A stretch of 64,000 nt of DNA from Melioribacteraceae bacterium. GTDB lineage: Bacteria; Bacteroidota; Ignavibacteria; Ignavibacteriales; Melioribacteraceae. The DNA is taken from NCBI GenBank assembly GCA_021739765.1, contig JAIPBD010000005.1:1-64000 (forward strand), read 5' to 3'. This document shows, piece after piece, positions 1 to 64,000 of this stretch (its first letter is position 1; the number at the start of each line of letters is the position of its first letter). The position numbers were made by a program, and so were the translations under genes. A model generated the notes under the pieces. That model ran no database searches. It was not told the origin of the DNA and was given only the letters and a program-made list of their open reading frames with translations.

Positions 1-310
1 ACTGCTGAGTATAGGGTGCCCATGTTTCTCCATTAAAGTACCATAACCTGTCGTAATTGGTAATACCACCAGCACCGGCTAACCAAACACTGTTTGGTGA
101 AGCACCCCATATAGAACTAAGCCAATTATTTGGGCTGTATAAAGTATCTAAGGTCCACTCATAATCCCTTCGCCCAGGTTTTGTGTTATCTTCAATAATA
201 GGGTCGTTAGTACCACAAGAAAAACTAAAAAGAATGACAGACATCAAGAATTTAGCTCTTTGAATAGTTCCGAAAATCGAAAATTTTCCCGTTTTTTGTT
301 TTTTTCTCAT
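1..310 (-). CDS. Beta-propeller lipoprotein, partial (C-terminus off window)
   Basis: This is the N-terminal part of a predicted lipoprotein that runs off the left edge; about 103 codons are visible. The start ATG is the complement of 308-310. A basic N-terminus and hydrophobic stretch end at a lipobox-like FSFSC, with the acylated Cys at about residue 32. An acidic linker and propeller-type repeats follow (IWGASPNSVWLAGAGG, then a DRLWYFNG...W motif). It is a close paralogue of the next gene to the right: the first 65 residues after the Cys align without gaps at roughly 80 percent identity by eye. Its ATG overlaps the TGA of that gene (ATGA), so the two are probably co-transcribed and translationally coupled. 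It is probably surface or periplasmic; no enzymatic residues are visible. Confidence 0.75.
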   Translation of the reverse strand, partial: MRKKQKTGKFSIFGTIQRAKFLMSVILFSFSCGTNDPIIEDNTKPGRRDYEWTLDTLYSPNNWLSSIWGASPNSVWLAGAGGITNYDRLWYFNGETWAPYTQQ

Positions 311-1452
311 TTTTGTCCCAGTGTTTTTTGTCTCCCATGAAGAACAATATTATGACCATTTAGGTCGTCGCTTATAGCGAAGAAAACATCATTTTCAAAG
401 ATCAAAGGTTCTTCCAATACACTTGTCCATAAATTTGAAAATTGATATAAATACACAATGTCGTTACCATTATAATGTGCAACGCCATCACGCATTCTAA
501 TGAAAAGGTCCTTCATATTTCTCCCATAAACTTGATAACCAAAATTCGATTCTGAGAAGGACATAACTTGAGAAAATTTACCACCCTTATATCTGTTTAG
601 GCTCCGCCCCAATAAAAAGTATATTTCATCCCCGATTTTATTCATACTTGCCCAGGTAATATTCTTTTTTCTCTCTGCGTAGATTTCAATTAATTTATCA
701 CTTTTATATTCCCAAAATTTAAGCGAATCAAATGCAGTATTACTACCGAAAAGAAAAATTTGTTTATCCTGGACTGCTAGTTTTAAAATATCATTCCGCC
801 AAGGGAACTTAAGAGCTTCGATCCAATTATCATGTATTCGATGCAAGATATAGTCTGAACCAAGTGCATAGATGTTATCTTCTGAATTGCCGTCGATATA
901 CCAAATAGTTGAATTATCATGTCTCATATATTCCTGCATCCAAGTGCTACCATCCCATTTCCAAATCTTTCCATCATTTCCACCCAGCCAAATTTGGTTG
1001 CTGCTTAATCCAAATATACTACGTGGAAAAATACCCATATATTGTTTTTCATAGGGCTCCCATTTGTTGCCATCGAAATACCATAGTCTATCATAACTCG
1101 TTATTCCTCCGGCACCACCCAACCAGACAGTCTTCGGTGTTGCTCCCCAAATTTCACTTAATCGGTTGTTCGGGCTGTATAAAGTATCCACAGTCCACTC
1201 ATAATCTCTTCTTCCGGGAGGTGTGTTGTCTTCAATAACGGGGTCGTTAGCACCACAAGAAACAAGTAAAAAGATAAACCATGCCTGCCGGCAGGCAGGA
1301 GATAAAAGGAAAAAGGAAGAGAGGATAAGGGTGAAGGGAAAGCGGAGTATGGAGAGCGGAGACCGGGGAAAGAGTGATAATTGTTTCCGGTTGTTAGTGT
1401 TTTGCCGGATTGGGGTAATTTGTTTTTCTGTTTTGTAACTTTTCATGATCAT
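307..1452 (-). CDS. Beta-propeller lipoprotein with palindrome inside its signal region
   Basis: This 381-residue protein is a tandem paralogue of the truncated gene to its left. After a Cys at residue 66 (LLVSC) it has repeated WG...VW.GG..G...W..G blades, typical of a WD40-like or two-component-regulator-type propeller; no catalytic residues are seen. The region before the Cys is odd. It is about 65 residues, against 31 in the paralogue, and contains the peptide PACRQA (residues 52-57), which is encoded by a 16-bp palindrome. Upstream of that it is translated from a polypyrimidine tract. The frame stays open, so the gene may still be functional, but the signal peptide has probably been rebuilt by an insertion. 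Start candidates are the ATGs at 1452 and 1446. Function is unknown; the fold assignment is moderately sure. Confidence 0.65.
   Translation of the reverse strand: MIMKSYKTEKQITPIRQNTNNRKQLSLFPRSPLSILRFPFTLILSSFFLLSPACRQAWFIFLLVSCGANDPVIEDNTPPGRRDYEWTVDTLYSPNNRLSEIWGATPKTVWLGGAGGITSYDRLWYFDGNKWEPYEKQYMGIFPRSIFGLSSNQIWLGGNDGKIWKWDGSTWMQEYMRHDNSTIWYIDGNSEDNIYALGSDYILHRIHDNWIEALKFPWRNDILKLAVQDKQIFLFGSNTAFDSLKFWEYKSDKLIEIYAERKKNITWASMNKIGDEIYFLLGRSLNRYKGGKFSQVMSFSESNFGYQVYGRNMKDLFIRMRDGVAHYNGNDIVYLYQFSNLWTSVLEEPLIFENDVFFAISDDLNGHNIVLHGRQKTLGQK
1282..1297. repeat. 16-bp perfect palindrome (REP-like element) inside a CDS
   Basis: TGCCTGCCGGCAGGCA is a perfect palindrome and is followed by AGG, giving the extended form usually seen as CCTGCCGGCAGGCAGG. 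Short GC-rich palindromes of this kind recur as dispersed elements in Bacteroidota genomes, and their translation (PACRQA) is a recognisable insertion peptide. This copy lies within the signal-sequence region of the lipoprotein gene. Only one copy was found in the window. Confidence 0.6.
1298..1380. other. Polypurine/polypyrimidine tract
   Basis: On the plus strand 72 of these 83 bases are purines by hand count, so the coding (minus) strand is almost purely pyrimidine. It abuts the palindrome and encodes the unusual Ser/Phe/Leu/Pro-rich N-terminus of the lipoprotein. It may be part of the same inserted segment, since the paralogous gene at 1-310 has no counterpart. Confidence 0.5.
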
Positions 1453-1972
1453 AGTCTTGATCCTGATCTTGGTTGTTCAACAATTAAGCTGTAAAATAAC
1501 TTTTTTCCGCATGCCCGCCCTAGCGAGTTAGCGGTAATATTAAATAATTCCCACGCTGTTGGTGGGATAATATGTTTTTTTCCTAGTTCATACACCACCT
1601 CTCTTTTATTTATTGTTTTCGGTATAAAACATAAACATATAAACTGAACATGAATAATATAGTACAGAAATTCATAAATGGACTACGTACTTATACTATA
1701 AATTTTCAAACAGATAAAAATATTACGGCTCTCATAGCTTGCCGCGCTCTGCTGGGGGTCCTAAGAAATGACGTAACCGGAATTTAAAAACAAGTAGATA
1801 ACATTGGAGATCTACAAATACTTCCAAGTGGTTTCTGAAACAATTGGGATTTTAACCCGATTCAAATTTCTTGAAAAGAGATTTAACTCTATATGTTATA
1901 AGGATTTAAAGATTACAAATATAGCGGGATTTAAAAAAGTCCAACCCGTTACCGAGTTGGACTTTTTGGAGA
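1453..1972. other. Intergenic region with hairpins, no gene
   Basis: This is a 520-base gap between two minus-strand genes. It holds a short stem-loop (TCCCAC at 1549-1554, GTGGGA at 1562-1567) that would lie in the upstream leader of the lipoprotein gene. Two GC-richer patches, near 1510-1535 and 1740-1775, stand out in AT-rich surroundings and look like eroded repeats. At its right end is the terminator of the neighbouring gene. A 67-codon plus-strand frame at 1804-2007 runs through that terminator and is not credible. I saw no convincing promoter. Confidence 0.5.
1934..1967 (-). terminator. Rho-independent terminator of the T9SS-sorted protein gene
   Basis: A 12-bp perfect stem (AAAAAGTCCAAC pairing with GTTGGACTTTTT) with a 10-base loop begins 5 bases past the stop codon at 1973. 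On the minus strand the hairpin ends in a run of T. Because the stem has A and T runs at both ends, it could work in both directions. Confidence 0.85.
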
Positions 1973-4618
1973 TTATTTTATCAATATCATTTTGCGTGTT
2001 GATTTGAAATCAACTGTGGTTAAAGTGTAAAAGTAGATTCCCGAAGTCAGATCATTCCCATTGAATTGATATCTGTAAGTTCCAGCCTCCAACTCTTTGT
2101 TGACAATAGACATAACTTTTTCGCCGATTAAATTGTAAACATCAAGATTTACGTATGATTTTGAAGGTAATTCAAAACTTATCATTGTTTCGGGATTAAA
2201 CGGGTTAGGATAGTTTTGATTTAACTTAATTTTATTCGGAAGATTATTGAAATCTACTTCAATCGTATTTGAGTACTCGAATTTTCCGTCAAAATCTATT
2301 TGTTTTAGGCGGTAATAACTTTTGCCATACAAAGGAGTATCATCTACGAAACTGTAATTATGTTTAAGATTTGAAGTTCCATTTCCATTCACGAAACCGA
2401 TATTTTCCCATTTCAATTTATCACCGAATGACCTTTCAATCTGGAATCCGTAATTATCAATTTCTGTTTCGGTTCGCCAGTTTAGTTCAATTCCATTTTT
2501 TGTTACGTTAGCCAAAAATGTAGTGAGCTCAACCGGAAGAGTTGCCAACTTCCCGGCACCACCACCAAATTTTGAAAAGTGTCCGGCTTCAAAAATCACT
2601 TTTTCGGGATCAGAAGTGATTAGATTTATTCCGGCTGCTACATAACCGTTTTCGGTTATATATGCAAATCCAAGATCGTTTTCGTCAAGATCCAAATCCC
2701 TCAAATAATTTTTTAATAAGTCTTTGTCTTTAACGAGTGAATAGGTAAAAGTTTCGCCGGTTTTGAAATCAAACGTGCCGTCAACTAATTCAAAATTTGG
2801 CATCGTGTAAACGTCAACCCACATTTCCAGAAATAAGTTTTCGTTAAAAAGTCTTCGAGCTTTCCCGGTGGCTAAATCGAACACAATGCTAATATTTAAG
2901 AAAAGATCTTGATCGGACAAATTCCCGAATTTCATTTCACTTTCGGCAATAGCGTTGAAAGGATCGGCCAAAGAGTTGTAAACTCCTCTAAATTCAAATG
3001 TTGGAAGTGTGTAGGTATCCCCTTCGAACAGAGATCCGTTTCCTACATTTAACCACAAGTCGCCTAATTTTGAGTTTTTTATTAAAACATTTACGGAGTA
3101 ATCAATTGTGTTTACGACGTCAATTTCAACACGTGAAGGTTTAGTTAAAGTAACACAGCTTTCATCCGAGAACGCACTTATTTTTGACGCCGCGTACGCG
3201 CGAATCCTATAACAATAAGAGTGACCCAATTCAACGCTTTCATCGGAATATGTTCTCAGATTACCCCCGATGTTAGCTATTTCTTCCCAGTTTCTAAAAT
3301 TTTGACTTTTTCTGTAAATCCTAAAACTATCCGGCGTAACCGAAAAAGTCCAGGCTAGGGCTACGTTTTCGCCTTCTTGTACCGATGTTAAATTTGAGGG
3401 TTTGAGAGCGAATGTTGTTGTAAAATTACCGAGCGGAGAAAAATATACTTCTCGAGAAGTTATTTTCCCATTAGTGGCTACTTCTCCTCCGACAAATGAA
3501 ACTCCGGCATCAATTCCCTCAGTCCACAGACTAAGTCTAATATCATCGAGCGGTTCAATTTCATCCTCGAAAAGTTGAACCGGATCGCGCCAATCGGGGA
3601 GTGACGAGAACAGTGTGTTGGCTTTGTAAACTGCACCCTGATTATCTTTATAAACGGCTGTAATGAAACCACCATAAATATCAGTCGCGCCGACTTCAGC
3701 TAAAAATGTATTCGAACCGAATGATTGATCGACTTGAATAGCCGAGCCATGAATTTTGTAAATGTACTCGGTAGAATTATTTTGTTGATAGAATACTATC
3801 CAGTTTAAACCGGATGAGGCGATAGTCGGATTACTTTTATCCCGTGAACTGGTAGTCGAGTACCGCAACACCCATTTGCCGTAGGATGTCTTTTCCATAA
3901 CAATCAGCTGGTCTTTTCCTCCGGCTTCAAGTTTTGAGTTGAAAGCAAAAAGCGAAACATTATCCGGTTTTGTTCCATCAACTCTGAAAGTACCGTCTGG
4001 CAAGTAGAAATCGTTTGAAAATGATCTCACAAATCCGGAGTTGTTATAATCGAAGATTTCCACTTTACTATCGGTAAGATTAAAATAAATGATTGACAAA
4101 ATTCCTTTATCGATTATTACTGCCGGATTTATACAGTCATCAGTACCGGATTCAATCGCGGAAAAACCAGACAGATTAGAACTCAAATTGAATTCAAGGT
4201 TATTATAATAAAGGATAATGTCACTTGATCCGTCCACAGTTTCAATAAATGTCAGCACGAATAAATCATCCGTTAAGACTGCGTAAGGAGAACTTACAGA
4301 ACCGGAAGTTGAGCTAATTTTTTTGAATGCCGACCAAGTTGATCCTTGATCTACGGATTTGAATACAAAAATCTCTGTGTTTTCGGAGTCGTTAGTGTGT
4401 TCAATAAATGTAAATTGTAATGTTCCATTTGAGATAAGAAATGGGGAATTGGCTTCTGTAACGCGGTCTGAAATAACAAATAAACTACTTGTTAAATCAT
4501 TGATTGTTCCTGAATTCTCATAATCCGAGGATAGATCCGAAATTTGCACATTTTGTGCAAGTATACCAGATAGTGCCAGAATGGAATATAATCCTACTAA
4601 ACGCATAATTGATTTCAT
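1973..4618 (-). CDS. T9SS-sorted extracellular protein with BNR/FN3-like domains
   Basis: This 881-residue protein starts with a signal peptide (cleavage near GILAQ). Its N-terminal half resembles a sialidase/BNR propeller, with an Asp-box-like SVDQGSTW around residue 125. A fibronectin type III-like domain follows at about residues 400-490, and a second FN3-like segment at about 700-795. The C-terminal 80 residues form a type A T9SS sorting domain: NYPNPFNPET, then the usual beta-sandwich with a GxY.Y...G.....SGIYFY pattern and a basic end. Such domains are cleaved by the PorU sortase and attached to the cell surface or released; porU and porV are in this window. No sialidase catalytic set is evident, so the role is probably binding or structural. 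Start: ATG with AGGTGG four bases upstream. It is monocistronic, with its own promoter and terminator. Confidence 0.85.
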   Translation of the reverse strand: MKSIMRLVGLYSILALSGILAQNVQISDLSSDYENSGTINDLTSSLFVISDRVTEANSPFLISNGTLQFTFIEHTNDSENTEIFVFKSVDQGSTWSAFKKISSTSGSVSSPYAVLTDDLFVLTFIETVDGSSDIILYYNNLEFNLSSNLSGFSAIESGTDDCINPAVIIDKGILSIIYFNLTDSKVEIFDYNNSGFVRSFSNDFYLPDGTFRVDGTKPDNVSLFAFNSKLEAGGKDQLIVMEKTSYGKWVLRYSTTSSRDKSNPTIASSGLNWIVFYQQNNSTEYIYKIHGSAIQVDQSFGSNTFLAEVGATDIYGGFITAVYKDNQGAVYKANTLFSSLPDWRDPVQLFEDEIEPLDDIRLSLWTEGIDAGVSFVGGEVATNGKITSREVYFSPLGNFTTTFALKPSNLTSVQEGENVALAWTFSVTPDSFRIYRKSQNFRNWEEIANIGGNLRTYSDESVELGHSYCYRIRAYAASKISAFSDESCVTLTKPSRVEIDVVNTIDYSVNVLIKNSKLGDLWLNVGNGSLFEGDTYTLPTFEFRGVYNSLADPFNAIAESEMKFGNLSDQDLFLNISIVFDLATGKARRLFNENLFLEMWVDVYTMPNFELVDGTFDFKTGETFTYSLVKDKDLLKNYLRDLDLDENDLGFAYITENGYVAAGINLITSDPEKVIFEAGHFSKFGGGAGKLATLPVELTTFLANVTKNGIELNWRTETEIDNYGFQIERSFGDKLKWENIGFVNGNGTSNLKHNYSFVDDTPLYGKSYYRLKQIDFDGKFEYSNTIEVDFNNLPNKIKLNQNYPNPFNPETMISFELPSKSYVNLDVYNLIGEKVMSIVNKELEAGTYRYQFNGNDLTSGIYFYTLTTVDFKSTRKMILIK

Positions 4619-4922
4619 AAAACCACCTGCTCTATTTTATATGTATTATAAATCTTATTCCTTCTACTCAAGGAAATAAGAGTGATTGTCCGATTAGACG
4701 GTAAAACACTATTTGGGCTGATTGGATTTTTATTTTATGATAATTTATTCAAATTTGCAAACGAAAAAACGACAAACAATTTATCAATTAATTAACGAAC
4801 ATGGACTATTATTCCCCGAAATGTAGTGATTCATTGATATAATGAAAAATGAATGTTAAATTAAGCACACAGCAAGTAGAGAATCCTTACAATTCCTTTC
4901 AAAATTTTTAAAGGGAGAAAAG
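4619..4922. promoter_or_regulatory. Divergent promoter region
   Basis: This is a 304-base AT-rich gap between divergent transcription units. It contains a candidate minus-strand promoter (annotated separately). A TATAAT at 4838-4843 may serve the plus-strand operon starting at 4923, but no good -35 box stands before it, so that call is weak. The ribosome binding site AAGGGAG (4911-4917) lies just before the ATG at 4923. No coding sequence is seen. Confidence 0.45.
4645..4671 (-). promoter_or_regulatory. Candidate sigma-70-like promoter for the T9SS-sorted protein
   Basis: Read on the minus strand, TTGAGT (complement of 4666-4671) is followed after 15 bases by a perfect TATAAT (complement of 4645-4650). 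This is about 27 bases upstream of the start codon at 4618. The spacer is shorter than the usual 17 bases, so the -35 assignment is the weaker part. Confidence 0.4.
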
Positions 4923-5528
4923 ATGAAAAGAATTATTACCTCATTCATACTTTTGATTTTATGTTTGACTTTCGTTCAATTAAAAGCTCAGGAAGACTTC
5001 AATGTTAAATTAGGTGTAATGCTTAAATCGGGTGATAAAATTGATCGTTTGAAATCGAGAGACAGAGCAAAAACCGGCGATAAAATACGAATTTTTGTGA
5101 ATCCTTCCGTAAAAAGCTATTCGTATGTATTTTATTCAGAAAGTGAAAAAACCTATTTAGTTAACGACAAATTTATCGACTATTCGGCAAATATTGTCAG
5201 GCCATTACAAATTCCATCAGCAACTGAATATATAGAATTTGACGGCGCCAGCGAAAATATTGGAATTACGATCATCACCAGTAAAGAGAGAATCCCAAGC
5301 CTGGATAACCTTTTCAAAAAAGAAGCGGAAGTCGCAACGAAGGAATGGAAATCCGTTATCGATCATATTAAAGATTTGGTAAAAACCGATTTAAGTATGA
5401 GTATGGACAAACCAATCAGCATGGCCGGAAACGTGAGAGACGCGGAATCTAGTTTTATCAGCAAACTTCAATCATTTAGTGGGGAAAAGATTATCATCAA
5501 GGATTATACAATTGAGATTAAAAAATAA
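4923..5528 (+). CDS. Secreted DUF4384-like protein
   Basis: This is the first gene of a six-gene envelope operon. It encodes 201 residues with a clear signal peptide (hydrophobic core, cleavage after LKAQ). The body from about residue 25 to 110 has the look of DUF4384: a GDKIRIFVNP strand, then SYVFYSESEKTYLV, then a beta-rich tail with IEF.....GITIITSK. In other bacteria DUF4384 is typically found in or beside caspase-family (C14) proteins, which fits this operon's caspase-like neighbours. The remainder is a charged helical segment. It starts at ATG after a strong AAGGGAG site. The next gene overlaps its 3' end, which implies translational coupling. Family assignment is by pattern and moderately sure; molecular function is unknown. 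Confidence 0.65.
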   Translation: MKRIITSFILLILCLTFVQLKAQEDFNVKLGVMLKSGDKIDRLKSRDRAKTGDKIRIFVNPSVKSYSYVFYSESEKTYLVNDKFIDYSANIVRPLQIPSATEYIEFDGASENIGITIITSKERIPSLDNLFKKEAEVATKEWKSVIDHIKDLVKTDLSMSMDKPISMAGNVRDAESSFISKLQSFSGEKIIIKDYTIEIKK

Positions 5529-7704
5529 AAAACTTCTTCGCTCGGTTCTTATCGCGAATGTCATTTTTACATTTATAATTGTCTTTTTGATCACGGTATT
5601 TGATCTAAATTGGAATGTGATTGACTATAAACTGAACGATCTGCTTTACAAATGGAATCTAGACTCCGGAAATGGTCCCAAACTTTCTAAGCAAGTAGTT
5701 TATCTAAATATAACCGATGAAACCTATAACAAATTAGAATACTACTCACTTGACCGAAAATTCCTCGGGGATGTAAACAAAACCCTTTCTGATCTTGGCG
5801 TTAACGGAATAATGTATGATCTTGTTTTCCGTTTGCCGAGCGATCCTGAAAAGGATGCCGCGTTTACGGAATCGTTAATTTATGCCGATAATATTTATTT
5901 ACCGGCGGGTCTGAGACTCAACCCCGAGAAAATTGGTTTTAACGAAAAAGAAGGCTCGAATTATTATAAAATTCTAAAAGAACGAAATCTGGGATTTCCA
6001 AAAGAATTAAATGAGGGGTCTCCGCTTTACGCCAGCGAGGCAGTAACTCAATTAAATCAATTTAATGAAGCAGCTTATTCAACCGGTCACATAACTACTA
6101 TCGCCGATCAGGATGGTATTTACAGACACTATCCGCTCATCGTCAAAGTTGACGAAGGATTTCTTCCCACCGTATCATTTGAAATGTTTCTCGATTATGT
6201 CGAAGTGCCAATCGATAGTCTGATTGTAGAATGGGGAGAAGCAATTACCATCCCAAAACTGAAAGATAGTTTTGTTGAAAAGGAAATAAAAATTCCGATC
6301 GATGAATCCGGAATGACCTTCATTCCTTACCCCGCCACGTGGAAAGATCTTCGTGAAAATAGTGTCGAAATCCATAAACTTTTAGAGTTTTATTCCGAAG
6401 AATCAAATTTTGATGAATTGTTAGAAAAGTTTGAAGGGAATTTTGTTGTTATTGGAGATGTCGCTGCCGGAATATCTGATCTTGGTCAAACCCCTCTCGA
6501 AACTGATGTTCCATTGGTAATTATTCACGCGACTCTGTTAAACTCTTATCTTACAAATTCTTTTTATAGTTACATTTCAACAACCACAACTCTATTTTGG
6601 ATTATACTTTTAGCTGCGGTGGGAGGGTTTTTGTCAATTCTCCACACTAATAAATTCTTATATATTTATAGTTTGTTCGTTGTTACAGCAATAATTCTGT
6701 TTTCTTACCTGCTTGTAGGATCTAAATTTTTTCTTCCGATCGGAACTATCGGAATGTCGTATTTGGCATCATTTGCTTCAATGGTCGCATTTTTACAAGT
6801 ATTCGGTTCCAGGGAACAAGCGTATATCCGGGATGCATTCTCAAAATATGTTCCCAAAAGTATCGTTGAAGAGCTTATCCAAAATCCCGATACGCTAAAA
6901 CTTGGCGGCGAGGAAAAATACATTTCAATTTTATTCTCAGATATAAAATCGTTTACTTCAATATCCGAAGAGTTGGAACCAAAGCATCTTGTCTCAATTT
7001 TAAATGAATATTTGACTGAGATGACGCAAGTAATACTTGAGCAGCGGGGAACGGTTGATAAATTTATCGGCGACGGAATTATGGCGGAGTTTGGCGCGCC
7101 TCTTGAATATCCTAACCACGAAGACGCCGCGGTTTCTGCCGGATTATTGATGCAGTTTAGATTAAGACAATTAAATGAGAGATTACACAAACAAGGAATA
7201 CCTCAATTTTTAACAAGAATTGGCATTAACTCCGGCCCTGTAGTAATCGGAAATATGGGTTCAAATCAAGTCTTTGATTATACGGCAATGGGGGATTCGA
7301 TAAATCTCGCCTCTCGATTGGAAGGCGCTAATAAAAAGTACGATTCGGATTTAATGATTTCGGAAAACACTTACAAAAATCTTTCAAAAGACAAATTCAG
7401 AGTTCGTCAATTGGATTATGTCTGCGTAAAAGGAAAAGTCCAACCCGTAAAAATCTACGAAGTTTATACTTTTATTGATGAAAGAATAAAAGACGAATTA
7501 AAATACTATCTGGAACATTACCAAAAAGGATTGGAATTATTTTTCGGCAGACAGTTTGGGGAATCAAGAAACGAATTTGAATCTGCTCTAAAATTTAAGT
7601 TGAACGATGCGGCATCATTAATGTTTTTGAACAGGATAGAAAAAGTCAGCGGTAAAAAATTAGATGATTCTTGGAATGGCGCGGTTACATTTTTCGATAA
7701 GTAG
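5512..7704 (+). CDS. CHASE2-domain class III adenylyl cyclase
   Basis: This inner-membrane signalling enzyme is predicted to make cAMP from ATP. An N-terminal membrane segment (about 9-29) is followed by a periplasmic CHASE2 sensor (about 30-340), three more membrane helices (about 359-430) and a cytoplasmic cyclase domain (about 470-650). Both metal-binding Asp residues are visible (D477 in FSDIK, D521 in FIGDG). Lys in VDKFIGDG and Asp in YTAMGDSIN are the adenine-specifying pair, and the Arg in NLASRLE is the transition-state residue, so it looks active and ATP-specific. The C-terminal tail is a short TPR-like helical region common in these cyclases. The start is uncertain. I chose TTG at 5512, with AAGG upstream and a 17-base overlap with the previous gene; GTG at 5479 would add 11 residues. 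Confidence 0.88.
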   Translation: MRLKNKKLLRSVLIANVIFTFIIVFLITVFDLNWNVIDYKLNDLLYKWNLDSGNGPKLSKQVVYLNITDETYNKLEYYSLDRKFLGDVNKTLSDLGVNGIMYDLVFRLPSDPEKDAAFTESLIYADNIYLPAGLRLNPEKIGFNEKEGSNYYKILKERNLGFPKELNEGSPLYASEAVTQLNQFNEAAYSTGHITTIADQDGIYRHYPLIVKVDEGFLPTVSFEMFLDYVEVPIDSLIVEWGEAITIPKLKDSFVEKEIKIPIDESGMTFIPYPATWKDLRENSVEIHKLLEFYSEESNFDELLEKFEGNFVVIGDVAAGISDLGQTPLETDVPLVIIHATLLNSYLTNSFYSYISTTTTLFWIILLAAVGGFLSILHTNKFLYIYSLFVVTAIILFSYLLVGSKFFLPIGTIGMSYLASFASMVAFLQVFGSREQAYIRDAFSKYVPKSIVEELIQNPDTLKLGGEEKYISILFSDIKSFTSISEELEPKHLVSILNEYLTEMTQVILEQRGTVDKFIGDGIMAEFGAPLEYPNHEDAAVSAGLLMQFRLRQLNERLHKQGIPQFLTRIGINSGPVVIGNMGSNQVFDYTAMGDSINLASRLEGANKKYDSDLMISENTYKNLSKDKFRVRQLDYVCVKGKVQPVKIYEVYTFIDERIKDELKYYLEHYQKGLELFFGRQFGESRNEFESALKFKLNDAASLMFLNRIEKVSGKKLDDSWNGAVTFFDK

Positions 7705-7732
7705 TATGTTGAATTTATTTTTGAGGTAATTA

Positions 7733-9517
7733 ATGAAAAAAATCACAATTGTGATTTTATTTTTAATGGTATCAGTTCCGATTTTTCCGCAATCGAGCAG
7801 AGTTTTTATTTCGCCGAAAGCAGATTCGCTTTCAAAATTGCTGCTGCAGAAACCGGAGGACTCGTTAATCCAAACTGAACTTATGCATGAATATTTGGCC
7901 GAAGCCAAACCGGAACTCGCACTTTTAGAAATTATGGATCTTGCAAATTCTGACAAAAAGTCTTTTTCGGCCAATGTGCAAAAGGCTGAAGTGTTATTCT
8001 GGTTGGAACGAAAAAGGGACGCCTTCAAATCCTTTGTTGAAGCATATTTGTTGGAGCCAACGACAGATAAATTGAAGTATTTAATAATTCTTGATTACGG
8101 GCTTGGAAACGAAAAACGAAGTATCAATAACCTCAGAAGAGAGTACGACAAAAATCACGAGTTTGCGCGGGAGATTGCGAATCTTTATCAAGATTTATTT
8201 ATCAACAATCGTTTATCGATTGCATTGGATGCTCAAAATCTATTGAAAAAATTCGATCGGGATGTTCATGATAAATACTTTCCAATGCCGGTAATAAATA
8301 TTATCGGATCGGAAGACGATCTCTATACGAAAAGTGATAATATAACTCTTACGATGAAAGTTGATCATAAGGTGCAATTACGCGAAATCAGTATTGACGG
8401 GAAAATAATATACACAACCGAAGGTAAGGTTTTAACTAATCCAACCGATGCTTTTAATAAAACATTAAGCGAAGATATTCCGGTTAAGGCTGGAATCAAT
8501 TCAGTTAATATTTCCGCGATCGATGTTTATGGGTACCGTACGGAAAAGAGTATTCAAGTAAACGGACTTAATTTTAGTAAAACCGGAGTAAGCAATTCAT
8601 CTTTAGTCGATTCTCTGAATCGCAATTATTTGTTGTTAAAATCATATTTCCCGGTTGACAGCTTGGTAACCGAAAAAGATTTAAGTATTAAATCAATTTA
8701 TTTATCGGGAAAAAACTCGAAGAGCGATCAAGAACTGCTTGAGCTTGTTTATTCTTTATTTACTGACGATCTGTCGGGGAAATTAAGTGAAAATAATATC
8801 CAATATTTGGTGAATGAGAACGCTTCCGAAAAAAATATGCGACTGGTTTTCGATAAATGGTTAATGGATGATATTACGCTAAGAACCAAAACATTTTTGT
8901 ATTTAGATGGAGACTGGGAAAAACTAAATAATAAATATTGGTTAAATCTGAATGACGGTAAATTAAATCTTGAAGAATATATTGTCAAATATCTACAAAA
9001 GAGTTCGGGCGGGCTATCCATTTTAATTGACGGAATGACAAGTGTGGATAGTACTGATTTAGGATCAATCTTAGAAATTGTTAACGGAACTCAAACACCT
9101 ACAAGCTTAATCATACTGAATCTGAAGGATAATGTCGAATCTTTAATATCTTCGTTTGGTATTCCAGGCGAATTGCCTGATTCACTTGGTAAATACTCTT
9201 TAGGATTGGTTGAACTAAATGAAACAATTCCTAATTCTTTTGCTGTTTATAATTCTGCAAAACAGATCGAACTGCTCAGTAATCCTGCTGTTATAGTTCA
9301 AAAGAAACATTCCCAGGAATTGGAGTTGCTGGATACAAAATTGAAAAGCGCCGGACTATCGAAATCAAAAAGAGAGTTAGTAAATATATTTTGTTCGGAT
9401 TGGAGAAGGTATGGCGAAATGATGAGATTTTATGAAGGTGTTTTTACTGCTGAGGATTTGTTCATCCAAGCTGAGGAATATTTAAGCCGGAACTCAGGAG
9501 GGGAAAATGAAGAATAG
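7733..9517 (+). CDS. Secreted TPR / Ig-like / degenerate caspase-fold protein
   Basis: This 594-residue exported protein (signal peptide ending VPIFPQ) is of no family I can name with certainty. Residues 25-155 look like TPR-type helical repeats. Residues 185-285 form an Ig-like sandwich with the KAGINSVNISAIDVYGY pattern often seen next to bacterial caspases. Residues 290-470 follow the order of elements of a caspase (C14) p20 domain: YLVNENASEKNMRLVFDKWL, then a strand TFLYLDGDW where GHG is expected, then SILIDGMTS where DACHSG is expected. The catalytic His would be Asp394 and the catalytic Cys Met435, so if the fold is right it is a pseudoenzyme. Its 3' end overlaps the next start by 11 bases. 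The caspase relationship is inference and needs structure prediction. Confidence 0.55.
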   Translation: MKKITIVILFLMVSVPIFPQSSRVFISPKADSLSKLLLQKPEDSLIQTELMHEYLAEAKPELALLEIMDLANSDKKSFSANVQKAEVLFWLERKRDAFKSFVEAYLLEPTTDKLKYLIILDYGLGNEKRSINNLRREYDKNHEFAREIANLYQDLFINNRLSIALDAQNLLKKFDRDVHDKYFPMPVINIIGSEDDLYTKSDNITLTMKVDHKVQLREISIDGKIIYTTEGKVLTNPTDAFNKTLSEDIPVKAGINSVNISAIDVYGYRTEKSIQVNGLNFSKTGVSNSSLVDSLNRNYLLLKSYFPVDSLVTEKDLSIKSIYLSGKNSKSDQELLELVYSLFTDDLSGKLSENNIQYLVNENASEKNMRLVFDKWLMDDITLRTKTFLYLDGDWEKLNNKYWLNLNDGKLNLEEYIVKYLQKSSGGLSILIDGMTSVDSTDLGSILEIVNGTQTPTSLIILNLKDNVESLISSFGIPGELPDSLGKYSLGLVELNETIPNSFAVYNSAKQIELLSNPAVIVQKKHSQELELLDTKLKSAGLSKSKRELVNIFCSDWRRYGEMMRFYEGVFTAEDLFIQAEEYLSRNSGGENEE

Positions 9518-10226
9518 ATTGTTCCTTTTGTTTCTATTTTCGTCGGTTGTTTTGACCGCCCAAGTCCCGTCTCATTTTCATTTGATAGCCATTGGTTCGG
9601 ATGGAAATGGAATTATTGAAGCTGAAGATTCAGAATCGATTTCCGAGAAAATTAAGGAACGATTTGTTGAAAGTGTTCAGGTGAGATTAAAATCCGTTAA
9701 ATCTTTTAAGCAAAATCTTGAGCAGACAGACGACATAAAACGGTTCTTTTCAGGAACATATACACTCTCGGATTCTGCGGATTTTTTTGTCATGACCTTG
9801 TTTGGTGCATGGAATGAGGGAAAGTTTGTCAGTAATAACGGCAATGAAATTTCAGCTGAATACATTTATAACTTTATCAGTTATCTGCCCGCAAAGGCAT
9901 CATTAACCATTATTGCTTCGCCGAAGGAATTTGCTTTCCCCGAAGAAATTTTTGCCCAATCCATAAGCGCGGATTATAATGGTAGACTTATTCTGTTCCT
10001 CACTTCAAATGAGGAAGTTGATTATGATGACGTGCTTTCGGAATTTGAGAATGTAATCGAGAATTTTGCCGATGAACCGGAACTGGTAGCGGATGAGAAA
10101 GGAAATATTCGATTCTCGGTTTGGTTAGCCAAAGTTTTAGAATATTTAAATACTGAGCAAGTAACTTATAAAGTTGTTCAAATAAATTCCGGTCCGGACT
10201 ATATCATCAATTCAACAAATAAGTAA
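9507..10226 (+). CDS. Small secreted protein, possible second degenerate caspase fold
   Basis: The 239-residue product has a signal peptide (VVLTAQ) and no recognisable domain at first sight. Its layout matches a bare caspase-like core. HFHLIAIGSD resembles the first strand (HALLIGI). A helical stretch of about 45 residues is followed by DFFVMTLFGAW at 92-102, where an active enzyme has FYFSGHG. LTIIASPKE at about 134-142 sits where DACHSG would be. Neither catalytic residue is present. It is translationally coupled to the similarly organised 594-residue protein upstream and lies 2 bases before the VWA gene, so it is clearly part of the operon. It could instead be an unrelated Rossmann-like domain. 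Confidence 0.5.
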   Translation: MKNRLFLLFLFSSVVLTAQVPSHFHLIAIGSDGNGIIEAEDSESISEKIKERFVESVQVRLKSVKSFKQNLEQTDDIKRFFSGTYTLSDSADFFVMTLFGAWNEGKFVSNNGNEISAEYIYNFISYLPAKASLTIIASPKEFAFPEEIFAQSISADYNGRLILFLTSNEEVDYDDVLSEFENVIENFADEPELVADEKGNIRFSVWLAKVLEYLNTEQVTYKVVQINSGPDYIINSTNK

Positions 10227-10228
10227 AA

Positions 10229-13045
10229 ATGAAAAGAATAATTTATTGTATAACATTTTGGTTTTTTATTTCTAACATCGCTCACGCTCAGGGCAAAACG
10301 GTAAATCTGAAACTAAATGCGCTCGATTTTAGCCGCTATCCGACTGTCGACCTTTTTGCGACGTTCACGGATGGAAATGGTGATCCGATTCAGCTGGACC
10401 AGATTGAAAAATCTAATAAAATTTTAAAGCATAATGGCACCATTGTAAATGTTCAAGACATAATTTCCGTTTATGATTTGAAAAGTAAAGGTGAGACTGA
10501 ACTTTACTTGACACTCGTTTTTGATAATTCTAAATCGATGCTGAAAAGAAATGATCTGTTAGAAAAAGCGGCGGAATCTTTTATTGATGGAATAACGCCG
10601 GGCGATAGAGTTTCAATAATTGATTTTGGAGATGAGCAGAAAAAAGAGACATTTATGCCTGAGCTTGAATATCCCGTCTATCCGAAACAAAGAATCGGCT
10701 TCAGCAATTCCAAAAAATTCTTACGCGAAAAGATAAAAACGCCATATTTCACTGATCGTACATTTATGTATGACGCACTCATTTATGCTTTATCGGTAAC
10801 CAAAAGAGCGGATGTGCTCGGTAAAAAAATCATTATCTTCTTCTCGGATGGAGATAATATCGGATCAGAAACTAACTACGATAAAGTTCAGGAAGTTTCA
10901 AAATTATACGATATACCTATTTACGCAATCGATCTAAACATCAGAACCAATAGTCAGCTTCAAGATTTGGCCAAACAGAGTCGGGGCGAATATTATATTG
11001 TGAATGAACCACGAGATTTGGCGCCGGTTTACCAATCCTTGCTTAAACTTTTACGAAGTCAATACCGTATTTCTTATCGCTCACCCGACGAAGGAGTTAA
11101 TAGCGATTACTATAATGTTAATCTAAATCTACCTGACTTAAATAATGTATCAGATGTACAGACCTTTAAGGTTGAAGGGGAAAAAATCGGATATTTTAAT
11201 TTGGCTTATCTTGAAAGCCAAGGTAAAGAATCAATCGATAAATATATGGATTACTTGATCGAATATCCGGTTTCAAAATATGCTGATGATGTTCAACTTC
11301 GAATGGGGAACTATTGGTTTGCGAGAGGTGAGTACGGAAACGCACTTGGTGTTTATAATAAAATATTGAGAAACGAAAATTCATCGAGTTATTTTTCAGC
11401 GTTATCCCAAAAAGCTGACTTGCTTCTGAAGGCGGAAGATTGGTTCGCGGCAAAAGAGGCCTACAATCAGATTGTAAATAGCAGGGGAGGCTCCGATCTG
11501 AAACCAAAAGCGCTTCTCGATCTGGCGAGTTTACAGAGTAGTGAGGGGAATTTTATGACTGCCCTTGATACATATTCAAAACTGGTGACAGATTTTGAAG
11601 GAACTGAATTTGCGAGCGAAGGGCTGTTGCAATCTTCTTTGCTCAATCTTGAAATGGGTAATCTGAATCAAGCAGTTACAAATTTGAATAATATAGTATC
11701 AAATTATGGTGAAACTAATTCCGCACTTTTTGCCGAATACGAATTAGGCAAAATTGCGCAATCACAAAACGAATTGGATAAAGCGCTGGCTCATTACGAT
11801 AAAGTAATTAATTCAAATATTGATCCTGACATTAGAGAACAAAGCACTTTCGAATCGGCAAATATAATGATGAGTCTCGGCAATTATGCGGGGGCTATCG
11901 GGCTGCTCAGTTCATTGGTTCAGACTTCATCTAACCTGGGATTGGTATCGCAAGGTAACGCGCTGCTGGTGGAATCTTTTATTAAAACGGGGGATTTACT
12001 TCAAGCGCAACAAACATTTAATTCAATGCCGTTAAATCAACAACAAAATCTGTTAGGCAGGGGAGAAATTTCAGCATCCCTCCCTGGAAACTATATCGTA
12101 AGTTTGATGAATGCCGCCCATATTTCCGCCGCAGGTTCGGAAATTTTAAGTAACTCCATAAGGTTGATCGAGGATGCGAATCTGAGAGCAAAGTATTCGA
12201 TTCTCGGACAAATATATTATTTCACGATAAACTCAGCTACAACTACCATTAACGCCGCAATTCCCGTAAAACCGGAATGGATAGAACAAGGGCTTTTGGA
12301 AAATCCAAACGCGGGCGTGTATTCGATAGTTGATAATCAAATTCGTGCTGTAACTAAATCTTATAATACATCATCACAATCCTTTCAATTCAATGTGATT
12401 GAAAGCGGACATTACATGCTGCTCACCGAAGCACCCAAAATTATTACGTTATATGATATTTATTTCGACGTTGGGAAAGCCTCGATTAGAAAGGATGCGG
12501 AGAAAAATCTTTATGAAATGATTGATATGCTTAAAGAATATCCGGCCGCAAAAATGGAAATCGCCGGTCATACGGATTCGACCGGAACGGATGAAGTTAA
12601 TATGGAGCTTTCTCTAAGCAGGGCAACGAGTATTAAAAGATTTATGGTTAAGAACGGAATAGAAGCAAATCGTCTTGATGTTAAAGGATATGGAAGCCGG
12701 TTTCCCGTAGCCCCGAATATCAATGAGGAAAATAGACAGAAAAATAGACGAACGGAGTTCATTGTTATCAGTGGTTTGGAGCAAGTTGCTACGGATCATG
12801 ATAATTCGGAAGAACGGTACGCTGTGGTAATTGCATCATATAATTCTTTGCGCGAAGTTACGGAACAGAAATCATTCATCAATAAACGTGGATATCAGGT
12901 TTCGGTAATTACAAGTATAAATGGTTCAAAATCCACTTATGAACTTTTACTTGGTGTTTATTCCGAAAAAAGTACAGCGGAAAAAGAAGCAAATTCATTT
13001 ATCGGCGTTTTTCAACAATTTGAACCACTGATTAAAAAACTGTAA
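10229..13045 (+). CDS. VWA-TPR-OmpA-SPOR envelope protein
   Basis: This 938-residue secreted protein (signal peptide ending NIAHAQ) has an unusual domain order. A von Willebrand factor A domain covers about 80-290, with an intact MIDAS: D99-N-S101-K-S103, a Thr in FTDRTFMYDAL and Asp in FFSDGD. Helical TPR repeats cover about 310-650. An OmpA/MotB-type peptidoglycan-binding domain spans about 740-850 (YFDVGKASIRKDA, AGHTDSTGTD, RRTEF). A SPOR-like domain at about 863-938 (YAVVIASY...GVYSEKSTAEKEA) would recognise denuded glycan strands. It therefore probably links peptidoglycan to a protein partner held by the VWA/TPR part. It starts 2 bases after the previous stop and ends 5 bases before the CHAT gene, so it is central to the operon. 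Confidence 0.85.
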   Translation: MKRIIYCITFWFFISNIAHAQGKTVNLKLNALDFSRYPTVDLFATFTDGNGDPIQLDQIEKSNKILKHNGTIVNVQDIISVYDLKSKGETELYLTLVFDNSKSMLKRNDLLEKAAESFIDGITPGDRVSIIDFGDEQKKETFMPELEYPVYPKQRIGFSNSKKFLREKIKTPYFTDRTFMYDALIYALSVTKRADVLGKKIIIFFSDGDNIGSETNYDKVQEVSKLYDIPIYAIDLNIRTNSQLQDLAKQSRGEYYIVNEPRDLAPVYQSLLKLLRSQYRISYRSPDEGVNSDYYNVNLNLPDLNNVSDVQTFKVEGEKIGYFNLAYLESQGKESIDKYMDYLIEYPVSKYADDVQLRMGNYWFARGEYGNALGVYNKILRNENSSSYFSALSQKADLLLKAEDWFAAKEAYNQIVNSRGGSDLKPKALLDLASLQSSEGNFMTALDTYSKLVTDFEGTEFASEGLLQSSLLNLEMGNLNQAVTNLNNIVSNYGETNSALFAEYELGKIAQSQNELDKALAHYDKVINSNIDPDIREQSTFESANIMMSLGNYAGAIGLLSSLVQTSSNLGLVSQGNALLVESFIKTGDLLQAQQTFNSMPLNQQQNLLGRGEISASLPGNYIVSLMNAAHISAAGSEILSNSIRLIEDANLRAKYSILGQIYYFTINSATTTINAAIPVKPEWIEQGLLENPNAGVYSIVDNQIRAVTKSYNTSSQSFQFNVIESGHYMLLTEAPKIITLYDIYFDVGKASIRKDAEKNLYEMIDMLKEYPAAKMEIAGHTDSTGTDEVNMELSLSRATSIKRFMVKNGIEANRLDVKGYGSRFPVAPNINEENRQKNRRTEFIVISGLEQVATDHDNSEERYAVVIASYNSLREVTEQKSFINKRGYQVSVITSINGSKSTYELLLGVYSEKSTAEKEANSFIGVFQQFEPLIKKL

Positions 13046-13050
13046 AAATT

Positions 13051-16000
13051 ATGAAACGAATTTTCATATTAGCCATAATTCTCATTTTTTCTAACATAAA
13101 CGCGCAGAATTTAGATGAAGACTGGCGTTTGATAGATCATGCATTCAAACAAAAAAATTATTCAGATGTAATCCGGCTCAGCCCGGAGTTCATAAAAACT
13201 TTGGAAATCAATAATCTGAAGAAGCAGTTAATATTGCCTTATTTCTATTTAGCGGTTAGTCTTGCAAATACCGGAGATTTGGAAGGCGCGGAATCGGCTT
13301 TTAGTAAAGCCAAAAACCTGGCTGTACGTGAAGGCGATATTACAAACGCCTCGAAAATTGATGATGAGAGATCGAGAATTTATTGGAATCTCTCAGCTGA
13401 ATTAAAAGAGACCAATCCGCAACAGGCATTGTCGCTTTTATCGAAAATTATTGATATTACATTTGAGAACAACAACTATTCGTTCCGGGCAGCAGCAATG
13501 TACCGTGAATCGGAACTGCATTTCTTGCTTGGAAATGTTGATCTCTCGATTTTATCGCTTGAACACGCGATGAGATTTTTTCCGAACATCCCGGAATCAC
13601 AAAGCAAATTAAGAGAAGGAATTCGTTCAAGATTAATTGAATTGTACCTTGGAACCGGTCAAGCCGAAAAGGCGGAGGAACTAAAACAATTTGTTTCGGA
13701 GAAAAATCAACTTGCGATAACTTTCAGACTTGCAGAAGAATTGGAAAATTCCGGTCAGTATATGAAAGCTGACTCAACTCTTCAATCTGTTCAGCAATTT
13801 GTTTTTGAAACATCGAACAATAAGTTGATTGAGGATTTTGTTAAAAAACGTATTTCGCTTTACAGATTTAGTGATAAGCTATCTGATGGACTTGCAGAAC
13901 TTAATACAATTATTGTACAATTGGACACTTCGTTTAATATTTCCCCGGATTTGTTTTTTAATCTCAGCAAACTTTATGTCCTGGCTAACCTCGAAGAGGG
14001 CAGGATTGCCGATGCAAATAAAAGTATTGTGGATTTAAATGAAAAAATAAAATCAAAGGAAATACCGGGTTCATTGTCACCGAATTTATCTGCTTTAAAA
14101 GCCGACGTTGCTTATTTACAAGGAGAATATTCCGATGCCATTCTTTTATATAATTCAACTTTAGAAAATTCTTCGACTCTCAGAAGGGACGATCTTTACA
14201 GCGTTTGGAATAATATTGCTTTATCCTACATAAAAATCGGGGATTATAAATCCAGTCTGACATATCTAAATAAACTGGAAATTGATTCGGAATCGAACGG
14301 AGAATTTAATTATCAAGTTCAAGCGGCATTAAATATTGGTGTTGCGTTAATTAAACATGGTTCGGTCGTTGAAGCAATCAAAAGTTTTCAAAAGGCGAAA
14401 AAGTTAGCTGAAACGAAGGAACTGCCTAAATTTGAAATTTTAGCGACGGTAAAATTGGCCGAAGCTTATAAACTTGCCGGGCAACCGACTTCAGAATTCT
14501 TATTGGAAATTAAAAGGAAGTATGAATCTATTACAAATCCCCACCTAAAACTTCAGGTTGTTGGAACACTCTCTCAGTTTGAAAAAAGTGACGGAAACTT
14601 TGAGAGCGCAAAATCATACTTGATTGATGCTTTCAATCTCTCCAATAAATTAGGATTGATAAATTCCGCAATTCCACTCGCTATCGAATTGGGGGATATT
14701 GAATTATTGGGCGGGAATGGCTCGACTGCTTATATGTTTTACGGGTTCGCAGCTCATTATTATTTAAATAGTGACCAAATTGAAGAAAAAATTCCGATGC
14801 TTTTGAGACTTAGCCAATGTTACACCGTTGAGTCGAAATTTGATACAGCTAAACAGTATTTGGATCAATCTTTCTCAAATTTATACTCCGGCGAAAAAAA
14901 CGAATTTATTAATCCCAATCCGGATAAAGTTTTAGATTTCTTCTATTATTCACTAACACTTACTGCTTTAAGCTATAACAATTATGCGGAAGGAACCCAA
15001 AAAAATAATTTGCAATTGATTTTTGAAGCTTACACACAGAGCGAAATCGCGGTCGAAATGCTTACCCAGAATTTTTATGCCCAACTTTCCTCCGCCGGTA
15101 AAAAAGAAGATGAATGGCTCAAAAACATTAATTCATTTCACCTATTAATCTCCATCGCTGCTGATTTGTTCAGTCGTACGAACGATGCCAAATATCTTGA
15201 AACCGCGTTCAATACAAACGAAAAAATGAGAGCGCAAACGTTCATTTTGGATGTTGGTCAAAAATTAGTTTCCCAGATTAATGATCCTTTAGTAGAAGAA
15301 TTGACATCCCTCTCCGATATTTTTGAAACAGATTTATATGCTTCAGTCGATATTGAAGTTGACTATTCGGAAGATGTCGGCGAATTTGGCACAAGAGGTC
15401 TCAAAATAACAAAATCCGAAGACGCGGAAGAATCAATAAACGTAAGAGATAAATACAACGATATTGTCGGAAAGTTAAAAAACGCAAATTCAAAAGCCGT
15501 TGATTTAGTTTCCATCAATACCCTAACTCTTTCGGCGGTAAAAGATTTTATAAAACCGCACGAAGTTGTTCTTAATTATTTTACTGCAGATGAAGCGCTC
15601 TATCTCTTTTTTATTTCCAAAGAAGAACAAACACTTACTAAAATTGATATTAACCAAAAAGAGCTAAATCAAACTGTTGAGAGTTTTCGCCAAGTTGTGC
15701 AGAATCCAAAGGATCAAAGTTTCGAAATAATGGCAAAAGCCATCTATAAGAAACTAATCGCTCCTGTCGAATCGAAGTTAGCGGCAAAAAAAATACTAAT
15801 TATTCCTTCGGGTAAATTGAACAACTTACCGTTTGCAGCGTTAAAATCTGACACAAAATTTTTGATGGAAACTAATCCAATTGTAATTCTTCCGAATGCA
15901 ACATTTTTACAGTTCGCCGATTCCCAAGTAAAATCTTCGAACCTTCAATCCTTGTTGGCAATCGGAAATCCAAGCAATTCTTTTACCTCAGCTTTACCGG

Positions 16001-16542
16001 GAGCTGAAAAAGAGGTGAAAGAAATAAATGAGATATACCCTGAAAGCGATCTTTTAATCCGCAGCAACGCAAAAGAAGGAATCCTCAAAAAGACGCTCGG
16101 GAATTACAATATTGTACATTTTGCTTGTCACGGTTTATTTAATGCTGATTATCCTTTAATGTCCGCGCTTGCTCTGGCGCCGGATAACTTGAATGACGGT
16201 CGTCTCGAAGTTCATGAAATTTATAATATAAATATGCCGAATACCGAACTTGTTGTAATGTCCGCATGTGAAACCGGGCTGGCACAAATTAAAAAGAACG
16301 ATGATATGATTGGCTTGGTACGTGGATTTTTATATGCCGGAGTTCCTAATGTTGTAGCGAGTTTGTGGAAAGTTGATGATATTGCAACTTCGAGATTGAT
16401 GACTAATTTTTATAAGTTTTTGAATAACGGTTTAAATAAAGTCGACGCATTAAGATCGGCACAATCCGAATTAATAAACTCTGCTGAATTTAATCATCCT
16501 TTTTACTGGTCGGCTTTTATTATGAATGGATATGGTATTTAA
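13051..16542 (+). CDS. Exported TPR-CHAT protease
   Basis: A signal peptide (FSNINAQ) leads into about 700 residues of TPR repeats. The C-terminal CHAT domain spans roughly 850-1163. CHAT is a caspase/separase-clan cysteine peptidase fold. The catalytic His1027 lies in VHFACHG and Cys1073 in VMSACETG, both matching the family consensus, and the C-terminal F.HPFYWSAFIMNG is also typical. The protein is thus predicted to be an active protease whose TPR solenoid recruits substrate or regulators. Most studied CHAT proteases are cytoplasmic; a signal peptide places this one in the periplasm or outside. It is the last gene of the operon. The dyad stays intact here while the two caspase-like neighbours appear dead, which suggests a protease/pseudoprotease regulatory arrangement. 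Confidence 0.88.
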   Translation: MKRIFILAIILIFSNINAQNLDEDWRLIDHAFKQKNYSDVIRLSPEFIKTLEINNLKKQLILPYFYLAVSLANTGDLEGAESAFSKAKNLAVREGDITNASKIDDERSRIYWNLSAELKETNPQQALSLLSKIIDITFENNNYSFRAAAMYRESELHFLLGNVDLSILSLEHAMRFFPNIPESQSKLREGIRSRLIELYLGTGQAEKAEELKQFVSEKNQLAITFRLAEELENSGQYMKADSTLQSVQQFVFETSNNKLIEDFVKKRISLYRFSDKLSDGLAELNTIIVQLDTSFNISPDLFFNLSKLYVLANLEEGRIADANKSIVDLNEKIKSKEIPGSLSPNLSALKADVAYLQGEYSDAILLYNSTLENSSTLRRDDLYSVWNNIALSYIKIGDYKSSLTYLNKLEIDSESNGEFNYQVQAALNIGVALIKHGSVVEAIKSFQKAKKLAETKELPKFEILATVKLAEAYKLAGQPTSEFLLEIKRKYESITNPHLKLQVVGTLSQFEKSDGNFESAKSYLIDAFNLSNKLGLINSAIPLAIELGDIELLGGNGSTAYMFYGFAAHYYLNSDQIEEKIPMLLRLSQCYTVESKFDTAKQYLDQSFSNLYSGEKNEFINPNPDKVLDFFYYSLTLTALSYNNYAEGTQKNNLQLIFEAYTQSEIAVEMLTQNFYAQLSSAGKKEDEWLKNINSFHLLISIAADLFSRTNDAKYLETAFNTNEKMRAQTFILDVGQKLVSQINDPLVEELTSLSDIFETDLYASVDIEVDYSEDVGEFGTRGLKITKSEDAEESINVRDKYNDIVGKLKNANSKAVDLVSINTLTLSAVKDFIKPHEVVLNYFTADEALYLFFISKEEQTLTKIDINQKELNQTVESFRQVVQNPKDQSFEIMAKAIYKKLIAPVESKLAAKKILIIPSGKLNNLPFAALKSDTKFLMETNPIVILPNATFLQFADSQVKSSNLQSLLAIGNPSNSFTSALPGAEKEVKEINEIYPESDLLIRSNAKEGILKKTLGNYNIVHFACHGLFNADYPLMSALALAPDNLNDGRLEVHEIYNINMPNTELVVMSACETGLAQIKKNDDMIGLVRGFLYAGVPNVVASLWKVDDIATSRLMTNFYKFLNNGLNKVDALRSAQSELINSAEFNHPFYWSAFIMNGYGI

Positions 16543-16552
16543 TTAAGTTAAT

Positions 16553-16626
16553 GGCGCGTTCGTCTAGCGGTTCAGGACGCCGCCCTCTCAAGGCGGAGAT
16601 CACGGGTTCGAATCCCGTACGCGCTA
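16553..16626 (+). tRNA. tRNA-Glu (anticodon CTC)
   Basis: This is a full 74-base cloverleaf: acceptor GGCGCGT/ACGCGCT, D stem GTCT/GGAC, anticodon stem CCGCC/GGCGG around loop CTCTCAA (anticodon CTC, reads GAG), and T arm ACGGG-TTCGAAT-CCCGT, with discriminator A. The body closely matches bacterial tRNA-Glu. Two oddities are visible: pair 1:72 is G-U rather than G-C, and no CCA is encoded. It starts 10 bases after the CHAT gene stop and is followed by a terminator. Confidence 0.93.
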
Positions 16627-16629
16627 CTC

Positions 16630-16655
16630 AAAGGGAATTTTAGTTCCCTTTTTTT
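16630..16655 (+). terminator. Rho-independent terminator after tRNA-Glu
   Basis: An 8-bp stem (AAAGGGAA with TTCCCTTT) and a 6-base loop run directly into a T tract (16649-16655), just past the tRNA 3' end. It would end the tRNA transcript and any read-through from the six-gene operon. Confidence 0.9.
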
Positions 16656-16670
16656 ATAGGATTTATTTTT

Positions 16671-17312
16671 ATGAAAGATATTAAAGCTCGCGCAACAGCA
16701 ATTTTTGATATTCTGAGAAATGAATATCCAAAAGCTGAGCCGGCATTAAATTATAATTCCGCTTTTCAATTATTAATCGCAACTATTTTATCGGCCCAAT
16801 GCACAGATGCCAGAGTAAATTTAGTTACCGAGGAACTATTCAAAAAGTATAAAACTCCTAAAGATTTTATTTCCGTCAGTAATGAGGAGTTGGAAAAGGA
16901 TATTTATTCAACCGGATTTTATCGTCAAAAAGCAAAAAGTATCAAGGAGTGTTGCATTTCTCTCGAAGAAAAATACAATGGCGAAGTTCCGGAGGATTTC
17001 GAAAAATTAACCGAGCTAAGGGGTGTAGGACGAAAAACCGCATCTGTAGTTGCCGGGAACGCTTTTGGAATTCCGGCTGTCGCAGTGGATACGCACGTAA
17101 AAAGATTGTCGAATCTTATGGGTTTTATAAATTCAACAAATCCCGAAAAAATTGAAGAGAGAATAAAAGAATTATTGCCGCCGGCAGATTGGGTGGAAGC
17201 TTCACATTGGCTTGCAACGCATGGAAGAAATGTTTGCATTGCCCGGAGACCAAAATGTTTTGAATGCAAAGTCTCTTTCCTCTGTCCCAGTGCCGCCGGT
17301 GAAAATAACTAA
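16671..17312 (+). CDS. nth: Endonuclease III (DNA glycosylase/AP lyase)
   Basis: This base-excision-repair enzyme removes oxidised pyrimidines and nicks at abasic sites. The 213 residues match the usual family length. The helix-hairpin-helix LRGVGRKTA carries the catalytic Lys122, and VDTHVKR carries Asp140, the counterparts of E. coli K120 and D138. The C-terminus has the four-cysteine C-x6-C-x2-C-x5-C [4Fe-4S] motif. It starts at ATG shortly after the tRNA terminator and is followed closely by an HD-domain gene that is probably co-transcribed. There is nothing unusual about it. Confidence 0.96.
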   Translation: MKDIKARATAIFDILRNEYPKAEPALNYNSAFQLLIATILSAQCTDARVNLVTEELFKKYKTPKDFISVSNEELEKDIYSTGFYRQKAKSIKECCISLEEKYNGEVPEDFEKLTELRGVGRKTASVVAGNAFGIPAVAVDTHVKRLSNLMGFINSTNPEKIEERIKELLPPADWVEASHWLATHGRNVCIARRPKCFECKVSFLCPSAAGENN

Positions 17313-17322
17313 AGGAGTAAAA

Positions 17323-17892
17323 ATGAGTTTGGATGTAATGCGAAATCGTGAATTCTGTTTGGAATTATTAAATGAATACACAAAAAGTGATAGTTTACTA
17401 AAGCATGCCTTTGCAGTTGAATCATGCGTAAAGGCATACGCTAGAAAATTTGATGAGGATGTAGCTTATTGGTCGAATGTAGCATTGTTGCATGATTTTG
17501 ATTACGAAAAATTCCCAACAGAGGAAGAACATCCTTATAAGGGATCAGAAATTTTAAAGGAAAAAGGATTTGACGAGCCATTCAGAAAAGCAATTCTTTC
17601 TCATGCCGATTACACCGGAGTGAAAAGAGAATCACTTCTCGAAAAAGTCTTGTTCGCTTGCGACGAACTCGCCGGATTTATTACCGCTGTTACTTATGTA
17701 AGACCAAGTAAGTCGATCGAGGAAGTTGAGGTTAAATCCGTTAAAAAGAAGATGAAAGACAAAGGTTTTGCCAGAGCGGTTAATAGAGAGGATATAAAAC
17801 TTGGGGCCGAGGAATTGGGAATTGATCTGGACGAACACATCAAGTTTTGTATCGAAGCAATGAAAAATGAAAAAGATCTTCTCGGTTTATAA
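17323..17892 (+). CDS. HD-domain (HDIG-like) hydrolase
   Basis: This cytoplasmic metal-dependent phosphohydrolase of the HD superfamily has 189 residues. The metal-binding motif is seen in LKHAFAVE, LLHDFDYEKFP and ILSHADY, spaced as in HDIG proteins; the substrate cannot be deduced. The open frame extends upstream into nth, but the ATG at 17323 has an excellent AAAGGAG site 5 bases before it, leaves 10 bases after the nth stop, and gives the natural N-terminus. Relatives are common in Firmicutes and Bacteroidota and largely uncharacterised. Confidence 0.82.
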   Translation: MSLDVMRNREFCLELLNEYTKSDSLLKHAFAVESCVKAYARKFDEDVAYWSNVALLHDFDYEKFPTEEEHPYKGSEILKEKGFDEPFRKAILSHADYTGVKRESLLEKVLFACDELAGFITAVTYVRPSKSIEEVEVKSVKKKMKDKGFARAVNREDIKLGAEELGIDLDEHIKFCIEAMKNEKDLLGL

Positions 17893-17949
17893 TTGATAAT
17901 TCTGCGGATTTTAGCAAAATTTTATAATTAGCAATAATTCATAATTGCC

Positions 17950-18020
17950 TTGACATTCAAGTTTCTTCTTAATTAACTTTCCCATTCAAAAAAGGAGAAT
18001 ATATAGAGAAGTTTGCTACT
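17950..18020 (+). promoter_or_regulatory. Upstream region of porU with shared motif
   Basis: TTGACA (17950-17955) is followed 17 bases later by TTAACT, a weak -10. A second block from 17994 to 18020 contains GGAGA, ATATATAGAG and TTTGCTACT. It is closely similar to a block at 57543-57571 upstream of another secretion-related operon, which suggests a shared promoter or regulator site. Which element directs transcription cannot be decided from sequence. Confidence 0.35.
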
Positions 18021-18082
18021 AGTTTTTGAATTGATTTATATGACTTTTAAGTTCTAATTTCCGTTTCACTAAGAAAGAAATA

Positions 18083-21000
18083 ATGACTAGCAAATTCTCT
18101 AAAATAATTTTTCTTACTCTTATCATTCCTATATTTATATCCGGGCAAAACCTGGAAATATTGGATTCCAATCCCAATTCAATAACTATAAGTTTTAAGC
18201 CCAATTTTAATATTGATACTATTTCAATCAATGATAAACAATATCTGCAAATTGACTTTTTAGGCTCAGTTTCGGATTCGTTTGGGGACAGTTTACAATA
18301 CCTTCCATTCAAAATTATAAACTTGGGAGTGCCTTCCGAATTTGGCAATACGATTCAAGTTTTATCTCAGACGGAGAAAATAATAAATGGTGAAATTCTG
18401 CCTTCCCCTGAATTGAAAAAATATGAATTTATGGGCGAATTTCAGTTTGCCGAAAAATTAAATTCCACGAATGAGAAACTAAAACAAATTAACACCGTTG
18501 AGTTTGCTGACTTTGGTTATGTTCGAGAATTAGGAGTTCAATCGATAAAATTAAATCCTGTTCAATTGCTTGAGGAATCAGCGAGGATAAAACTTATCAC
18601 ACAGATCAATTTTAAAATTAACTATTCTCCTCAAAAATCTGATCTGACTGAAATCAATTCTGATTTTCTTAGCCAAGTCGTGGAAAATTTTGATGTATCT
18701 CAAAAATGGGGGAAAGCAAACAGAACTCTACAAAAAAAGAGTGATTCAAATCTGGCTGATGGAATCTGGTACAAATTTACTGTTGCTGAGGAAGGTATTT
18801 TTAGAATTACGCGATCTATGCTTACAGATTACGGAATTGACGCAAGTACCGTAGACCCCCGAACGATAAAAATTTATAATAATGGCGGTTATGTTTTACC
18901 GGAAAACATTGATTCTGAGAGACCGGATGGAATTATTCAAAATTCGATTCTTGTGGTTGGAGAGAGTGATGGCTCGTTCGACGCGAATGATTATATTTTG
19001 TTCTATGCTCGAACAACAAATTTCTGGGAATATGATTCGACTTTGGCACGCGTCGCGAGGAATAAACATTGGTTTGATAATTCAAACTATTATTGGATTA
19101 CTTCCGGTGGTGACCCCGGAAAACGCATGGTTGAAAAGTCGGGCGAGGCAAAACAAGATTCTTATTCACAATCGGTTACTTCTGCGTATAAGTATCTTGA
19201 TGACGATAAAATTAATCTGCATAAATCCGGCAAGGTCTATTTTGGCGATGAATTAAACAGCTCAAGAAATTCTATCACATATACTACTGCGCTTCCTCAG
19301 TTAGTGAGTGGAAGCAAAATCGATTATGTAATTCAATTTGCGAACGCGGCTGACCGGAATATTAACCTTAATGTTTTGGAAAACAATGTTCCGATTCTTT
19401 CTTTTAATATGGCAGGAACTACGGATTACGTATTCGGAAGGGTTTATAATCGGACGGCTTCAATTTCCGGGACATTAGCCGATAACAGAAGTTTACTGAA
19501 ATTTCAATTTGACGGAACCGGTCCGACTGATATCGGATACGTTGATTTTTTTGAAATTGAATATCAAAAAAATCTATATGCGGAAAATGATCAATTATTC
19601 TTCTTTTCTAAGGATACTACCGCCAATATTTTCTACACTTTAATGAATTTTAGTAACAGCGACATCTTTGTTTTCGATGTATCGGATTTTGCGAACGTGA
19701 AAATAATTACAAATGAATCGATAAGTGCCGGTCAACTCTCCTTTACTGCGGCAGAAAAGGAAGATAATATCAGTAAATATCTTTCGGTTAATTCTGCTAA
19801 ATTTCTTGCTCCCGGGAAGGGAACCAAAGTGGAAAATTCAAATATTAGAGGAATTACGCAAGGAGCGGAGTTAATTGTAATATCAAATAAAATCTTTTCT
19901 GATGAAGTTGAACGATACGCAAATTATCGGCAAAATGAATCGCCGTTTCCGAAATCGACTCAAATTCTGTACGTTGATGAAATTTACAATGAATATTCCG
20001 GTGGCATGGTAGATCCTACTTCCATCAGAGATGCTGTAAAGGATGCGTTTGAGAATTGGAACACGAAACCCGAATTTGTGCTGCTTTTTGGTGATGGAGA
20101 TTATGATTATTTAGATAAGGAAGCATTTGGAAGAAATTTTGTTCCTACGTATCAGAAAGATGTTAGCCTCTCCCGTTTACTTTACGAACTTCTTGTCTAT
20201 CCCACGGATGATTATTTCGTTCAAATCGCCGGGGGAAATGCGGATAGAAAAGTTGATCTTGCAACCGGAAGACTAAACGTGAATAGTTTGGAAGAAGCAA
20301 AAATCATGGTTGATAAAATTATCAGTTATGAAAATAATGAAGATAAAGGTTTGTGGAGAAACACAATTACTTTAGTTGGTGATGATGGCTGGACCTCCCA
20401 CGGCGATGATGGCGCCCTTCATACTTCACAATCCGAAGATATTTCGAATAATTATATTCCAAATACTTATAATCAAAATAAAATTTACTTATCAGCGTAT
20501 CCGACTGTTAATACAGGAGCGGGGAGACGAAAACCGGATGTGAATGACGCTATCGTAAATGCGATGAATAGCGGTAATTTAATTCTCAACTTCGTCGGTC
20601 ACGGCAATCCGGAAGTCTGGGCTCACGAAAGAGTTTTTGAGAAAGCAACAACTATACCCCGAATTAATAATGATCGACCATTTTTCTTGACCGCGGCGAC
20701 TTGTGATTTTGGGAAATATGACGATCCCTCTACGCCAAGCGCGACTGAAGAAATGTTGTTGATTGAACAAGGTGGATTAATTGCCGGATTTACAGCTTCG
20801 CGCCCTGTTTATGCTTCTCCGAATCATTCGTTAAATCGGGCATTATATTCAAACCTGCTCCAGACAAAGGATGCTGATAATCTACCTTTAGAAATCGGCA
20901 AAGCTTTGTTTAATGCGAAACAAATAGTCTCCGGAGAAAATGCCGAAAAATTTCACATTCTCGGTGATCCGACACTTAGATTAGTTTTACCGACGCTCCC

Positions 21001-22060
21001 GGTTACAATCGATTCAGTAAATAAAAGTCCGCTCAATCTTGATGTTCAATTAAGCGCCCTTGGCGATGTGAATTTAAACGGAACTATTAAAAATTTGAAC
21101 GGTACTCTAAATAATAACTTTAATGGAGAAGCCATAGTCAGCGTTTTTGATAGTGAAAGATCATTTCATTTGGATGATATCAATTACGATATGGGGCTGC
21201 AAGGAGGATTAATTTTTAGGGGACGGGCTTCGATCAAAAATGGTAAATTTTCTACTTCGTTTGTTGTTCCGAAAGATATTTCTTATGAGAACAAAAATGG
21301 TAAAATAGTTGCGTATATATTCAACAATGAAACTGATGGAATCGGCTCTACTAATAAAATAATTATCGGTGGAAGCGATTCTACAGCGGTAAATGACAAA
21401 CTCGGACCCGAAATTGATATTTATTTTGACGATCTCTCTTACTCCAATTCTTTTCTGGTTAAGCCCGATTTTAATCTCCTGGTTCGACTTGAAGATGAGA
21501 CCGGATTAAACACTACCGGAACGGGTGTAGGACATAAATTGGAAGGCGTTCTGAACGCGAATATTGAAAATACAATCGATTTCACCAATCATTTCGTTGG
21601 TGATCTTGATGCCGGTGGAAAGGCGGGATTGATTGATTACCGGTTTAGTAATTTATCGATGGGTGAATATAATATCGAAGTAAAAGCTTGGGACGTATTC
21701 AATAATTTTTCAACCGAAGAATCAATATTCAAGGTTGTTAACGCAAATGATGCCTTAATCGAGGATATTTACAATTATCCAAATCCATTTTCATCAACCA
21801 CTTCTTTTACGTTTAAACACAGCCTTGATAGTGATTTTGATGTAAATGTTAAGATTTATACTATTGCCGGAAGACTGATTCGCGAAATAGACCAATTATC
21901 TTTGCCTGCTTCTGAGCGATTTGTGAAAATTCACTGGGATGGAACAGATAATGATTTTGATATCATTGCTAATGGAACATATTTATATAAATTAATTATT
22001 AAAACTTTAGATGGTAATGTCTCTAAGAGTTTTCTTGGAAAACTTGCCGTAATTAGGTAA
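18083..22060 (+). CDS. porU: T9SS C-terminal signal peptidase/sortase PorU (C25 family)
   Basis: PorU is the gingipain-like cysteine protease that removes T9SS sorting domains at the cell surface and attaches cargo to the lipid anchor. This 1325-residue protein has a signal peptide (FISGQ) and the typical N-terminal region (WYKFTVAEEGIFRI, FDANDYILFYA). Its C25 catalytic domain has His840 in NFVGHGNPE and Cys874 in TAATCDFGKYDD. The end is a C-terminal domain with NYPNPFSSTTSF, as known for PorU itself, and this domain is retained. porV follows after 38 bases, the usual pairing, because PorV shuttles cargo to PorU in the attachment complex. The start ATG is preceded by an A/G-rich stretch. 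Confidence 0.92.
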   Translation: MTSKFSKIIFLTLIIPIFISGQNLEILDSNPNSITISFKPNFNIDTISINDKQYLQIDFLGSVSDSFGDSLQYLPFKIINLGVPSEFGNTIQVLSQTEKIINGEILPSPELKKYEFMGEFQFAEKLNSTNEKLKQINTVEFADFGYVRELGVQSIKLNPVQLLEESARIKLITQINFKINYSPQKSDLTEINSDFLSQVVENFDVSQKWGKANRTLQKKSDSNLADGIWYKFTVAEEGIFRITRSMLTDYGIDASTVDPRTIKIYNNGGYVLPENIDSERPDGIIQNSILVVGESDGSFDANDYILFYARTTNFWEYDSTLARVARNKHWFDNSNYYWITSGGDPGKRMVEKSGEAKQDSYSQSVTSAYKYLDDDKINLHKSGKVYFGDELNSSRNSITYTTALPQLVSGSKIDYVIQFANAADRNINLNVLENNVPILSFNMAGTTDYVFGRVYNRTASISGTLADNRSLLKFQFDGTGPTDIGYVDFFEIEYQKNLYAENDQLFFFSKDTTANIFYTLMNFSNSDIFVFDVSDFANVKIITNESISAGQLSFTAAEKEDNISKYLSVNSAKFLAPGKGTKVENSNIRGITQGAELIVISNKIFSDEVERYANYRQNESPFPKSTQILYVDEIYNEYSGGMVDPTSIRDAVKDAFENWNTKPEFVLLFGDGDYDYLDKEAFGRNFVPTYQKDVSLSRLLYELLVYPTDDYFVQIAGGNADRKVDLATGRLNVNSLEEAKIMVDKIISYENNEDKGLWRNTITLVGDDGWTSHGDDGALHTSQSEDISNNYIPNTYNQNKIYLSAYPTVNTGAGRRKPDVNDAIVNAMNSGNLILNFVGHGNPEVWAHERVFEKATTIPRINNDRPFFLTAATCDFGKYDDPSTPSATEEMLLIEQGGLIAGFTASRPVYASPNHSLNRALYSNLLQTKDADNLPLEIGKALFNAKQIVSGENAEKFHILGDPTLRLVLPTLPVTIDSVNKSPLNLDVQLSALGDVNLNGTIKNLNGTLNNNFNGEAIVSVFDSERSFHLDDINYDMGLQGGLIFRGRASIKNGKFSTSFVVPKDISYENKNGKIVAYIFNNETDGIGSTNKIIIGGSDSTAVNDKLGPEIDIYFDDLSYSNSFLVKPDFNLLVRLEDETGLNTTGTGVGHKLEGVLNANIENTIDFTNHFVGDLDAGGKAGLIDYRFSNLSMGEYNIEVKAWDVFNNFSTEESIFKVVNANDALIEDIYNYPNPFSSTTSFTFKHSLDSDFDVNVKIYTIAGRLIREIDQLSLPASERFVKIHWDGTDNDFDIIANGTYLYKLIIKTLDGNVSKSFLGKLAVIR

Positions 22061-22098
22061 AATTAAAGTTTGTATCGAATTCTTTTTGGAGGAATAAA

Positions 22099-23265
22099 AT
22101 GAAAAAACAAATGATGTTGCTTCTGATGCTTATTAGTATTGTAAGTATGCGGAATAATATAATAGCTCAAGGTGAAGCAGCGGTTCCTTTCCTACTTCTG
22201 GCACCGGATTCACGCGCGGGTGGATTAGGAGAATCGGGAGCGGGATTAGCGGATAATTCGGCGGCTATTTTCTGGAATCCCGCCGGTATTGCTTTCCTAA
22301 CGGGAACGGAGGTCGGCTTTACACATAGTAACTGGCTTCCCCAGTTCAACCTGGATCTCTTTTATGATTACGCGACTTACAGGCAATATGTTGAAGAACT
22401 TGGCGGAAGTGTTACAGCAAGTGTTACCTATATGAATTTTGGGGAATTTGTTAGAACTTCATCGGTTTCACCCGATCCGATCGGTACTTTCCGGGCGTTC
22501 GATGCTGCGCTGACTCTTGGTTATGCCGCTAAGGTACATAACGATTGGGGGCTTGGTTTTAATTTCAGACTAATTCACAGCAGGTTGTCCGATCAAGGTA
22601 CAGAATTAGAAAAAGGTGAAGGTGTTGCTACCTCAGTCAGTTTTGATATTGCCGCGATGTGGAGACCCGAAGAATTATTCTATATACCCGGTTTGGGAGA
22701 TATGGGCAACAGGCTTAGTCTTGGTTTCAATCTTAGTAATCTCGGACCAAAAATTTACTATATCGATCAAGAACAAGCCGATCCGATCCCGACTAATTTT
22801 AGACTTGGGCTGGCAATGAAATTGTTTGAAGATGAATTTAATTCATTAACCTATACTTTGGATTTTAGCAAACTGCTTGTATCTCGTGGCGATTCTCTGA
22901 CTAAAAAAGATGAATTTTATGAAGCAGTTATTTCGGCTTGGGCCGACGAACCGCTTAGTGAAGAGATCAGAGATATCGTAACCTCAATGGGATTCGAATA
23001 TTGGTACGGAACACCGGAAGATTTTATGTTTGCGGTTAGAACGGGTTTCTTTTATGAAGATCCAAGTTACGGTAACAGAAAATTTATGTCGCTTGGCGCG
23101 GGTATCCGATATGATTTATATGGGTTTGACTTCAGTTACATCTCAACCGATTTACTACCGGGTGGAGAAAAAAATCATCCGCTTTCGAATACACTCAGGT
23201 TTACTATTTCAATCGGTTGGGGAGCGTTGACTCAACAATCGCATGGATTTCCTCGAGGAATATAA
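22099..23265 (+). CDS. porV: T9SS outer-membrane shuttle protein PorV
   Basis: PorV is a FadL-like outer-membrane barrel that collects cargo from the translocon and presents it to PorU. The 388-residue protein begins with a signal peptide (IIAQG). It has the hallmark PFLLLAPDSRAGGLGESGAGLADNSAAIFWNPAG start and FTHSNWLPQF of the family, then alternating beta strands to a C-terminal SIGWGAL. It has a good GGAGG site before the ATG and sits directly behind porU. It is the only protein here that I would call PorV proper; two shorter relatives lie at 60029 and 61033. Confidence 0.92.
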   Translation: MKKQMMLLLMLISIVSMRNNIIAQGEAAVPFLLLAPDSRAGGLGESGAGLADNSAAIFWNPAGIAFLTGTEVGFTHSNWLPQFNLDLFYDYATYRQYVEELGGSVTASVTYMNFGEFVRTSSVSPDPIGTFRAFDAALTLGYAAKVHNDWGLGFNFRLIHSRLSDQGTELEKGEGVATSVSFDIAAMWRPEELFYIPGLGDMGNRLSLGFNLSNLGPKIYYIDQEQADPIPTNFRLGLAMKLFEDEFNSLTYTLDFSKLLVSRGDSLTKKDEFYEAVISAWADEPLSEEIRDIVTSMGFEYWYGTPEDFMFAVRTGFFYEDPSYGNRKFMSLGAGIRYDLYGFDFSYISTDLLPGGEKNHPLSNTLRFTISIGWGALTQQSHGFPRGI

Positions 23266-23270
23266 TTTAA

Positions 23271-26246
23271 ATGAAGTTAATCGCTAATCTAATTCGTGTA
23301 TTTATTATTATGGGCAGTTTATCTGCCCATAATTTTGCGCAACCTTCCGGCACCGATACTGTTAATATTTTCGCTGTTATGGTAGAATTTGCCGAGGATA
23401 AAGATGACGCAACTTTTGGGAATGGGAAATTTGGTTCTATTTATTCGCAAGAATATGGAAACTCAATTTTAGATCCGTTACCACATGACCGGAATTATTT
23501 TGATAGACATTTGGAGTTTGCGCAAAATTATTTCAGCAAAGTTTCCGACGGTAATTTGGAAGTGAGATTCAAAGTTGCCGATGAAATTTTTACGGTTTCG
23601 AAAACAATGAGGAATTATTCCCCTGAACCGCGGGCTGAAGGTTTTGATGAACTGGCTAATTTCGCAGCGGAGGTTTGGGACCTGGTTGACGTCGCGGGCA
23701 CCGGAATTGACTTTTCAAACTACGATCTGTTTTTGATTTTTCATGCCGGAGTGGGACGAGAATTTAGTCTCGCCGGTAGTATTGGAAACGAACGCGATTT
23801 GCCATCAATTTATTTAAGTAAAAAAACATTTGAATCAGCTCTCGGAAATGATTTTGAGGGTTTTCAGGTCGGTGCAAATAATTTCAGAATCACGAATACT
23901 TTAATTATGCCGGAAACAGAATCGAGGGAAGAAGAAGGATTTGGTGAGGTAAACCTTCTTGAGCTTTCGATGAACGGACTACTTGTGGCAAACATCGCGA
24001 GCCACATTGGTTTACCTGATTTGTTTAATACATCAACCGGACAAACCTCGATCGGGCGATTTGGACTGATGGACCCGCAAAGCTTTTTTACATATCGCGG
24101 CGTTATTCCCCCCGAACCATCCGCTTGGGAAAAATATTTTCTAGGATGGATTGAACCCCTCGAAATTAATCCTCCCGGGCAATATCAAATTGAATTAGCC
24201 GCGTATGAAACCGCATTGGCCAATGAAACCTCAGCGATTAAAATTCCCATTAATTCAACGGAATATTATCTGATTGAAAATCGCAAACGTGATGCAAATA
24301 AAGATGGAGCAACAATAAGTTATTATGACGGCGATGTTCTGAAAACTACAAATTTTAACGGTGATGTAGATGGTTTTCAATTTTATGGAGTTGATTCGCT
24401 TAAAGGAGTAATTGTTGATGTAGATGAATTCGATTGGGCGCTTCCGGGAATTGAATCGAATGATGAAGATGGTGACCCGTTTGAAGATCTCGGATTATTA
24501 ATTTGGCATATTGATGAAAAAGTTATCGAATCAAATATTTCTACTAATTCGATAAATAATGGAATTACTAAAGGCGTAAGATTAGTTGAAGCGGACGGAG
24601 TACAAGAAATTGGCGAAGTTTTTGAAACTATATTCGGAACCCAAGTTGCCGAGGGCGGAAAAGAGGATACTTGGTATTTATCAAATCCGGCTCAAAGATA
24701 TAATAATATTCTAAATGCGGATTCGTTCCCAAATACGAATTCTAATTCCGGTGCAAAAAGTTTTATTGAAATTACCAACTTTTCAACTGTTTCCGACAAC
24801 ATGTCTTTTTCTGTTAAGTTTATCGACGATAATTTTAGAGTTGTCGGATTAAAAACCATATCTACGATTAATCCAATATCAAACTTAACAATTTCAAATA
24901 TTGCATTAACTCAAACAATTCTGATTAATTCCGATTCAAATTCAGATTTAATCGGATTCACCGAGTTTTTGAATTCAGGCTCAAGTCTTACAAATTTTTC
25001 ATCAGGGCGTGCGGCCTCAATACTTGTAAACTCTGACCAATATCTTGTTGGTGCGGCTCAAAACATCATAAAAATTTGGGATGACGCTGCTTCAAATATG
25101 GTAAGTCTTTCATTAAATTCGGTTATAACGAGCGATCCTCTAATTTATCAACGTAATCAAAGTACAGTAGTTTTAGTTGGGGCTGCGAACGGATGGGTCT
25201 ATGAAATCGATCTTCTTACGCAAAGCATTTCAGATTCTACCAAAATTTTTGAGAATCTCCCCATAAAACATATTGTCGCGAACGAATCCACTATAATCGC
25301 TTCCTCGCAGAACTCTCTTTTTGCCTTCGGGGATATTATTGATATTAACTTAGAAATTATCAAAGTAGTTCTGATCGACGACGGAATTGACTCTCCCAAA
25401 ATTATCATTTTGGACTCAAATAATACTTTCAGTTTAATTCGAAGCAGTGGACTCGAAATCCTAAAAACAATTACATCGACAAATAGTATTTCAAACTTTA
25501 TTGTATCCGATATTTTAAATAATGGCTCAAACTATATTGTTTATACGAATGGTTCAGCACTTGAAGCAATAAATTTGGAAGGGGTTTTAGCGGATAATTT
25601 CCCCTTTAAAACTTCCACAGAAAGTTTACTTTCACCATTTATACTATCTGCCGACTATCAAAATGACGGAACTGCAGACCTTTTTATATTTGATGAAAAT
25701 GGAAACGGATATATAGTCAACAAACAAGCCGAAGTAATTGCCGGTCCTTACAGCCTTGGTTCTATTCCGTCAATTAATCCGGTACTTTACAACTCCCAAG
25801 CCGAGAATCGTTTATCGCTCGCCGTGGTTACGGATCAAAACCGATTAGTTAACTGGAATGTAAATTCAACTCAAAATTCAATCAGCTGGCAAGGATATTA
25901 CAAAAATTCAACAAACAATAATTTGATCAATACGGTTTCGGTTGTAAATCAAATATCCGAATTCTTTCCTGAAAACAAGGCGTACAATTGGCCGAATCCT
26001 GTTTATGAAAATTCTACCAATTTTAGATTTTATGTCTCGGAAGATTCAAATGTTGAAATCAAAATATTTGATTTAGCTGGTACTCTAGTTGATGAATTAA
26101 CCGGAATCGGAAACGGTGGATACGAAAACGAGATAGTCTGGAATGTATCTGATATTGAAAGCGGAGTTTATTTTGCGCATTTAAAAGTTGAATCAAACTT
26201 CGGACAATCGTCTTTTAAAAATATTAAAGTTGCTGTCGTAAAATAA
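23271..26246 (+). CDS. T9SS-sorted M6-family pseudo-metallopeptidase
   Basis: This 991-residue exported protein (signal peptide ending NFAQP) resembles immune inhibitor A/M6 peptidases over about residues 25-310: FDRHLEFAQNYFSKVSDG, SNYDLFLIFHAG, then GLPDLFNTSTG and RFGLMDPQS. At the zinc site the family has HExGHxLGLPDL, but here residues 240-250 read ANIASHIGLPD. Aligning on GLPD puts Ala, Asn and Ser at the His, Glu and His positions, so the enzyme should be inactive. A long beta-propeller-like middle is followed by a C-terminal T9SS sorting domain (NWPNPVYENST... to the basic end). It lies 5 bases after porV, so its role may be binding or assembly linked to secretion. The pseudoenzyme state is seen in sequence; the function is inferred. 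Confidence 0.82.
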   Translation: MKLIANLIRVFIIMGSLSAHNFAQPSGTDTVNIFAVMVEFAEDKDDATFGNGKFGSIYSQEYGNSILDPLPHDRNYFDRHLEFAQNYFSKVSDGNLEVRFKVADEIFTVSKTMRNYSPEPRAEGFDELANFAAEVWDLVDVAGTGIDFSNYDLFLIFHAGVGREFSLAGSIGNERDLPSIYLSKKTFESALGNDFEGFQVGANNFRITNTLIMPETESREEEGFGEVNLLELSMNGLLVANIASHIGLPDLFNTSTGQTSIGRFGLMDPQSFFTYRGVIPPEPSAWEKYFLGWIEPLEINPPGQYQIELAAYETALANETSAIKIPINSTEYYLIENRKRDANKDGATISYYDGDVLKTTNFNGDVDGFQFYGVDSLKGVIVDVDEFDWALPGIESNDEDGDPFEDLGLLIWHIDEKVIESNISTNSINNGITKGVRLVEADGVQEIGEVFETIFGTQVAEGGKEDTWYLSNPAQRYNNILNADSFPNTNSNSGAKSFIEITNFSTVSDNMSFSVKFIDDNFRVVGLKTISTINPISNLTISNIALTQTILINSDSNSDLIGFTEFLNSGSSLTNFSSGRAASILVNSDQYLVGAAQNIIKIWDDAASNMVSLSLNSVITSDPLIYQRNQSTVVLVGAANGWVYEIDLLTQSISDSTKIFENLPIKHIVANESTIIASSQNSLFAFGDIIDINLEIIKVVLIDDGIDSPKIIILDSNNTFSLIRSSGLEILKTITSTNSISNFIVSDILNNGSNYIVYTNGSALEAINLEGVLADNFPFKTSTESLLSPFILSADYQNDGTADLFIFDENGNGYIVNKQAEVIAGPYSLGSIPSINPVLYNSQAENRLSLAVVTDQNRLVNWNVNSTQNSISWQGYYKNSTNNNLINTVSVVNQISEFFPENKAYNWPNPVYENSTNFRFYVSEDSNVEIKIFDLAGTLVDELTGIGNGGYENEIVWNVSDIESGVYFAHLKVESNFGQSSFKNIKVAVVK

Positions 26247-26248
26247 TT

Positions 26249-29200
26249 ATGAAAAAAACAATTCTCTTCATCTTCCTCTTAAGCACAAAACTGATTTTTG
26301 CACAGTTTAATGAATATTATCCTGATTACGAATGGCTTACCATAAAAGGTGAATTCGTTGAAGTTCATTATCATCCCGAGGCTGAAAGAACAGCGAGAGT
26401 AGTTGCAAAAATCGCGGATGAAGTCTGGGGACCGATAACTTCGCTTTATCAGTACGAACCGGACTTAGTTCATTTTGTAATAAAAGATATCGATGATTTT
26501 TCCAATGGCGCGACTTATTTCTTTGACAATAAAATCGAGATTTGGGCTTCTGCTCTTGATTTCGATCTTCGTGGAACTAAAGACTGGCTACGAAATGTAA
26601 TTACGCACGAATTTACTCATTTAGTTCAAATTCAAGCCGGTATGAAATTAAGCAGATCCGTTCCGGCTTTTTATCTTCAATACTTAAATTATGAAGATAA
26701 ACGACGACCGGATATCCTTTATGGATTTCCAAATTTTATTGCTTCATATCCCGTCCCCGGTGTAAATATCCCGGCCTGGTTTGCTGAAGGTACGGCACAA
26801 TATCAAAGACCTGAATTTGAATACGAAAATTGGGACGCGCATCGTGATATGATTCTACGAAGTTATGTCCTAGATGGAAATATGCTTACATGGAATCAAA
26901 TGGGAGTTTTCTCAAAAACAAGTTTGGGCAATGAGTCTGTTTACAATTCGGGATACGCATTAACTCGCTATATTGCGCAAAAATATGGCGAAGATAAACT
27001 TCGCGAAATAACTCAAAAGCTTGGGAAATTAACCAATTTCACTATTGACGCTGCGTTCAAAGATGTACTCGGTAAAGACGGTGATGAGATATATTCGGAA
27101 TGGGCTCAATTTTTAAACGAAGATTACAGTAGTAGAATCGCTAATGTCAGGGAAAATCTAATCGTAGGAGATACACTCGCCGATAAAGGATTCGGCAATT
27201 TTTATCCGACTTATTCTCCCGATGGCAAATCAATCGCATACATCTCAAATAAATCTGCTGATTATTTTGGAATTGCAGGGATTTATATAAAAAATTTGGA
27301 AACCGGAAAGGAAATTTCGATTAATGAAAGGATCAATTCTTCGATTGGTTTTATTAGTGATTCTCTAATAGTTTACTCAAAACTCTCCGAGGAAAATCCT
27401 AATTCAATTAATATTCATGATCTTTTCATTTATGATTTGAAGGAAGAAGAGGAAACAAGGATTACCAAAGGTTTGAGGGCAAATTCACCGGCTGTTTCCT
27501 TTGATTCGAAGAAAATAGCTTTTGTCTTTCAAAAAGACGGTACCGGCAACATCGGAATTGTCGATACCGATGGTAAGAACTTCAAACAATTAACTTTTTA
27601 TTCAAATGGTGAACAAGCTTTCAACCCAACATTTACGCCGGATAACAACTCTGTAGTATTTGGATTCGCGCAAACAAAAGAAAGAGACATCGCTTCGATC
27701 AATATTGATGGAACCGGATTTAAGTATGTTATAAAAACTGAGGACGATGAACGTAATCCAATTTATAATAAAGAGGGAAGATTGTATTATTCTTCCGACG
27801 TCACCGGAATTTTCAATATCTATTCTTTGGATAACGGCGACAAAGAAAGTAATCAGCACACAAATGTAATCGGAGGGGCATTTATGCCCTCAGTGCGGGA
27901 GGATGGAACTATCGCGTATGCCGGTTATACTTCCGGCGGATATAAAATCTTTTCGATTAAAAACGAAGATCAAGCAAAAGTTGTTCCCGGAAAATCTTAC
28001 ACTGTAACAAAAAATCCACCTTTGGATATGTCGAAACCCAACGGCGATTTAACCCAAAGTACAATTACATCATTGAAAAATTTTAACGATGGAATTACTC
28101 CGGATTACGAAGTCGAAAAGTATTCCGGTTCATTTTCGAAAATATCCTTCTTCCCATTTATCCGTTACGATAATTACAATTCAGAAAGTTCGTTTCTTGA
28201 AAAATTAAAACCCGGTGTATATATATCATCGTTCGACATGCTAAATAGAATGGCGTTGTTTGGGGGAGCTTCAATTAATGCAAATATGGAACGAGATTTA
28301 TTTTTGATATTTGATTATCGAGATAAACTTCCGCTAATTTATGGGTTGGGACTCAAACCAGAATTATCACTTGAGCTTTATAGTATCAGTAGAAAGGCTG
28401 ATGTAGATATTTTCTTCGGTGTAGACTCAACCGGCGGAAATGTGAGTTATGATTATATTATCCCAACGGCTGTTACATATAATCTCTTCGAATTTGATAT
28501 TGTTGCCAAACACAAAATATTTAATAGCGCGAACGAAATTGAAGCAAGGTTTATCTACAGCAGTTATACCGCGACTTTAAGCAGTTTTATTCTTCCCGAT
28601 AGCCGAAGCACTCTTTACCCGACAACTAATGACACATATTTTATCGGTAAAAATATTCGTTTGTTATGGCGACATCAAAGCTATATTCCAAATATTGACA
28701 GGGATATTAATCCGATTGGGCGAAAAATTGAATTAAAGTATGATTACGAATTTAATGAATTCAACGACAAAGGCGAGTACGAAGTTGAAGATGGATTGCT
28801 GAAGCCGGTTTACAATGATTACAAATTTCATAAGCTTGAGTTAAATTGGACCGAACATTACGAAACTCTTAAAAACCATACTTTATCGGCGCAGCTAAGA
28901 GTCGGATCAATCCTGGGACCGGAAGTACCCGATTTTTTTGATTTCTATTTAGGTGGATTAATTGGAATGAAAAGTTATCCGTTTTATGCGATTTCCGGAA
29001 ACGAGATAGGATGGTTGAATCTTACATATCGAATGCCTTTGTTCACAAAAATTGATTACCGTTTCGGTCACTTTTATCTCGATAAAATTTTTATATCAGT
29101 TTACGGCGATTTAGGGAATGCATGGAATGGAGATGTTCCTGGATTTAGTGAATTTAAGAAAGGAGCGGGAGCGGAAGTCAGAATCAAGTTAAATTCCTTT

Positions 29201-29338
29201 TATCTTTTCCCCACAAGTCTATTTTTTAACGCTTCATATTCCTTCGACGATGTAACACGAGATGTAAGAGGCGAGACCGTTCGTTACGGTAAAGAATGGC
29301 GGTTTTACGGTGGTATTCTTTTTGATTTCAACATATAA
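26249..29338 (+). CDS. Gluzincin peptidase / TolB propeller / outer-membrane barrel protein
   Basis: This 1029-residue protein has three parts. After a signal peptide (LIFAQ) comes a peptidase-MA-like gluzincin domain, with H120-E121-x-x-H124 in THEFTHLVQ and the third ligand Glu180 in WFAEGTAQY, so it looks catalytically competent. Residues about 310-590 are TolB/PD40-type propeller repeats (YPTYSPDGKSIAYIS, PTFTPDNNSVVFGF). The last 380 or so residues look like an outer-membrane beta barrel of the surface-antigen/BamA type (FFDFYLGGLIGMKSYPFY, ending GGILFDFNI). It would be a protease and propeller anchored by its own barrel. It starts 2 bases after the pseudo-peptidase gene and is coupled by TAATG to the next gene. 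Confidence 0.85.
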   Translation: MKKTILFIFLLSTKLIFAQFNEYYPDYEWLTIKGEFVEVHYHPEAERTARVVAKIADEVWGPITSLYQYEPDLVHFVIKDIDDFSNGATYFFDNKIEIWASALDFDLRGTKDWLRNVITHEFTHLVQIQAGMKLSRSVPAFYLQYLNYEDKRRPDILYGFPNFIASYPVPGVNIPAWFAEGTAQYQRPEFEYENWDAHRDMILRSYVLDGNMLTWNQMGVFSKTSLGNESVYNSGYALTRYIAQKYGEDKLREITQKLGKLTNFTIDAAFKDVLGKDGDEIYSEWAQFLNEDYSSRIANVRENLIVGDTLADKGFGNFYPTYSPDGKSIAYISNKSADYFGIAGIYIKNLETGKEISINERINSSIGFISDSLIVYSKLSEENPNSINIHDLFIYDLKEEEETRITKGLRANSPAVSFDSKKIAFVFQKDGTGNIGIVDTDGKNFKQLTFYSNGEQAFNPTFTPDNNSVVFGFAQTKERDIASINIDGTGFKYVIKTEDDERNPIYNKEGRLYYSSDVTGIFNIYSLDNGDKESNQHTNVIGGAFMPSVREDGTIAYAGYTSGGYKIFSIKNEDQAKVVPGKSYTVTKNPPLDMSKPNGDLTQSTITSLKNFNDGITPDYEVEKYSGSFSKISFFPFIRYDNYNSESSFLEKLKPGVYISSFDMLNRMALFGGASINANMERDLFLIFDYRDKLPLIYGLGLKPELSLELYSISRKADVDIFFGVDSTGGNVSYDYIIPTAVTYNLFEFDIVAKHKIFNSANEIEARFIYSSYTATLSSFILPDSRSTLYPTTNDTYFIGKNIRLLWRHQSYIPNIDRDINPIGRKIELKYDYEFNEFNDKGEYEVEDGLLKPVYNDYKFHKLELNWTEHYETLKNHTLSAQLRVGSILGPEVPDFFDFYLGGLIGMKSYPFYAISGNEIGWLNLTYRMPLFTKIDYRFGHFYLDKIFISVYGDLGNAWNGDVPGFSEFKKGAGAEVRIKLNSFYLFPTSLFFNASYSFDDVTRDVRGETVRYGKEWRFYGGILFDFNI

Positions 29339-30231
29339 TGGCTATTGGTATGGTAAAATTTATTTTTGTCTTTTTGCTGTCAACTTCTCTTTTTGCACAG
29401 GATAATTCCGCACTTACCGGTGTTCTAAATTACGATAGCAAAATTGCGCTGGAAAATTCACCTGTCGAACTTAAACCTGAGAACAACGAATCAGTAAGAA
29501 AATCTCCACTTTTAGCAGGATTACTATCCGCCGCTCTGCCCGGAGCCGGCGAGTTTTATGTTGGTGATTATTGGAAGTCGTTTATATTTGTTGGAATTGA
29601 AGCTGCGGCAATAACATTTAAAGTTTTATATGATCAAAAAGGTGATGACCAGACAGTCATTTTCGAAGATTACGCGCATCAACATTGGTCGGTTGAAAGA
29701 TATGCTCAGTGGAGCGTTGCAAACGCGGAAAGAATTAACCCGGATATTTTCAGTCAGCATGATAACTCAATTTTGCAAGTGTTTGAAAACGGTGCAGTGA
29801 ATTGGGATCGATTGAACAGTTTGGAAAGAGCCATAGGGAACTATTATTCCCACACTCTCGAAAGATTCGGCGAGCAGCAATATTACGAAATGATTGGAAA
29901 ATATCCCCAATTCAATCCGGGATGGGATGATTTTGATGAAAGTAAATATCCCGACGGAATGTATGATTATACAAATGGACCAGATAGCGATCCGGTGACT
30001 GATAAATTCGAACATTATTCCGGTTTACGCGGCGAAGCAAATGATTTTTATAATGTAGCATCCAAAGCGGTTATCGTAATAATTGTAAATCACATTGCAA
30101 GTATTGTCGATGCTGCGATATCCGCGAATTCATTCAATAAAAGAGTTGAAATCTCATCTGATATTCAAAAAGTAAATTTTGGATACAGGAATGATTATAT
30201 TCAAAGATTGAATCTCAAGATTAGTTTTTAG
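29338..30231 (+). CDS. DUF5683-like membrane/envelope protein
   Basis: This is a 297-residue protein with an N-terminal signal sequence (STSLFAQ). A hydrophobic module, SPLLAGLLSAALPGAGEFYVGDYWKSFIFVGIEA, resembles the DUF5683 type found in Bacteroidota envelope proteins. A charged central region and a second hydrophobic segment near residue 245 follow. Function is unknown. Its ATG overlaps the preceding TAA by one base; an alternative ATG four codons later gives a cleaner signal peptide. It closes the porU-porV gene string. Confidence 0.6.
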   Translation: MAIGMVKFIFVFLLSTSLFAQDNSALTGVLNYDSKIALENSPVELKPENNESVRKSPLLAGLLSAALPGAGEFYVGDYWKSFIFVGIEAAAITFKVLYDQKGDDQTVIFEDYAHQHWSVERYAQWSVANAERINPDIFSQHDNSILQVFENGAVNWDRLNSLERAIGNYYSHTLERFGEQQYYEMIGKYPQFNPGWDDFDESKYPDGMYDYTNGPDSDPVTDKFEHYSGLRGEANDFYNVASKAVIVIIVNHIASIVDAAISANSFNKRVEISSDIQKVNFGYRNDYIQRLNLKISF

Positions 30232-30237
30232 GTTTCC

Positions 30238-31551
30238 ATGAAAACACCTCTCGTTGTAATTGTCGGCAGGCCGAATGTCGGCAAGTCTACTCTATTTAAT
30301 CGTCTTACCAAAACAAATACCGCGATCGTTGATGATGTAAGCGGTGTTACCCGTGACCGGAATTACGGCGAAGTTTTGTGGAATGGCAAAACATTCAAAA
30401 TTATGGATACAGGCGGATACGTGCCTGAATCAGATAATTTATTTGAAATTGCGATAAAAGAACAAGTTCAAATTGCGATCGAAGAAGCGGATGCTATAAT
30501 ATTTTTGACCGACGGTAGAGCCGGCATAACGCCTGTTGATAGCGAAATAGCCATTATGCTCCGCAAATCATCAAAATTCTCCATGTTATTGGTTAATAAA
30601 GTTGACAGCGAAAAACACATCGATTCAAAATCCGATTTTTATAAATTCGGTTTGGAACACGTTGCTGATATTGCTGCTATTAACGGTAGGAATCTTGGCG
30701 ATGTTCTTGATAATCTGGTAAATAACCTTGATTTTCCCGACGAGTCTTTGGATGAGGACGAACGATTAAAAATTGCTGTTCTCGGAAGACCGAATGTTGG
30801 CAAATCTTCCCTAACAAATGCACTTCTGGGCTATGATCGAAGCATTGTTACTAATATCCCTGGAACAACTCGTGACAGTATCAATTCAGTGCTTAAATAT
30901 TACGGCGAAGAGATTATTTTAGTAGATACTGCCGGACTTAGAAAAAAAGCGCGTGTAAAAGAAAACATTGAATTCTACTCGAACGTTAGAACTTTTAAGG
31001 CGATCGCGGAATCTGACGTTTCAATTGTATTAATTGATGCCCAGTTTGGCATTGAAAAACAAGACAAACACATTATCGATGAAGCCGTTCGGAGACGAAA
31101 AGGACTTGTACTTGCCGTAAATAAGTGGGACTTGATCGAAAAGGATCACAAAACGGCGCGTGAATTCGAACAAGAGATTATTTACTCAATGGGTTCTATC
31201 GATTATGTTCCCATAATTTTTATTTCCGCATTAACCAAACAAAGAATTTATAAAGTTATTGACATTGCAAAAACTGTTCAGGCCGCGAGATTAACAAAAG
31301 TCCCGACTCGCGAATTGAATGATACGATGCTCGGTATTATTAAAAAAACGCCTCCTCCGGCGTCACCAACCGGGAAAGAAGTTAAAATCAAATATTTAAC
31401 TCAGGTTGGTGATAAATACCCCATTTTTCTCCTCTTTGCGAATAACTCAAAATTTATTCCCGATAGTTACCGGCGATTTATTGAGAAACAACTTCGAGCA
31501 AATTTCGGGTTTGCAGGAGTTCCGATGACAGTGAGTTTCCGGGATAAGTAG
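30238..31551 (+). CDS. der: Ribosome assembly GTPase Der (EngA)
   Basis: Der is an essential GTPase for 50S subunit maturation. Two GTPase domains in tandem are evident: GRPNVGKS P-loops at about residues 10-17 and 183-190, each with its DTGG or DTAG switch motif and an NKxD motif (NKVD, NKWD). A KH-like C-terminal domain follows. At 437 residues it is of normal length. It lies close behind the membrane protein gene (6 bases) and 8 bases before the oxidoreductase, so it is embedded in a long same-strand run. Confidence 0.97.
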   Translation: MKTPLVVIVGRPNVGKSTLFNRLTKTNTAIVDDVSGVTRDRNYGEVLWNGKTFKIMDTGGYVPESDNLFEIAIKEQVQIAIEEADAIIFLTDGRAGITPVDSEIAIMLRKSSKFSMLLVNKVDSEKHIDSKSDFYKFGLEHVADIAAINGRNLGDVLDNLVNNLDFPDESLDEDERLKIAVLGRPNVGKSSLTNALLGYDRSIVTNIPGTTRDSINSVLKYYGEEIILVDTAGLRKKARVKENIEFYSNVRTFKAIAESDVSIVLIDAQFGIEKQDKHIIDEAVRRRKGLVLAVNKWDLIEKDHKTAREFEQEIIYSMGSIDYVPIIFISALTKQRIYKVIDIAKTVQAARLTKVPTRELNDTMLGIIKKTPPPASPTGKEVKIKYLTQVGDKYPIFLLFANNSKFIPDSYRRFIEKQLRANFGFAGVPMTVSFRDK

Positions 31552-31559
31552 TTGGCTCC

Positions 31560-32909
31560 ATGTTTAAACCAAGAAAAATATTAATCATTGGGGGAAATGC
31601 GGCCGGACCCGCCGCCGCTGCAAAGGCCAAAAGGATTAATCCTCAGGCCGAAGTGATTATGTTTGAAAAGGGACCACACATCTCAACAGGAACTTGTGAG
31701 CTTCCTTATGTGCTTGGTGGCGAGATTTCTTCTTCGGAGGAAGTGGTGTTTTTCAACGAATCATCGTTTGAATCTGCAAAAGGTGTGAAAGTTTACTGCA
31801 ATAGCTTTGTTGAAAGCATAAATAAAAATCAAAACAAAATATCCGTTCGAAATTTGTTGTCTGATACCACAAAACAATTCGAATACGATTCTTTAATATT
31901 GTGTACAGGCAGTGTTGCTAATGGATGTCCGGGATTACCTCAGAATTCAAAAAATGTTATATCGCTTAAATCGGTTACCGATTTAAATTATTTGAAAAAA
32001 TATCTTGTGAAATCTCAAGTTAAAACTGTTGCGATAATTGGTTCAGGCTACATTGGAATAGAAACAGCTGAAGCTTTTTCGAAGATTGGGATTCCCGTTA
32101 AACTGTTTGAAATATCAGCGAGACCAATGCCAAAAGCTGAACCTGAGGTTTCCGCTCTTATCTTTGAGGAGCTCCACAGGAATAATGTTGAATTTTTTGG
32201 CGACCAAACCAAAATTCAGTTTATTGAAAAAAATGAGATCATTACTTCCATCAAAATCGATAGCAGATTTATTGAGGTTGATTTCGTACTCTGCGCAACC
32301 GGATTTTCTCCAAATAACGCGCTGGCAAAAACAATCAATCTGAATTTGGGAAAAGAGGGTGGTTTGTTGGTTGATTCAAAATTAAAAACCAATCAGAATA
32401 AAATCTATGCCGCCGGTGATTGCATTGAGATTAAAGATTTTATAACTCTAAAAAACCATCTTTTACCATTGGCAACCATTGCTCATAGAAGCGGTCATGT
32501 TGCCGGAGAGAATGCTGCGGGTGGGAATAGACATTTTAAACCGGTTATAAAAAATATTTCGGTTAAAATTTTTGATTCCGTTTTTTCACAAGTGGGATTG
32601 TCCGAAAGCGAAGCTTTAGAACACGGTTTTGCCTATAATTCCGTTTCGGCGGTGGCGAACAACTTAGTTCATGTGATGCCAAATTCATCAAAAGTATTTG
32701 GAAAATTGATTTACAAGAGAGAATCATTCGAAATTTTAGGCGCGACATTTTTCGGTAAAAATGAAGTAATCGGATACGCGGATATTATCGCAGCAATGAT
32801 TTACAATAAAGATTCGGCTAAAAAATTGGCGGAATACGAATTCAATTATACACCGCCTCTTTCACCGTTTATAAATTTACTTTCCATTTTGGGAAGGAAA
32901 ATAAATTAG
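31560..32909 (+). CDS. CoA-disulfide reductase-like FAD/NAD(P) oxidoreductase
   Basis: This flavoprotein of the pyridine-nucleotide disulfide oxidoreductase family (449 residues) has an FAD-binding GGNAAGPAAAAKAKR at the N-terminus. A single redox Cys46 lies in STGTCELPYVLGG, the pattern of CoA-disulfide reductases, NADH oxidases and persulfide reductases. A second nucleotide-binding GSGYIGIE sits at about residue 160, YAAGDC at about 281, and there is a dimerisation domain. The single Cys rather than a CxxxxC pair sets it apart from lipoamide or thioredoxin reductases. It probably reduces a low-molecular-weight thiol disulfide or persulfide. BshC in the same window suggests bacillithiol is present, but the substrate cannot be fixed from sequence. 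Confidence 0.85.
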   Translation: MFKPRKILIIGGNAAGPAAAAKAKRINPQAEVIMFEKGPHISTGTCELPYVLGGEISSSEEVVFFNESSFESAKGVKVYCNSFVESINKNQNKISVRNLLSDTTKQFEYDSLILCTGSVANGCPGLPQNSKNVISLKSVTDLNYLKKYLVKSQVKTVAIIGSGYIGIETAEAFSKIGIPVKLFEISARPMPKAEPEVSALIFEELHRNNVEFFGDQTKIQFIEKNEIITSIKIDSRFIEVDFVLCATGFSPNNALAKTINLNLGKEGGLLVDSKLKTNQNKIYAAGDCIEIKDFITLKNHLLPLATIAHRSGHVAGENAAGGNRHFKPVIKNISVKIFDSVFSQVGLSESEALEHGFAYNSVSAVANNLVHVMPNSSKVFGKLIYKRESFEILGATFFGKNEVIGYADIIAAMIYNKDSAKKLAEYEFNYTPPLSPFINLLSILGRKIN

Positions 32910-32918
32910 GACAGTTTT

Positions 32919-33545
32919 ATGAACCAAATTATTTTACTTGAAAGTGCGATCATCAAGCAAGAATTAACCAAATTGAGAGACAAAAACTCAAGCACCGCCA
33001 CTTTTAGAAATTCGTTAACAAGAATCGGTTATGCGCTTGCGGTTGAATGTAGTAAATTTTTAGAAACCACCGAATTCGAAATCGAGACTCCGCTCGAAAA
33101 AACTACCGGATATAAAATCGCGCATGAAATTGTGATATTTCCAATATTGAGAGCCGGACTCGGTTTTGTTGATCCTTTTTTACAAATTTATTCGGACGCA
33201 AAAGTTGGTCATATTGGTCTTAAAAGAAATGAATCTACCTTGCAGCCTGAAGAGTACTACTATAATTCCCCCATAAATTTGAAAGAACATGAAGTAATAG
33301 TTGTTGATCCAATGCTGGCAACCGGCGGAAGTGCTGTAAGCGCAATCAACAATCTAAAAGAACGTGGCGCAAAACGCATAATTTTTGCCTCCCTAATCTC
33401 CGCACCCGAAGGGCTGACATTCCTATCGCAATCTCATCCCGATATAACAATTATCACCGCGGCAAAAGACAGACAGTTGAATGAGAAGGGTTACATTTTA
33501 CCGGGGTTAGGCGATGCGGGAGATAGGACATTTGGGACTGCCTAG
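32919..33545 (+). CDS. upp: Uracil phosphoribosyltransferase
   Basis: This pyrimidine-salvage enzyme makes UMP from uracil and PRPP. It has 208 residues, normal length. The PRPP loop VVDPMLATGGSA is intact and the uracil-binding C-terminal segment (YILPGLGDAGDRTFGT) is present. It begins 9 bases after the oxidoreductase gene. Its 3' end overlaps the start of the TPR lipoprotein-like gene by 32 bases. Confidence 0.96.
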   Translation: MNQIILLESAIIKQELTKLRDKNSSTATFRNSLTRIGYALAVECSKFLETTEFEIETPLEKTTGYKIAHEIVIFPILRAGLGFVDPFLQIYSDAKVGHIGLKRNESTLQPEEYYYNSPINLKEHEVIVVDPMLATGGSAVSAINNLKERGAKRIIFASLISAPEGLTFLSQSHPDITIITAAKDRQLNEKGYILPGLGDAGDRTFGTA

Positions 33546-34566
33546 ATTTTTTCTGCCGGTTTATCTACTTGTAATTTCGACCGTTTCAGGGCAATCGTAT
33601 CCCATTGCGGAAGTCGATTCGCTACTTAATGAAGTAATTCATCAAACTTTGCTCCAAAATTATGAAAAAGCCGGAATCGCCGGTGATTTATTGGAGAAGC
33701 ATTATCCCGATTTACCCTTTGGCGAATTGTACAACGCGGCCGTTCTTATTATGAAATCCGAGGATTATTATGAGAATATCAATGCGGAGAAAATATCTTA
33801 TCTGTTAGAAAAAGCCGAAGAAAAGACCAAGTTGATGTTGGAAAATAATAATTCTGATCCTTGGAATAATTATTTGATGGGCGTAATTAAAGGTTATCAA
33901 GCCTATGTTGAGGTGCTCGGCGATGATTTACTTGAGGCTTTTTCGCAAGGATATTTTTCAATTCAATATATGAATAGAGTTCTTACCGTTGATTCGAGCT
34001 TTGTTGAAGTATTTATGCCGATCGGCACATATTATTACTGGAAAAGCGCGAAAATGGAATCCCTCAGCTGGCTTCCTTTTATGAATGATGACCGGGACAA
34101 GGGAATTCAATATCTGTTAAAATCAATGAGCGCGGATAGTTACAATCATTATCTCACCGCCCACTCATTAATTTGGATTTATATTGATAGAAAAAATTTC
34201 CGGGAGGGCGCTGCCGTTGCTGAACAAATTTTAAAAAAATATCCGGACAATAGATTTTTTCTTAAAAATCTTGGAAGATGTTATCAGGAATTTGATAAAC
34301 CCAATTCAATACGAATTTATAAGCTGATCCTTCAGTCTTTGAGGGATGAGGGCAAATTAAATAATAACAATCTGATGACTTTTAATATTCGCTTAGCTGA
34401 CATGTATTATGAGCTGGAAGATTATAAGAATCTCGAAAATGTTTGTACCGAAATGACCAACGCAAAACTTACCGAAGAGCAGTTGGAAGAAAACGAACTA
34501 CGATTGTTGAAGATTAAAAAATATTTGGACGTAATTGAAAAGAACAACTCGGATTCGAATAAATAG
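33514..34566 (+). CDS. Exported TPR protein
   Basis: The 350-residue product has a hydrophobic N-terminal signal (FFLPVYLLVISTVSGQS), then mostly helical repeats with TPR character (GAAVAEQILKKYPDNRFFLKNLGRCYQEF). It lacks catalytic motifs and is probably a periplasmic scaffold. The start overlaps upp. ATG at 33514 is used here; a TTG at 33532 with GGGAG nine bases upstream gives a more typical signal peptide and is a reasonable alternative. No family can be named. Confidence 0.7.
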   Translation: MREIGHLGLPRFFLPVYLLVISTVSGQSYPIAEVDSLLNEVIHQTLLQNYEKAGIAGDLLEKHYPDLPFGELYNAAVLIMKSEDYYENINAEKISYLLEKAEEKTKLMLENNNSDPWNNYLMGVIKGYQAYVEVLGDDLLEAFSQGYFSIQYMNRVLTVDSSFVEVFMPIGTYYYWKSAKMESLSWLPFMNDDRDKGIQYLLKSMSADSYNHYLTAHSLIWIYIDRKNFREGAAVAEQILKKYPDNRFFLKNLGRCYQEFDKPNSIRIYKLILQSLRDEGKLNNNNLMTFNIRLADMYYELEDYKNLENVCTEMTNAKLTEEQLEENELRLLKIKKYLDVIEKNNSDSNK

Positions 34567-34621
34567 GTTGATTTTTTGTGGAATTGGCTGTATTAATACA
34601 AGTTGAATTGGATAAGCAGTT

Positions 34622-36790
34622 ATGGATAAAATTACAGAAGAAAATAAAAAACTACTCGATGGTCTGCTTAATGATTGTAAGTCAAATTTACGTCATGTAA
34701 ACGAAGACTTAATTCGTAAAAGTTTTGACCTTTGCTACGAATCCCACAAAAATCATTTCCGTGCGTCCGGTGAATCCTACTTTTATCACCCCATTGCAGT
34801 CGCAAAAATTGTTGCCTCCGAAATTCCGCTTGATGATGTTTCGGTAATTGCGGCTCTCCTCCATGATGTTGTTGAAGACACGGAGATCAGTTTAGATTTC
34901 ATCAAGGACCAATTTGGCAAGGAAGTTGCCGAAATTGTAAACGGCGTCACTAAAATTACAGGTGTTTTTAAGGGTCACGAAATTACTCAGGCAGAAAACT
35001 ACAGAAAATTGCTTCTTTCTATGGTTGAGGATGTGCGAGTGATTCTTGTTAAGTTTGCCGACCGGCTTCATAATATGCGAACACTTCAATATGTTTCTCC
35101 CGATAAACAAAGACGAATCGCTAAAGAAACTCTCGAAATTTACGCCCCGTTTGCTCATAGATTTGGACTTGGAAGAGTTAAGTGGGAACTGGAAGATCTC
35201 GCCTTTAAATATCTTAATAAAGCGGCATACGATGACCTTGCTAAAAAACTAAAAAACAAGAGAAAGGAACGCGAATCCTACATTGCCAAATTTATTAAAC
35301 CAATCGAAGAAAAATTAATTTCGCACAATCTTAAATTCGAAATTGGTGGCAGACCGAAGCACCTCTATTCAATTTACCGTAAAATGATAAAGCAAAATTT
35401 ATCATTCGAGAAAATATTTGATCTTTTGGCTGTTAGGATTATCCTTGAATCAGACGATCAAAATGATTGTTATTATGTCCTCGGCGTAACTAATCAACAA
35501 TATACACCGATTCCCGACAGATTTAAGGATTACATCTCAATTCCGAAAAAGAATAATTACCAATCCATTCACAATACCGTTATCAGCAGCGAAGGTAAAT
35601 TAGTAGAAGTACAGATTCGAACTAGAAAAATGCATGAGATCGCCGAGAAAGGCGTCGCGGCGCATTGGAAATATAAGGAAAACCTATTCTCATCAGATGC
35701 TGACCTGGAGGATTGGGTAAATTGGATTCGTGATATTTTTGAAAACGCAAGTAAAGACGAAGCGACCGAGGAAATTTTAGCGAGTTTTAAATTAAACCTT
35801 TATCAAGATGAGATATATGTCTTTACTCCGAAAGGTGATTTAAGAAGGTTGCCTGTCGGCTCCACTCCCGTCGATTTCGCATTCGATATCCACAGTAACA
35901 TCGGTTCAAGATGTATCGGCGCCAAAGTAAATGGGCGAATCGTTCCTCTCGATACAAATCTTCAGAGTGGGGATCAAGTCGATATCATTACCTCTAAAAA
36001 TCAGCATCCGAGTAAGAGCTGGTTGGAGTTTGTGCAAACTCATAAAGCTAAGTCGAATATTCGAAAGTTTATAAATAAAGAAGAAAGTCGTTTAGTAGAA
36101 TCAGGTAAGGAGATTTGGGAGAAAAAGTTAAAGAAGTACAAACTCGTCTTTAATAGTGAGGATATTAATAAGCTAATTCGCAAACTCAAATATCAAAACC
36201 AAGAAAAATTCTTTGCAGAAATTGCCAGAAACAAAGTTGATCTGGATGGCATCCTAAATCCTGAAGAGGAAAAGGTAGAACGAATTAGTGAGTTGGGTTT
36301 CGATAGTTTTGTTGAAACTGCGCGTACTTCTGCCGGAGATGTAATCGTTGAAGGCCAGTCAACTAAAATCGAACATACTTTCGCGAAATGTTGCAACCCA
36401 ATACCCGGCGATCCGATAGTGGGATTTATTACAATCGGTACCGGAATAAAAATCCATCGGCGCGATTGTAAAAATTTACTAAATACAATCAAAAATGGCG
36501 ATAATAAACTCGTTCCCGTAGATTGGCCAAGATCCGGAAGCTCAAGATTTGTAGCTGGAATCGCAATAAGAGGAGAGGATAAACCCGGAACTTTGAACGA
36601 AATTTCACATAATATAACTTCATTTAGAAACACGAATATCAAGTCGGTTAATATCACCGCTTTCGAATCAATGTTTGATGGAGCTGTGACTTTATATGTC
36701 GAAAACTTAGAACACCTAAACCGATTGATTGACAGGTTGAAAAAAATACCGGGTGTTTACAGTGTTCGCAGATTTGACGCAAACGCATAA
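34622..36790 (+). CDS. rsh: Bifunctional (p)ppGpp synthetase/hydrolase (Rsh, RelA/SpoT)
   Basis: Master enzyme of the stringent response. Domains in order: an HD hydrolase (about 40-190, with YHPIAVAKIV and LLHDVVEDT), the nucleotidyltransferase synthetase (about 230-340, KNNYQSIHNTV), a TGS domain (about 395-460, EIYVFTPKGD), a conserved-Cys region (CCNPIPGDPIVGF) and a C-terminal ACT domain (about 640-722). The 722 residues and an intact HD motif indicate a bifunctional Rsh rather than a synthetase-only RelA. ruvX follows one base after its stop codon. Confidence 0.96.
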   Translation: MDKITEENKKLLDGLLNDCKSNLRHVNEDLIRKSFDLCYESHKNHFRASGESYFYHPIAVAKIVASEIPLDDVSVIAALLHDVVEDTEISLDFIKDQFGKEVAEIVNGVTKITGVFKGHEITQAENYRKLLLSMVEDVRVILVKFADRLHNMRTLQYVSPDKQRRIAKETLEIYAPFAHRFGLGRVKWELEDLAFKYLNKAAYDDLAKKLKNKRKERESYIAKFIKPIEEKLISHNLKFEIGGRPKHLYSIYRKMIKQNLSFEKIFDLLAVRIILESDDQNDCYYVLGVTNQQYTPIPDRFKDYISIPKKNNYQSIHNTVISSEGKLVEVQIRTRKMHEIAEKGVAAHWKYKENLFSSDADLEDWVNWIRDIFENASKDEATEEILASFKLNLYQDEIYVFTPKGDLRRLPVGSTPVDFAFDIHSNIGSRCIGAKVNGRIVPLDTNLQSGDQVDIITSKNQHPSKSWLEFVQTHKAKSNIRKFINKEESRLVESGKEIWEKKLKKYKLVFNSEDINKLIRKLKYQNQEKFFAEIARNKVDLDGILNPEEEKVERISELGFDSFVETARTSAGDVIVEGQSTKIEHTFAKCCNPIPGDPIVGFITIGTGIKIHRRDCKNLLNTIKNGDNKLVPVDWPRSGSSRFVAGIAIRGEDKPGTLNEISHNITSFRNTNIKSVNITAFESMFDGAVTLYVENLEHLNRLIDRLKKIPGVYSVRRFDANA

Positions 36791-36791
36791 A

Positions 36792-37214
36792 ATGGAAAAT
36801 GGAGAACCCAGAATACTAGGAATCGATTTTGGATTGAAAAGAATCGGAATAGCGATCACTGATCCGCTTATGATGTTTGGCTACGCTCTCGTAACTTTAG
36901 CCAACGATAATAAACTGTGGGAAAATCTTTCACAAATATTTAGCGAGTTTTATATTCAAAAAATTATTTTGGGGATGCCGTACAAATCTGATGGCTCACC
37001 TCCCAATTTCTCCAAGGAACTGGAAATATTCAAAACAACAATTGAAAATAAATTTGATGTTTCCGTAGAATTTATTGACGAACGTTATTCATCTAAAATT
37101 GCCGAGGAGCAAATTATCGCTTCTGTTACTTCTAAGAAAAAAAGACGGGATAAATCACTAATAGATAAAAATGCCGCAGCAGTTTTATTGAATGATTATC
37201 TTGAAAATGCGTAA
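36792..37214 (+). CDS. ruvX: RuvX/YqgF family nuclease
   Basis: This is an RNase H-like fold protein of 140 residues, implicated in 16S rRNA 5'-end processing and Holliday-junction resolution. The first catalytic strand GIDFGLKRIGIAITD, the LGMPYKSDG loop and the FIDERYSS motif are clear. A longer in-frame start at 36753 would overlap rsh by 38 bases, so the ATG at 36792, one base past the rsh stop, is preferred. It is the last gene before the microcompartment promoter. Confidence 0.92.
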   Translation: MENGEPRILGIDFGLKRIGIAITDPLMMFGYALVTLANDNKLWENLSQIFSEFYIQKIILGMPYKSDGSPPNFSKELEIFKTTIENKFDVSVEFIDERYSSKIAEEQIIASVTSKKKRRDKSLIDKNAAAVLLNDYLENA

Positions 37215-37233
37215 ATTAGCTGATAATTATTAA

Positions 37234-37262
37234 TTGACATTATTACCTTATTAAGGTATTTT
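37234..37262 (+). promoter_or_regulatory. Candidate BMC promoter with internal inverted repeat
   Basis: TTGACA (37234-37239) is followed 17 bases later by TATTTT (37257-37262). Between and partly over the -10 lies a perfect dyad: TACCTTA and TAAGGTA around a single T (37244-37258). A repressor bound there would block RNA polymerase, so this looks like an operator. The dyad is also followed by TTTT and could be a weak terminator of ruvX, but it lacks G-C strength. Confidence 0.5.
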
Positions 37263-37298
37263 CGAACAAAAACTGATCCAAAAAAAGGAGCACACTTT

Positions 37299-37580
37299 AT
37301 GGCACTGGACGCACTCGGAATGATCGAAACTAGAGGATTGGTTGGCGCGATTGAAGCTGCTGACGCCATGGTTAAAGCTGCAAAAGTTGAATTAATTGGG
37401 AAGGAAACAATTGGTGGTGGATATGTTACGGTAATGGTTCGCGGTGATGTGGGAGCAGTTAAAGCTGCCACCGATTCGGGAGCAGCTGCGGCTCAAAGAG
37501 TTGGCGAACTTGTTTCGGTTCATGTCATCCCAAGACCGCATTCAGATGTTGAACTTATTATTCCTAATAGATCTAAGTAA
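37299..37580 (+). CDS. Microcompartment shell protein, BMC-H (PduA/EutM/CcmK type)
   Basis: This 93-residue single BMC-domain protein is expected to form the hexameric tiles of a bacterial microcompartment shell. The sequence is canonical from end to end: [30 protein letters not shown], then the pore-side [32 protein letters not shown] and HVIPRPH. It has a strong AAAGGAG site and its own promoter region. The second shell gene follows after 12 bases. No pentameric vertex protein or lumen enzyme is adjacent, which is unusual, because most BMC loci are compact. Confidence 0.96.
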
Positions 37581-37592
37581 AGTTAAACTTCT

Positions 37593-38309
37593 ATGGAATA
37601 TGCGCTAGGTTTAATTGAAACCAAGGGATTAATTGGTGCGATTGAAGCTGCAGATGCAATGGCAAAAGCAGCCGACGTTAAGATTATCAGCAAAGAGAAA
37701 ATTACGGCAGCAATGGTCACCATCAAAATAGTTGGTGATGTTGCTGCTGTTAAATCCGCAGTCGATGCCGGATCTTCAGCCGCTCAACGAGTTGGCCAAT
37801 TAATTACGGCACACGTTATACCTCGTCCCCATGCAGATCTTGAATCAATAATTTATGATGAAATTTCAAGGATTCCGAAGGATATATCTGAAGAATTCCC
37901 TACCGATTCTCCCATTTCCGGAAATACCGCTGAGCATAAATCAGTTCTCGAGGAAGAAGTAGAATCTTCATTTGAAGAAAATGATGACACTTCAGAAATT
38001 ATCGAAAATGATGACCTTGATGAAAGTATTGTGGCTGAGGATGACGGTCTTGATGAGATTGACTCCCCGGATAAATCTGAACAGATCGACGATGATTCAA
38101 CGGAGAGTTTAAGTTCAAATCAACAATTCGAGAATGACCAGAATTTATTCGCGGAAAATATACTAAGCCTTAACGAACTAATGGAATTGAATGTCCATGA
38201 ACTAAGGAAACTTGCTCGTGCGACTGAAGGATTTCCTATTAGGGGTAGGGAAATTTCTCGAGCCAACCGACAAGTTCTTCTCGATTTATTTAAAAACCTT
38301 CAGGCCTAG
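37593..38309 (+). CDS. BMC-H shell protein with acidic linker and C-terminal Rho-N/SAP-like motif
   Basis: This is the second shell protein (238 residues). Residues 1-88 are a complete BMC domain, very similar to the preceding gene. Residues about 90-185 form a strongly acidic, low-complexity linker rich in Asp, Glu and Ser. The last 50 or so residues are again ordered: LNELMELNVHELRKLARAT...GFPIRGREISRANRQVLLDLF. This helix-turn-helix pattern resembles Rho N-terminal or SAP-type motifs and looks conserved rather than random. It would hang from the shell on a flexible tether, inside or outside, and could bind nucleic acid or a partner protein. Extended BMC-H proteins such as PduK are known, but with a different tail. 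Shell role is sure; tail function is unknown. Confidence 0.9.
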   Translation: MEYALGLIETKGLIGAIEAADAMAKAADVKIISKEKITAAMVTIKIVGDVAAVKSAVDAGSSAAQRVGQLITAHVIPRPHADLESIIYDEISRIPKDISEEFPTDSPISGNTAEHKSVLEEEVESSFEENDDTSEIIENDDLDESIVAEDDGLDEIDSPDKSEQIDDDSTESLSSNQQFENDQNLFAENILSLNELMELNVHELRKLARATEGFPIRGREISRANRQVLLDLFKNLQA

Positions 38310-38358
38310 CAAGACCTAAAACACACTCTTTTAGCAGAGATTTTTTATATTTCCTTTT

Positions 38359-39270
38359 ATGAATAAAAAAATAATATTTGGGATTTTTACAACTATTTTT
38401 GCCTTCTTTTTGTGGGGATTTGTAACGCTTTCCGAAGAATTTTCTGCTAATATTAACTTACCGGTAAATTATATCGACATACCAGAGGGTTACGCGATTG
38501 GGTCCACTTCGCATGAGTTTGTTTCTATAAATTTGAAGGGAGAGGGATGGTTGCTTGCTCAGTACACTTTTGGTGCAAACTTATCACTTAACATTTCGGT
38601 TGAATCCAAAGAAGGGACACAAAATATTTCGGTTCTAAGTTCGTTATATCAAAATGAATGGCTCTCGTCAAACATTTCTGTGAATGGAGTAAATCCTGAT
38701 GTTATTACGATTACTTTGGAAACACTTACCCAAAAGAAAGTTCCGATTTCTTCCAACTTGGATTTGGAAATGCGCCCCGGATATGAACTGGTTTCCGACG
38801 TACTGTTATTACCTGATTCGGTAGTAATCACCGGGCCGGTTTCGGTAGTAAAAAAAATTGATTCTGTAAATACTAAAAATGTGGAAGTAGATAATTTGGA
38901 TTCGGGAACGAGTTTCTTAATAGAATTAGAAAATTTAAAAATGGTTGAATTTGACATTCCAACCGTGCAAGTTGAGTTGGATATCCAAAAAATCGTTGAT
39001 CGAACTTTTGAAGATGTTGATATTGAGATTAAAAACATACGATCTAATTATGAATTGCTTCTAATTCCGGGTAAAGTTAATGTTGTACTTCGAGGTGGAA
39101 TGCAATATTTGAGTAAAATGACAAAAGCGGATATATCCGTAATTGTCAATTTCGAAGATGCTTATTCTGATACTTTAGGAACAATTAAACCCATCATTTC
39201 TCATCCACGAAATTCTAATTTGTTGCAAGTTAAACCGGAAAAATTAGAATACGTAATCAAACAATACTAA
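38359..39270 (+). CDS. YbbR-domain protein (CdaR-like)
   Basis: This 303-residue protein is anchored by one N-terminal membrane segment (residues 4-22) with the bulk outside the cytoplasm. It contains repeats of the YbbR type: NLPVNYIDIPEGYAIG..., PISSNLDLEMRPGYELVSDVLLLPDSVVITGP, and a third toward the end. In Firmicutes the relative CdaR regulates the diadenylate cyclase CdaA; no cyclase gene sits next to this one. It is one base from tmk and probably co-transcribed with it. Confidence 0.8.
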   Translation: MNKKIIFGIFTTIFAFFLWGFVTLSEEFSANINLPVNYIDIPEGYAIGSTSHEFVSINLKGEGWLLAQYTFGANLSLNISVESKEGTQNISVLSSLYQNEWLSSNISVNGVNPDVITITLETLTQKKVPISSNLDLEMRPGYELVSDVLLLPDSVVITGPVSVVKKIDSVNTKNVEVDNLDSGTSFLIELENLKMVEFDIPTVQVELDIQKIVDRTFEDVDIEIKNIRSNYELLLIPGKVNVVLRGGMQYLSKMTKADISVIVNFEDAYSDTLGTIKPIISHPRNSNLLQVKPEKLEYVIKQY

Positions 39271-39271
39271 T

Positions 39272-39889
39272 ATGTTTATAACTTTTGAAGGATTAGATTT
39301 CTGCGGAAAATCGACACAAGTGGATTTGTTAATAGAATATTTTGAATCCCGCGGTGATAAAATCACGTTATTGAGGGAGCCGGGCGGAACGGAAATATCT
39401 GAAAAAATCCGTTCGATATTACTGGATAAAAAAAATAACTTGATGAACATGGAAACAGAATTGCTTCTTTTCTGTTCCTCAAGGGCACAGTTAGTTCGTG
39501 AAAAAATTATACCTTTACTTGAAAAAGGGAATATTGTAATTTCTGATCGGTTTTATGATTCCAGCACAGCCTATCAAGGATTCGGACGTGGCCTCGATAT
39601 CGATTTTGTAATCAATCTTCATAAATTTGTAGCCGGTAAAGCAATACCCGATATAACTTTTTTTATTGATTTACCTCTTGCTGAAATCGAGAAGCGCAAA
39701 AAAGGCAAGGAAAAATCACTGGATAGAATTGAATCCTCTAAAAATGGGTTTTATGAAAAAGTCAGGAATGGTTATCATTTCCTGGTGAAAAAGGAACAAC
39801 GTTTTAGGTTGATTGACGGAACCAAAAGTATTGAAGAGGTACACGATAATATTTTGGAAGAAATACGAAATTTTGAAAGAAGGAACTAG
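39272..39889 (+). CDS. tmk: Thymidylate kinase
   Basis: The enzyme phosphorylates dTMP to dTDP. It has 205 residues, normal length. The P-loop reads GLDFCGKST (usually GxDGxGKST), the DRF/Y signature is SDRFYDSSTAYQG, and the lid region (RKKGKEKSLDRIE) is present. The start ATG follows the YbbR gene stop by one base, and the CtpA gene starts at the next base after its own stop, so the three are a tight unit. Confidence 0.96.
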   Translation: MFITFEGLDFCGKSTQVDLLIEYFESRGDKITLLREPGGTEISEKIRSILLDKKNNLMNMETELLLFCSSRAQLVREKIIPLLEKGNIVISDRFYDSSTAYQGFGRGLDIDFVINLHKFVAGKAIPDITFFIDLPLAEIEKRKKGKEKSLDRIESSKNGFYEKVRNGYHFLVKKEQRFRLIDGTKSIEEVHDNILEEIRNFERRN

Positions 39890-41530
39890 ATGAAAAAATA
39901 TAAATTGGCAACACTGGTAATATTACTTATTGCTGCCGGATTTACTTTCAGTCAGTCAGACTTTTATTTCCAAATCGCGAAAAGTATTGATCTTTTCGGG
40001 AGAGTTTATAAAGAAATCGCGGTGAATTATGTTGATACAATAGAACCGGAAAAGTTGATGGTTGAAGGAATCAAAGGGATGCTCACTTCACTTGATCCTT
40101 ATACAAATTATATTTCCGAGTCCCAACAAAAAGATCTTGATGTAATTACAAAAGGAAAATATGGCGGTATCGGCGCAACCGTCGGATTGAGAAATGACAA
40201 AATTACGATTGTTGATGTTTTAGAAGGTTATTCGGCTCAGAGACAAGGTTTGTTGATCGGTGACAGAATTATAAAAGTTGATGACGTTGAACTTTCTAAG
40301 AAAAACTATGATGATCTAGGCAAATATTTAAAAGGAAAACCCGGTTCAAATGTTAAAGTAATCGTGGAAAGAGACGGTGAACTTCAAAATTTAATTTTTG
40401 ATTTGGTTAGGGAAGAGATAGTCATCAAAAATCTTCCTTATTATGGATTCGTTCCGGTGGAAAGTAATAATGTATATCTAAAATTGAGCAGCTTCTCTCG
40501 AACCGCGGGGGAAGAGATAAAAGAAGCATTGATCGAATTAAAGAATCAAAAAGAAATCAAATCTATTGTACTTGATCTGCGAGGCAATCCGGGTGGTTTG
40601 TTGGAAGCAGCGATTGATATTTCGCAAAAATTTCTTAAAAAGAACGATTTAATTGTAACTGTAAAAGGGCGTGACGGTAACACAAGAAAAGAGTATTTTG
40701 CCAGACAGGAACCACTCGCCGGAGATAGCAAAATTATTGTTTTGATTGACGGTGGCTCCGCTTCCGCATCCGAAATTGTCGCAGGTGCAATTCAAGATCA
40801 CGATCGGGGGATAATTTTAGGTACAAAATCGTTCGGTAAAGGATTGGTTCAAACAGTAGTTCCGCTTTCAATGAATTCTTCGCTCAAAATCACAACGGCT
40901 AAATACTACACTCCTAGCGGTCGGTGCATACAAAAAATCGATTATTCAAAGGATAATGAGGTTATCGAACTTGCCGATTCGATACTGACTGATGATTTTT
41001 ATACAGAGAACAAACGCCTTGTGCATTCTGCGGGAGGAATTGAACCCGATACTGTTGTTACTTCGGGTATTAATGAAGATTTAGTTTCTTCCTTACTGGC
41101 ACAGGGAATGTTTTTTAAATTCGTTTCCAAATACTATCCACAGGAAACAATTGAAGCAGATTCAGATAAATGGGACAATATTTATTTAGAATTTAAAAAC
41201 TATTTAATAAAGGAAGACTTTAAACTGTTGAACAGGGAATCGAGATTGTTAGCTGAATTAATTGACGAGATGAAGAAGGATGATTATAGCGAGGATATTT
41301 TGACTTCAGCTGTTAATTTAGAGAGACAATTGGAGAAAAATGCTGAAGAATTGATCGATGGCAATCAATATTATATTTTGTCGCGGCTCAAAGAAGAAAT
41401 CGCGGCACGGGTAAACGGACGCCGTGGAAGGGTTGAATCAGCGCTTGATGGCGATCAACAATTTTTGACCGCATTGAAAATTTTTGAAAATGATTCCACA
41501 TACAACCTATTACTTAATAATCAAAATTAA
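39890..41530 (+). CDS. S41 carboxy-terminal processing protease (CtpA-like)
   Basis: This periplasmic Ser/Lys-dyad protease has 546 residues with a signal peptide (FTFSQ). A PDZ domain lies at about 85-170 (GIGATVGLRNDKITIVDVLEGYSAQRQGLLIGDRII). The catalytic domain has Ser292 in GGSASASEIV and Lys317 in KSFGKG, the expected 25 residues apart. A C-terminal helical tail of about 150 residues is common in Bacteroidota members. It cleaves C-termini of exported proteins; partners are unknown. Confidence 0.94.
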   Translation: MKKYKLATLVILLIAAGFTFSQSDFYFQIAKSIDLFGRVYKEIAVNYVDTIEPEKLMVEGIKGMLTSLDPYTNYISESQQKDLDVITKGKYGGIGATVGLRNDKITIVDVLEGYSAQRQGLLIGDRIIKVDDVELSKKNYDDLGKYLKGKPGSNVKVIVERDGELQNLIFDLVREEIVIKNLPYYGFVPVESNNVYLKLSSFSRTAGEEIKEALIELKNQKEIKSIVLDLRGNPGGLLEAAIDISQKFLKKNDLIVTVKGRDGNTRKEYFARQEPLAGDSKIIVLIDGGSASASEIVAGAIQDHDRGIILGTKSFGKGLVQTVVPLSMNSSLKITTAKYYTPSGRCIQKIDYSKDNEVIELADSILTDDFYTENKRLVHSAGGIEPDTVVTSGINEDLVSSLLAQGMFFKFVSKYYPQETIEADSDKWDNIYLEFKNYLIKEDFKLLNRESRLLAELIDEMKKDDYSEDILTSAVNLERQLEKNAEELIDGNQYYILSRLKEEIAARVNGRRGRVESALDGDQQFLTALKIFENDSTYNLLLNNQN

Positions 41531-41594
41531 TCTGTCTTTGGTATTAATATATTTTTTCAGATATTTCAGTTTTATCTAAAGCGAAAATGGACAA

Positions 41595-41882
41595 ATGGCC
41601 AACTTAAATTTACTTTTCTATAGAAATCCCGTATTTGATAAATGCCCTAATTGTGATAAAATGGGTACACTTCACAGATCAAGAGCGAGGGGTTCTTGGG
41701 AACAATTTCTTAAAAATTTCACAATCTTTAAATTGTATCGCTGCAAAAATTGTGGTTGGCGTGGAAAACGTTCAACTATTATTTATACGAAACGCACGGT
41801 TAAAAATATTTTTATTTATTTAGTTTTAGCCGGCATCGCTGCTGTTGTTATCCGGTTAGTACTAACCAAATTTATCAGGTAG
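41595..41882 (+). CDS. Small zinc-ribbon membrane protein
   Basis: The 95-residue product has two CxxC pairs (KCPNCDKMG and RCKNCGWRG) spaced as a zinc ribbon, then a basic stretch and one C-terminal membrane helix (IFIYLVLAGIAAVVIRLVL). The ribbon should face the cytoplasm. Function is unknown. Its last 8 bases overlap tail to tail with the convergent exonuclease gene. Confidence 0.7.
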   Translation: MANLNLLFYRNPVFDKCPNCDKMGTLHRSRARGSWEQFLKNFTIFKLYRCKNCGWRGKRSTIIYTKRTVKNIFIYLVLAGIAAVVIRLVLTKFIR

Positions 41883-43593
41883 AAACCGCAAGTTCTAATT
41901 CCGTTTTGGAATTATAGTCCGTCAGATAATAGACTTTGGTTTTATGGTTGTTAATTGTAATCCAGGAAAGCAAGATTCTTAATCTTTCGATATCCCGTTC
42001 GGTATTATTCTCATAAAGTTGTGTATTGCCGTCAAAATAGTCAAATAAGTAATTATCAAAATTTAATTCTGTTTTTAAAACAAAATTTCGAATAACCACA
42101 CGGCCATTTTGCAGAAGGATATAGTCTTCGTTTCCATTCTCAACAATTTTTATTAATGCGTTCGCTCTATTGATGGGTTCTCTTATTAATGTTGTTTTAT
42201 AAAATTGGCTTAGCAGATGATTCACCGTATCCCGGTATTCTGCTGCAATCTCAAATCTTTTTATTTGAGAAAAATGCTGCATTTTACTTATCAATCTGTT
42301 AACCGCGGTTTGATTATTTCCGGCGAAGAATTTATAAAGATGTTCCAATTCCGAATTGTATTCGTTCTTATTAAAATCATTTAAGCACGGTGCAATACAT
42401 CGGTCAATATCTATTAAATAGCACCCTTTCGATTTTTTGAATTCCTTATCTGAACATTCCCGCAAACGAAATGTTTTGTTAAGGATGCTAACAATTTCAG
42501 TTGCAAATTCTCTCCTTTTATATGGTCCGAAATAATCGAATCCATCCAGTTCAAAATCCTTGGTAACGATTGGATATGCGGAAAAATCATCTTTGTTGAT
42601 TTTAATAAAATAGCTGGAAGGATATTTTTTCAGCTGTGTATTGACGGTTGGGTTTAACTTTTTTACTAATTCAGTTTCTGCGATTAACGCTGTTAACTCC
42701 GAATTGGTTTTATGATAAGTTAATTTATTCGCGCCTTTTGTAATCTCACGGGTTTTAGCCGCTGATCTTGAAGTAAAATAATTACGTACTCGTTTTTTTA
42801 ACGATTTTGCTTTCCCGATATAAACCGTCTCCTCGGATGGATCCTGAAAAATATAAACTCCGGGTGAATCCGGTAAACTGTTATAATCATCAATCAATTT
42901 CTTTTTAATGAATTTTATTCTTTTTGTAGTTAGGGCGGAAGATTGATAAAGAACAAGTTCTTTCACCGTCTTAATGTGAAATTCATCTTCGAGTTTAGGA
43001 ATCATTTTTAATAAAAGTTTGGCTGTCGCGTTTGAATCCCCTAGCGCTCTATGAATATTTTTGTGCCTAATTTTTAACGAATTGGTGAGATTGGATAGCG
43101 ACTTACTTTTTAATTCAGGGTATAATTTCCGCGCCAATTTAAGAGTACATATTTTTTCATTTTCCGGTTCGGGAAGTGAATTACGCTCAAGCTCAGATTT
43201 TAAAAATCCATAATCGAATGCCAAGTTGTGAGCGGTGATAATGGAATTATCCATAAACTCAATAATCTCTGCTGCGATATCTTCAAAATAGGGAGCACCG
43301 GAAACATCTTGATCGCTAATTCCTGTTAACTGTGTTATGAAATAAGGGATTGATAAACCCGGATTGATCATAGATTGATATGTATCAACGATTTTGAAAT
43401 TGCTTATTCTGGTTATTCCAATCTCAATAACACGCCCTGACTTGGAGGAAGTTCCGGTGGTTTCGAAGTCAATAACCGAATAATCGGCCTCAGAAATTTT
43501 TATTTCGGTAATTTTTTTGTTTTCGGGCAAAACTGTCTCAAAATCAATATTCAATAAAGAGTAATTTAGTGCAGATTTAGATATATTTTGCAC
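41875..43593 (-). CDS. DEDDh exonuclease fused to UvrC-type GIY-YIG nuclease
   Basis: This 572-residue fusion has two nuclease parts. Residues about 30-195 are a DnaQ/polymerase III epsilon-like 3'-5' exonuclease with DFETTG, an AHNLAFDYGFL motif and a later HRALGDSNATA (DEDDh set complete). Residues about 240-400 are a GIY-YIG domain as in UvrC (SPGVYIFQDPSEETVYIGKAKSLKKRVRNYF). A cysteine-bearing segment and a UvrB-interaction-like region follow, but the UvrC C-terminal RNase H half and HhH are missing. This resembles E. coli Cho plus an exonuclease and probably acts in DNA repair. The start is GTG directly after an in-frame stop; a TTG 15 codons later is possible. It is divergent from ymdB with only 18 bases between starts. 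Confidence 0.88.
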   Translation of the reverse strand: MQNISKSALNYSLLNIDFETVLPENKKITEIKISEADYSVIDFETTGTSSKSGRVIEIGITRISNFKIVDTYQSMINPGLSIPYFITQLTGISDQDVSGAPYFEDIAAEIIEFMDNSIITAHNLAFDYGFLKSELERNSLPEPENEKICTLKLARKLYPELKSKSLSNLTNSLKIRHKNIHRALGDSNATAKLLLKMIPKLEDEFHIKTVKELVLYQSSALTTKRIKFIKKKLIDDYNSLPDSPGVYIFQDPSEETVYIGKAKSLKKRVRNYFTSRSAAKTREITKGANKLTYHKTNSELTALIAETELVKKLNPTVNTQLKKYPSSYFIKINKDDFSAYPIVTKDFELDGFDYFGPYKRREFATEIVSILNKTFRLRECSDKEFKKSKGCYLIDIDRCIAPCLNDFNKNEYNSELEHLYKFFAGNNQTAVNRLISKMQHFSQIKRFEIAAEYRDTVNHLLSQFYKTTLIREPINRANALIKIVENGNEDYILLQNGRVVIRNFVLKTELNFDNYLFDYFDGNTQLYENNTERDIERLRILLSWITINNHKTKVYYLTDYNSKTELELAVST

Positions 43594-43611
43594 TCAATTA
43601 AATGAAAAAAT

Positions 43612-44415
43612 ATGACACTTAATATACTATTCATCGGCGATATTGTTGGAAAACCCGGAATGGACATGGTTCAAACCTGGCTTCCGCCCCTCAAAAAGAA
43701 ATATAAAGCCGACATAACTATTGTAAATGGGGAAAATTCGGCCGAAGGTAAGGGCTGCACCGAAAAAGAGGGCAAAGTTTTGTTCGATCTCGGCGTTGAT
43801 GTTATCACGGGTGGAAATCATACTTGGGATAAAAGGCAATCTCAAGATTACCTTAAAGTTGAGTCACGCTCTCTTCGACCTTTAAATTATCCAAAAGGTA
43901 CATACGGTCACGGTTACTTTATATTTAATTCCGAAAAGGGAAAAGTGGCTGTTGTTAATTTGCAAGGGCGATCTTTTTTGCCGGCAATCGATTGTCCTTT
44001 TAGAACCGCCGAATGGATTACCTCAAAATTGCTTGAAGAAACAAAAATGATCTTCGTTGATTTTCACGCGGAGGCAACAGCCGAAAAATTAGCTTTGGGG
44101 AATTTCCTCGATGGAAAGGTTAGTGTTTTGGTGGGAACTCACACGCACATTCAAACATCGGATGAAAGAATTTTTCCGAAAGGAACGGCTTATATTACTG
44201 ATGTTGGGATGACCGGCCCTTATGATTCTATCATTGGAATGAAAACAGATGCAGCAATAAATCGATTCCTGTATGCCACACCCCAAAAATATCAGACCGC
44301 TACAGATCAGGTTCATCTTTGTGGAATTTTCGCTCAGGTTGATACTGAGACGGGAAATGCTCTTTCAATCGAACGTTTACTGATTCCGGAATTTGAAAAA
44401 GTAAAGTCTTATTAA
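43612..44415 (+). CDS. YmdB-family metallophosphoesterase
   Basis: This cytoplasmic two-metal phosphodiesterase of the YmdB/TIGR00282 family has 267 residues, the usual length. Metal ligands are seen in FIGDIVGKPG, NGENSAEGKG, GGNHTWDK, DFHAEATAEK and GTHTHIQT. Characterised relatives hydrolyse cyclic nucleotides (2',3'-cNMP or cAMP). A cAMP-making CHASE2 cyclase lies in this window, but linkage is only suggestive. folD follows after 11 bases. Confidence 0.92.
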   Translation: MTLNILFIGDIVGKPGMDMVQTWLPPLKKKYKADITIVNGENSAEGKGCTEKEGKVLFDLGVDVITGGNHTWDKRQSQDYLKVESRSLRPLNYPKGTYGHGYFIFNSEKGKVAVVNLQGRSFLPAIDCPFRTAEWITSKLLEETKMIFVDFHAEATAEKLALGNFLDGKVSVLVGTHTHIQTSDERIFPKGTAYITDVGMTGPYDSIIGMKTDAAINRFLYATPQKYQTATDQVHLCGIFAQVDTETGNALSIERLLIPEFEKVKSY

Positions 44416-44426
44416 AAGGTTATTAA

Positions 44427-45305
44427 ATGGAAATTATTGATGGCAGGTTAACTGCCGAAAAAATTAAAAATAACTTAGCCACCGAGATCAGTGAATTGAA
44501 AAAAACGACCGGTAGAATACCGGGGTTGGTTACAATTCTGGTTGGCGAAAATCCCGCTTCTCAAGTTTATGTTAAAATGAAAAATAAGGCTTGTGCTAAA
44601 ATCGGTATGCATTCGGAACAGCTCAATTTGCCTAAAGAAATTTCTGAAAACGAACTTTTGGAAATAATTGAAAAATATAATCGTGATGATAATTTTAATG
44701 GCATCTTAGTTCAACTTCCGCTACCCGATCATATAAATGAAGACAAAATAATTGAATCAATTTCAAAAGATAAAGATGTTGATGGATTTCATCCCGTAAG
44801 TGTCGGGAATTTAGTAATAGGAAAAGATACCTTCTATCCTTGCACACCTTACGGCATTTTTTATCTTTTAAAAGAATACGGAATTGATACAAAAGGGAAA
44901 CATGTTGTTGTTGTTGGTAGAAGTAATATCGTTGGCAAACCAATCGCGAATATTATGTTACAGAAGAAGGAAGGCGCGAATGCTATCGTAACTGTCTGCC
45001 ATTCAGCCGCCCCGGATTTAAAGTTGTTTACCAGACAAGCGGATATATTAATTGCCGCTATCGGGCGGGCAAATTTTATTACAAATGATATGGTAAAAGA
45101 TGGTGTGGTAGTTATAGATGTAGGAATAAATAGGATTAATGATTCTTCTTCTGCAAAAGGCTACAAAATTGTTGGCGATGTGGATTTTGATGAAGTTTCG
45201 AAAAAAGCCTCTTATATAACCCCGGTTCCTGGCGGTGTTGGTCCCATGACCATCGCAATGTTATTGCAAAATACTTTTAAAGCATTTAAGCGTGTGGTGA
45301 AATAA
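44427..45305 (+). CDS. folD: Methylenetetrahydrofolate dehydrogenase/cyclohydrolase FolD
   Basis: This bifunctional one-carbon enzyme interconverts methylene-, methenyl- and formyl-tetrahydrofolate. It has 292 residues. The catalytic Tyr/Lys segment (SQVYVKMKNKACAKIGM), the KDVDGFHP motif, the NADP-binding VVVGRSNIVGKP and the C-terminal PVPGGVGPMTIAMLLQN are all in place. The start of the DeoC-like gene is the base after its stop codon, so they are co-translated. Confidence 0.96.
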   Translation: MEIIDGRLTAEKIKNNLATEISELKKTTGRIPGLVTILVGENPASQVYVKMKNKACAKIGMHSEQLNLPKEISENELLEIIEKYNRDDNFNGILVQLPLPDHINEDKIIESISKDKDVDGFHPVSVGNLVIGKDTFYPCTPYGIFYLLKEYGIDTKGKHVVVVGRSNIVGKPIANIMLQKKEGANAIVTVCHSAAPDLKLFTRQADILIAAIGRANFITNDMVKDGVVVIDVGINRINDSSSAKGYKIVGDVDFDEVSKKASYITPVPGGVGPMTIAMLLQNTFKAFKRVVK

Positions 45306-46175
45306 ATGAGCTCAGAAAAAATCGATCGGGTTGTTTCCGAAGTACTATTGGAAAAAGCGCTTCACGATTTTTATTGTGTTGGTGAAACTTGTAAAGGTTG
45401 GGAGCGAAATGTTCTCGATCAACCACTTGCCGTTAAAAACATCATAGACAAAGGTGCTGAAAGGATTTCGGCGGGCATTGGTATCGGTGATCAACTGCAC
45501 GATACTTCAATTGCCAGAATGATTGACCACACCTTACTAAAGCCCGATGCTACAATTCAAGAAGTACTAAAACTTTGTGATGAAGCCAAACAATATGAAT
45601 TTGCTTCGGTCTGCATTAATCCATGCTACGTGGATGTCTGTAGTGAGCAATTGAAAGGGACTCGAGTAAAGGTCTGCACTGTGATTGGTTTTCCACTCGG
45701 GGCAACTACTACTGAGGTTAAAAAGTGTGAAGCCGAGCAGGCACTAAAGAATGGTGCGCAGGAAATTGATATGGTATTGAATGTCGGTAAATTAAAAAGT
45801 GGTGATTATAAAGCTGTTTTTGAAGATATCAACCAAGTTGTGTTGATGGCAAAAAAATATAACGCGATCTGCAAAGTTATTCTCGAAACCGCACTTTTAA
45901 CGGATGAAGAGAAAGTTAAAGCCTGCGTAATTTGCCGAAACGCAAAAGCCGATTTTGTTAAAACATCCACAGGATTTAGTAAAGGTGGGGCCACGGTTGG
46001 TGATATTGCTTTGATGAGATATGTTGTTGGAAGTACAATTGGTGTTAAAGCCTCGGGTGGAATTCGAACTCGAGATGATGCGAAGGCTATGATAGAAAGT
46101 GGCGCGGACAGGATCGGCGCCAGCGCAAGCGTAAAAATTGTAACCGGCGAGAAAAATCAAGAAAGTGGTTATTAG
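45306..46175 (+). CDS. deoC: Deoxyribose-phosphate aldolase with N-terminal microcompartment-targeting extension
   Basis: This enzyme cleaves 2-deoxyribose 5-phosphate into acetaldehyde and glyceraldehyde 3-phosphate. The TIM-barrel core starts at about residue 64. Schiff-base Lys219 (FVKTSTGF), Lys248 (VKASGGIRT) and Asp155 (EIDMVLNVG) match the E. coli catalytic set. The protein is 289 residues, about 60 longer than typical DeoC. The first 20 or so residues ([17 protein letters not shown]) form a short amphipathic helix of the kind that targets enzymes into microcompartments; a linker with two Cys (CVGETC) and an [12 protein letters not shown] segment follow. Such extended DeoC enzymes belong to sugar-phosphate (SPU-type) BMCs. 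The shell genes are about 7 kb upstream. Aldolase function is sure; encapsulation is inferred. Confidence 0.92.
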
Positions 46176-46402
46176 TGGTTATCGATCTCGTTACAATTAA
46201 ATCCGATGACGGATACACCGCGGAAGTTCCATCTATCAAAGGTTGTGAAAGCTGGTCGCATGAAGAAGATTCTGCAATTCAAAACGCTGTTGAATTACTC
46301 AGATTTTATCTAAAACTTAATGAGAATAATGAGATTAAAATTGATCGCGCCGGTAAGAATTTATCAAAGACAGTTTATAAATTAGTGTTTAACAAGTATT
46401 AA
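46175..46402 (+). CDS. HicB-like (UPF0150) small protein
   Basis: This 75-residue protein with the partial RNase H fold of HicB antitoxins reads DDGYTAEVPSIKGCESWSHEEDSAIQNAVELLRFYL. It has no DNA-binding tail and no HicA toxin partner is adjacent, so it is probably a solitary family member rather than a toxin-antitoxin pair. It starts at GTG, whose first base is the last base of the deoC stop codon. Confidence 0.7.
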   Translation: MVIDLVTIKSDDGYTAEVPSIKGCESWSHEEDSAIQNAVELLRFYLKLNENNEIKIDRAGKNLSKTVYKLVFNKY

Positions 46403-46403
46403 T

Positions 46404-46994
46404 TTGGCAAAATTCCGAACAGAAAAACGCTATGGAAAAATTTCTGCCGTGCTTTCGGCAAGACAATTTTCCCTTAATGTTGTTATAGAAAACGTTCACG
46501 ATCCACATAATGTTTCCGCGATTTATAGAACTTGTGATGCTGTTGGGGTTCCAGCGGTTTCTTTAATCTATAATAACGAACAATTCCCGAAAATAAGTAA
46601 AACTTCATCTGCCTCCGCTTTTAAATGGGTAGATAAAGAAAAATATGAAGGTGTTGAAGAATGTTACTCGGATTTACGATCAAAGGGATTTAAGATTTAC
46701 GCCAGTTTACTAGATGAGAATTCTGTTGATCTTTATGATTTGGATCTAACAGGAAAAGTGGCTTTTGTTATGGGAAATGAAAAAAGAGGCGTTTCGGAAG
46801 AGGCTGCCATGCTGGCCGATAAGACTTATTATATCCCAATGTTCGGGATGATACAAAGCCTTAACGTTTCTGTTGCTACAGCGGTAACCCTCTATGAAGC
46901 AATGAGGCAGCGCAGAAAAAGCGGACAGTATGATAAATCAGAATTGAGCGATGAAGAATTAACGGCAATGATCGACAAATGGTGCAAGAAATGA
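46404..46994 (+). CDS. SpoU/TrmH-family RNA 2'-O-methyltransferase
   Basis: This SPOUT-fold methyltransferase has 196 residues. All three motifs are visible: ENVHDPHNVSAIYRTCDAVGV, AFVMGNEKRGVS and IPMFGMIQSLNVSVATAV. It is closest in look to TrmH, which methylates G18 of tRNA; the exact target is not certain. It starts at TTG, one base after the HicB-like stop, which is an unusual start codon and suggests coupling to the upstream gene. Its stop overlaps the aroA start (ATGA). Confidence 0.9.
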   Translation: MAKFRTEKRYGKISAVLSARQFSLNVVIENVHDPHNVSAIYRTCDAVGVPAVSLIYNNEQFPKISKTSSASAFKWVDKEKYEGVEECYSDLRSKGFKIYASLLDENSVDLYDLDLTGKVAFVMGNEKRGVSEEAAMLADKTYYIPMFGMIQSLNVSVATAVTLYEAMRQRRKSGQYDKSELSDEELTAMIDKWCKK

Positions 46995-48268
46995 ATACAA
47001 TTATAGAACCGGTAATCAAAGTAAATGGTGAGTTAGAGTTCAAAGGTGATAAGTCAATTTCGCACCGTGCGGTTCTATTCTCGGCAATGGCAGAAGGTGA
47101 TTCGGTAATTAAAAACCTCTCTCATTCCGAAGATGTTTTCAGCAGTCTGAAATGTTTAAATCAACTTGGCATTAATCACAAATTCGAAAATGACCAATTA
47201 ACCGTTTCAGGCAAAGGAATATTTGGATTCACTAAATCAAATTCGCCATTGGACTCCGGAAATTCGGGAACAACCGCAAGACTTCTTTCGGGTATACTTG
47301 CAATGCAAAAGTTTGATTCGGAGATCGTCGGTGATGAATCGTTATCGCGCAGACCGATGAAACGAATTACAGAGCCTTTGGAAATGATGGGCGCAAAGTT
47401 TGAATCAAACGAAAATATTACTCTGCCTCTCAAAATTTTGCCTTCCAATTCGCTTCGACCAATTAACTATAAATTGCCTGTCGCAAGTGCGCAAATCAAA
47501 AGCGCTGTGCTTTTGGCCGGACTGCATCTCGACGAAAAAACCTCGGTAATTGAATTACTTCCTTCAAGAGATCATACCGAAAGAATGCTTGAACTTAACG
47601 GTATTGAAGTCGACGGAGGAATTCAGGTATTCAGCTCTAAAAAAGATTATCCGAAAGCGCATAAGTATATTGTACCCGGCGACATATCAAGTGCCGCGTT
47701 TTTTATCATTTTATGTTTGTTGAAAAACGATTCTGAGCTTAGAATTAAAAACATTTTATTGAATGAAGGAAGAACAGGTTTTATAGAAATATTGCAAGCG
47801 ATGGGGGCGGTTTTTAAGTTCGAAAATTTCAAAATATGCTCCAATGAATTTACCGGTGATCTTATCGTAAAGTCATTTAATTTGAAAAATATTGTTGTTC
47901 CGAAAGAAAAAATACCAAGCATAATTGATGAAATCCCAATATTGGCTGTTGCCGGAATATTTGCTGAGGGTGATTTTGAGATCAGGAATTGTAAAGAATT
48001 ACGCGTGAAAGAAACTGATAGGATCTCCTCTTTGTGTATGAATTTTAAAGAAGCCGGATTAAAAGTTACGGAATTTGAAGATGGATTTAGACTTGAGGGA
48101 AGTGTCACAAACACGTCTCCAAAATACAATTCTTTTGGAGACCATCGAATCGCGATGGCGTTCGCGATTTTAGGTGCCTTAACTACAGGCTGCGAGATTG
48201 AAAATTTTGAATGTGCAAAAATCTCCAATCCCGAATTTATTCTTCAACTTAACTCGATAACCGAATAG
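46991..48268 (+). CDS. aroA: 3-phosphoshikimate 1-carboxyvinyltransferase (EPSP synthase)
   Basis: Sixth step of the shikimate pathway. About 425 residues are seen with the substrate-binding motifs GDKSISHRA, LDSGNSGTTARLLSG, SRRPMKRI, RVKETDRI and GDHRIAMA. I prefer the ATG at 46991, which forms an ATGA overlap with the previous stop, over the one four codons earlier. It converges with bshC, with one base between the two stop codons and no visible terminator between them. Confidence 0.95.
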   Translation: MNTIIEPVIKVNGELEFKGDKSISHRAVLFSAMAEGDSVIKNLSHSEDVFSSLKCLNQLGINHKFENDQLTVSGKGIFGFTKSNSPLDSGNSGTTARLLSGILAMQKFDSEIVGDESLSRRPMKRITEPLEMMGAKFESNENITLPLKILPSNSLRPINYKLPVASAQIKSAVLLAGLHLDEKTSVIELLPSRDHTERMLELNGIEVDGGIQVFSSKKDYPKAHKYIVPGDISSAAFFIILCLLKNDSELRIKNILLNEGRTGFIEILQAMGAVFKFENFKICSNEFTGDLIVKSFNLKNIVVPKEKIPSIIDEIPILAVAGIFAEGDFEIRNCKELRVKETDRISSLCMNFKEAGLKVTEFEDGFRLEGSVTNTSPKYNSFGDHRIAMAFAILGALTTGCEIENFECAKISNPEFILQLNSITE

Positions 48269-48269
48269 A

Positions 48270-49892
48270 TTATAATTCAATAAGTTGATGTTCAAATTTT
48301 GTGATTGAAATCTCATCCATCAGAAACTTAAGTAAGTCCCTGCCATATTTATGGGCAAAGTAAATAAAGTTTAATTCCCTTTCCTGCAAATTGTTATTTG
48401 GGAAAAGCAGCAATCTTGTCTTTTCAATCTGTCTGAGCGCGTTTTCGTTTCTATTTTCTTCAGCTTTCCTGACTTTATTTTTTAATTGCTCCAGACCTTG
48501 ACTTGAGCGGTCTTTAGTCTTATCGGTAATATCAATTAAAGTTTTATCAATTAGCTCAAGCTTTTCTTTTAGATTCCGATAAAGGTTTTCGATTTCAGAT
48601 TCCAGGTTATTAAATTCCTGCTCGATATTAATTTGTGAAAGTTTATTAATTACTTTTTGATTCAGTTCCTTTTCATCATAAAAATCAGAGAATTTAAGAT
48701 CATGTTTATCAAACACTTTGGAGGCGGATTTCTCTATCAGCGTTATTGAGGAGCGAGGATAAATGATCGGTTGTGTAATTTCAAAATGCTTGTATAACGG
48801 AATCACTTGAGGGAAGTAACTTATTTCACCGGGGCCGCCAATGTAAAAAGCAGTCGGGAAAAGGAAATCCTGACAGATTGGACGCAAAAGAACATTAGGA
48901 CTAAAAGTCTCCGGTTCGTTTTCCAATTTATCTAAAAGTTCTTGCTCGGTATATTTGATCCGTTTTCCTTTAAGCGAAAACATATTGTTTTCGCGGGGTT
49001 CGAGAAGAAAACGCCCTTCGCCATCATTAATAAAAATGTTGATCGGCTTCACTTTTACCTGAGCGTGATAAACATCCTCAAGTTCAGCGCTTACTTCAAC
49101 CGTATCAATTGAATGTGACATAAAATCTTTAATTTCCCGTTCGAATACCGGCTTCAAAAGTTTTTTAACACCGTCATCTTGAGGATCGAATAAAATCAGT
49201 CCGAATTCATCAAACAGATCTAAAATTAATTTCCTGAAAGCAAATTTAAAACTATTTCCTTCTTTGTATGCTTCAACTAATTGGAGTACGGATTCTTTAA
49301 AATCAGAATCCCGCAGCGCTTCTTCCAATTTATTGATGGATTCATTTACATTTGCGTTGAAATGAAGTTTCCCGATACTTCCCCTATTTGTTTCTTCTTC
49401 GAGACCGTCAGAATATTCGATATTTAGTAGGGAATTTGTTTTATCTATTATATTCGTGCTTCTTACTTCTTCATAATCATGGTCTTCTCCTTCCAACCAA
49501 AATATTGGAACGAAATTGTATTCACTATATTTTTCCTTTAAAGATTTGCATAATTTAATTGCTGTGATCGTTTTATAAATGGTGTAAAGCGGCCCACCGA
49601 AAAGTCCAAGTTGCTGTCCGGTAACAACTGCGATTGTATTAACGGCACTTAATGACTCAATATTTCGATTCGTTACGGAAGAAACTTCTGTATTTGCATA
49701 CTGTTTCTTAATGCAATCCCTTAATTCGTTGCGATGGAAACATTCTTTCGAACTGATATCTTCGAACAGTTTTAAGTAACTTTCCCGGTCTCGAAAGTCT
49801 TTTTTAAAAAATCTTTTCACATTTTCGAACTCATATAAATAATCGAGAAATAAGTTCACGTTTCCGGGTAAATCAGAAAAATTTATAAACAT
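48270..49892 (-). CDS. bshC: Bacillithiol biosynthesis cysteine ligase BshC
   Basis: The enzyme adds cysteine to glucosaminyl-malate, the last step to bacillithiol. The 540 residues have the family signatures VVTGQQLGLFGGPLYTIYKTITAIKL and FVPIFWLEGEDHDYEEV, then a coiled-coil stretch (about 420-490) and a nucleotide-binding-like core (RPICQDFLFPTAFYIGGPGEISYF). bshA and bshB are not in the window. It is a single gene divergent from the glycoconjugate cluster, so bacillithiol is probably this organism's low-molecular-weight thiol. Confidence 0.93.
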   Translation of the reverse strand: MFINFSDLPGNVNLFLDYLYEFENVKRFFKKDFRDRESYLKLFEDISSKECFHRNELRDCIKKQYANTEVSSVTNRNIESLSAVNTIAVVTGQQLGLFGGPLYTIYKTITAIKLCKSLKEKYSEYNFVPIFWLEGEDHDYEEVRSTNIIDKTNSLLNIEYSDGLEEETNRGSIGKLHFNANVNESINKLEEALRDSDFKESVLQLVEAYKEGNSFKFAFRKLILDLFDEFGLILFDPQDDGVKKLLKPVFEREIKDFMSHSIDTVEVSAELEDVYHAQVKVKPINIFINDGEGRFLLEPRENNMFSLKGKRIKYTEQELLDKLENEPETFSPNVLLRPICQDFLFPTAFYIGGPGEISYFPQVIPLYKHFEITQPIIYPRSSITLIEKSASKVFDKHDLKFSDFYDEKELNQKVINKLSQINIEQEFNNLESEIENLYRNLKEKLELIDKTLIDITDKTKDRSSQGLEQLKNKVRKAEENRNENALRQIEKTRLLLFPNNNLQERELNFIYFAHKYGRDLLKFLMDEISITKFEHQLIEL

Positions 49893-50003
49893 CAGAAATC
49901 CTTTTTATCTTTTATTCAACTTATGAAAAATACATTAAATTAGGGTCGGATTGAATATATTTGTTGCTGATTTAATTCATACTGACAACAATCTTACAAA
50001 AGT

Positions 50004-50879
50004 GTGCTAAAAATAAAATCCCTATATCTTTTTATTCTATTCATTTTTTATTCTGTCCCGGTTTTTGCTCAGAGTGACTTATGGATACTGGAATTTATGC
50101 CCGGGAAAATAAATTTGCTCTCACCAAAGGCTTCATTTCAGGAAGCAAGAGTTGGGATTCTTTACTATCCTTCAGACGCAAATCTTAAAGTTGATATTGG
50201 TAATAGTCTCGATATTTTAAATTATAGCAATGAATTCCGTTCTTTAACAATTTCAACAGGGATCGACTTTTTTGCTTATGCTTGGTCTAAAACAATTGCC
50301 GGAAACCGGTTGCAAATAAGTGCGCTTGACGGATTTTTTGGGGGACATTTAACAGTTATTAAAAAAAACAAATCTGATAAAATTTATGGCAGATTCAGAT
50401 TTATTCACAATTCCGCGCATTTAGTTGACGGAAATTGGAACAGCAAAGATAAAAAATGGCGCGATGATTACGAGCCCATTCCTTATACCAAGGATTTCGC
50501 CGAACTGCAAATCGGAACAATTAGAAAAATGGCCGAGTTTGAGCTGAATTTTTATTCATCATTTTCGTATGCTACTTTGGTTCGACCAGCTTCAATGAAT
50601 GAATTCGGGTTTAATGCCGGAAGTGAAATTTATTACAAATATTCTAATTCCTTATTTGGAAAACCCTCCAACGTTTTTATTGCTTATCATTTTGGGTTAG
50701 AAGGGAAACCGAATTTAATTCCCACGCATAATATTCTTATCGGAAATAAATTTGGAGAAATCGGTAATGAGGGTGTAGTTCTCTATCTTAGCTATTTATA
50801 TGGAAATACACCGTTTAATGAATTCTTTTTAAATCGGGAAGAAAGATTTGGAATCGGCTTTTTTGTCGAATTTCTCTAA
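50004..50879 (+). CDS. Outer-membrane beta-barrel protein (DUF1207-like), copy 1
   Basis: This is a 291-residue exported protein with a signal peptide (PVFAQ) and alternating beta strands to a C-terminal aromatic residue, as in outer-membrane barrels. It shares an FxEAxVGI...DIGNSLDIL start and an FIHNSAHLVDGNW...K.W block with the gene at 55646. It starts at GTG, with no other good start. It opens the glycoconjugate cluster, 7 bases before the flippase-like gene. The family name is tentative. Confidence 0.68.
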   Translation: MLKIKSLYLFILFIFYSVPVFAQSDLWILEFMPGKINLLSPKASFQEARVGILYYPSDANLKVDIGNSLDILNYSNEFRSLTISTGIDFFAYAWSKTIAGNRLQISALDGFFGGHLTVIKKNKSDKIYGRFRFIHNSAHLVDGNWNSKDKKWRDDYEPIPYTKDFAELQIGTIRKMAEFELNFYSSFSYATLVRPASMNEFGFNAGSEIYYKYSNSLFGKPSNVFIAYHFGLEGKPNLIPTHNILIGNKFGEIGNEGVVLYLSYLYGNTPFNEFFLNREERFGIGFFVEFL

Positions 50880-50886
50880 ATAAAGT

Positions 50887-51813
50887 ATGAAAACATCAAA
50901 AGTTAAAGTAATATTTTATATCAAGATCCTATTAGGCCTTTTGCTGCTCTACTATTTAGCTGATTACCTCAATCCGCGCGAATTATGGGTTTCGTTTATA
51001 TCTTCAAATAAGCTAAAAGTCCTGATTTCAGCATTACTAATTTTCCCGCTGTTATATTTGCAATTTTTTAAGTGGCGCGAATTATCTGGCAACTTACTTG
51101 GAATAAAATCAAAGAAGAAAATATTGGATTCCTTGCTCTTTGGAATTTCAGCCGGATTATTAACTCCAATGCGACTTGGTGAATTTGCCGGGAGAGTCTA
51201 TATCCTAAAAGGAACCAGCAAATCACAAATTTTGGTTGTCTCCTTATTGGATAAATACTTAACGCATCTATACTATCCTGTGTTCGGAATTGTACCGCTG
51301 TTTATTTTTTTTCCCGAGTATACTACCGAATTTATCTACGCTCTTTTGGGAATTATAATTTATTGGATTTTAGTTATTCAATTACTCAAATTAAGAAAAA
51401 TTAAACTAATAATTAACTCACTTAGAAATCGATTTGAATTATTCGATAAGTTTGTAATTGCTGTTAAACTCGTAAAGGAGATGGATCGGAAATTATTGAC
51501 AAAAGTACTGTTCATCGCATTTGTTTACGTAGTATTAAATTTACTCCAATATGCCATCCTAATTTCAGCCTTCTCGATGGAGGATAAATACTTCACTTAT
51601 TTATTCGCTTGTGGATTTATTTTTTGGTTCAGATCGTTATTGCCGGTTTTTACGATTGGCGATCTTGGAGTAAGAGAGTTAACCGCAATTTACTTTTTAA
51701 GTTTGGTAGGAGTAAATGAATTCGCTGCTTTCAATGCCTCACTAACTATTTTTATTTTTAATTTGGTTATTCCTTCGATAGTTTCGTTTTTCGTTGTTAG
51801 GGGAGAGAGATGA
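50887..51813 (+). CDS. Flippase-like integral membrane protein (LPG synthase TM/UPF0104)
   Basis: The 308-residue polytopic protein has about eight membrane helices and the family hallmarks LTPMRLGEFAGRVYIL and FTIGDLGVRELTAIYF. Relatives flip or sense lipid-linked substrates (the membrane half of MprF is the best-known example). In this cluster it probably moves a glycolipid. It overlaps the next glycosyltransferase by 4 bases (ATGA). Confidence 0.85.
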   Translation: MKTSKVKVIFYIKILLGLLLLYYLADYLNPRELWVSFISSNKLKVLISALLIFPLLYLQFFKWRELSGNLLGIKSKKKILDSLLFGISAGLLTPMRLGEFAGRVYILKGTSKSQILVVSLLDKYLTHLYYPVFGIVPLFIFFPEYTTEFIYALLGIIIYWILVIQLLKLRKIKLIINSLRNRFELFDKFVIAVKLVKEMDRKLLTKVLFIAFVYVVLNLLQYAILISAFSMEDKYFTYLFACGFIFWFRSLLPVFTIGDLGVRELTAIYFLSLVGVNEFAAFNASLTIFIFNLVIPSIVSFFVVRGER

Positions 51814-52952
51814 TCGAATTTTTAATTATTTCTTTTTCCGCTCTTTCGGTTATCTATACCGCTTTTTTGCTTTTAGTGTTGATTGGAATAAAGAATACGC
51901 GGAAACTGACCAAAACTTCACCCAAAAATAATTTTGAAACAGTAACTGTGATTGTACCTTTCCGCAATGAAGAATTGAATATCAAAAATTCCTTTGATAG
52001 TCTCATTAAACAATCTTATCCCGGAAAATATGAGATAATATTTATTGATGATAACTCCGACGATAATTCTGTTAAAATTCTCTCAGAATCTGTAAAAAAT
52101 TCCGGCGCGGACAATGTGAAAATCCATCGCGCAGAGGGTGAAAAAGCATTTCAGAAGAAAAAAGCAGCCGTTGAATTTGGATTAAAAAATGCCGTCGGGG
52201 AGATAATAATTACAACTGATGCGGATTGTACACACACGGAAAATTGGATTTTGAAAATGGTATCTCAGTTTGATTCGAATACGGGATTTGTCTCGGGGCC
52301 GGTGAAGTTCGAGGATGAATCATCTTTTTTTAGGAAAATGCAGATTTTGGAATTTGTTGGTTTAATTTTAACCGGAGCCGGATTGATAGGGCTGAAATAT
52401 CCCACGATTTGTAACGGCGCAAACATTGCTTACCGTAAAAAAACATTTTTTGAAGTTGATGGATTCTCGGGTAACGATAATTTATCCTCAGGTGACGATG
52501 AATTTTTGATGCAGAAAATATCCAAAACCAAAAATTATGATGTAAAATTTTGTTTTGACGAGGAAGCCGTCGTCCATACCGAATCGCAATCTTCCTTAAG
52601 TAAATTTTTTAATCAGCGAAAAAGATGGGCGAGCAAAAGTTTTTTTTACCAGGATAAAAAATTAATCACACTGCTTTTATCGTTATTCATTTATTTTGTT
52701 TCGCTCCCTTTACAATTTATTCTCGGCATTTTTGTGGATATCCTATTTTTATACAGTTTTTCACTGTTTGCCGGTCTCAAAATTGTCCTCGAGTTTTTCG
52801 TATTATCAATGGGAAACAACCTCTTCAAGAACAAAATCGATCCGGTTGTTTTTATTATTTCAGAATTGGTTCATCCATCCTATATTATGATTTCATCCGT
52901 TTTGGGTTTGATTGGCAATTTTGAATGGAAGGGAAGGCAATTAAAAAGATGA
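51810..52952 (+). CDS. Processive-type family 2 glycosyltransferase A
   Basis: This membrane glycosyltransferase has 380 residues. One N-terminal helix is followed by a GT-A domain (VTVIVPFRNEE, IDDNSDD, TTDADC) and the catalytic/product-binding motifs GDDEFLM and QRKRW (QxxRW), then three or so C-terminal membrane helices. This layout is that of NodC/PgaC/cellulose-synthase-like processive enzymes. It overlaps both neighbours and its sugar is unknown. Confidence 0.88.
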   Translation: MIEFLIISFSALSVIYTAFLLLVLIGIKNTRKLTKTSPKNNFETVTVIVPFRNEELNIKNSFDSLIKQSYPGKYEIIFIDDNSDDNSVKILSESVKNSGADNVKIHRAEGEKAFQKKKAAVEFGLKNAVGEIIITTDADCTHTENWILKMVSQFDSNTGFVSGPVKFEDESSFFRKMQILEFVGLILTGAGLIGLKYPTICNGANIAYRKKTFFEVDGFSGNDNLSSGDDEFLMQKISKTKNYDVKFCFDEEAVVHTESQSSLSKFFNQRKRWASKSFFYQDKKLITLLLSLFIYFVSLPLQFILGIFVDILFLYSFSLFAGLKIVLEFFVLSMGNNLFKNKIDPVVFIISELVHPSYIMISSVLGLIGNFEWKGRQLKR

Positions 52953-53587
52953 TTAAATGGCAAGTCGATCCACCGCAAATTTTTAAATCTTTTTATTCTC
53001 AAATAATTTGGAATTCAATTAATGATAAGATTCTGATTACATTTGATGATGGACCACATACAGGTTCAAATGATAAAATTTTAGAAAAACTTCATAATTA
53101 CAATTATAAAGCGCTTTTTTTCGTGGAGGGACGATTTGTCAAATCGAATAAAAGTTTATTGAACGAAATATTGGCCGAAGGGCATCAGCTCGGTAACCAT
53201 TCATTTTCGCATAAGAATTTGAGAAAAAGCAATAAAGAAGATCTCCTCGAAGAAATTAAATCAACAAACGATTCGATCTCAGAAATAATAGGGGAATCTG
53301 TACAGTTTTTCCGTCCACCTTATGGGAAATTTAACAGCGAAATCTTAAAAATTTCCAAACAGTTAAAATTAAACACGGTTTTATGGTCGCTTTTAACTTA
53401 TGATTACAAAAACAATTTTGAAATAGTTAAATTAGCTCTTAATAAATATTTGCAAAATAATTCTATTGTTGTTTTTCATCATTTGGAAAAATGCGTTGAA
53501 GTAACTTGTGACGGCATCGATTTAATAAATAATCTTGTCGAAGAGAATAAATTCAAAATTGGAATTCCTGAAGAATGCTTGAAATAA
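52949..53587 (+). CDS. Polysaccharide deacetylase (NodB homology domain)
   Basis: This metal-dependent carbohydrate N-deacetylase (CE4) has 212 residues. The TFDDGPHT motif, the zinc His pair in GNHSFSHKNL and RPPYGK are intact. There is no signal peptide or membrane anchor, so it probably acts on a cytoplasmic-face lipid-linked sugar or precursor, unlike PgaB. The ATG at 52949 overlaps the preceding TGA; a longer frame from 52925 is less likely. It pairs with the two QxxRW glycosyltransferases on either side. Confidence 0.9.
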   Translation: MIKWQVDPPQIFKSFYSQIIWNSINDKILITFDDGPHTGSNDKILEKLHNYNYKALFFVEGRFVKSNKSLLNEILAEGHQLGNHSFSHKNLRKSNKEDLLEEIKSTNDSISEIIGESVQFFRPPYGKFNSEILKISKQLKLNTVLWSLLTYDYKNNFEIVKLALNKYLQNNSIVVFHHLEKCVEVTCDGIDLINNLVEENKFKIGIPEECLK

Positions 53588-54666
53588 TTTTTATAATAGC
53601 TTTTGCTCTCTATTTTATTCAAACTTTCATTTTTATTGTTGGAATAAGAAAAAAGTTTCCCGTGCTGACCGATGAACATTTACCTTCCGTAACAATTATC
53701 GTCGCAGCGAGAAATGAGGAAAAAAATATTATCGATTGTCTGAACTCGTTAAAACTTCTCGAATATCCGGAAAGCAAAATTGAAATTATAATGGTTGACG
53801 ATAATTCAACAGATGGTACTGCACAATTAATTAAAGAATTCGTTAAAGATGATGACCGTTTCAAATACCTGTTAGCTGACAAATCATTTGGAACTGTAAA
53901 GGGAAAGGCCAGGGCAATCGCCAATGGAATTGAGCAATCCAAAAACGAAATAATAATGACGACAGACGCGGATTGTTCCGTGAACCCGAAGTGGGTTTAT
54001 TCTATGGCCAAATATTTTCAAGATGATGTTGCTATTGTTTGCGGTTATACGAGTCAATCAAGCGAAAAACTTTTTTCCACTATTCAATCCGCTGATTTTA
54101 TGTATTTGTTGGGAGTTGCTGCCGGTGCCATGAACTTAGGTAAACCACTGAGTTGCATCGGGAATAACATGGCGTATCGAAAATCGGTTTATAACCAAAT
54201 TGGGGGATATGAAGCAATTCCGTTTTCGGTCACCGAAGATTTCCAATTATTAATGACCGTCCACAAATTAAAATCGTACAAAGTGATCTATCCGTTAGAT
54301 CCGGGAAATCTGGTGGTTTCAAAACCATGTCCCGATATTAAGTCGTTATTTTGGCAAAAGAAAAGATGGGCTGTCGGTGGAATGAACAGCGAAATTGCTG
54401 GCTTTTCAGTAATGGCATCAGCATTTGTGCTCCATGGATTTATAATTTTCGGCCTACCGGTCGCGACTTCCTCAATGATTGCTTTGATGGTTTCAAAAGT
54501 GATGCTGGATTATCTTTTGCTAAAACCAATCTTTAAAAAGTATTCACTCAATTTGGGGTTGAAAAATTTCTTAGCTTTCGAACTTTATTTTATCTTCTAT
54601 GTTTTTCTTCTTCCGTTTACATTATTATTCGGAACCAAGATTAAATGGAAAGGACGAGAGTACTAA
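53575..54666 (+). CDS. Processive-type family 2 glycosyltransferase B
   Basis: The second GT2 of the cluster (363 residues) has an N-terminal helix, VTIIVAARNEEKNI, VDDNSTDGT, TTDADC, TEDFQLL, QKKRW and C-terminal membrane helices. It resembles the enzyme at 51810 in layout but is clearly diverged, so the two probably add different sugars or act in sequence. Its start overlaps the deacetylase 3' end by 13 bases. Confidence 0.88.
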   Translation: MLEIIFIIAFALYFIQTFIFIVGIRKKFPVLTDEHLPSVTIIVAARNEEKNIIDCLNSLKLLEYPESKIEIIMVDDNSTDGTAQLIKEFVKDDDRFKYLLADKSFGTVKGKARAIANGIEQSKNEIIMTTDADCSVNPKWVYSMAKYFQDDVAIVCGYTSQSSEKLFSTIQSADFMYLLGVAAGAMNLGKPLSCIGNNMAYRKSVYNQIGGYEAIPFSVTEDFQLLMTVHKLKSYKVIYPLDPGNLVVSKPCPDIKSLFWQKKRWAVGGMNSEIAGFSVMASAFVLHGFIIFGLPVATSSMIALMVSKVMLDYLLLKPIFKKYSLNLGLKNFLAFELYFIFYVFLLPFTLLFGTKIKWKGREY

Positions 54667-55646
54667 TGCTTCTTCTCTGCAATTATTATGTAACTTACAG
54701 ATGCAACGCGTATTGCGAGTTTTGCCATTTCGCCGATCACGGTGAATTTAAAAATACGCCGCATGCCTCCATTGAAGATTTCCGCTCAAATATTAGTCAA
54801 CTTGCAAAACAGAATGTAAGATTTATTGATTTAACGGGGGGAGAACCGCTTTTAAATCCTCACATACATGAAATGGCGGAGTATGCTCAAAGTTTCAAAA
54901 TGCGGACAAGCATTACTACAAACGGTCTGTTATATCGAAAGTATGCGGAAAAGTTAGCTGGAAAAGTGAACTTGCTCCACTTCTCTCTAGATTCTCCGGA
55001 TAGGGAGGAACATGATCGAATCCGGAAAGTTAAATGTTTTGATAAAATATTTGAAAGTGTAGAAATTGCTAAGTCGCTCGGGGAGTATCCGGATTTATTA
55101 TTTACCGTAACAAACGAGACATACTTAAAACTGCCTCGAATGCATGACATAGCAATGAAACACGATCTTGTTTTATTAGTCAATCCGGTGTTTTCATATT
55201 TTGGAAATCCGGGTTTAACTACGGAAGCAATCGATTATATTGAAAAATTTGTAAATGGCAAGCCGAACATTTACCTAAATCAAGGGTTTATGAAATTAAG
55301 GCGTGACGGTGGAAATAATATTGAAAATCCGAGCTGTAAAGCAGTTTCGAGAGTGATTGTAATTTCTCCGTATAATGAAATTATTCTTCCTTGTTACCAT
55401 TTTGAAAACAAAAGAATAAAGATCGATAAACCCATAAGTGAAATTCGTAACTCATCCGAATACAAATACTATGAAAAAATGGAGGGGAGATTTGATTTTT
55501 GTGAAGGCTGTACTGTGAACTGTTATTTTGAGCCATCCTTTGCATTTCCGACAAATCGATACGCGGTATCAAGCATATCCTCTAAATTTAAGTACAGTTA
55601 TTATAAATTGATTAAACAGAAATTAATGAAAAAGAAGGTCGGTTGA
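54666..55646 (+). CDS. Radical SAM enzyme with C-terminal SPASM-like cysteines
   Basis: This 326-residue radical SAM protein has the cluster motif C-x3-C-x2-C (RCNAYCEFC), then DLTGGEPLLNP and SLDSPDREEHDRIR. A C-terminal group of Cys residues (SCKA, CYHF, CEGCTVNC) could hold an auxiliary iron-sulfur cluster. It may modify the lipid or sugar made by this cluster; the reaction cannot be deduced. The ATG at 54666 shares a base with the TAA of the glycosyltransferase, and is preferred over a longer frame from 54645. Confidence 0.85.
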   Translation: MLLLCNYYVTYRCNAYCEFCHFADHGEFKNTPHASIEDFRSNISQLAKQNVRFIDLTGGEPLLNPHIHEMAEYAQSFKMRTSITTNGLLYRKYAEKLAGKVNLLHFSLDSPDREEHDRIRKVKCFDKIFESVEIAKSLGEYPDLLFTVTNETYLKLPRMHDIAMKHDLVLLVNPVFSYFGNPGLTTEAIDYIEKFVNGKPNIYLNQGFMKLRRDGGNNIENPSCKAVSRVIVISPYNEIILPCYHFENKRIKIDKPISEIRNSSEYKYYEKMEGRFDFCEGCTVNCYFEPSFAFPTNRYAVSSISSKFKYSYYKLIKQKLMKKKVG

Positions 55647-56479
55647 TGAATTACATCAAAGCAATACTTTTGGTGATTCCGTTATTCACAGTAAATCTCA
55701 AAGCCCAAGACAAAATGGAATTGTTTCCGGCGGAACTAAACATTCAGCCGTTTACAGCGAATTTTTTGGAACCGAAATTGGGATTTATTCTCAAAATAAA
55801 TAACAACGAGCTAAGATTGGATATCGGAAACACAATCGACATTTTGCAATATCAACTTGATGAATCAACTTCACTCTCATTCGGAGCGGATATGTTCACC
55901 TACACATTTTTGCGGGGTGAAACTGATTTCCATTTCCCCGTTGATGCCGTTGATTATTTATTTGGATTTAATGGTTCTTGGAAGAAACAAATTGGTGACG
56001 ATTCCTATGGAATCCGTGTTCGTTTAAGTCATATTTCCGCCCATTTTGTTGACGGACATTTTGATGGTAAGAACGGTGTTTGGCTGGATAACCGTCCGCC
56101 AAGGGTTTACAGCAGGGAGTTTCTCGAACTTATTCCGTTTTATAGCTGGAATTCATTAAGAGTGTATGGTGGTTTTACTTACATTTTCCATGTTGATCCC
56201 ATAAATCTTGGGAAAGATATTTACCACCTTGGATTTGACTACTTTAGCGAAAATATTCTCGGAGACAATCTTCATTTTTTTGCCGGTTATGACCTGAGAA
56301 TAGTAAATATTTATGATTATCATGGAAATAATACATTGAATCTCGGAATAAAGTTAGGCAAGGTTCATGGTAGGGGAATAAGTATTTATTATAAATATTA
56401 CTCGGGGAAAAATATTCATGGAGAATATTTCGATTACAACGAAAAACACTCCGCTTTAGGAATTAACTTAGATTTATAG
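55646..56479 (+). CDS. Outer-membrane beta-barrel protein (DUF1207-like), copy 2
   Basis: This 277-residue paralogue of the gene at 50004 has a signal peptide (NLKAQD), the shared LxIQPFTANFLEPKLGF...DIGNTIDIL start and the HISAHFVDGHF...W block. The two bracket the flippase, glycosyltransferase, deacetylase and radical SAM genes. The start overlaps the previous stop (TGATG). It is predicted to sit in the outer membrane and may receive or export the glycoconjugate; this is inference. Confidence 0.68.
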   Translation: MNYIKAILLVIPLFTVNLKAQDKMELFPAELNIQPFTANFLEPKLGFILKINNNELRLDIGNTIDILQYQLDESTSLSFGADMFTYTFLRGETDFHFPVDAVDYLFGFNGSWKKQIGDDSYGIRVRLSHISAHFVDGHFDGKNGVWLDNRPPRVYSREFLELIPFYSWNSLRVYGGFTYIFHVDPINLGKDIYHLGFDYFSENILGDNLHFFAGYDLRIVNIYDYHGNNTLNLGIKLGKVHGRGISIYYKYYSGKNIHGEYFDYNEKHSALGINLDL

Positions 56480-56480
56480 A

Positions 56481-57485
56481 ATGCCTGATACAATTAAAAA
56501 TAGTTTTGCGGAATTTAAAAAGCCGTTTTTGAAAGCCAAATTTTTTCAAACTCCACTATTTCATTTACTTTTGGCTATCGGAACGTTTTTAACAACTTTT
56601 GTGGCCGGAATGGAATGGACGAGCGGTTCTCCCGGTCCTTACGGAGTTGAAGATTTTGGAGGAGGACTCCAATATGCCTCCGCGATTATTTTCATTCTTG
56701 CGGTACATGAATTTGGTCATTATTTCGCTGCCCGTTACCATAAAGTAGACGCGACTCTCCCATATTTTATTCCATTCCCACCGATTCCGATTTTCCTAAA
56801 TTTCGGTACTTTGGGCGCTGTGATAAAAACTCGATCACAAATCCTAAATAATAAAGCGATGTTCGATATTGGAGTTTCCGGACCAATTGCGGGATTTTTC
56901 GCATGCCTTATAGTTTTAATTTATGGTTTCTCCACTTTACCCGGAACTGAGTATATTTTAGCAATTCACCCGGACTATTTTGATCCCGATTATGGAAGAA
57001 ATGCAATGGCTCTTCAATTTGGAGATACTCTGCTTTACTCCTTCCTAAAAGGAATTTTTGTTTCGCCTGATCAATTTATTCCGCCGATGTCCGAAATTTA
57101 TCATTATCCCTTTTTGTGTGTTGGTTGGTTTGGTTTGTTTGTAACGGCGATGAATATGATTCCGGTTGGCCAATTGGATGGCGGACATATAATTTATAGT
57201 ATGTTCGGAACTAAAGTTCACAATAATGTCTCGGCTCTTTCATTGCTTACTATAACGGTTGTTGGTGTCTTCGGCGTTGTTAATGCTGTTTTGGAAACTA
57301 ATATAGGGTTTGGTTGGAGCGGCTGGCTTTTCTGGGCATTAATTCTATATTTTGTTATTAAAATGCAACATCCTCCTGTTCCATATTTTGAACCGCTCGG
57401 AAAGGGTAGAATGATTTTGGGCTGGATAAGCATAATTATTCTGATGCTTTCGTTTTCTCCGACTCCATTTGTACTTACAATTTAG
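56481..57485 (+). CDS. M50-family site-2-type membrane metalloprotease
   Basis: This intramembrane zinc protease has 334 residues and multiple membrane helices. The zinc motif H76-E77-x-x-H80 lies in VHEFGHYFAARYH, and the third ligand Asp233 in NMIPVGQLDGGHI. There is no PDZ domain. It differs from RseP and looks like the plant/cyanobacterial EGY type (PYFIPFPPIPIFLNFGTLGAVI). It starts one base after the barrel gene, so it belongs to the same transcript, and may process a membrane-bound regulator. Confidence 0.9.
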   Translation: MPDTIKNSFAEFKKPFLKAKFFQTPLFHLLLAIGTFLTTFVAGMEWTSGSPGPYGVEDFGGGLQYASAIIFILAVHEFGHYFAARYHKVDATLPYFIPFPPIPIFLNFGTLGAVIKTRSQILNNKAMFDIGVSGPIAGFFACLIVLIYGFSTLPGTEYILAIHPDYFDPDYGRNAMALQFGDTLLYSFLKGIFVSPDQFIPPMSEIYHYPFLCVGWFGLFVTAMNMIPVGQLDGGHIIYSMFGTKVHNNVSALSLLTITVVGVFGVVNAVLETNIGFGWSGWLFWALILYFVIKMQHPPVPYFEPLGKGRMILGWISIIILMLSFSPTPFVLTI

Positions 57486-57602
57486 GAATCTTTTTTATAC
57501 TTGATTCTTAGTCGATATCTTCGGAAGTTTGAATCTAAATTTGGAGAGAGATTTATAGAGGATTTGCTACTTTAATTATCAATTAGGACATTTAGAAAAA
57601 CT
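57486..57602 (+). promoter_or_regulatory. Upstream region of the lipoprotein/T9SS operon
   Basis: This 117-base gap contains a weak stem (TAGGAATC at 57483-57490 with GATTCTTA at 57503-57510, one G-U pair) without a proper T tract. It also has the block at 57543-57571 that resembles the block before porU (GGAGA, TATAGAG, TTTGCTACT). It is probably the promoter region of the next four genes. Confidence 0.35.
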
Positions 57603-58454
57603 GTGCGCAAAATCTCTCTTTACCAAATAATCAATTCCTTTCGAGTGCTTTCCTTTGTATTCGCAATAATCCTATTACAATCATGTGATGACGTTTCTGA
57701 TGAAATCGTAAACGCGGAATCGTCGAAGTTCAACGTAATCGAAGTAAATGTCCCAACTTCATTTATTTATTCTGCAAACAATAACTCTATAGCGGTCACT
57801 GCGAAAATCGATAATAATTCTTTTGTTGAAAAAATTGAAGCTTACGTCTACAATGAATTAAAAAGTAACCAAATAATTGATCCGGTCGAACTAAAAGATG
57901 ACGGATCATCTACTTCGGGAGATAATGCAAAAAATGATTTGACGTACTCGGGAATAATTAACTTTAACTCCGAGATGGTATCTTCAGATTATATTATTGA
58001 GATCGTGATCGTCTACACACAATTTGGGGAACAACTCTCCGATATTATTTCGCAAACAAAATTAGATTATAGTAGCGGCGTTCAAAATGTTACACCTGTT
58101 ATTTCGAATTTAGTCATTCCTTCATCGGTTACATTTAGTTCAGCGTTCAAGTTTAGCGTAAAAGTTGAAGATCAAAATGGATTGACTGATATCGACAAAG
58201 TTTGGTACGAACTTTTCCGTCCGAACGGAACTCAAGTTCAGAATAGTCAAGGAATTACAAAATTTGATCTTTACGATGATGGTCCCAGTTCCGCATCAAA
58301 CAGCGGAGATTTGGTAAGTAATGATGGTGTTTATACCTCACAATTAACTTTCCCAAGTGGTCAGCCGACCGGCGAGTGGCGAATGGAATTCTTTGCAAGG
58401 GATTTGTCAGGTGAGGTCAGCAATAAAATTGAGGCGAAGGTAAATCTTCAATGA
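57603..58454 (+). CDS. Lipoprotein with Ig-like domains
   Basis: The 283-residue protein has a lipobox LLQSC with the acylated Cys at residue 28. Two beta-sandwich repeats follow, each with the D.G....GD...ND..Y......F pattern seen in 'choice-of-anchor' Ig-like domains (about 45-145 and 165-283). No enzyme motif is present. It starts at GTG and overlaps the next gene by 4 bases (ATGA). It is probably a surface or periplasmic binding partner of the T9SS-sorted neighbour. Confidence 0.72.
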   Translation: MRKISLYQIINSFRVLSFVFAIILLQSCDDVSDEIVNAESSKFNVIEVNVPTSFIYSANNNSIAVTAKIDNNSFVEKIEAYVYNELKSNQIIDPVELKDDGSSTSGDNAKNDLTYSGIINFNSEMVSSDYIIEIVIVYTQFGEQLSDIISQTKLDYSSGVQNVTPVISNLVIPSSVTFSSAFKFSVKVEDQNGLTDIDKVWYELFRPNGTQVQNSQGITKFDLYDDGPSSASNSGDLVSNDGVYTSQLTFPSGQPTGEWRMEFFARDLSGEVSNKIEAKVNLQ

Positions 58455-60028
58455 TAAAAAAAGTACTATTAATATTCTCCGTAACAATCGGAATTTTTGC
58501 GCAGACCGTGCCCGTTAAGATGGATTTGAGCACATCACCGCTCGCAAAAATCTCAGTGAACAACGACGACAGATTGTTAAGCAACTCAATCACCGACATT
58601 CTCGTTGTCGGAGACACAATCTGGCTCGGAACGACGAGAGGATTAAGCCAATCGACGGATCATGGCACAACTTGGAATAATTATTACAACTCCCCTGAGT
58701 TCGAGGATGAAGGTATTGTTGCGATGGCTTATGCTAATAGCACCATTTTCGTTTCAACCGGACATTCGGAGAATTTGAACGGGCAAGATATTCAGACAGG
58801 GAGCGGTATTCATTATTCTACGAATAACGGATCAGATTGGAACACAATTCCCCAACCGATCGATGAACAAGGCGATTCCTTAATTACTTACGGCATTAAT
58901 ACTATTCGAGCACTCCCCATTATAGTAAAACAACAGAATATTAGCTTTGGAATGAGCGCATTCGGAAACAGTTTGTGGATAGCTTCATGGGCTGGAGGTG
59001 TAAGAAAAACTACTGATCTTGGTCAAACCTGGGATCGGATAATTTTGCCGCCCGATAACCTCGATGAAATAAAACCGACAGATACTTTAAGTTTTTCATT
59101 GCAAGTGCAGGCAGGGAATTTCGGACTGGAATCTTATCTAAACCATCTTGCTTTTTCAGTTCTTGCGGTTGATGATACATTAATTTATGCCGGAACCGCA
59201 GGCGGGATAAATCAATCCTCCGATGGCGGAATTAGTTGGAAAAAGTTTAATAATGAAAATACAGGCGGTGTATTTCCCGGCAACTGGGTTACCGCTTTAG
59301 CTTATGACAATAATACTAACGTGGTTTGGGCCGGCGCCTGGCGAGCGGAATCTTCGAATGAAATTTACGCGGCGGCTGTAACACGAGATAATGGTAATTC
59401 CTGGGAAAGTTTCCTTCCTGCTGAAAAAATTTACTCGTTTGGGTTTAGTAGTGGTCTAAACGGAATTGGTATAAATAGTGTTTTTGCTTGTTCGGATAAT
59501 GGAATTTTTAGAACTACGGATGATGGAAGCAATTGGATTAATCCGGGGAAAATAACTGACCCGACTACAAATCTTCAGGTACTGAGTTCTACTATTTATT
59601 CGGTTGGTTCTACAGTTACAAACAATGAAATTACCTACTGGATCGGTACTTCGGGTAACGGACTTGTTAAATTTATTCAAGATTCACCGCCATGGAATGG
59701 GAATTGGGAAATCAACTTGTCATCGGAAAAGTTGAAAGATCCAGAAGAAACGTATGCCTTCCCAAATCCATTTGCGCCTGATCAGGAAGTTGTAAAAATC
59801 AAATATCAACTTTCGAATAATTCAACAGTTTCAATTCGCGTCATGGATTTTGGGATGAATTTGGTTAAAACAATTATTCAGAATGTAACGCAAGTAGCCG
59901 GCGAGCATTTTGAAATCTGGAATGGCAGGGATGAGTTCGGAAATTATGTAACTAACGGTGTTTATTTTTATAGAGTTGATACCGAAGGGAATGATCCGAT
60001 TTATAATAAAATAATGGTGCTTCGTTAG
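58451..60028 (+). CDS. T9SS-sorted BNR/YCF48-like propeller protein
   Basis: This 525-residue exported protein (signal peptide ending IGIFAQ) has Asp-box propeller blades: STDHGTTWNNYY, STNNGSDWNTI, TTDLGQTWDRI, SSDGGISWKKF, TRDNGNSWESF and TTDDGSNWI. The last 80 residues form a sorting domain with FPNPFAPDQE, an FlgD-like Ig fold and a basic end (NKIMVLR). It should be secreted by the T9SS. The blades resemble sialidase or photosystem-assembly YCF48 repeats but show no catalytic set. It is followed without a gap by two PorV/PorQ-like genes. Confidence 0.86.
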   Translation: MIKKVLLIFSVTIGIFAQTVPVKMDLSTSPLAKISVNNDDRLLSNSITDILVVGDTIWLGTTRGLSQSTDHGTTWNNYYNSPEFEDEGIVAMAYANSTIFVSTGHSENLNGQDIQTGSGIHYSTNNGSDWNTIPQPIDEQGDSLITYGINTIRALPIIVKQQNISFGMSAFGNSLWIASWAGGVRKTTDLGQTWDRIILPPDNLDEIKPTDTLSFSLQVQAGNFGLESYLNHLAFSVLAVDDTLIYAGTAGGINQSSDGGISWKKFNNENTGGVFPGNWVTALAYDNNTNVVWAGAWRAESSNEIYAAAVTRDNGNSWESFLPAEKIYSFGFSSGLNGIGINSVFACSDNGIFRTTDDGSNWINPGKITDPTTNLQVLSSTIYSVGSTVTNNEITYWIGTSGNGLVKFIQDSPPWNGNWEINLSSEKLKDPEETYAFPNPFAPDQEVVKIKYQLSNNSTVSIRVMDFGMNLVKTIIQNVTQVAGEHFEIWNGRDEFGNYVTNGVYFYRVDTEGNDPIYNKIMVLR

Positions 60029-61033
60029 ATGAAAATTCGGAATTATATAATTCAATCTATTTTGCTTTTATTTAGTTGCGCTCAAGTTTTTGCTCAAGCG
60101 GAAACAAGCCAAATCAGCAGTCGTCCCGGTGCTTTTTCTCGATTGGGATTTGGTGCTCGAGGAATTTCGTTGGGAAACGCAATGGCCGCGACAAATACCG
60201 GCAATCTTGTTTCATATTATAATCCGGCACTGGCTTCATTCCAAGAAGACATTTTTATAGGCACGGGATATAGTTTTCTTTCATTGGATCGCTCGATGAA
60301 TTTTTTGAACGTAACCAAGAAGTTTGAATTCGGGAAAAAACCGGGAAGTAATAGTAAACCAAGATCCGTTGCAGGATTAAGTTTCGGAATCATAAACTCC
60401 GGCGTTAGTGAAATTGAAGAACGTGATAATCAAGGAACAAAAAGCGGCAGTTTATCCACTTCTGAAAATCTGATCTATCTCGGACTTTCAAATAAATTTT
60501 CAGAAAAATTTTCATTAGGCGTAAGTTTTAAATTTTATTATTACTCGCTGTATGAGGATATTTCCACAACCGGATTCGGAATGGATCTCGGTGCGATATA
60601 TTCATTTTCGGACAACTTAAAATTTGCAATAGTTTTAAGGGATGTAAACAGTAAATATCGTTGGGATACAACTGAGCTCTATGGACAAAGCGGAAATACA
60701 TACGAAGAAAAATTTCCTCTTTCCAAAGTATTTGCCGCGAGTTATTTTTACGAAGAATATAAATTGAGCGGTTCGGTTGAGTGGGAATCCAGCAATGCGG
60801 GCACAAGTTATTTGCGAATGGGGCTTGAAGCAGAATTGAACGAATTTTTTATTTTAAGAGGCGGCTTCGATAGATTAGATATCAGCAACTCCGACACACC
60901 GATAAGACCTTCAGCCGGATTTGCATTTAATTACTCGTTAGGGGGCATTAAAACAGTTTTTGAGTACGCATTTTCAATCGAGCCCTATTCATCATTTGAT
61001 AAACATATAATCGGACTTGGTGTTTTATTGTAA
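60029..61033 (+). CDS. PorV/PorQ family outer-membrane protein A
   Basis: This is a 334-residue beta-barrel protein with a signal peptide (AQVFAQ). The N-terminal family signature is RLGFGARGISLGNAMAATNTGNLVSYYNPA, followed by alternating strands to a C-terminal GLGVLL. It is shorter than PorV at 22099 and lacks the SRAGGLGESG form. It starts directly after the T9SS-sorted protein and overlaps its sister gene by one base, which suggests a dedicated shuttle or anchor for that cargo. Confidence 0.83.
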   Translation: MKIRNYIIQSILLLFSCAQVFAQAETSQISSRPGAFSRLGFGARGISLGNAMAATNTGNLVSYYNPALASFQEDIFIGTGYSFLSLDRSMNFLNVTKKFEFGKKPGSNSKPRSVAGLSFGIINSGVSEIEERDNQGTKSGSLSTSENLIYLGLSNKFSEKFSLGVSFKFYYYSLYEDISTTGFGMDLGAIYSFSDNLKFAIVLRDVNSKYRWDTTELYGQSGNTYEEKFPLSKVFAASYFYEEYKLSGSVEWESSNAGTSYLRMGLEAELNEFFILRGGFDRLDISNSDTPIRPSAGFAFNYSLGGIKTVFEYAFSIEPYSSFDKHIIGLGVLL

Positions 61034-61932
61034 TGAAAAAAATATTAAAAGTACTTGTTATTAATTTTTTGATTTTTGCTCCAATTTTGGCCCAAAACTC
61101 TTCCGGGTTAACCTTCCTCAAAATCGGTTCGGGCGCGCAAAATATTGCTTTAGGTGATTTGGGAGTGACCTCAAAAAATATTTCCGGGAGCTATTACAAT
61201 CCTGCATTATTAATTTTTGAGGAGACCAAAGGCGCAGCATTAACCCACACTTCGCAATTATTGGATCTTTCAACTAATCTGCTGAATATCAATTTTAAAT
61301 ATTGGGATTTGGATTTTGGATTTAATGTGAATACAACCTCCGTATCGGATATTCCGGTTCGTAACATTCCCGGTGAGCCAATTTCAACTTTTAACGCAAA
61401 TTATTTTTCTGCCGGAATCGCTACTGCTTTTAACATGGCAGAGAATATTACTTTTGGGCTCGGAACTAAATTTCTTTATGAAAATCTCTATCGGGATGAA
61501 GCATCGGGTTGGGGATTCGATTTTGGAGTAATTTATCATTCCATATTCGATGGTGTGAGTTTAAATGCATCATTGAGAAATTTGGGATCAATGAGTGAAC
61601 TGAGAAATGAGGCAACTTCACTCCCGACTGATTTGCGAATCGGAACTGAATATGGAATTAGTGTCGAAGAAATTGATTCCGAGATAACTCTTCTTGGCGG
61701 ATTTCAAAAATATACTTCCGAAGAAGACAATCACTTCCATCTTGGAACTCAAATATATTATAAATCCATTATCGCGTTAAGATTCGGGTATGTGACCGGA
61801 TATGAATCAAAATCAATCTCCCTGGGTTTTGGGGTTGATTGGGAAGGGCTTGCTTTTGATTACGCGCATATTCCATTCGATTTTAACTTGGGTGATTCGC
61901 ATACAATTTCTCTATCCTACAAATTTAATTGA
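61033..61932 (+). CDS. PorV/PorQ family outer-membrane protein B
   Basis: This is a second, 299-residue member: signal peptide ending ILAQN, then FLKIGSGAQNIALGDLGVTSKNISGSYYNPALL and a barrel ending in ISLSYKFN. It is diverged from its neighbour, so the pair is not a recent duplication. It is coupled to the upstream gene by TAATG. It ends the operon that begins at 57603. Confidence 0.84.
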   Translation: MKKILKVLVINFLIFAPILAQNSSGLTFLKIGSGAQNIALGDLGVTSKNISGSYYNPALLIFEETKGAALTHTSQLLDLSTNLLNINFKYWDLDFGFNVNTTSVSDIPVRNIPGEPISTFNANYFSAGIATAFNMAENITFGLGTKFLYENLYRDEASGWGFDFGVIYHSIFDGVSLNASLRNLGSMSELRNEATSLPTDLRIGTEYGISVEEIDSEITLLGGFQKYTSEEDNHFHLGTQIYYKSIIALRFGYVTGYESKSISLGFGVDWEGLAFDYAHIPFDFNLGDSHTISLSYKFN

Positions 61933-61938
61933 TCTAAA

Positions 61939-62910
61939 ATGCCAGAATTAATCTCATTAAACGAATCGTCATTTAGTGTAAAAGATTGGGATGAATTCGT
62001 CGCAAATTCGGATAACGGAACCATCTTTCACACCAGGCATTTTCTAAGCTATCACAAAAAGAATAAGTTTGAGGATATATCCGGTGTAGCTGTTAAAAAC
62101 AAAAATATACATTCTGTTATTCCGGCTGCACGGGTTAAGCGGGGGAGTGATTTTGTCTTTGTTTCGCATCCCGGGGCATCGTATGGAAGTTTCGTGGTTA
62201 ACAAAGATCTCGCCATCAAAGAAGCATTTGATTTAGTGGAGCAGTTGGAAACTTACGCCGATAAAAAAGGCTGCAACAAAATTGAACTGACCATTCCACC
62301 AATAATTTATCAAACCAAGTATTCCAATTACATCGATTTTGCACTAATCAAAAATGGATTTGAGTACAAGAAACGAGAAATCTCGAGTGTTGTACAATTG
62401 GATTTTGCTGATGATGAATTGCTTCAAACGTTTAGATCTACCGCGCGAACCGCAACTAAACGAGCCATCAAACAAAATGTTGAGGTTGTTGAAACAGATA
62501 AATTCGATGAGTATTACGAAATACTCAAAAAAAACTTAAAAATGAGGCATGATGTTAATCCAGCACATTCTTTGGATGAATTATTGCGTTTGAAAAAACT
62601 GTTCCCCTCCAAAATTAGATTATGGGGTGCATTTGTCGAGGGTAAACTTGCGGCTGGAGTCTGCAATTTTTCAGCTAATAATCACGTTGTTTTGGCCTTT
62701 TACATTAGTCATCTGGAAGAGTATCAAGCCTATAGACCGGTAAATCTGTTATTTTACGAAATTATGAGAAAATATAAATTTGAAGGATATCGATTCTTAG
62801 ACTTTGGAATCTTTACTGTTGACATGGAACCGAATTGGGGGCTTGGGCGCTTTAAAGAAAATTTTGGAGCCAGAGGAATATTCAGGGATACTTTTATAAA
62901 ATCGCTTTAA
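61939..62910 (+). CDS. FemAB/GNAT-like acyl or aminoacyl transferase
   Basis: The 323-residue cytoplasmic protein has the double-GNAT layout of FemAB-like enzymes: an N-terminal half with HTRHFLSYHKK and HPGASYGSF, and a C-terminal half with LWGAFVEGKLAAGVCNF and LDFGIFTVDMEPNWGLGRFKENFGARG. Relatives transfer amino acids to peptidoglycan or acetylate sugars in polysaccharide loci. Adjacent glycosyltransferase genes favour the latter, but the substrate is unknown. Confidence 0.8.
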   Translation: MPELISLNESSFSVKDWDEFVANSDNGTIFHTRHFLSYHKKNKFEDISGVAVKNKNIHSVIPAARVKRGSDFVFVSHPGASYGSFVVNKDLAIKEAFDLVEQLETYADKKGCNKIELTIPPIIYQTKYSNYIDFALIKNGFEYKKREISSVVQLDFADDELLQTFRSTARTATKRAIKQNVEVVETDKFDEYYEILKKNLKMRHDVNPAHSLDELLRLKKLFPSKIRLWGAFVEGKLAAGVCNFSANNHVVLAFYISHLEEYQAYRPVNLLFYEIMRKYKFEGYRFLDFGIFTVDMEPNWGLGRFKENFGARGIFRDTFIKSL

Positions 62911-62916
62911 TACTCG

Positions 62917-63993
62917 ATGAAGAAAATCTTACATATTGCACCACTTAATTTTGCGGGTGTACCTTACGATTTTTTCAAAATGCATAACCACGTCGGCGAT
63001 TTTTCTCACTTAATTACTCTTCATAAAAATCCACATACCTTTCCCGAAGATATTTGCTTTGATTTTCCACTACCGAAATTTAGCTTAGCGAAATTCTGGC
63101 GGGATCGTAAAAAAAAAGAAATTGACAATTCTAATTCAGAATCAGCACCGTATTTCAAACCAAAAAATGTTTTTGAAAAAATATACTTTGCCGTAAATGA
63201 CAGCCTTCGCACGCAGAAAGTTGAAGAAGCCATCAAAAAATATGAGCTCGATAGCTTTGATATAATACACTTGGATGGCGGTTTAGGATTTTATCGAAAT
63301 TCGAAACAAATCCAAAAGTGGAAAAGTGAAGGCAAAAAAATTGTAAGCTGTTTTTATGGAAGTGATCTTCGGAGCAGGGGACTGATTAAAGAAATCGACG
63401 AGATTTCTGACTTAAATATCACTTCGGAATATGATCATCTTTTACTAAAAAATGATCTTGAATATCTTTTCTATCCTTATGATACAGCCGAACTGCCGGC
63501 TCGCATCGAGAATAATTCTGATGTAATAAAAATCGTACATTCCCCGACTAACCGAAAGTATAAAGGAACGGAACTTATAATATCAGTTATTAATGAAATT
63601 AAGAAAAAATATAAAATTGAATTTCATTTGCTTGAGAATTTATCGAGAGAAGAAGTCCTCCGTGTAAAAAGCACCAGCGATATTTGCATTGATCAGGTAG
63701 GTGGATTAGGCGGTGGGACGGGTTATGGTAAATCTGGATTGGAAACTTTAGGAATGGGAATCCCAACTATTATTAATATGATCCCCGAATACATTGAGTG
63801 GATGCCTGAAAATCCTTTCGTGATAGCCAATAATTTTGATGAACTGAAAAAAGCACTCGTTGAATTAATCGATGACCCTCAATTGAGACAAGAGTATTCG
63901 GCGAAAGGTACTCAATGGGTAAAAAAGTATCACGGTTATGAGAGTGTGAATAAATCACTTTATGATCTGTACAAAAAGTATCGAATTATTTGA
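62917..63993 (+). CDS. Family 1/4-type glycosyltransferase
   Basis: This is a 358-residue GT-B fold glycosyltransferase. The N-terminal domain has DIIHLDGGLGFY and KIVSCFYGSDLRSRG. The C-terminal domain has VHSPTNRKYKGTELII and the nucleotide-sugar region DICIDQVGG...GYGKSGLETLGMGIPTI. It follows the FemAB-like gene by 6 bases. A further ATG at 63993 overlaps its TGA and begins another gene cut off by the window end (8 bases visible), so a polysaccharide gene cluster continues to the right. Confidence 0.83.
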   Translation: MKKILHIAPLNFAGVPYDFFKMHNHVGDFSHLITLHKNPHTFPEDICFDFPLPKFSLAKFWRDRKKKEIDNSNSESAPYFKPKNVFEKIYFAVNDSLRTQKVEEAIKKYELDSFDIIHLDGGLGFYRNSKQIQKWKSEGKKIVSCFYGSDLRSRGLIKEIDEISDLNITSEYDHLLLKNDLEYLFYPYDTAELPARIENNSDVIKIVHSPTNRKYKGTELIISVINEIKKKYKIEFHLLENLSREEVLRVKSTSDICIDQVGGLGGGTGYGKSGLETLGMGIPTIINMIPEYIEWMPENPFVIANNFDELKKALVELIDDPQLRQEYSAKGTQWVKKYHGYESVNKSLYDLYKKYRII

Positions 63994-64000
63994 TGACCAA

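Follow-up and report, generated by a model that had tools for sequence, protein, structure and literature searches.

Among the closest described systems is that of S. meliloti, in which the outer-membrane protein NsrA works with the CHASE2 adenylate cyclases CyaD1, CyaD2, and CyaK. As described there, the response of a CHASE2 cyclase to an outside signal depends on a partner in the outer membrane, a likeness to the arrangement that we propose below (PMC7529298, PMC13001267). The BiofilmReg operon of Burkholderia is likewise similar in that a peptidoglycan-binding periplasmic protein (LysM-FecR) adjoins a CHASE2 receptor, but the output there is a histidine kinase, and the four genes, as described, include no peptidase-like protein (PMC5192318). 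In magnetotactic bacteria, the gene after mtxA encodes a CHASE2 adenylate cyclase, whereas the cited description of this cluster mentions neither a peptidase nor a VWA-OmpA scaffold (PMC4439547). The ligands of CHASE2 domains were described as largely unknown as of 2016 (PMC5192318), and bacterial caspase homologues are, in the accounts that we draw on, mostly framed as cell-death factors. Here, we describe an operon from a Melioribacteraceae bacterium, located in a 64,000-nt stretch of DNA (hereafter, the window), in which a CHASE2 cyclase is encoded together with a CHAT protein and two probable caspase relatives.

A conserved operon of two separable modules

The operon consists of six plus-strand genes, g1 to g6, spanning positions 4923–16542 of the window (Table 1). 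The intergenic gaps from g1 to g6 are −50, 28, −11, 2, and 5 nt, where the first value assumes that g2 begins at its first possible start, GTG 5479. These recomputed coordinates and gaps agree with the initial annotation, which had described six same-strand genes that overlap or lie within about 30 bases of each other. Its assignment of signal peptides to five proteins and of CHASE2 to the sixth is also borne out at the level of prediction: by hydropathy, g1, g3, g4, g5, and g6 each have a hydrophobic core of 11 residues near the N-terminus (mean 2.4–3.3), with only g1 and g3 also passing a 19-residue transmembrane test, and Pfam places CHASE2 in g2. The tRNA gene downstream of g6 is not found next to the operon in relatives. 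The hairpin that follows it is a possible end of the operon transcript, judging by its position, in a scan that returned 7 such sites versus 9.0 expected by chance; a promoter scan (46 sites versus 40.8 expected) carries no weight.

Table 1. Features of the operon and its 3′ side (positions in the window)
Feature	Position	Strand	Basis or remark
g1, 201 aa, DUF4384-like, predicted exported	4923..5528	+	Immediately precedes the CHASE2 gene at 14 loci
g2, CHASE2 receptor adenylyl cyclase	5479..7704	+	Pfam; start perhaps TTG 5512
CHASE2 periplasmic sensor domain of g2 (predicted)	5578..6627	+	Pfam CHASE2 1.7e-32
Class III cyclase catalytic domain of g2	6919..7455	+	Pfam Guanylate_cyc 2.2e-26
g3, TPR-Ig protein, predicted exported, probable pseudocaspase domain	7733..9517	+	Orthologue domains, hhalign
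Caspase-like region of g3 (approximate)	8555..9322	+	hhalign to C14 profiles
g4, small, predicted exported, possible second pseudocaspase	9507..10226	+	hhalign to C14
g5, VWA-TPR-OmpA-SPOR scaffold, predicted exported	10229..13045	+	Pfam
g6, TPR-CHAT, predicted exported	13051..16542	+	Pfam, orthologue alignment
CHAT domain of g6	15730..16530	+	Pfam 9.6e-73; H1027 codon 16129-16131, C1073 codon 16267-16269
tRNA-Glu(CTC)	16553..16627	+	10 nt downstream of g6 stop codon
Terminator-like hairpin	16630..16651	+	3′ of tRNA; candidate transcript end, argued from position only

The six-gene set is kept in seven relatives at 18–45% identity, with the full g1–g6 order in four and a partial order in three. 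Because the set is conserved in such distant relatives while the eight window genes flanking the operon are not kept beside it, chance grouping is excluded. The initial annotation had staked its proposal on the genes being kept together in related genomes, and with all six in order in 4/7 relatives, it was not refuted.

Within this set, we resolve two separable modules: a cyclase pair (g1–g2) and an envelope set (g3–g6). The operons of two relatives (G078 and G009) lack g2, and the g1–CHASE2 pair is also found without g3–g6. The absence of g2 from these two operons implies that g3–g6 may act without g2 in cis, in which case the partner would need to act in trans (L265, L236). The g1 gene is present in all eight g3-bearing genomes, even where the modules lie apart, and in 19/165 genomes overall. 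A search of the phylum with g3 gave matches in 29/395 genomes (E ≤ 1e-3), full-length only in the window's genome and in G127; the rest are short and mostly cover the TPR part, and none of the 13 weak places examined contains the operon. A scan of genome contigs with g5 returned 8 loci, in which only the OmpA region was matched.

Domains and catalytic residues of the six proteins

The g2 protein has the architecture of a CHASE2 receptor cyclase, namely an N-terminal transmembrane segment, a CHASE2 ectodomain, further transmembrane segments, and a class III domain, with hydropathy placing one TM-like segment at the N-terminus and three farther along. Its start at TTG 5512 agrees better with relatives than GTG 5479. 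The catalytic residues D488, K528, D532, D606, N609, and R613 are identical in 6/6 aligned rows and make up a complete class III adenylyl-cyclase site with the adenine-type Lys/Asp. For g1, the DUF4384 label given initially is below the Pfam cut-off in the window (E 0.19; 12.2 bits versus a gathering score of 27), while DUF4384 matches 4/6 g1 orthologues (best 1.8e-4) and DUF7131 matches 3/6 (best 5.4e-4). What sustains the label is profile–profile homology of the widened g1 family to the C-termini of papain-DUF4384 proteins (hhalign 91.5%, E 8.6e-7; five controls at 2.2% or less).

In the envelope set, g5 combines VWA (Pfam 2.9e-10), TPRs, OmpA (1.6e-20), and SPOR (7.6e-5), all of which are generic envelope parts. 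We rejected its assignment as the T9SS protein PorE, as the match reaches 82.5 bits versus an NCBIfam cut-off of 600 and covers the OmpA part only, and also rejected a MoxR-vWA ternary conflict system, as Pfam finds no MoxR AAA+ ATPase among the six genes. The g6 protein consists of TPRs and a strongly matched CHAT domain, in which H1023, H1027, and C1073 are identical in 7/7 aligned rows. We inspected 15 further CHAT proteins, 13 of them encoded near CHASE2 cyclases, and all keep the His/Cys dyad. With its dyad intact, g6 looks catalytic; it also looks exported.

The identity of g3 and g4, initially annotated as caspase-like pseudoproteases, is less clear-cut. Orthologues of g3 match TPR and Glucodextran_B (Ig) models, and Pfam gives no caspase match in either g3 or g4. 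When compared with C14 profiles by hhalign, the C-terminal domain of g3 scores P values of 1.5e-4 to 1.1e-3 (51% at best) and, in other set-ups, more weakly (P 0.014–0.032); in the same comparison, eight negative controls do no better than P 0.021, and CHAT scores 6e-6. The Ig part of g3 matches the Ig of secreted caspases at 93.1% (E 3.2e-7), but a 93% match of g3 to Ig-containing caspases was rejected as proof of a pseudocaspase since the Ig part alone gives the same value. A model of the g3 C-terminal domain built with no alignment (pLDDT 39) has no caspase match. For g4, the P values versus C14 are 3.1e-4 to 2.6e-3 (0.057 versus the Ig-C14 set), and the four best PDB matches of its likewise alignment-free, low-confidence model (pLDDT 42) are caspase-family entries, with a best E of 0.025 and none at E ≤ 0.001. 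The GHG and DxC motifs carrying the catalytic His and Cys, present in all 19 aligned C14 proteins, are absent from all eight g3 orthologues. This moderate profile support, with all eight negative controls weaker, suggests that g3 and g4 are probably pseudocaspases, which, should the match hold, have lost the dyad.

Clan CD peptidases recur near CHASE2 receptors

We observe 14 g1–CHASE2 pairs, 11 of which have a clan CD peptidase within ~10 kb, while the other three, with no peptidase in range, sit on contigs of 3.8–11 kb. The peptidase is a CHAT protein in six cases (the window, L018, L020, L022, L023, and L269) and a secreted caspase (C14) in five (L188, L230, L231, L234, and L271), with the C14 dyad kept in all five. 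The receptor outputs vary among the pairs, being either a cyclase or a SpoIIE phosphatase. Counted from the peptidase side, CHASE2 is in view at 10 of the 28 C14 loci that cover all 34 C14 places in the 59 genomes sampled (P 3.5e-10, assuming 4 CHASE2 genes per 3.5 Mb and ignoring kinship). Of the 14 CHAT places outside the operon (E ≤ 1e-60, with at most four candidates scored per genome), 12, from three genera, have a CHASE2 cyclase no more than 14 kb away. These counts are drawn from related, partly hand-picked loci. The association of CHASE2 with CHAT or caspase domains noted in the initial annotation recurs in separate gene sets. Paralogous operons of relatives have a FecR partner beside the CHASE2 gene, and Pfam finds no FecR match in the window's six genes.

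Proposed mechanism and relation to known systems

Our preferred reading, which we hold tentatively and at slightly less than even confidence, is that the modules form a trans-envelope system: a periplasmic complex containing the protease and anchored to the wall would gate a CHASE2 receptor and set cytoplasmic cAMP. One module would comprise the small DUF4384-like, putatively periplasmic g1 and the receptor g2 with its adenylyl cyclase output, and the other the peptidoglycan-associated scaffold g5, the catalytic TPR-CHAT protein g6, and one or two dyad-less, probable caspase-fold proteins. The g3–g5 assembly would most likely sense the state of the wall or the outer membrane and hold or release the CHAT protease. 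CHAT may then cleave, perhaps g1 or the CHASE2 ectodomain, or the complex itself may change, and either event would alter the cAMP output of g2, to be read by candidate cNMP-binding regulators (5 cNMP-binding genes in the genome exceed the cut-off). A similar signaling module, periplasmic and proteolytic, had been inferred in the initial annotation; the six-gene order held in 4/7 relatives and the peptidase/CHASE2 link elsewhere favor it, and the separability of g1–g2 from g3–g6, the catalytic appearance of CHAT only, and the moderate case for g3 and g4 as caspases amend it.

Several of these observations also bear on other explanations. That g3–g6 occur without g2 in two operons and g1–g2 elsewhere without g3–g6, together with the generic wall-binding parts of g5, would suit a structural or enzymatic envelope complex for wall binding or maturation of exported proteins, which g1–g2 regulates or with which it merely shares a promoter, and no signal would pass from protease to cyclase. 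We consider this less likely, as g1 is found somewhere in 8/8 g3 genomes and two peptidase types, C14 and CHAT, join the same g1–CHASE2 pair. Alternatively, all of the caspase-fold proteins, including CHAT, could be binding or adaptor domains, with a change in assembly rather than cleavage as the signal. Should g3 and g4 be related to caspases, their lack of the dyad would mean that the fold serves without catalysis in this operon; the retention of the dyad in 7/7 CHAT orthologues, in the 15 other CHAT proteins, and in the 19 aligned C14 relatives nevertheless makes this quite improbable. A role in phage defense or cell death, along the lines of Pycsar or Craspase, is very improbable. The PADLOC Pycsar cyclase models do match the catalytic domain of g2 (best 2.3e-23), and solved CHAT proteins are weakly similar to g6 (E 2.5e-4), but the Pycsar match is to the generic cyclase domain only, and a cognate effector was not found among the six proteins. 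Beyond this, PADLOC gives only ZorB matches to the OmpA part of g5, with none for g1, g3, g4, or g6 at E ≤ 0.01, and the protease and its partners look exported.

Extending the trans-envelope reading to the whole family is a more doubtful step: caspase-type proteases (CHAT or secreted caspases) and dead caspase-fold partners, the latter comparable by analogy to animal c-FLIP, would switch CHASE2 receptors in the periplasm with exchangeable outputs (cAMP or phosphatase), and in the branch of the window the caspases would have become pseudoenzymes while CHAT kept catalysis. Related gene sets point to a receptor that signals inward and that, in this bacterial group, is controlled by caspase-type proteases acting beyond the inner membrane. 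Through a conserved pairing in which a DUF4384-CHASE2 receptor accompanies exported caspase or CHAT proteins, both families would acquire one shared role that can be tested. The pseudocaspase interpretation, if correct, would also make this a bacterial parallel to pseudocaspase regulation, in which the same receptor pair is joined by an active or a dead version of one fold, genome by genome.

On pSymB of S. meliloti (L120), a 1219-aa FecR-TPR protein, unannotated in that record, is encoded directly upstream of a CHASE2 cyclase, a pair that we take to be NsrA and CyaK. Unlike the window operon, which lacks FecR, this pair has no CHAT, caspase, DUF4384, VWA, OmpA, or SPOR match. The solved Craspase CHAT proteins resemble g6 weakly in the CHAT domain. 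They have a TPR part and a His/Cys dyad and belong to an RNA-guided, cytoplasmic system, whereas g6 looks exported. In cyanobacteria, one Trichodesmium protein fuses a caspase fold with CHASE2, and caspase homologues without the dyad are described, but the caspase part of the fusion is predicted to be cytoplasmic; some pseudo-orthocaspases may be TAT-exported and, as described, are not tied to CHASE2 (PMC3501461, PMC2853523, PMC6426788). In the known relatives, the CHASE2 receptor has a FecR-type or outer-membrane partner, and what is new here is the two-module make-up and the presence of clan CD peptidases near g1–CHASE2 pairs.

Layout and conservation of the six-gene operon

The initial annotation described a six-gene operon, and all six genes are present on one strand (table below), spaced by -50, 28, -11, 2 and 5 nt. 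Comparison with relatives suggests that g2 begins at TTG 5512 rather than GTG 5479. In a hydropathy scan, an N-terminal hydrophobic core is found in g1, g3, g4, g5 and g6, of which only g1 and g3 pass a 19-residue transmembrane test, and g2 carries four transmembrane-like segments, the first of them N-terminal. The upstream neighbour is a divergent gene. A gap of 10 nt separates the g6 stop codon from a tRNA-Glu(CTC) gene, which has a terminator-like hairpin directly behind it; a single transcript may therefore cover the operon and the tRNA. At the relatives' loci, no tRNA-Glu was found beside the operon. The region shortly downstream encodes PorU (950 bits), a member of the PorV/PorQ family and, as a further pseudoprotease near the operon, an M6-like, T9SS-dependent inactivated metalloprotease (909 bits).

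Coordinates of the operon, its surroundings and selected loci in relatives
Feature	Position	Strand	Description
Operon	4923-16542	+	six genes
g1		+	201 aa
g2		+	CHASE2 and cyclase domains
g3		+	594 aa
g4		+	239 aa
g5		+	VWA-TPR-OmpA-SPOR
g6		+	TPR-CHAT
tRNA-Glu(CTC)	within 16553-16651
Hairpin	within 16553-16651		terminator-like
PorU region	18083-26246		PorU, PorV/PorQ family, M6-like protein
Reversed CHAT end	L024:6225-7304	opposite	CHAT C-terminus
Tandem g1 locus	L265:258-4373		three g1 copies, split CHASE2 cyclase
Split cyclase frames	L265:1143-2444 and 258-1088
Caspase gene set	L188:1749-11054		caspase, papain-DUF4384, CHASE2
Caspase gene set	L192:2668-11031		caspase, papain-DUF4384, CHASE2
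CHASE2 cyclase locus	L191:6579-11929		cyclase behind exported protein

Searches with g3 match 8 of the 165 genomes of the order, including the window's own, and 9 of 392 in a sample of the class (E<=1e-20). The additional genome (G748) belongs to another order; its g3 match is cut off by the contig edge, and the 11 kb upstream contain neither g1 nor g2. Among the seven relatives within the order (loci L018-L024), four (L018, L020, L022 and L023) have all six genes in the order seen in the window. L021 has g1 and g3-g6 without g2, its g4 being recognised by position, not by BLAST, and aligned at 18% identity; at L019 the set consists of g3-g6. On the fragmentary contig of L024, the end of g2 is followed by g3, g4 and g5; the reversed CHAT end directly after g5, at the contig edge, is perhaps a misassembly. 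Identity to the window's proteins is lowest in g4 (18%) and g3 (21%) and reaches at most 45% (g2 and g5). The cyclase residues D488, K528, D532, D606, N609 and R613 of g2, whose roles we take from family knowledge, are kept in 6/6 aligned rows, and H1023, H1027 (presumably the catalytic histidine) and C1073 of the g6 CHAT domain in 7/7.

For the flanks, we searched the relatives' loci, taken out to ~3.5-16 kb downstream in six cases and further upstream in two, for eight window genes that surround the operon. Matches come from the upstream gene alone, with its C-terminal T9SS-tail end, in three loci; for nth, HD, PorU and the three genes after them the extended loci show none. Because the flanking genes are not kept, the conserved unit ends at the boundaries originally proposed.

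Probable caspase-like character of g3 and g4

Neither g3 nor g4 has a caspase match in Pfam, which detects no Peptidase_C14 (caspase homologue) in the window's genome, and secreted Ig-caspases are present in other genomes of the order. Taken together, the Ig and C-terminal domains of g3 score 93.2% (E 3e-7) against a profile built from 19 caspase proteins. We rejected this as caspase evidence because the Ig part alone matches equally well (93.1%, E 3.2e-7), so that the score reflects a shared Ig domain. Alone, the C-terminal domain of g3 gives P of 1.5e-4 to 1.1e-3 against caspase profiles (51% at best), a comparison in which the best of eight negative controls reaches 0.021 and the positive control, CHAT, 6e-6. 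Other set-ups give 0.014-0.032 for the domain. In the alignment with the 19 caspases, YLDG-DW of g3 sits opposite YAGHG, and by inspection the counterpart of DACFSG is an IDG stretch without cysteine. Both catalytic residues are kept in 19/19 caspases; both motifs are missing in 8/8 g3 proteins.

For g4, caspase alignments give P of 3.1e-4, 8e-4 and 2.6e-3, and the Ig-caspase set 0.057. In a PDB comparison, the four top matches of an alignment-free structure model (pLDDT 42) are procaspase-8 (two chains), a caspase-3-containing entry and c-FLIPL, at E 0.025-0.12. None of the model's 171 matches reaches E<=0.001, and ranks five and six are HcgC, a non-caspase. The similarly poor g3 model has no caspase among the matches listed. 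The initial annotation had called both proteins caspase-like; profile support for this is moderate, Pfam gives no match, and the best g3 score comes from the Ig part. We consider g3 and g4 probable pseudocaspases.

A g1-CHASE2 core with changing peptidases

Pfam alone is weak on g1, and DUF7131 matches three of six orthologues about equally well. Against the C-terminal domain of papain-DUF4384 proteins, the widened g1 family scores 91.5% (E 8.6e-7), where five controls reach at most 2.2%. We find g1 at 24 places in 19 of the 165 genomes, and directly 5' of a CHASE2 gene at 14 loci: the window, L018, L020, L022, L023, L188, L229, L230, L231 (g1 frame apparently broken), L234, L263, L265 (tandem copies), L269 and L271. 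Outside these, g1 lacks an adjoining CHASE2 gene in G074-G077, L021 and L264, where a caspase precedes g1. A peptidase of clan CD (C14 and CHAT) lies within ~10 kb of 11/14 pairs; the other three sit on contigs of 3.8, 11 and 6.9 kb. The linked peptidase is CHAT in the five six-gene loci and in L269, a compact g1-g2-CHAT set, and a caspase with its dyad kept (5/5) in L230 (caspase-g1-g2), L234, L231, L188 and L271 (divergent). The CHASE2 protein of L188 has a SpoIIE phosphatase in place of the cyclase.

All eight g3 genomes have g1 (P 6.6e-9 by genome, 1.6e-6 by genus, kinship ignored), a co-occurrence built in for six, since their operon itself includes g1. The two that are informative are G078, with three g1 and a cyclase on a separate contig (L265), and G053, with g1 at L264. 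G009 has the operon without g2 and a g2-clade cyclase elsewhere (L236). In a tree of 29 cyclases, g2 falls in a clade of 12 (100/100), set apart from the FecR type and comprising the g1-associated cyclases and four without g1 in view.

CHASE2 occurs in 140/165 genomes. A second operon type (~350-aa protein, FecR, 800-aa protein, CHASE2 cyclase) accounts for 12 of 19 CHASE2 loci hand-picked from these. Two CHAT genes adjoin it at L173/L174, L175, L176 and L177, and likewise at L227 and L228; the flanking TPR-CHAT genes encode ~820 and 1850 aa. With at most four candidates scored per genome, at least 21 CHAT places match g6 at E<=1e-60, seven being g6 itself; 12 of the other 14 have a CHASE2 cyclase no more than 14 kb away (six genomes, three genera). 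His and Cys are kept in 15/15 non-g6 CHAT proteins inspected, 13 of them near CHASE2. Together, 28 loci account for every one of the 34 C14 places detected across 59 sampled genomes. CHASE2 is in view at 10 of these loci, typically in the order CHASE2, 310-aa protein, papain-DUF4384, 170-aa protein, Ig-caspase.

Gene sets combining caspase, papain-DUF4384 and CHASE2 occur at L188, with SpoIIE output and an FGE-sulfatase-like gene in addition, and L192; L199-L202, L205-L207 and L209 resemble them. No published description of such sets is among the literature matches listed. At L191, the exported protein ahead of another CHASE2 cyclase has a sub-cut-off Pfam transglutaminase match and is a possible further peptidase-fold partner.

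Proposed function and known systems

As the only member with several transmembrane segments and a cytoplasmic-type enzyme, g2 offers the obvious connection between the exported proteins and the cytoplasm. In the window's genome, five cNMP-binding genes exceed the cut-off. The g1-CHASE2 core may be a receptor gated by periplasmic peptidases, through cleavage or assembly; both the peptidase around it (caspase or CHAT) and its output (cyclase or phosphatase) are exchanged between loci, which would fit such a receptor. A putative anchor of the set is g5, as OmpA and SPOR domains are peptidoglycan binders in known proteins. The six-gene observation is confirmed, and the initial interpretation, in which a peptidoglycan-tethered proteolytic sensor would signal to the cyclase, stands in part. 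The finding has gained strength over its first statement, since the linkage is repeated with other proteases and outputs, and has lost some in that support for pseudocaspases is moderate and that catalysis, signal direction and stimulus are presumed.

This gene set is described in no paper among the full-text matches listed, mostly non-subscription literature, on CHASE2 beside CHAT, DUF4384, caspase, FecR or NsrA, on DUF4384 itself, or on CHAT in the periplasm or with OmpA. Going by excerpts of the respective papers, the known systems nearest to the g1-g6 set combine a CHASE2 receptor with a FecR or outer-membrane partner: NsrA with the CHASE2 cyclases CyaD1, CyaD2 and CyaK (PMC7529298, PMC13001267, PMC5498481), the LysM-FecR and CHASE2 kinase operon (PMC5192318), and mtxA (PMC4439547).
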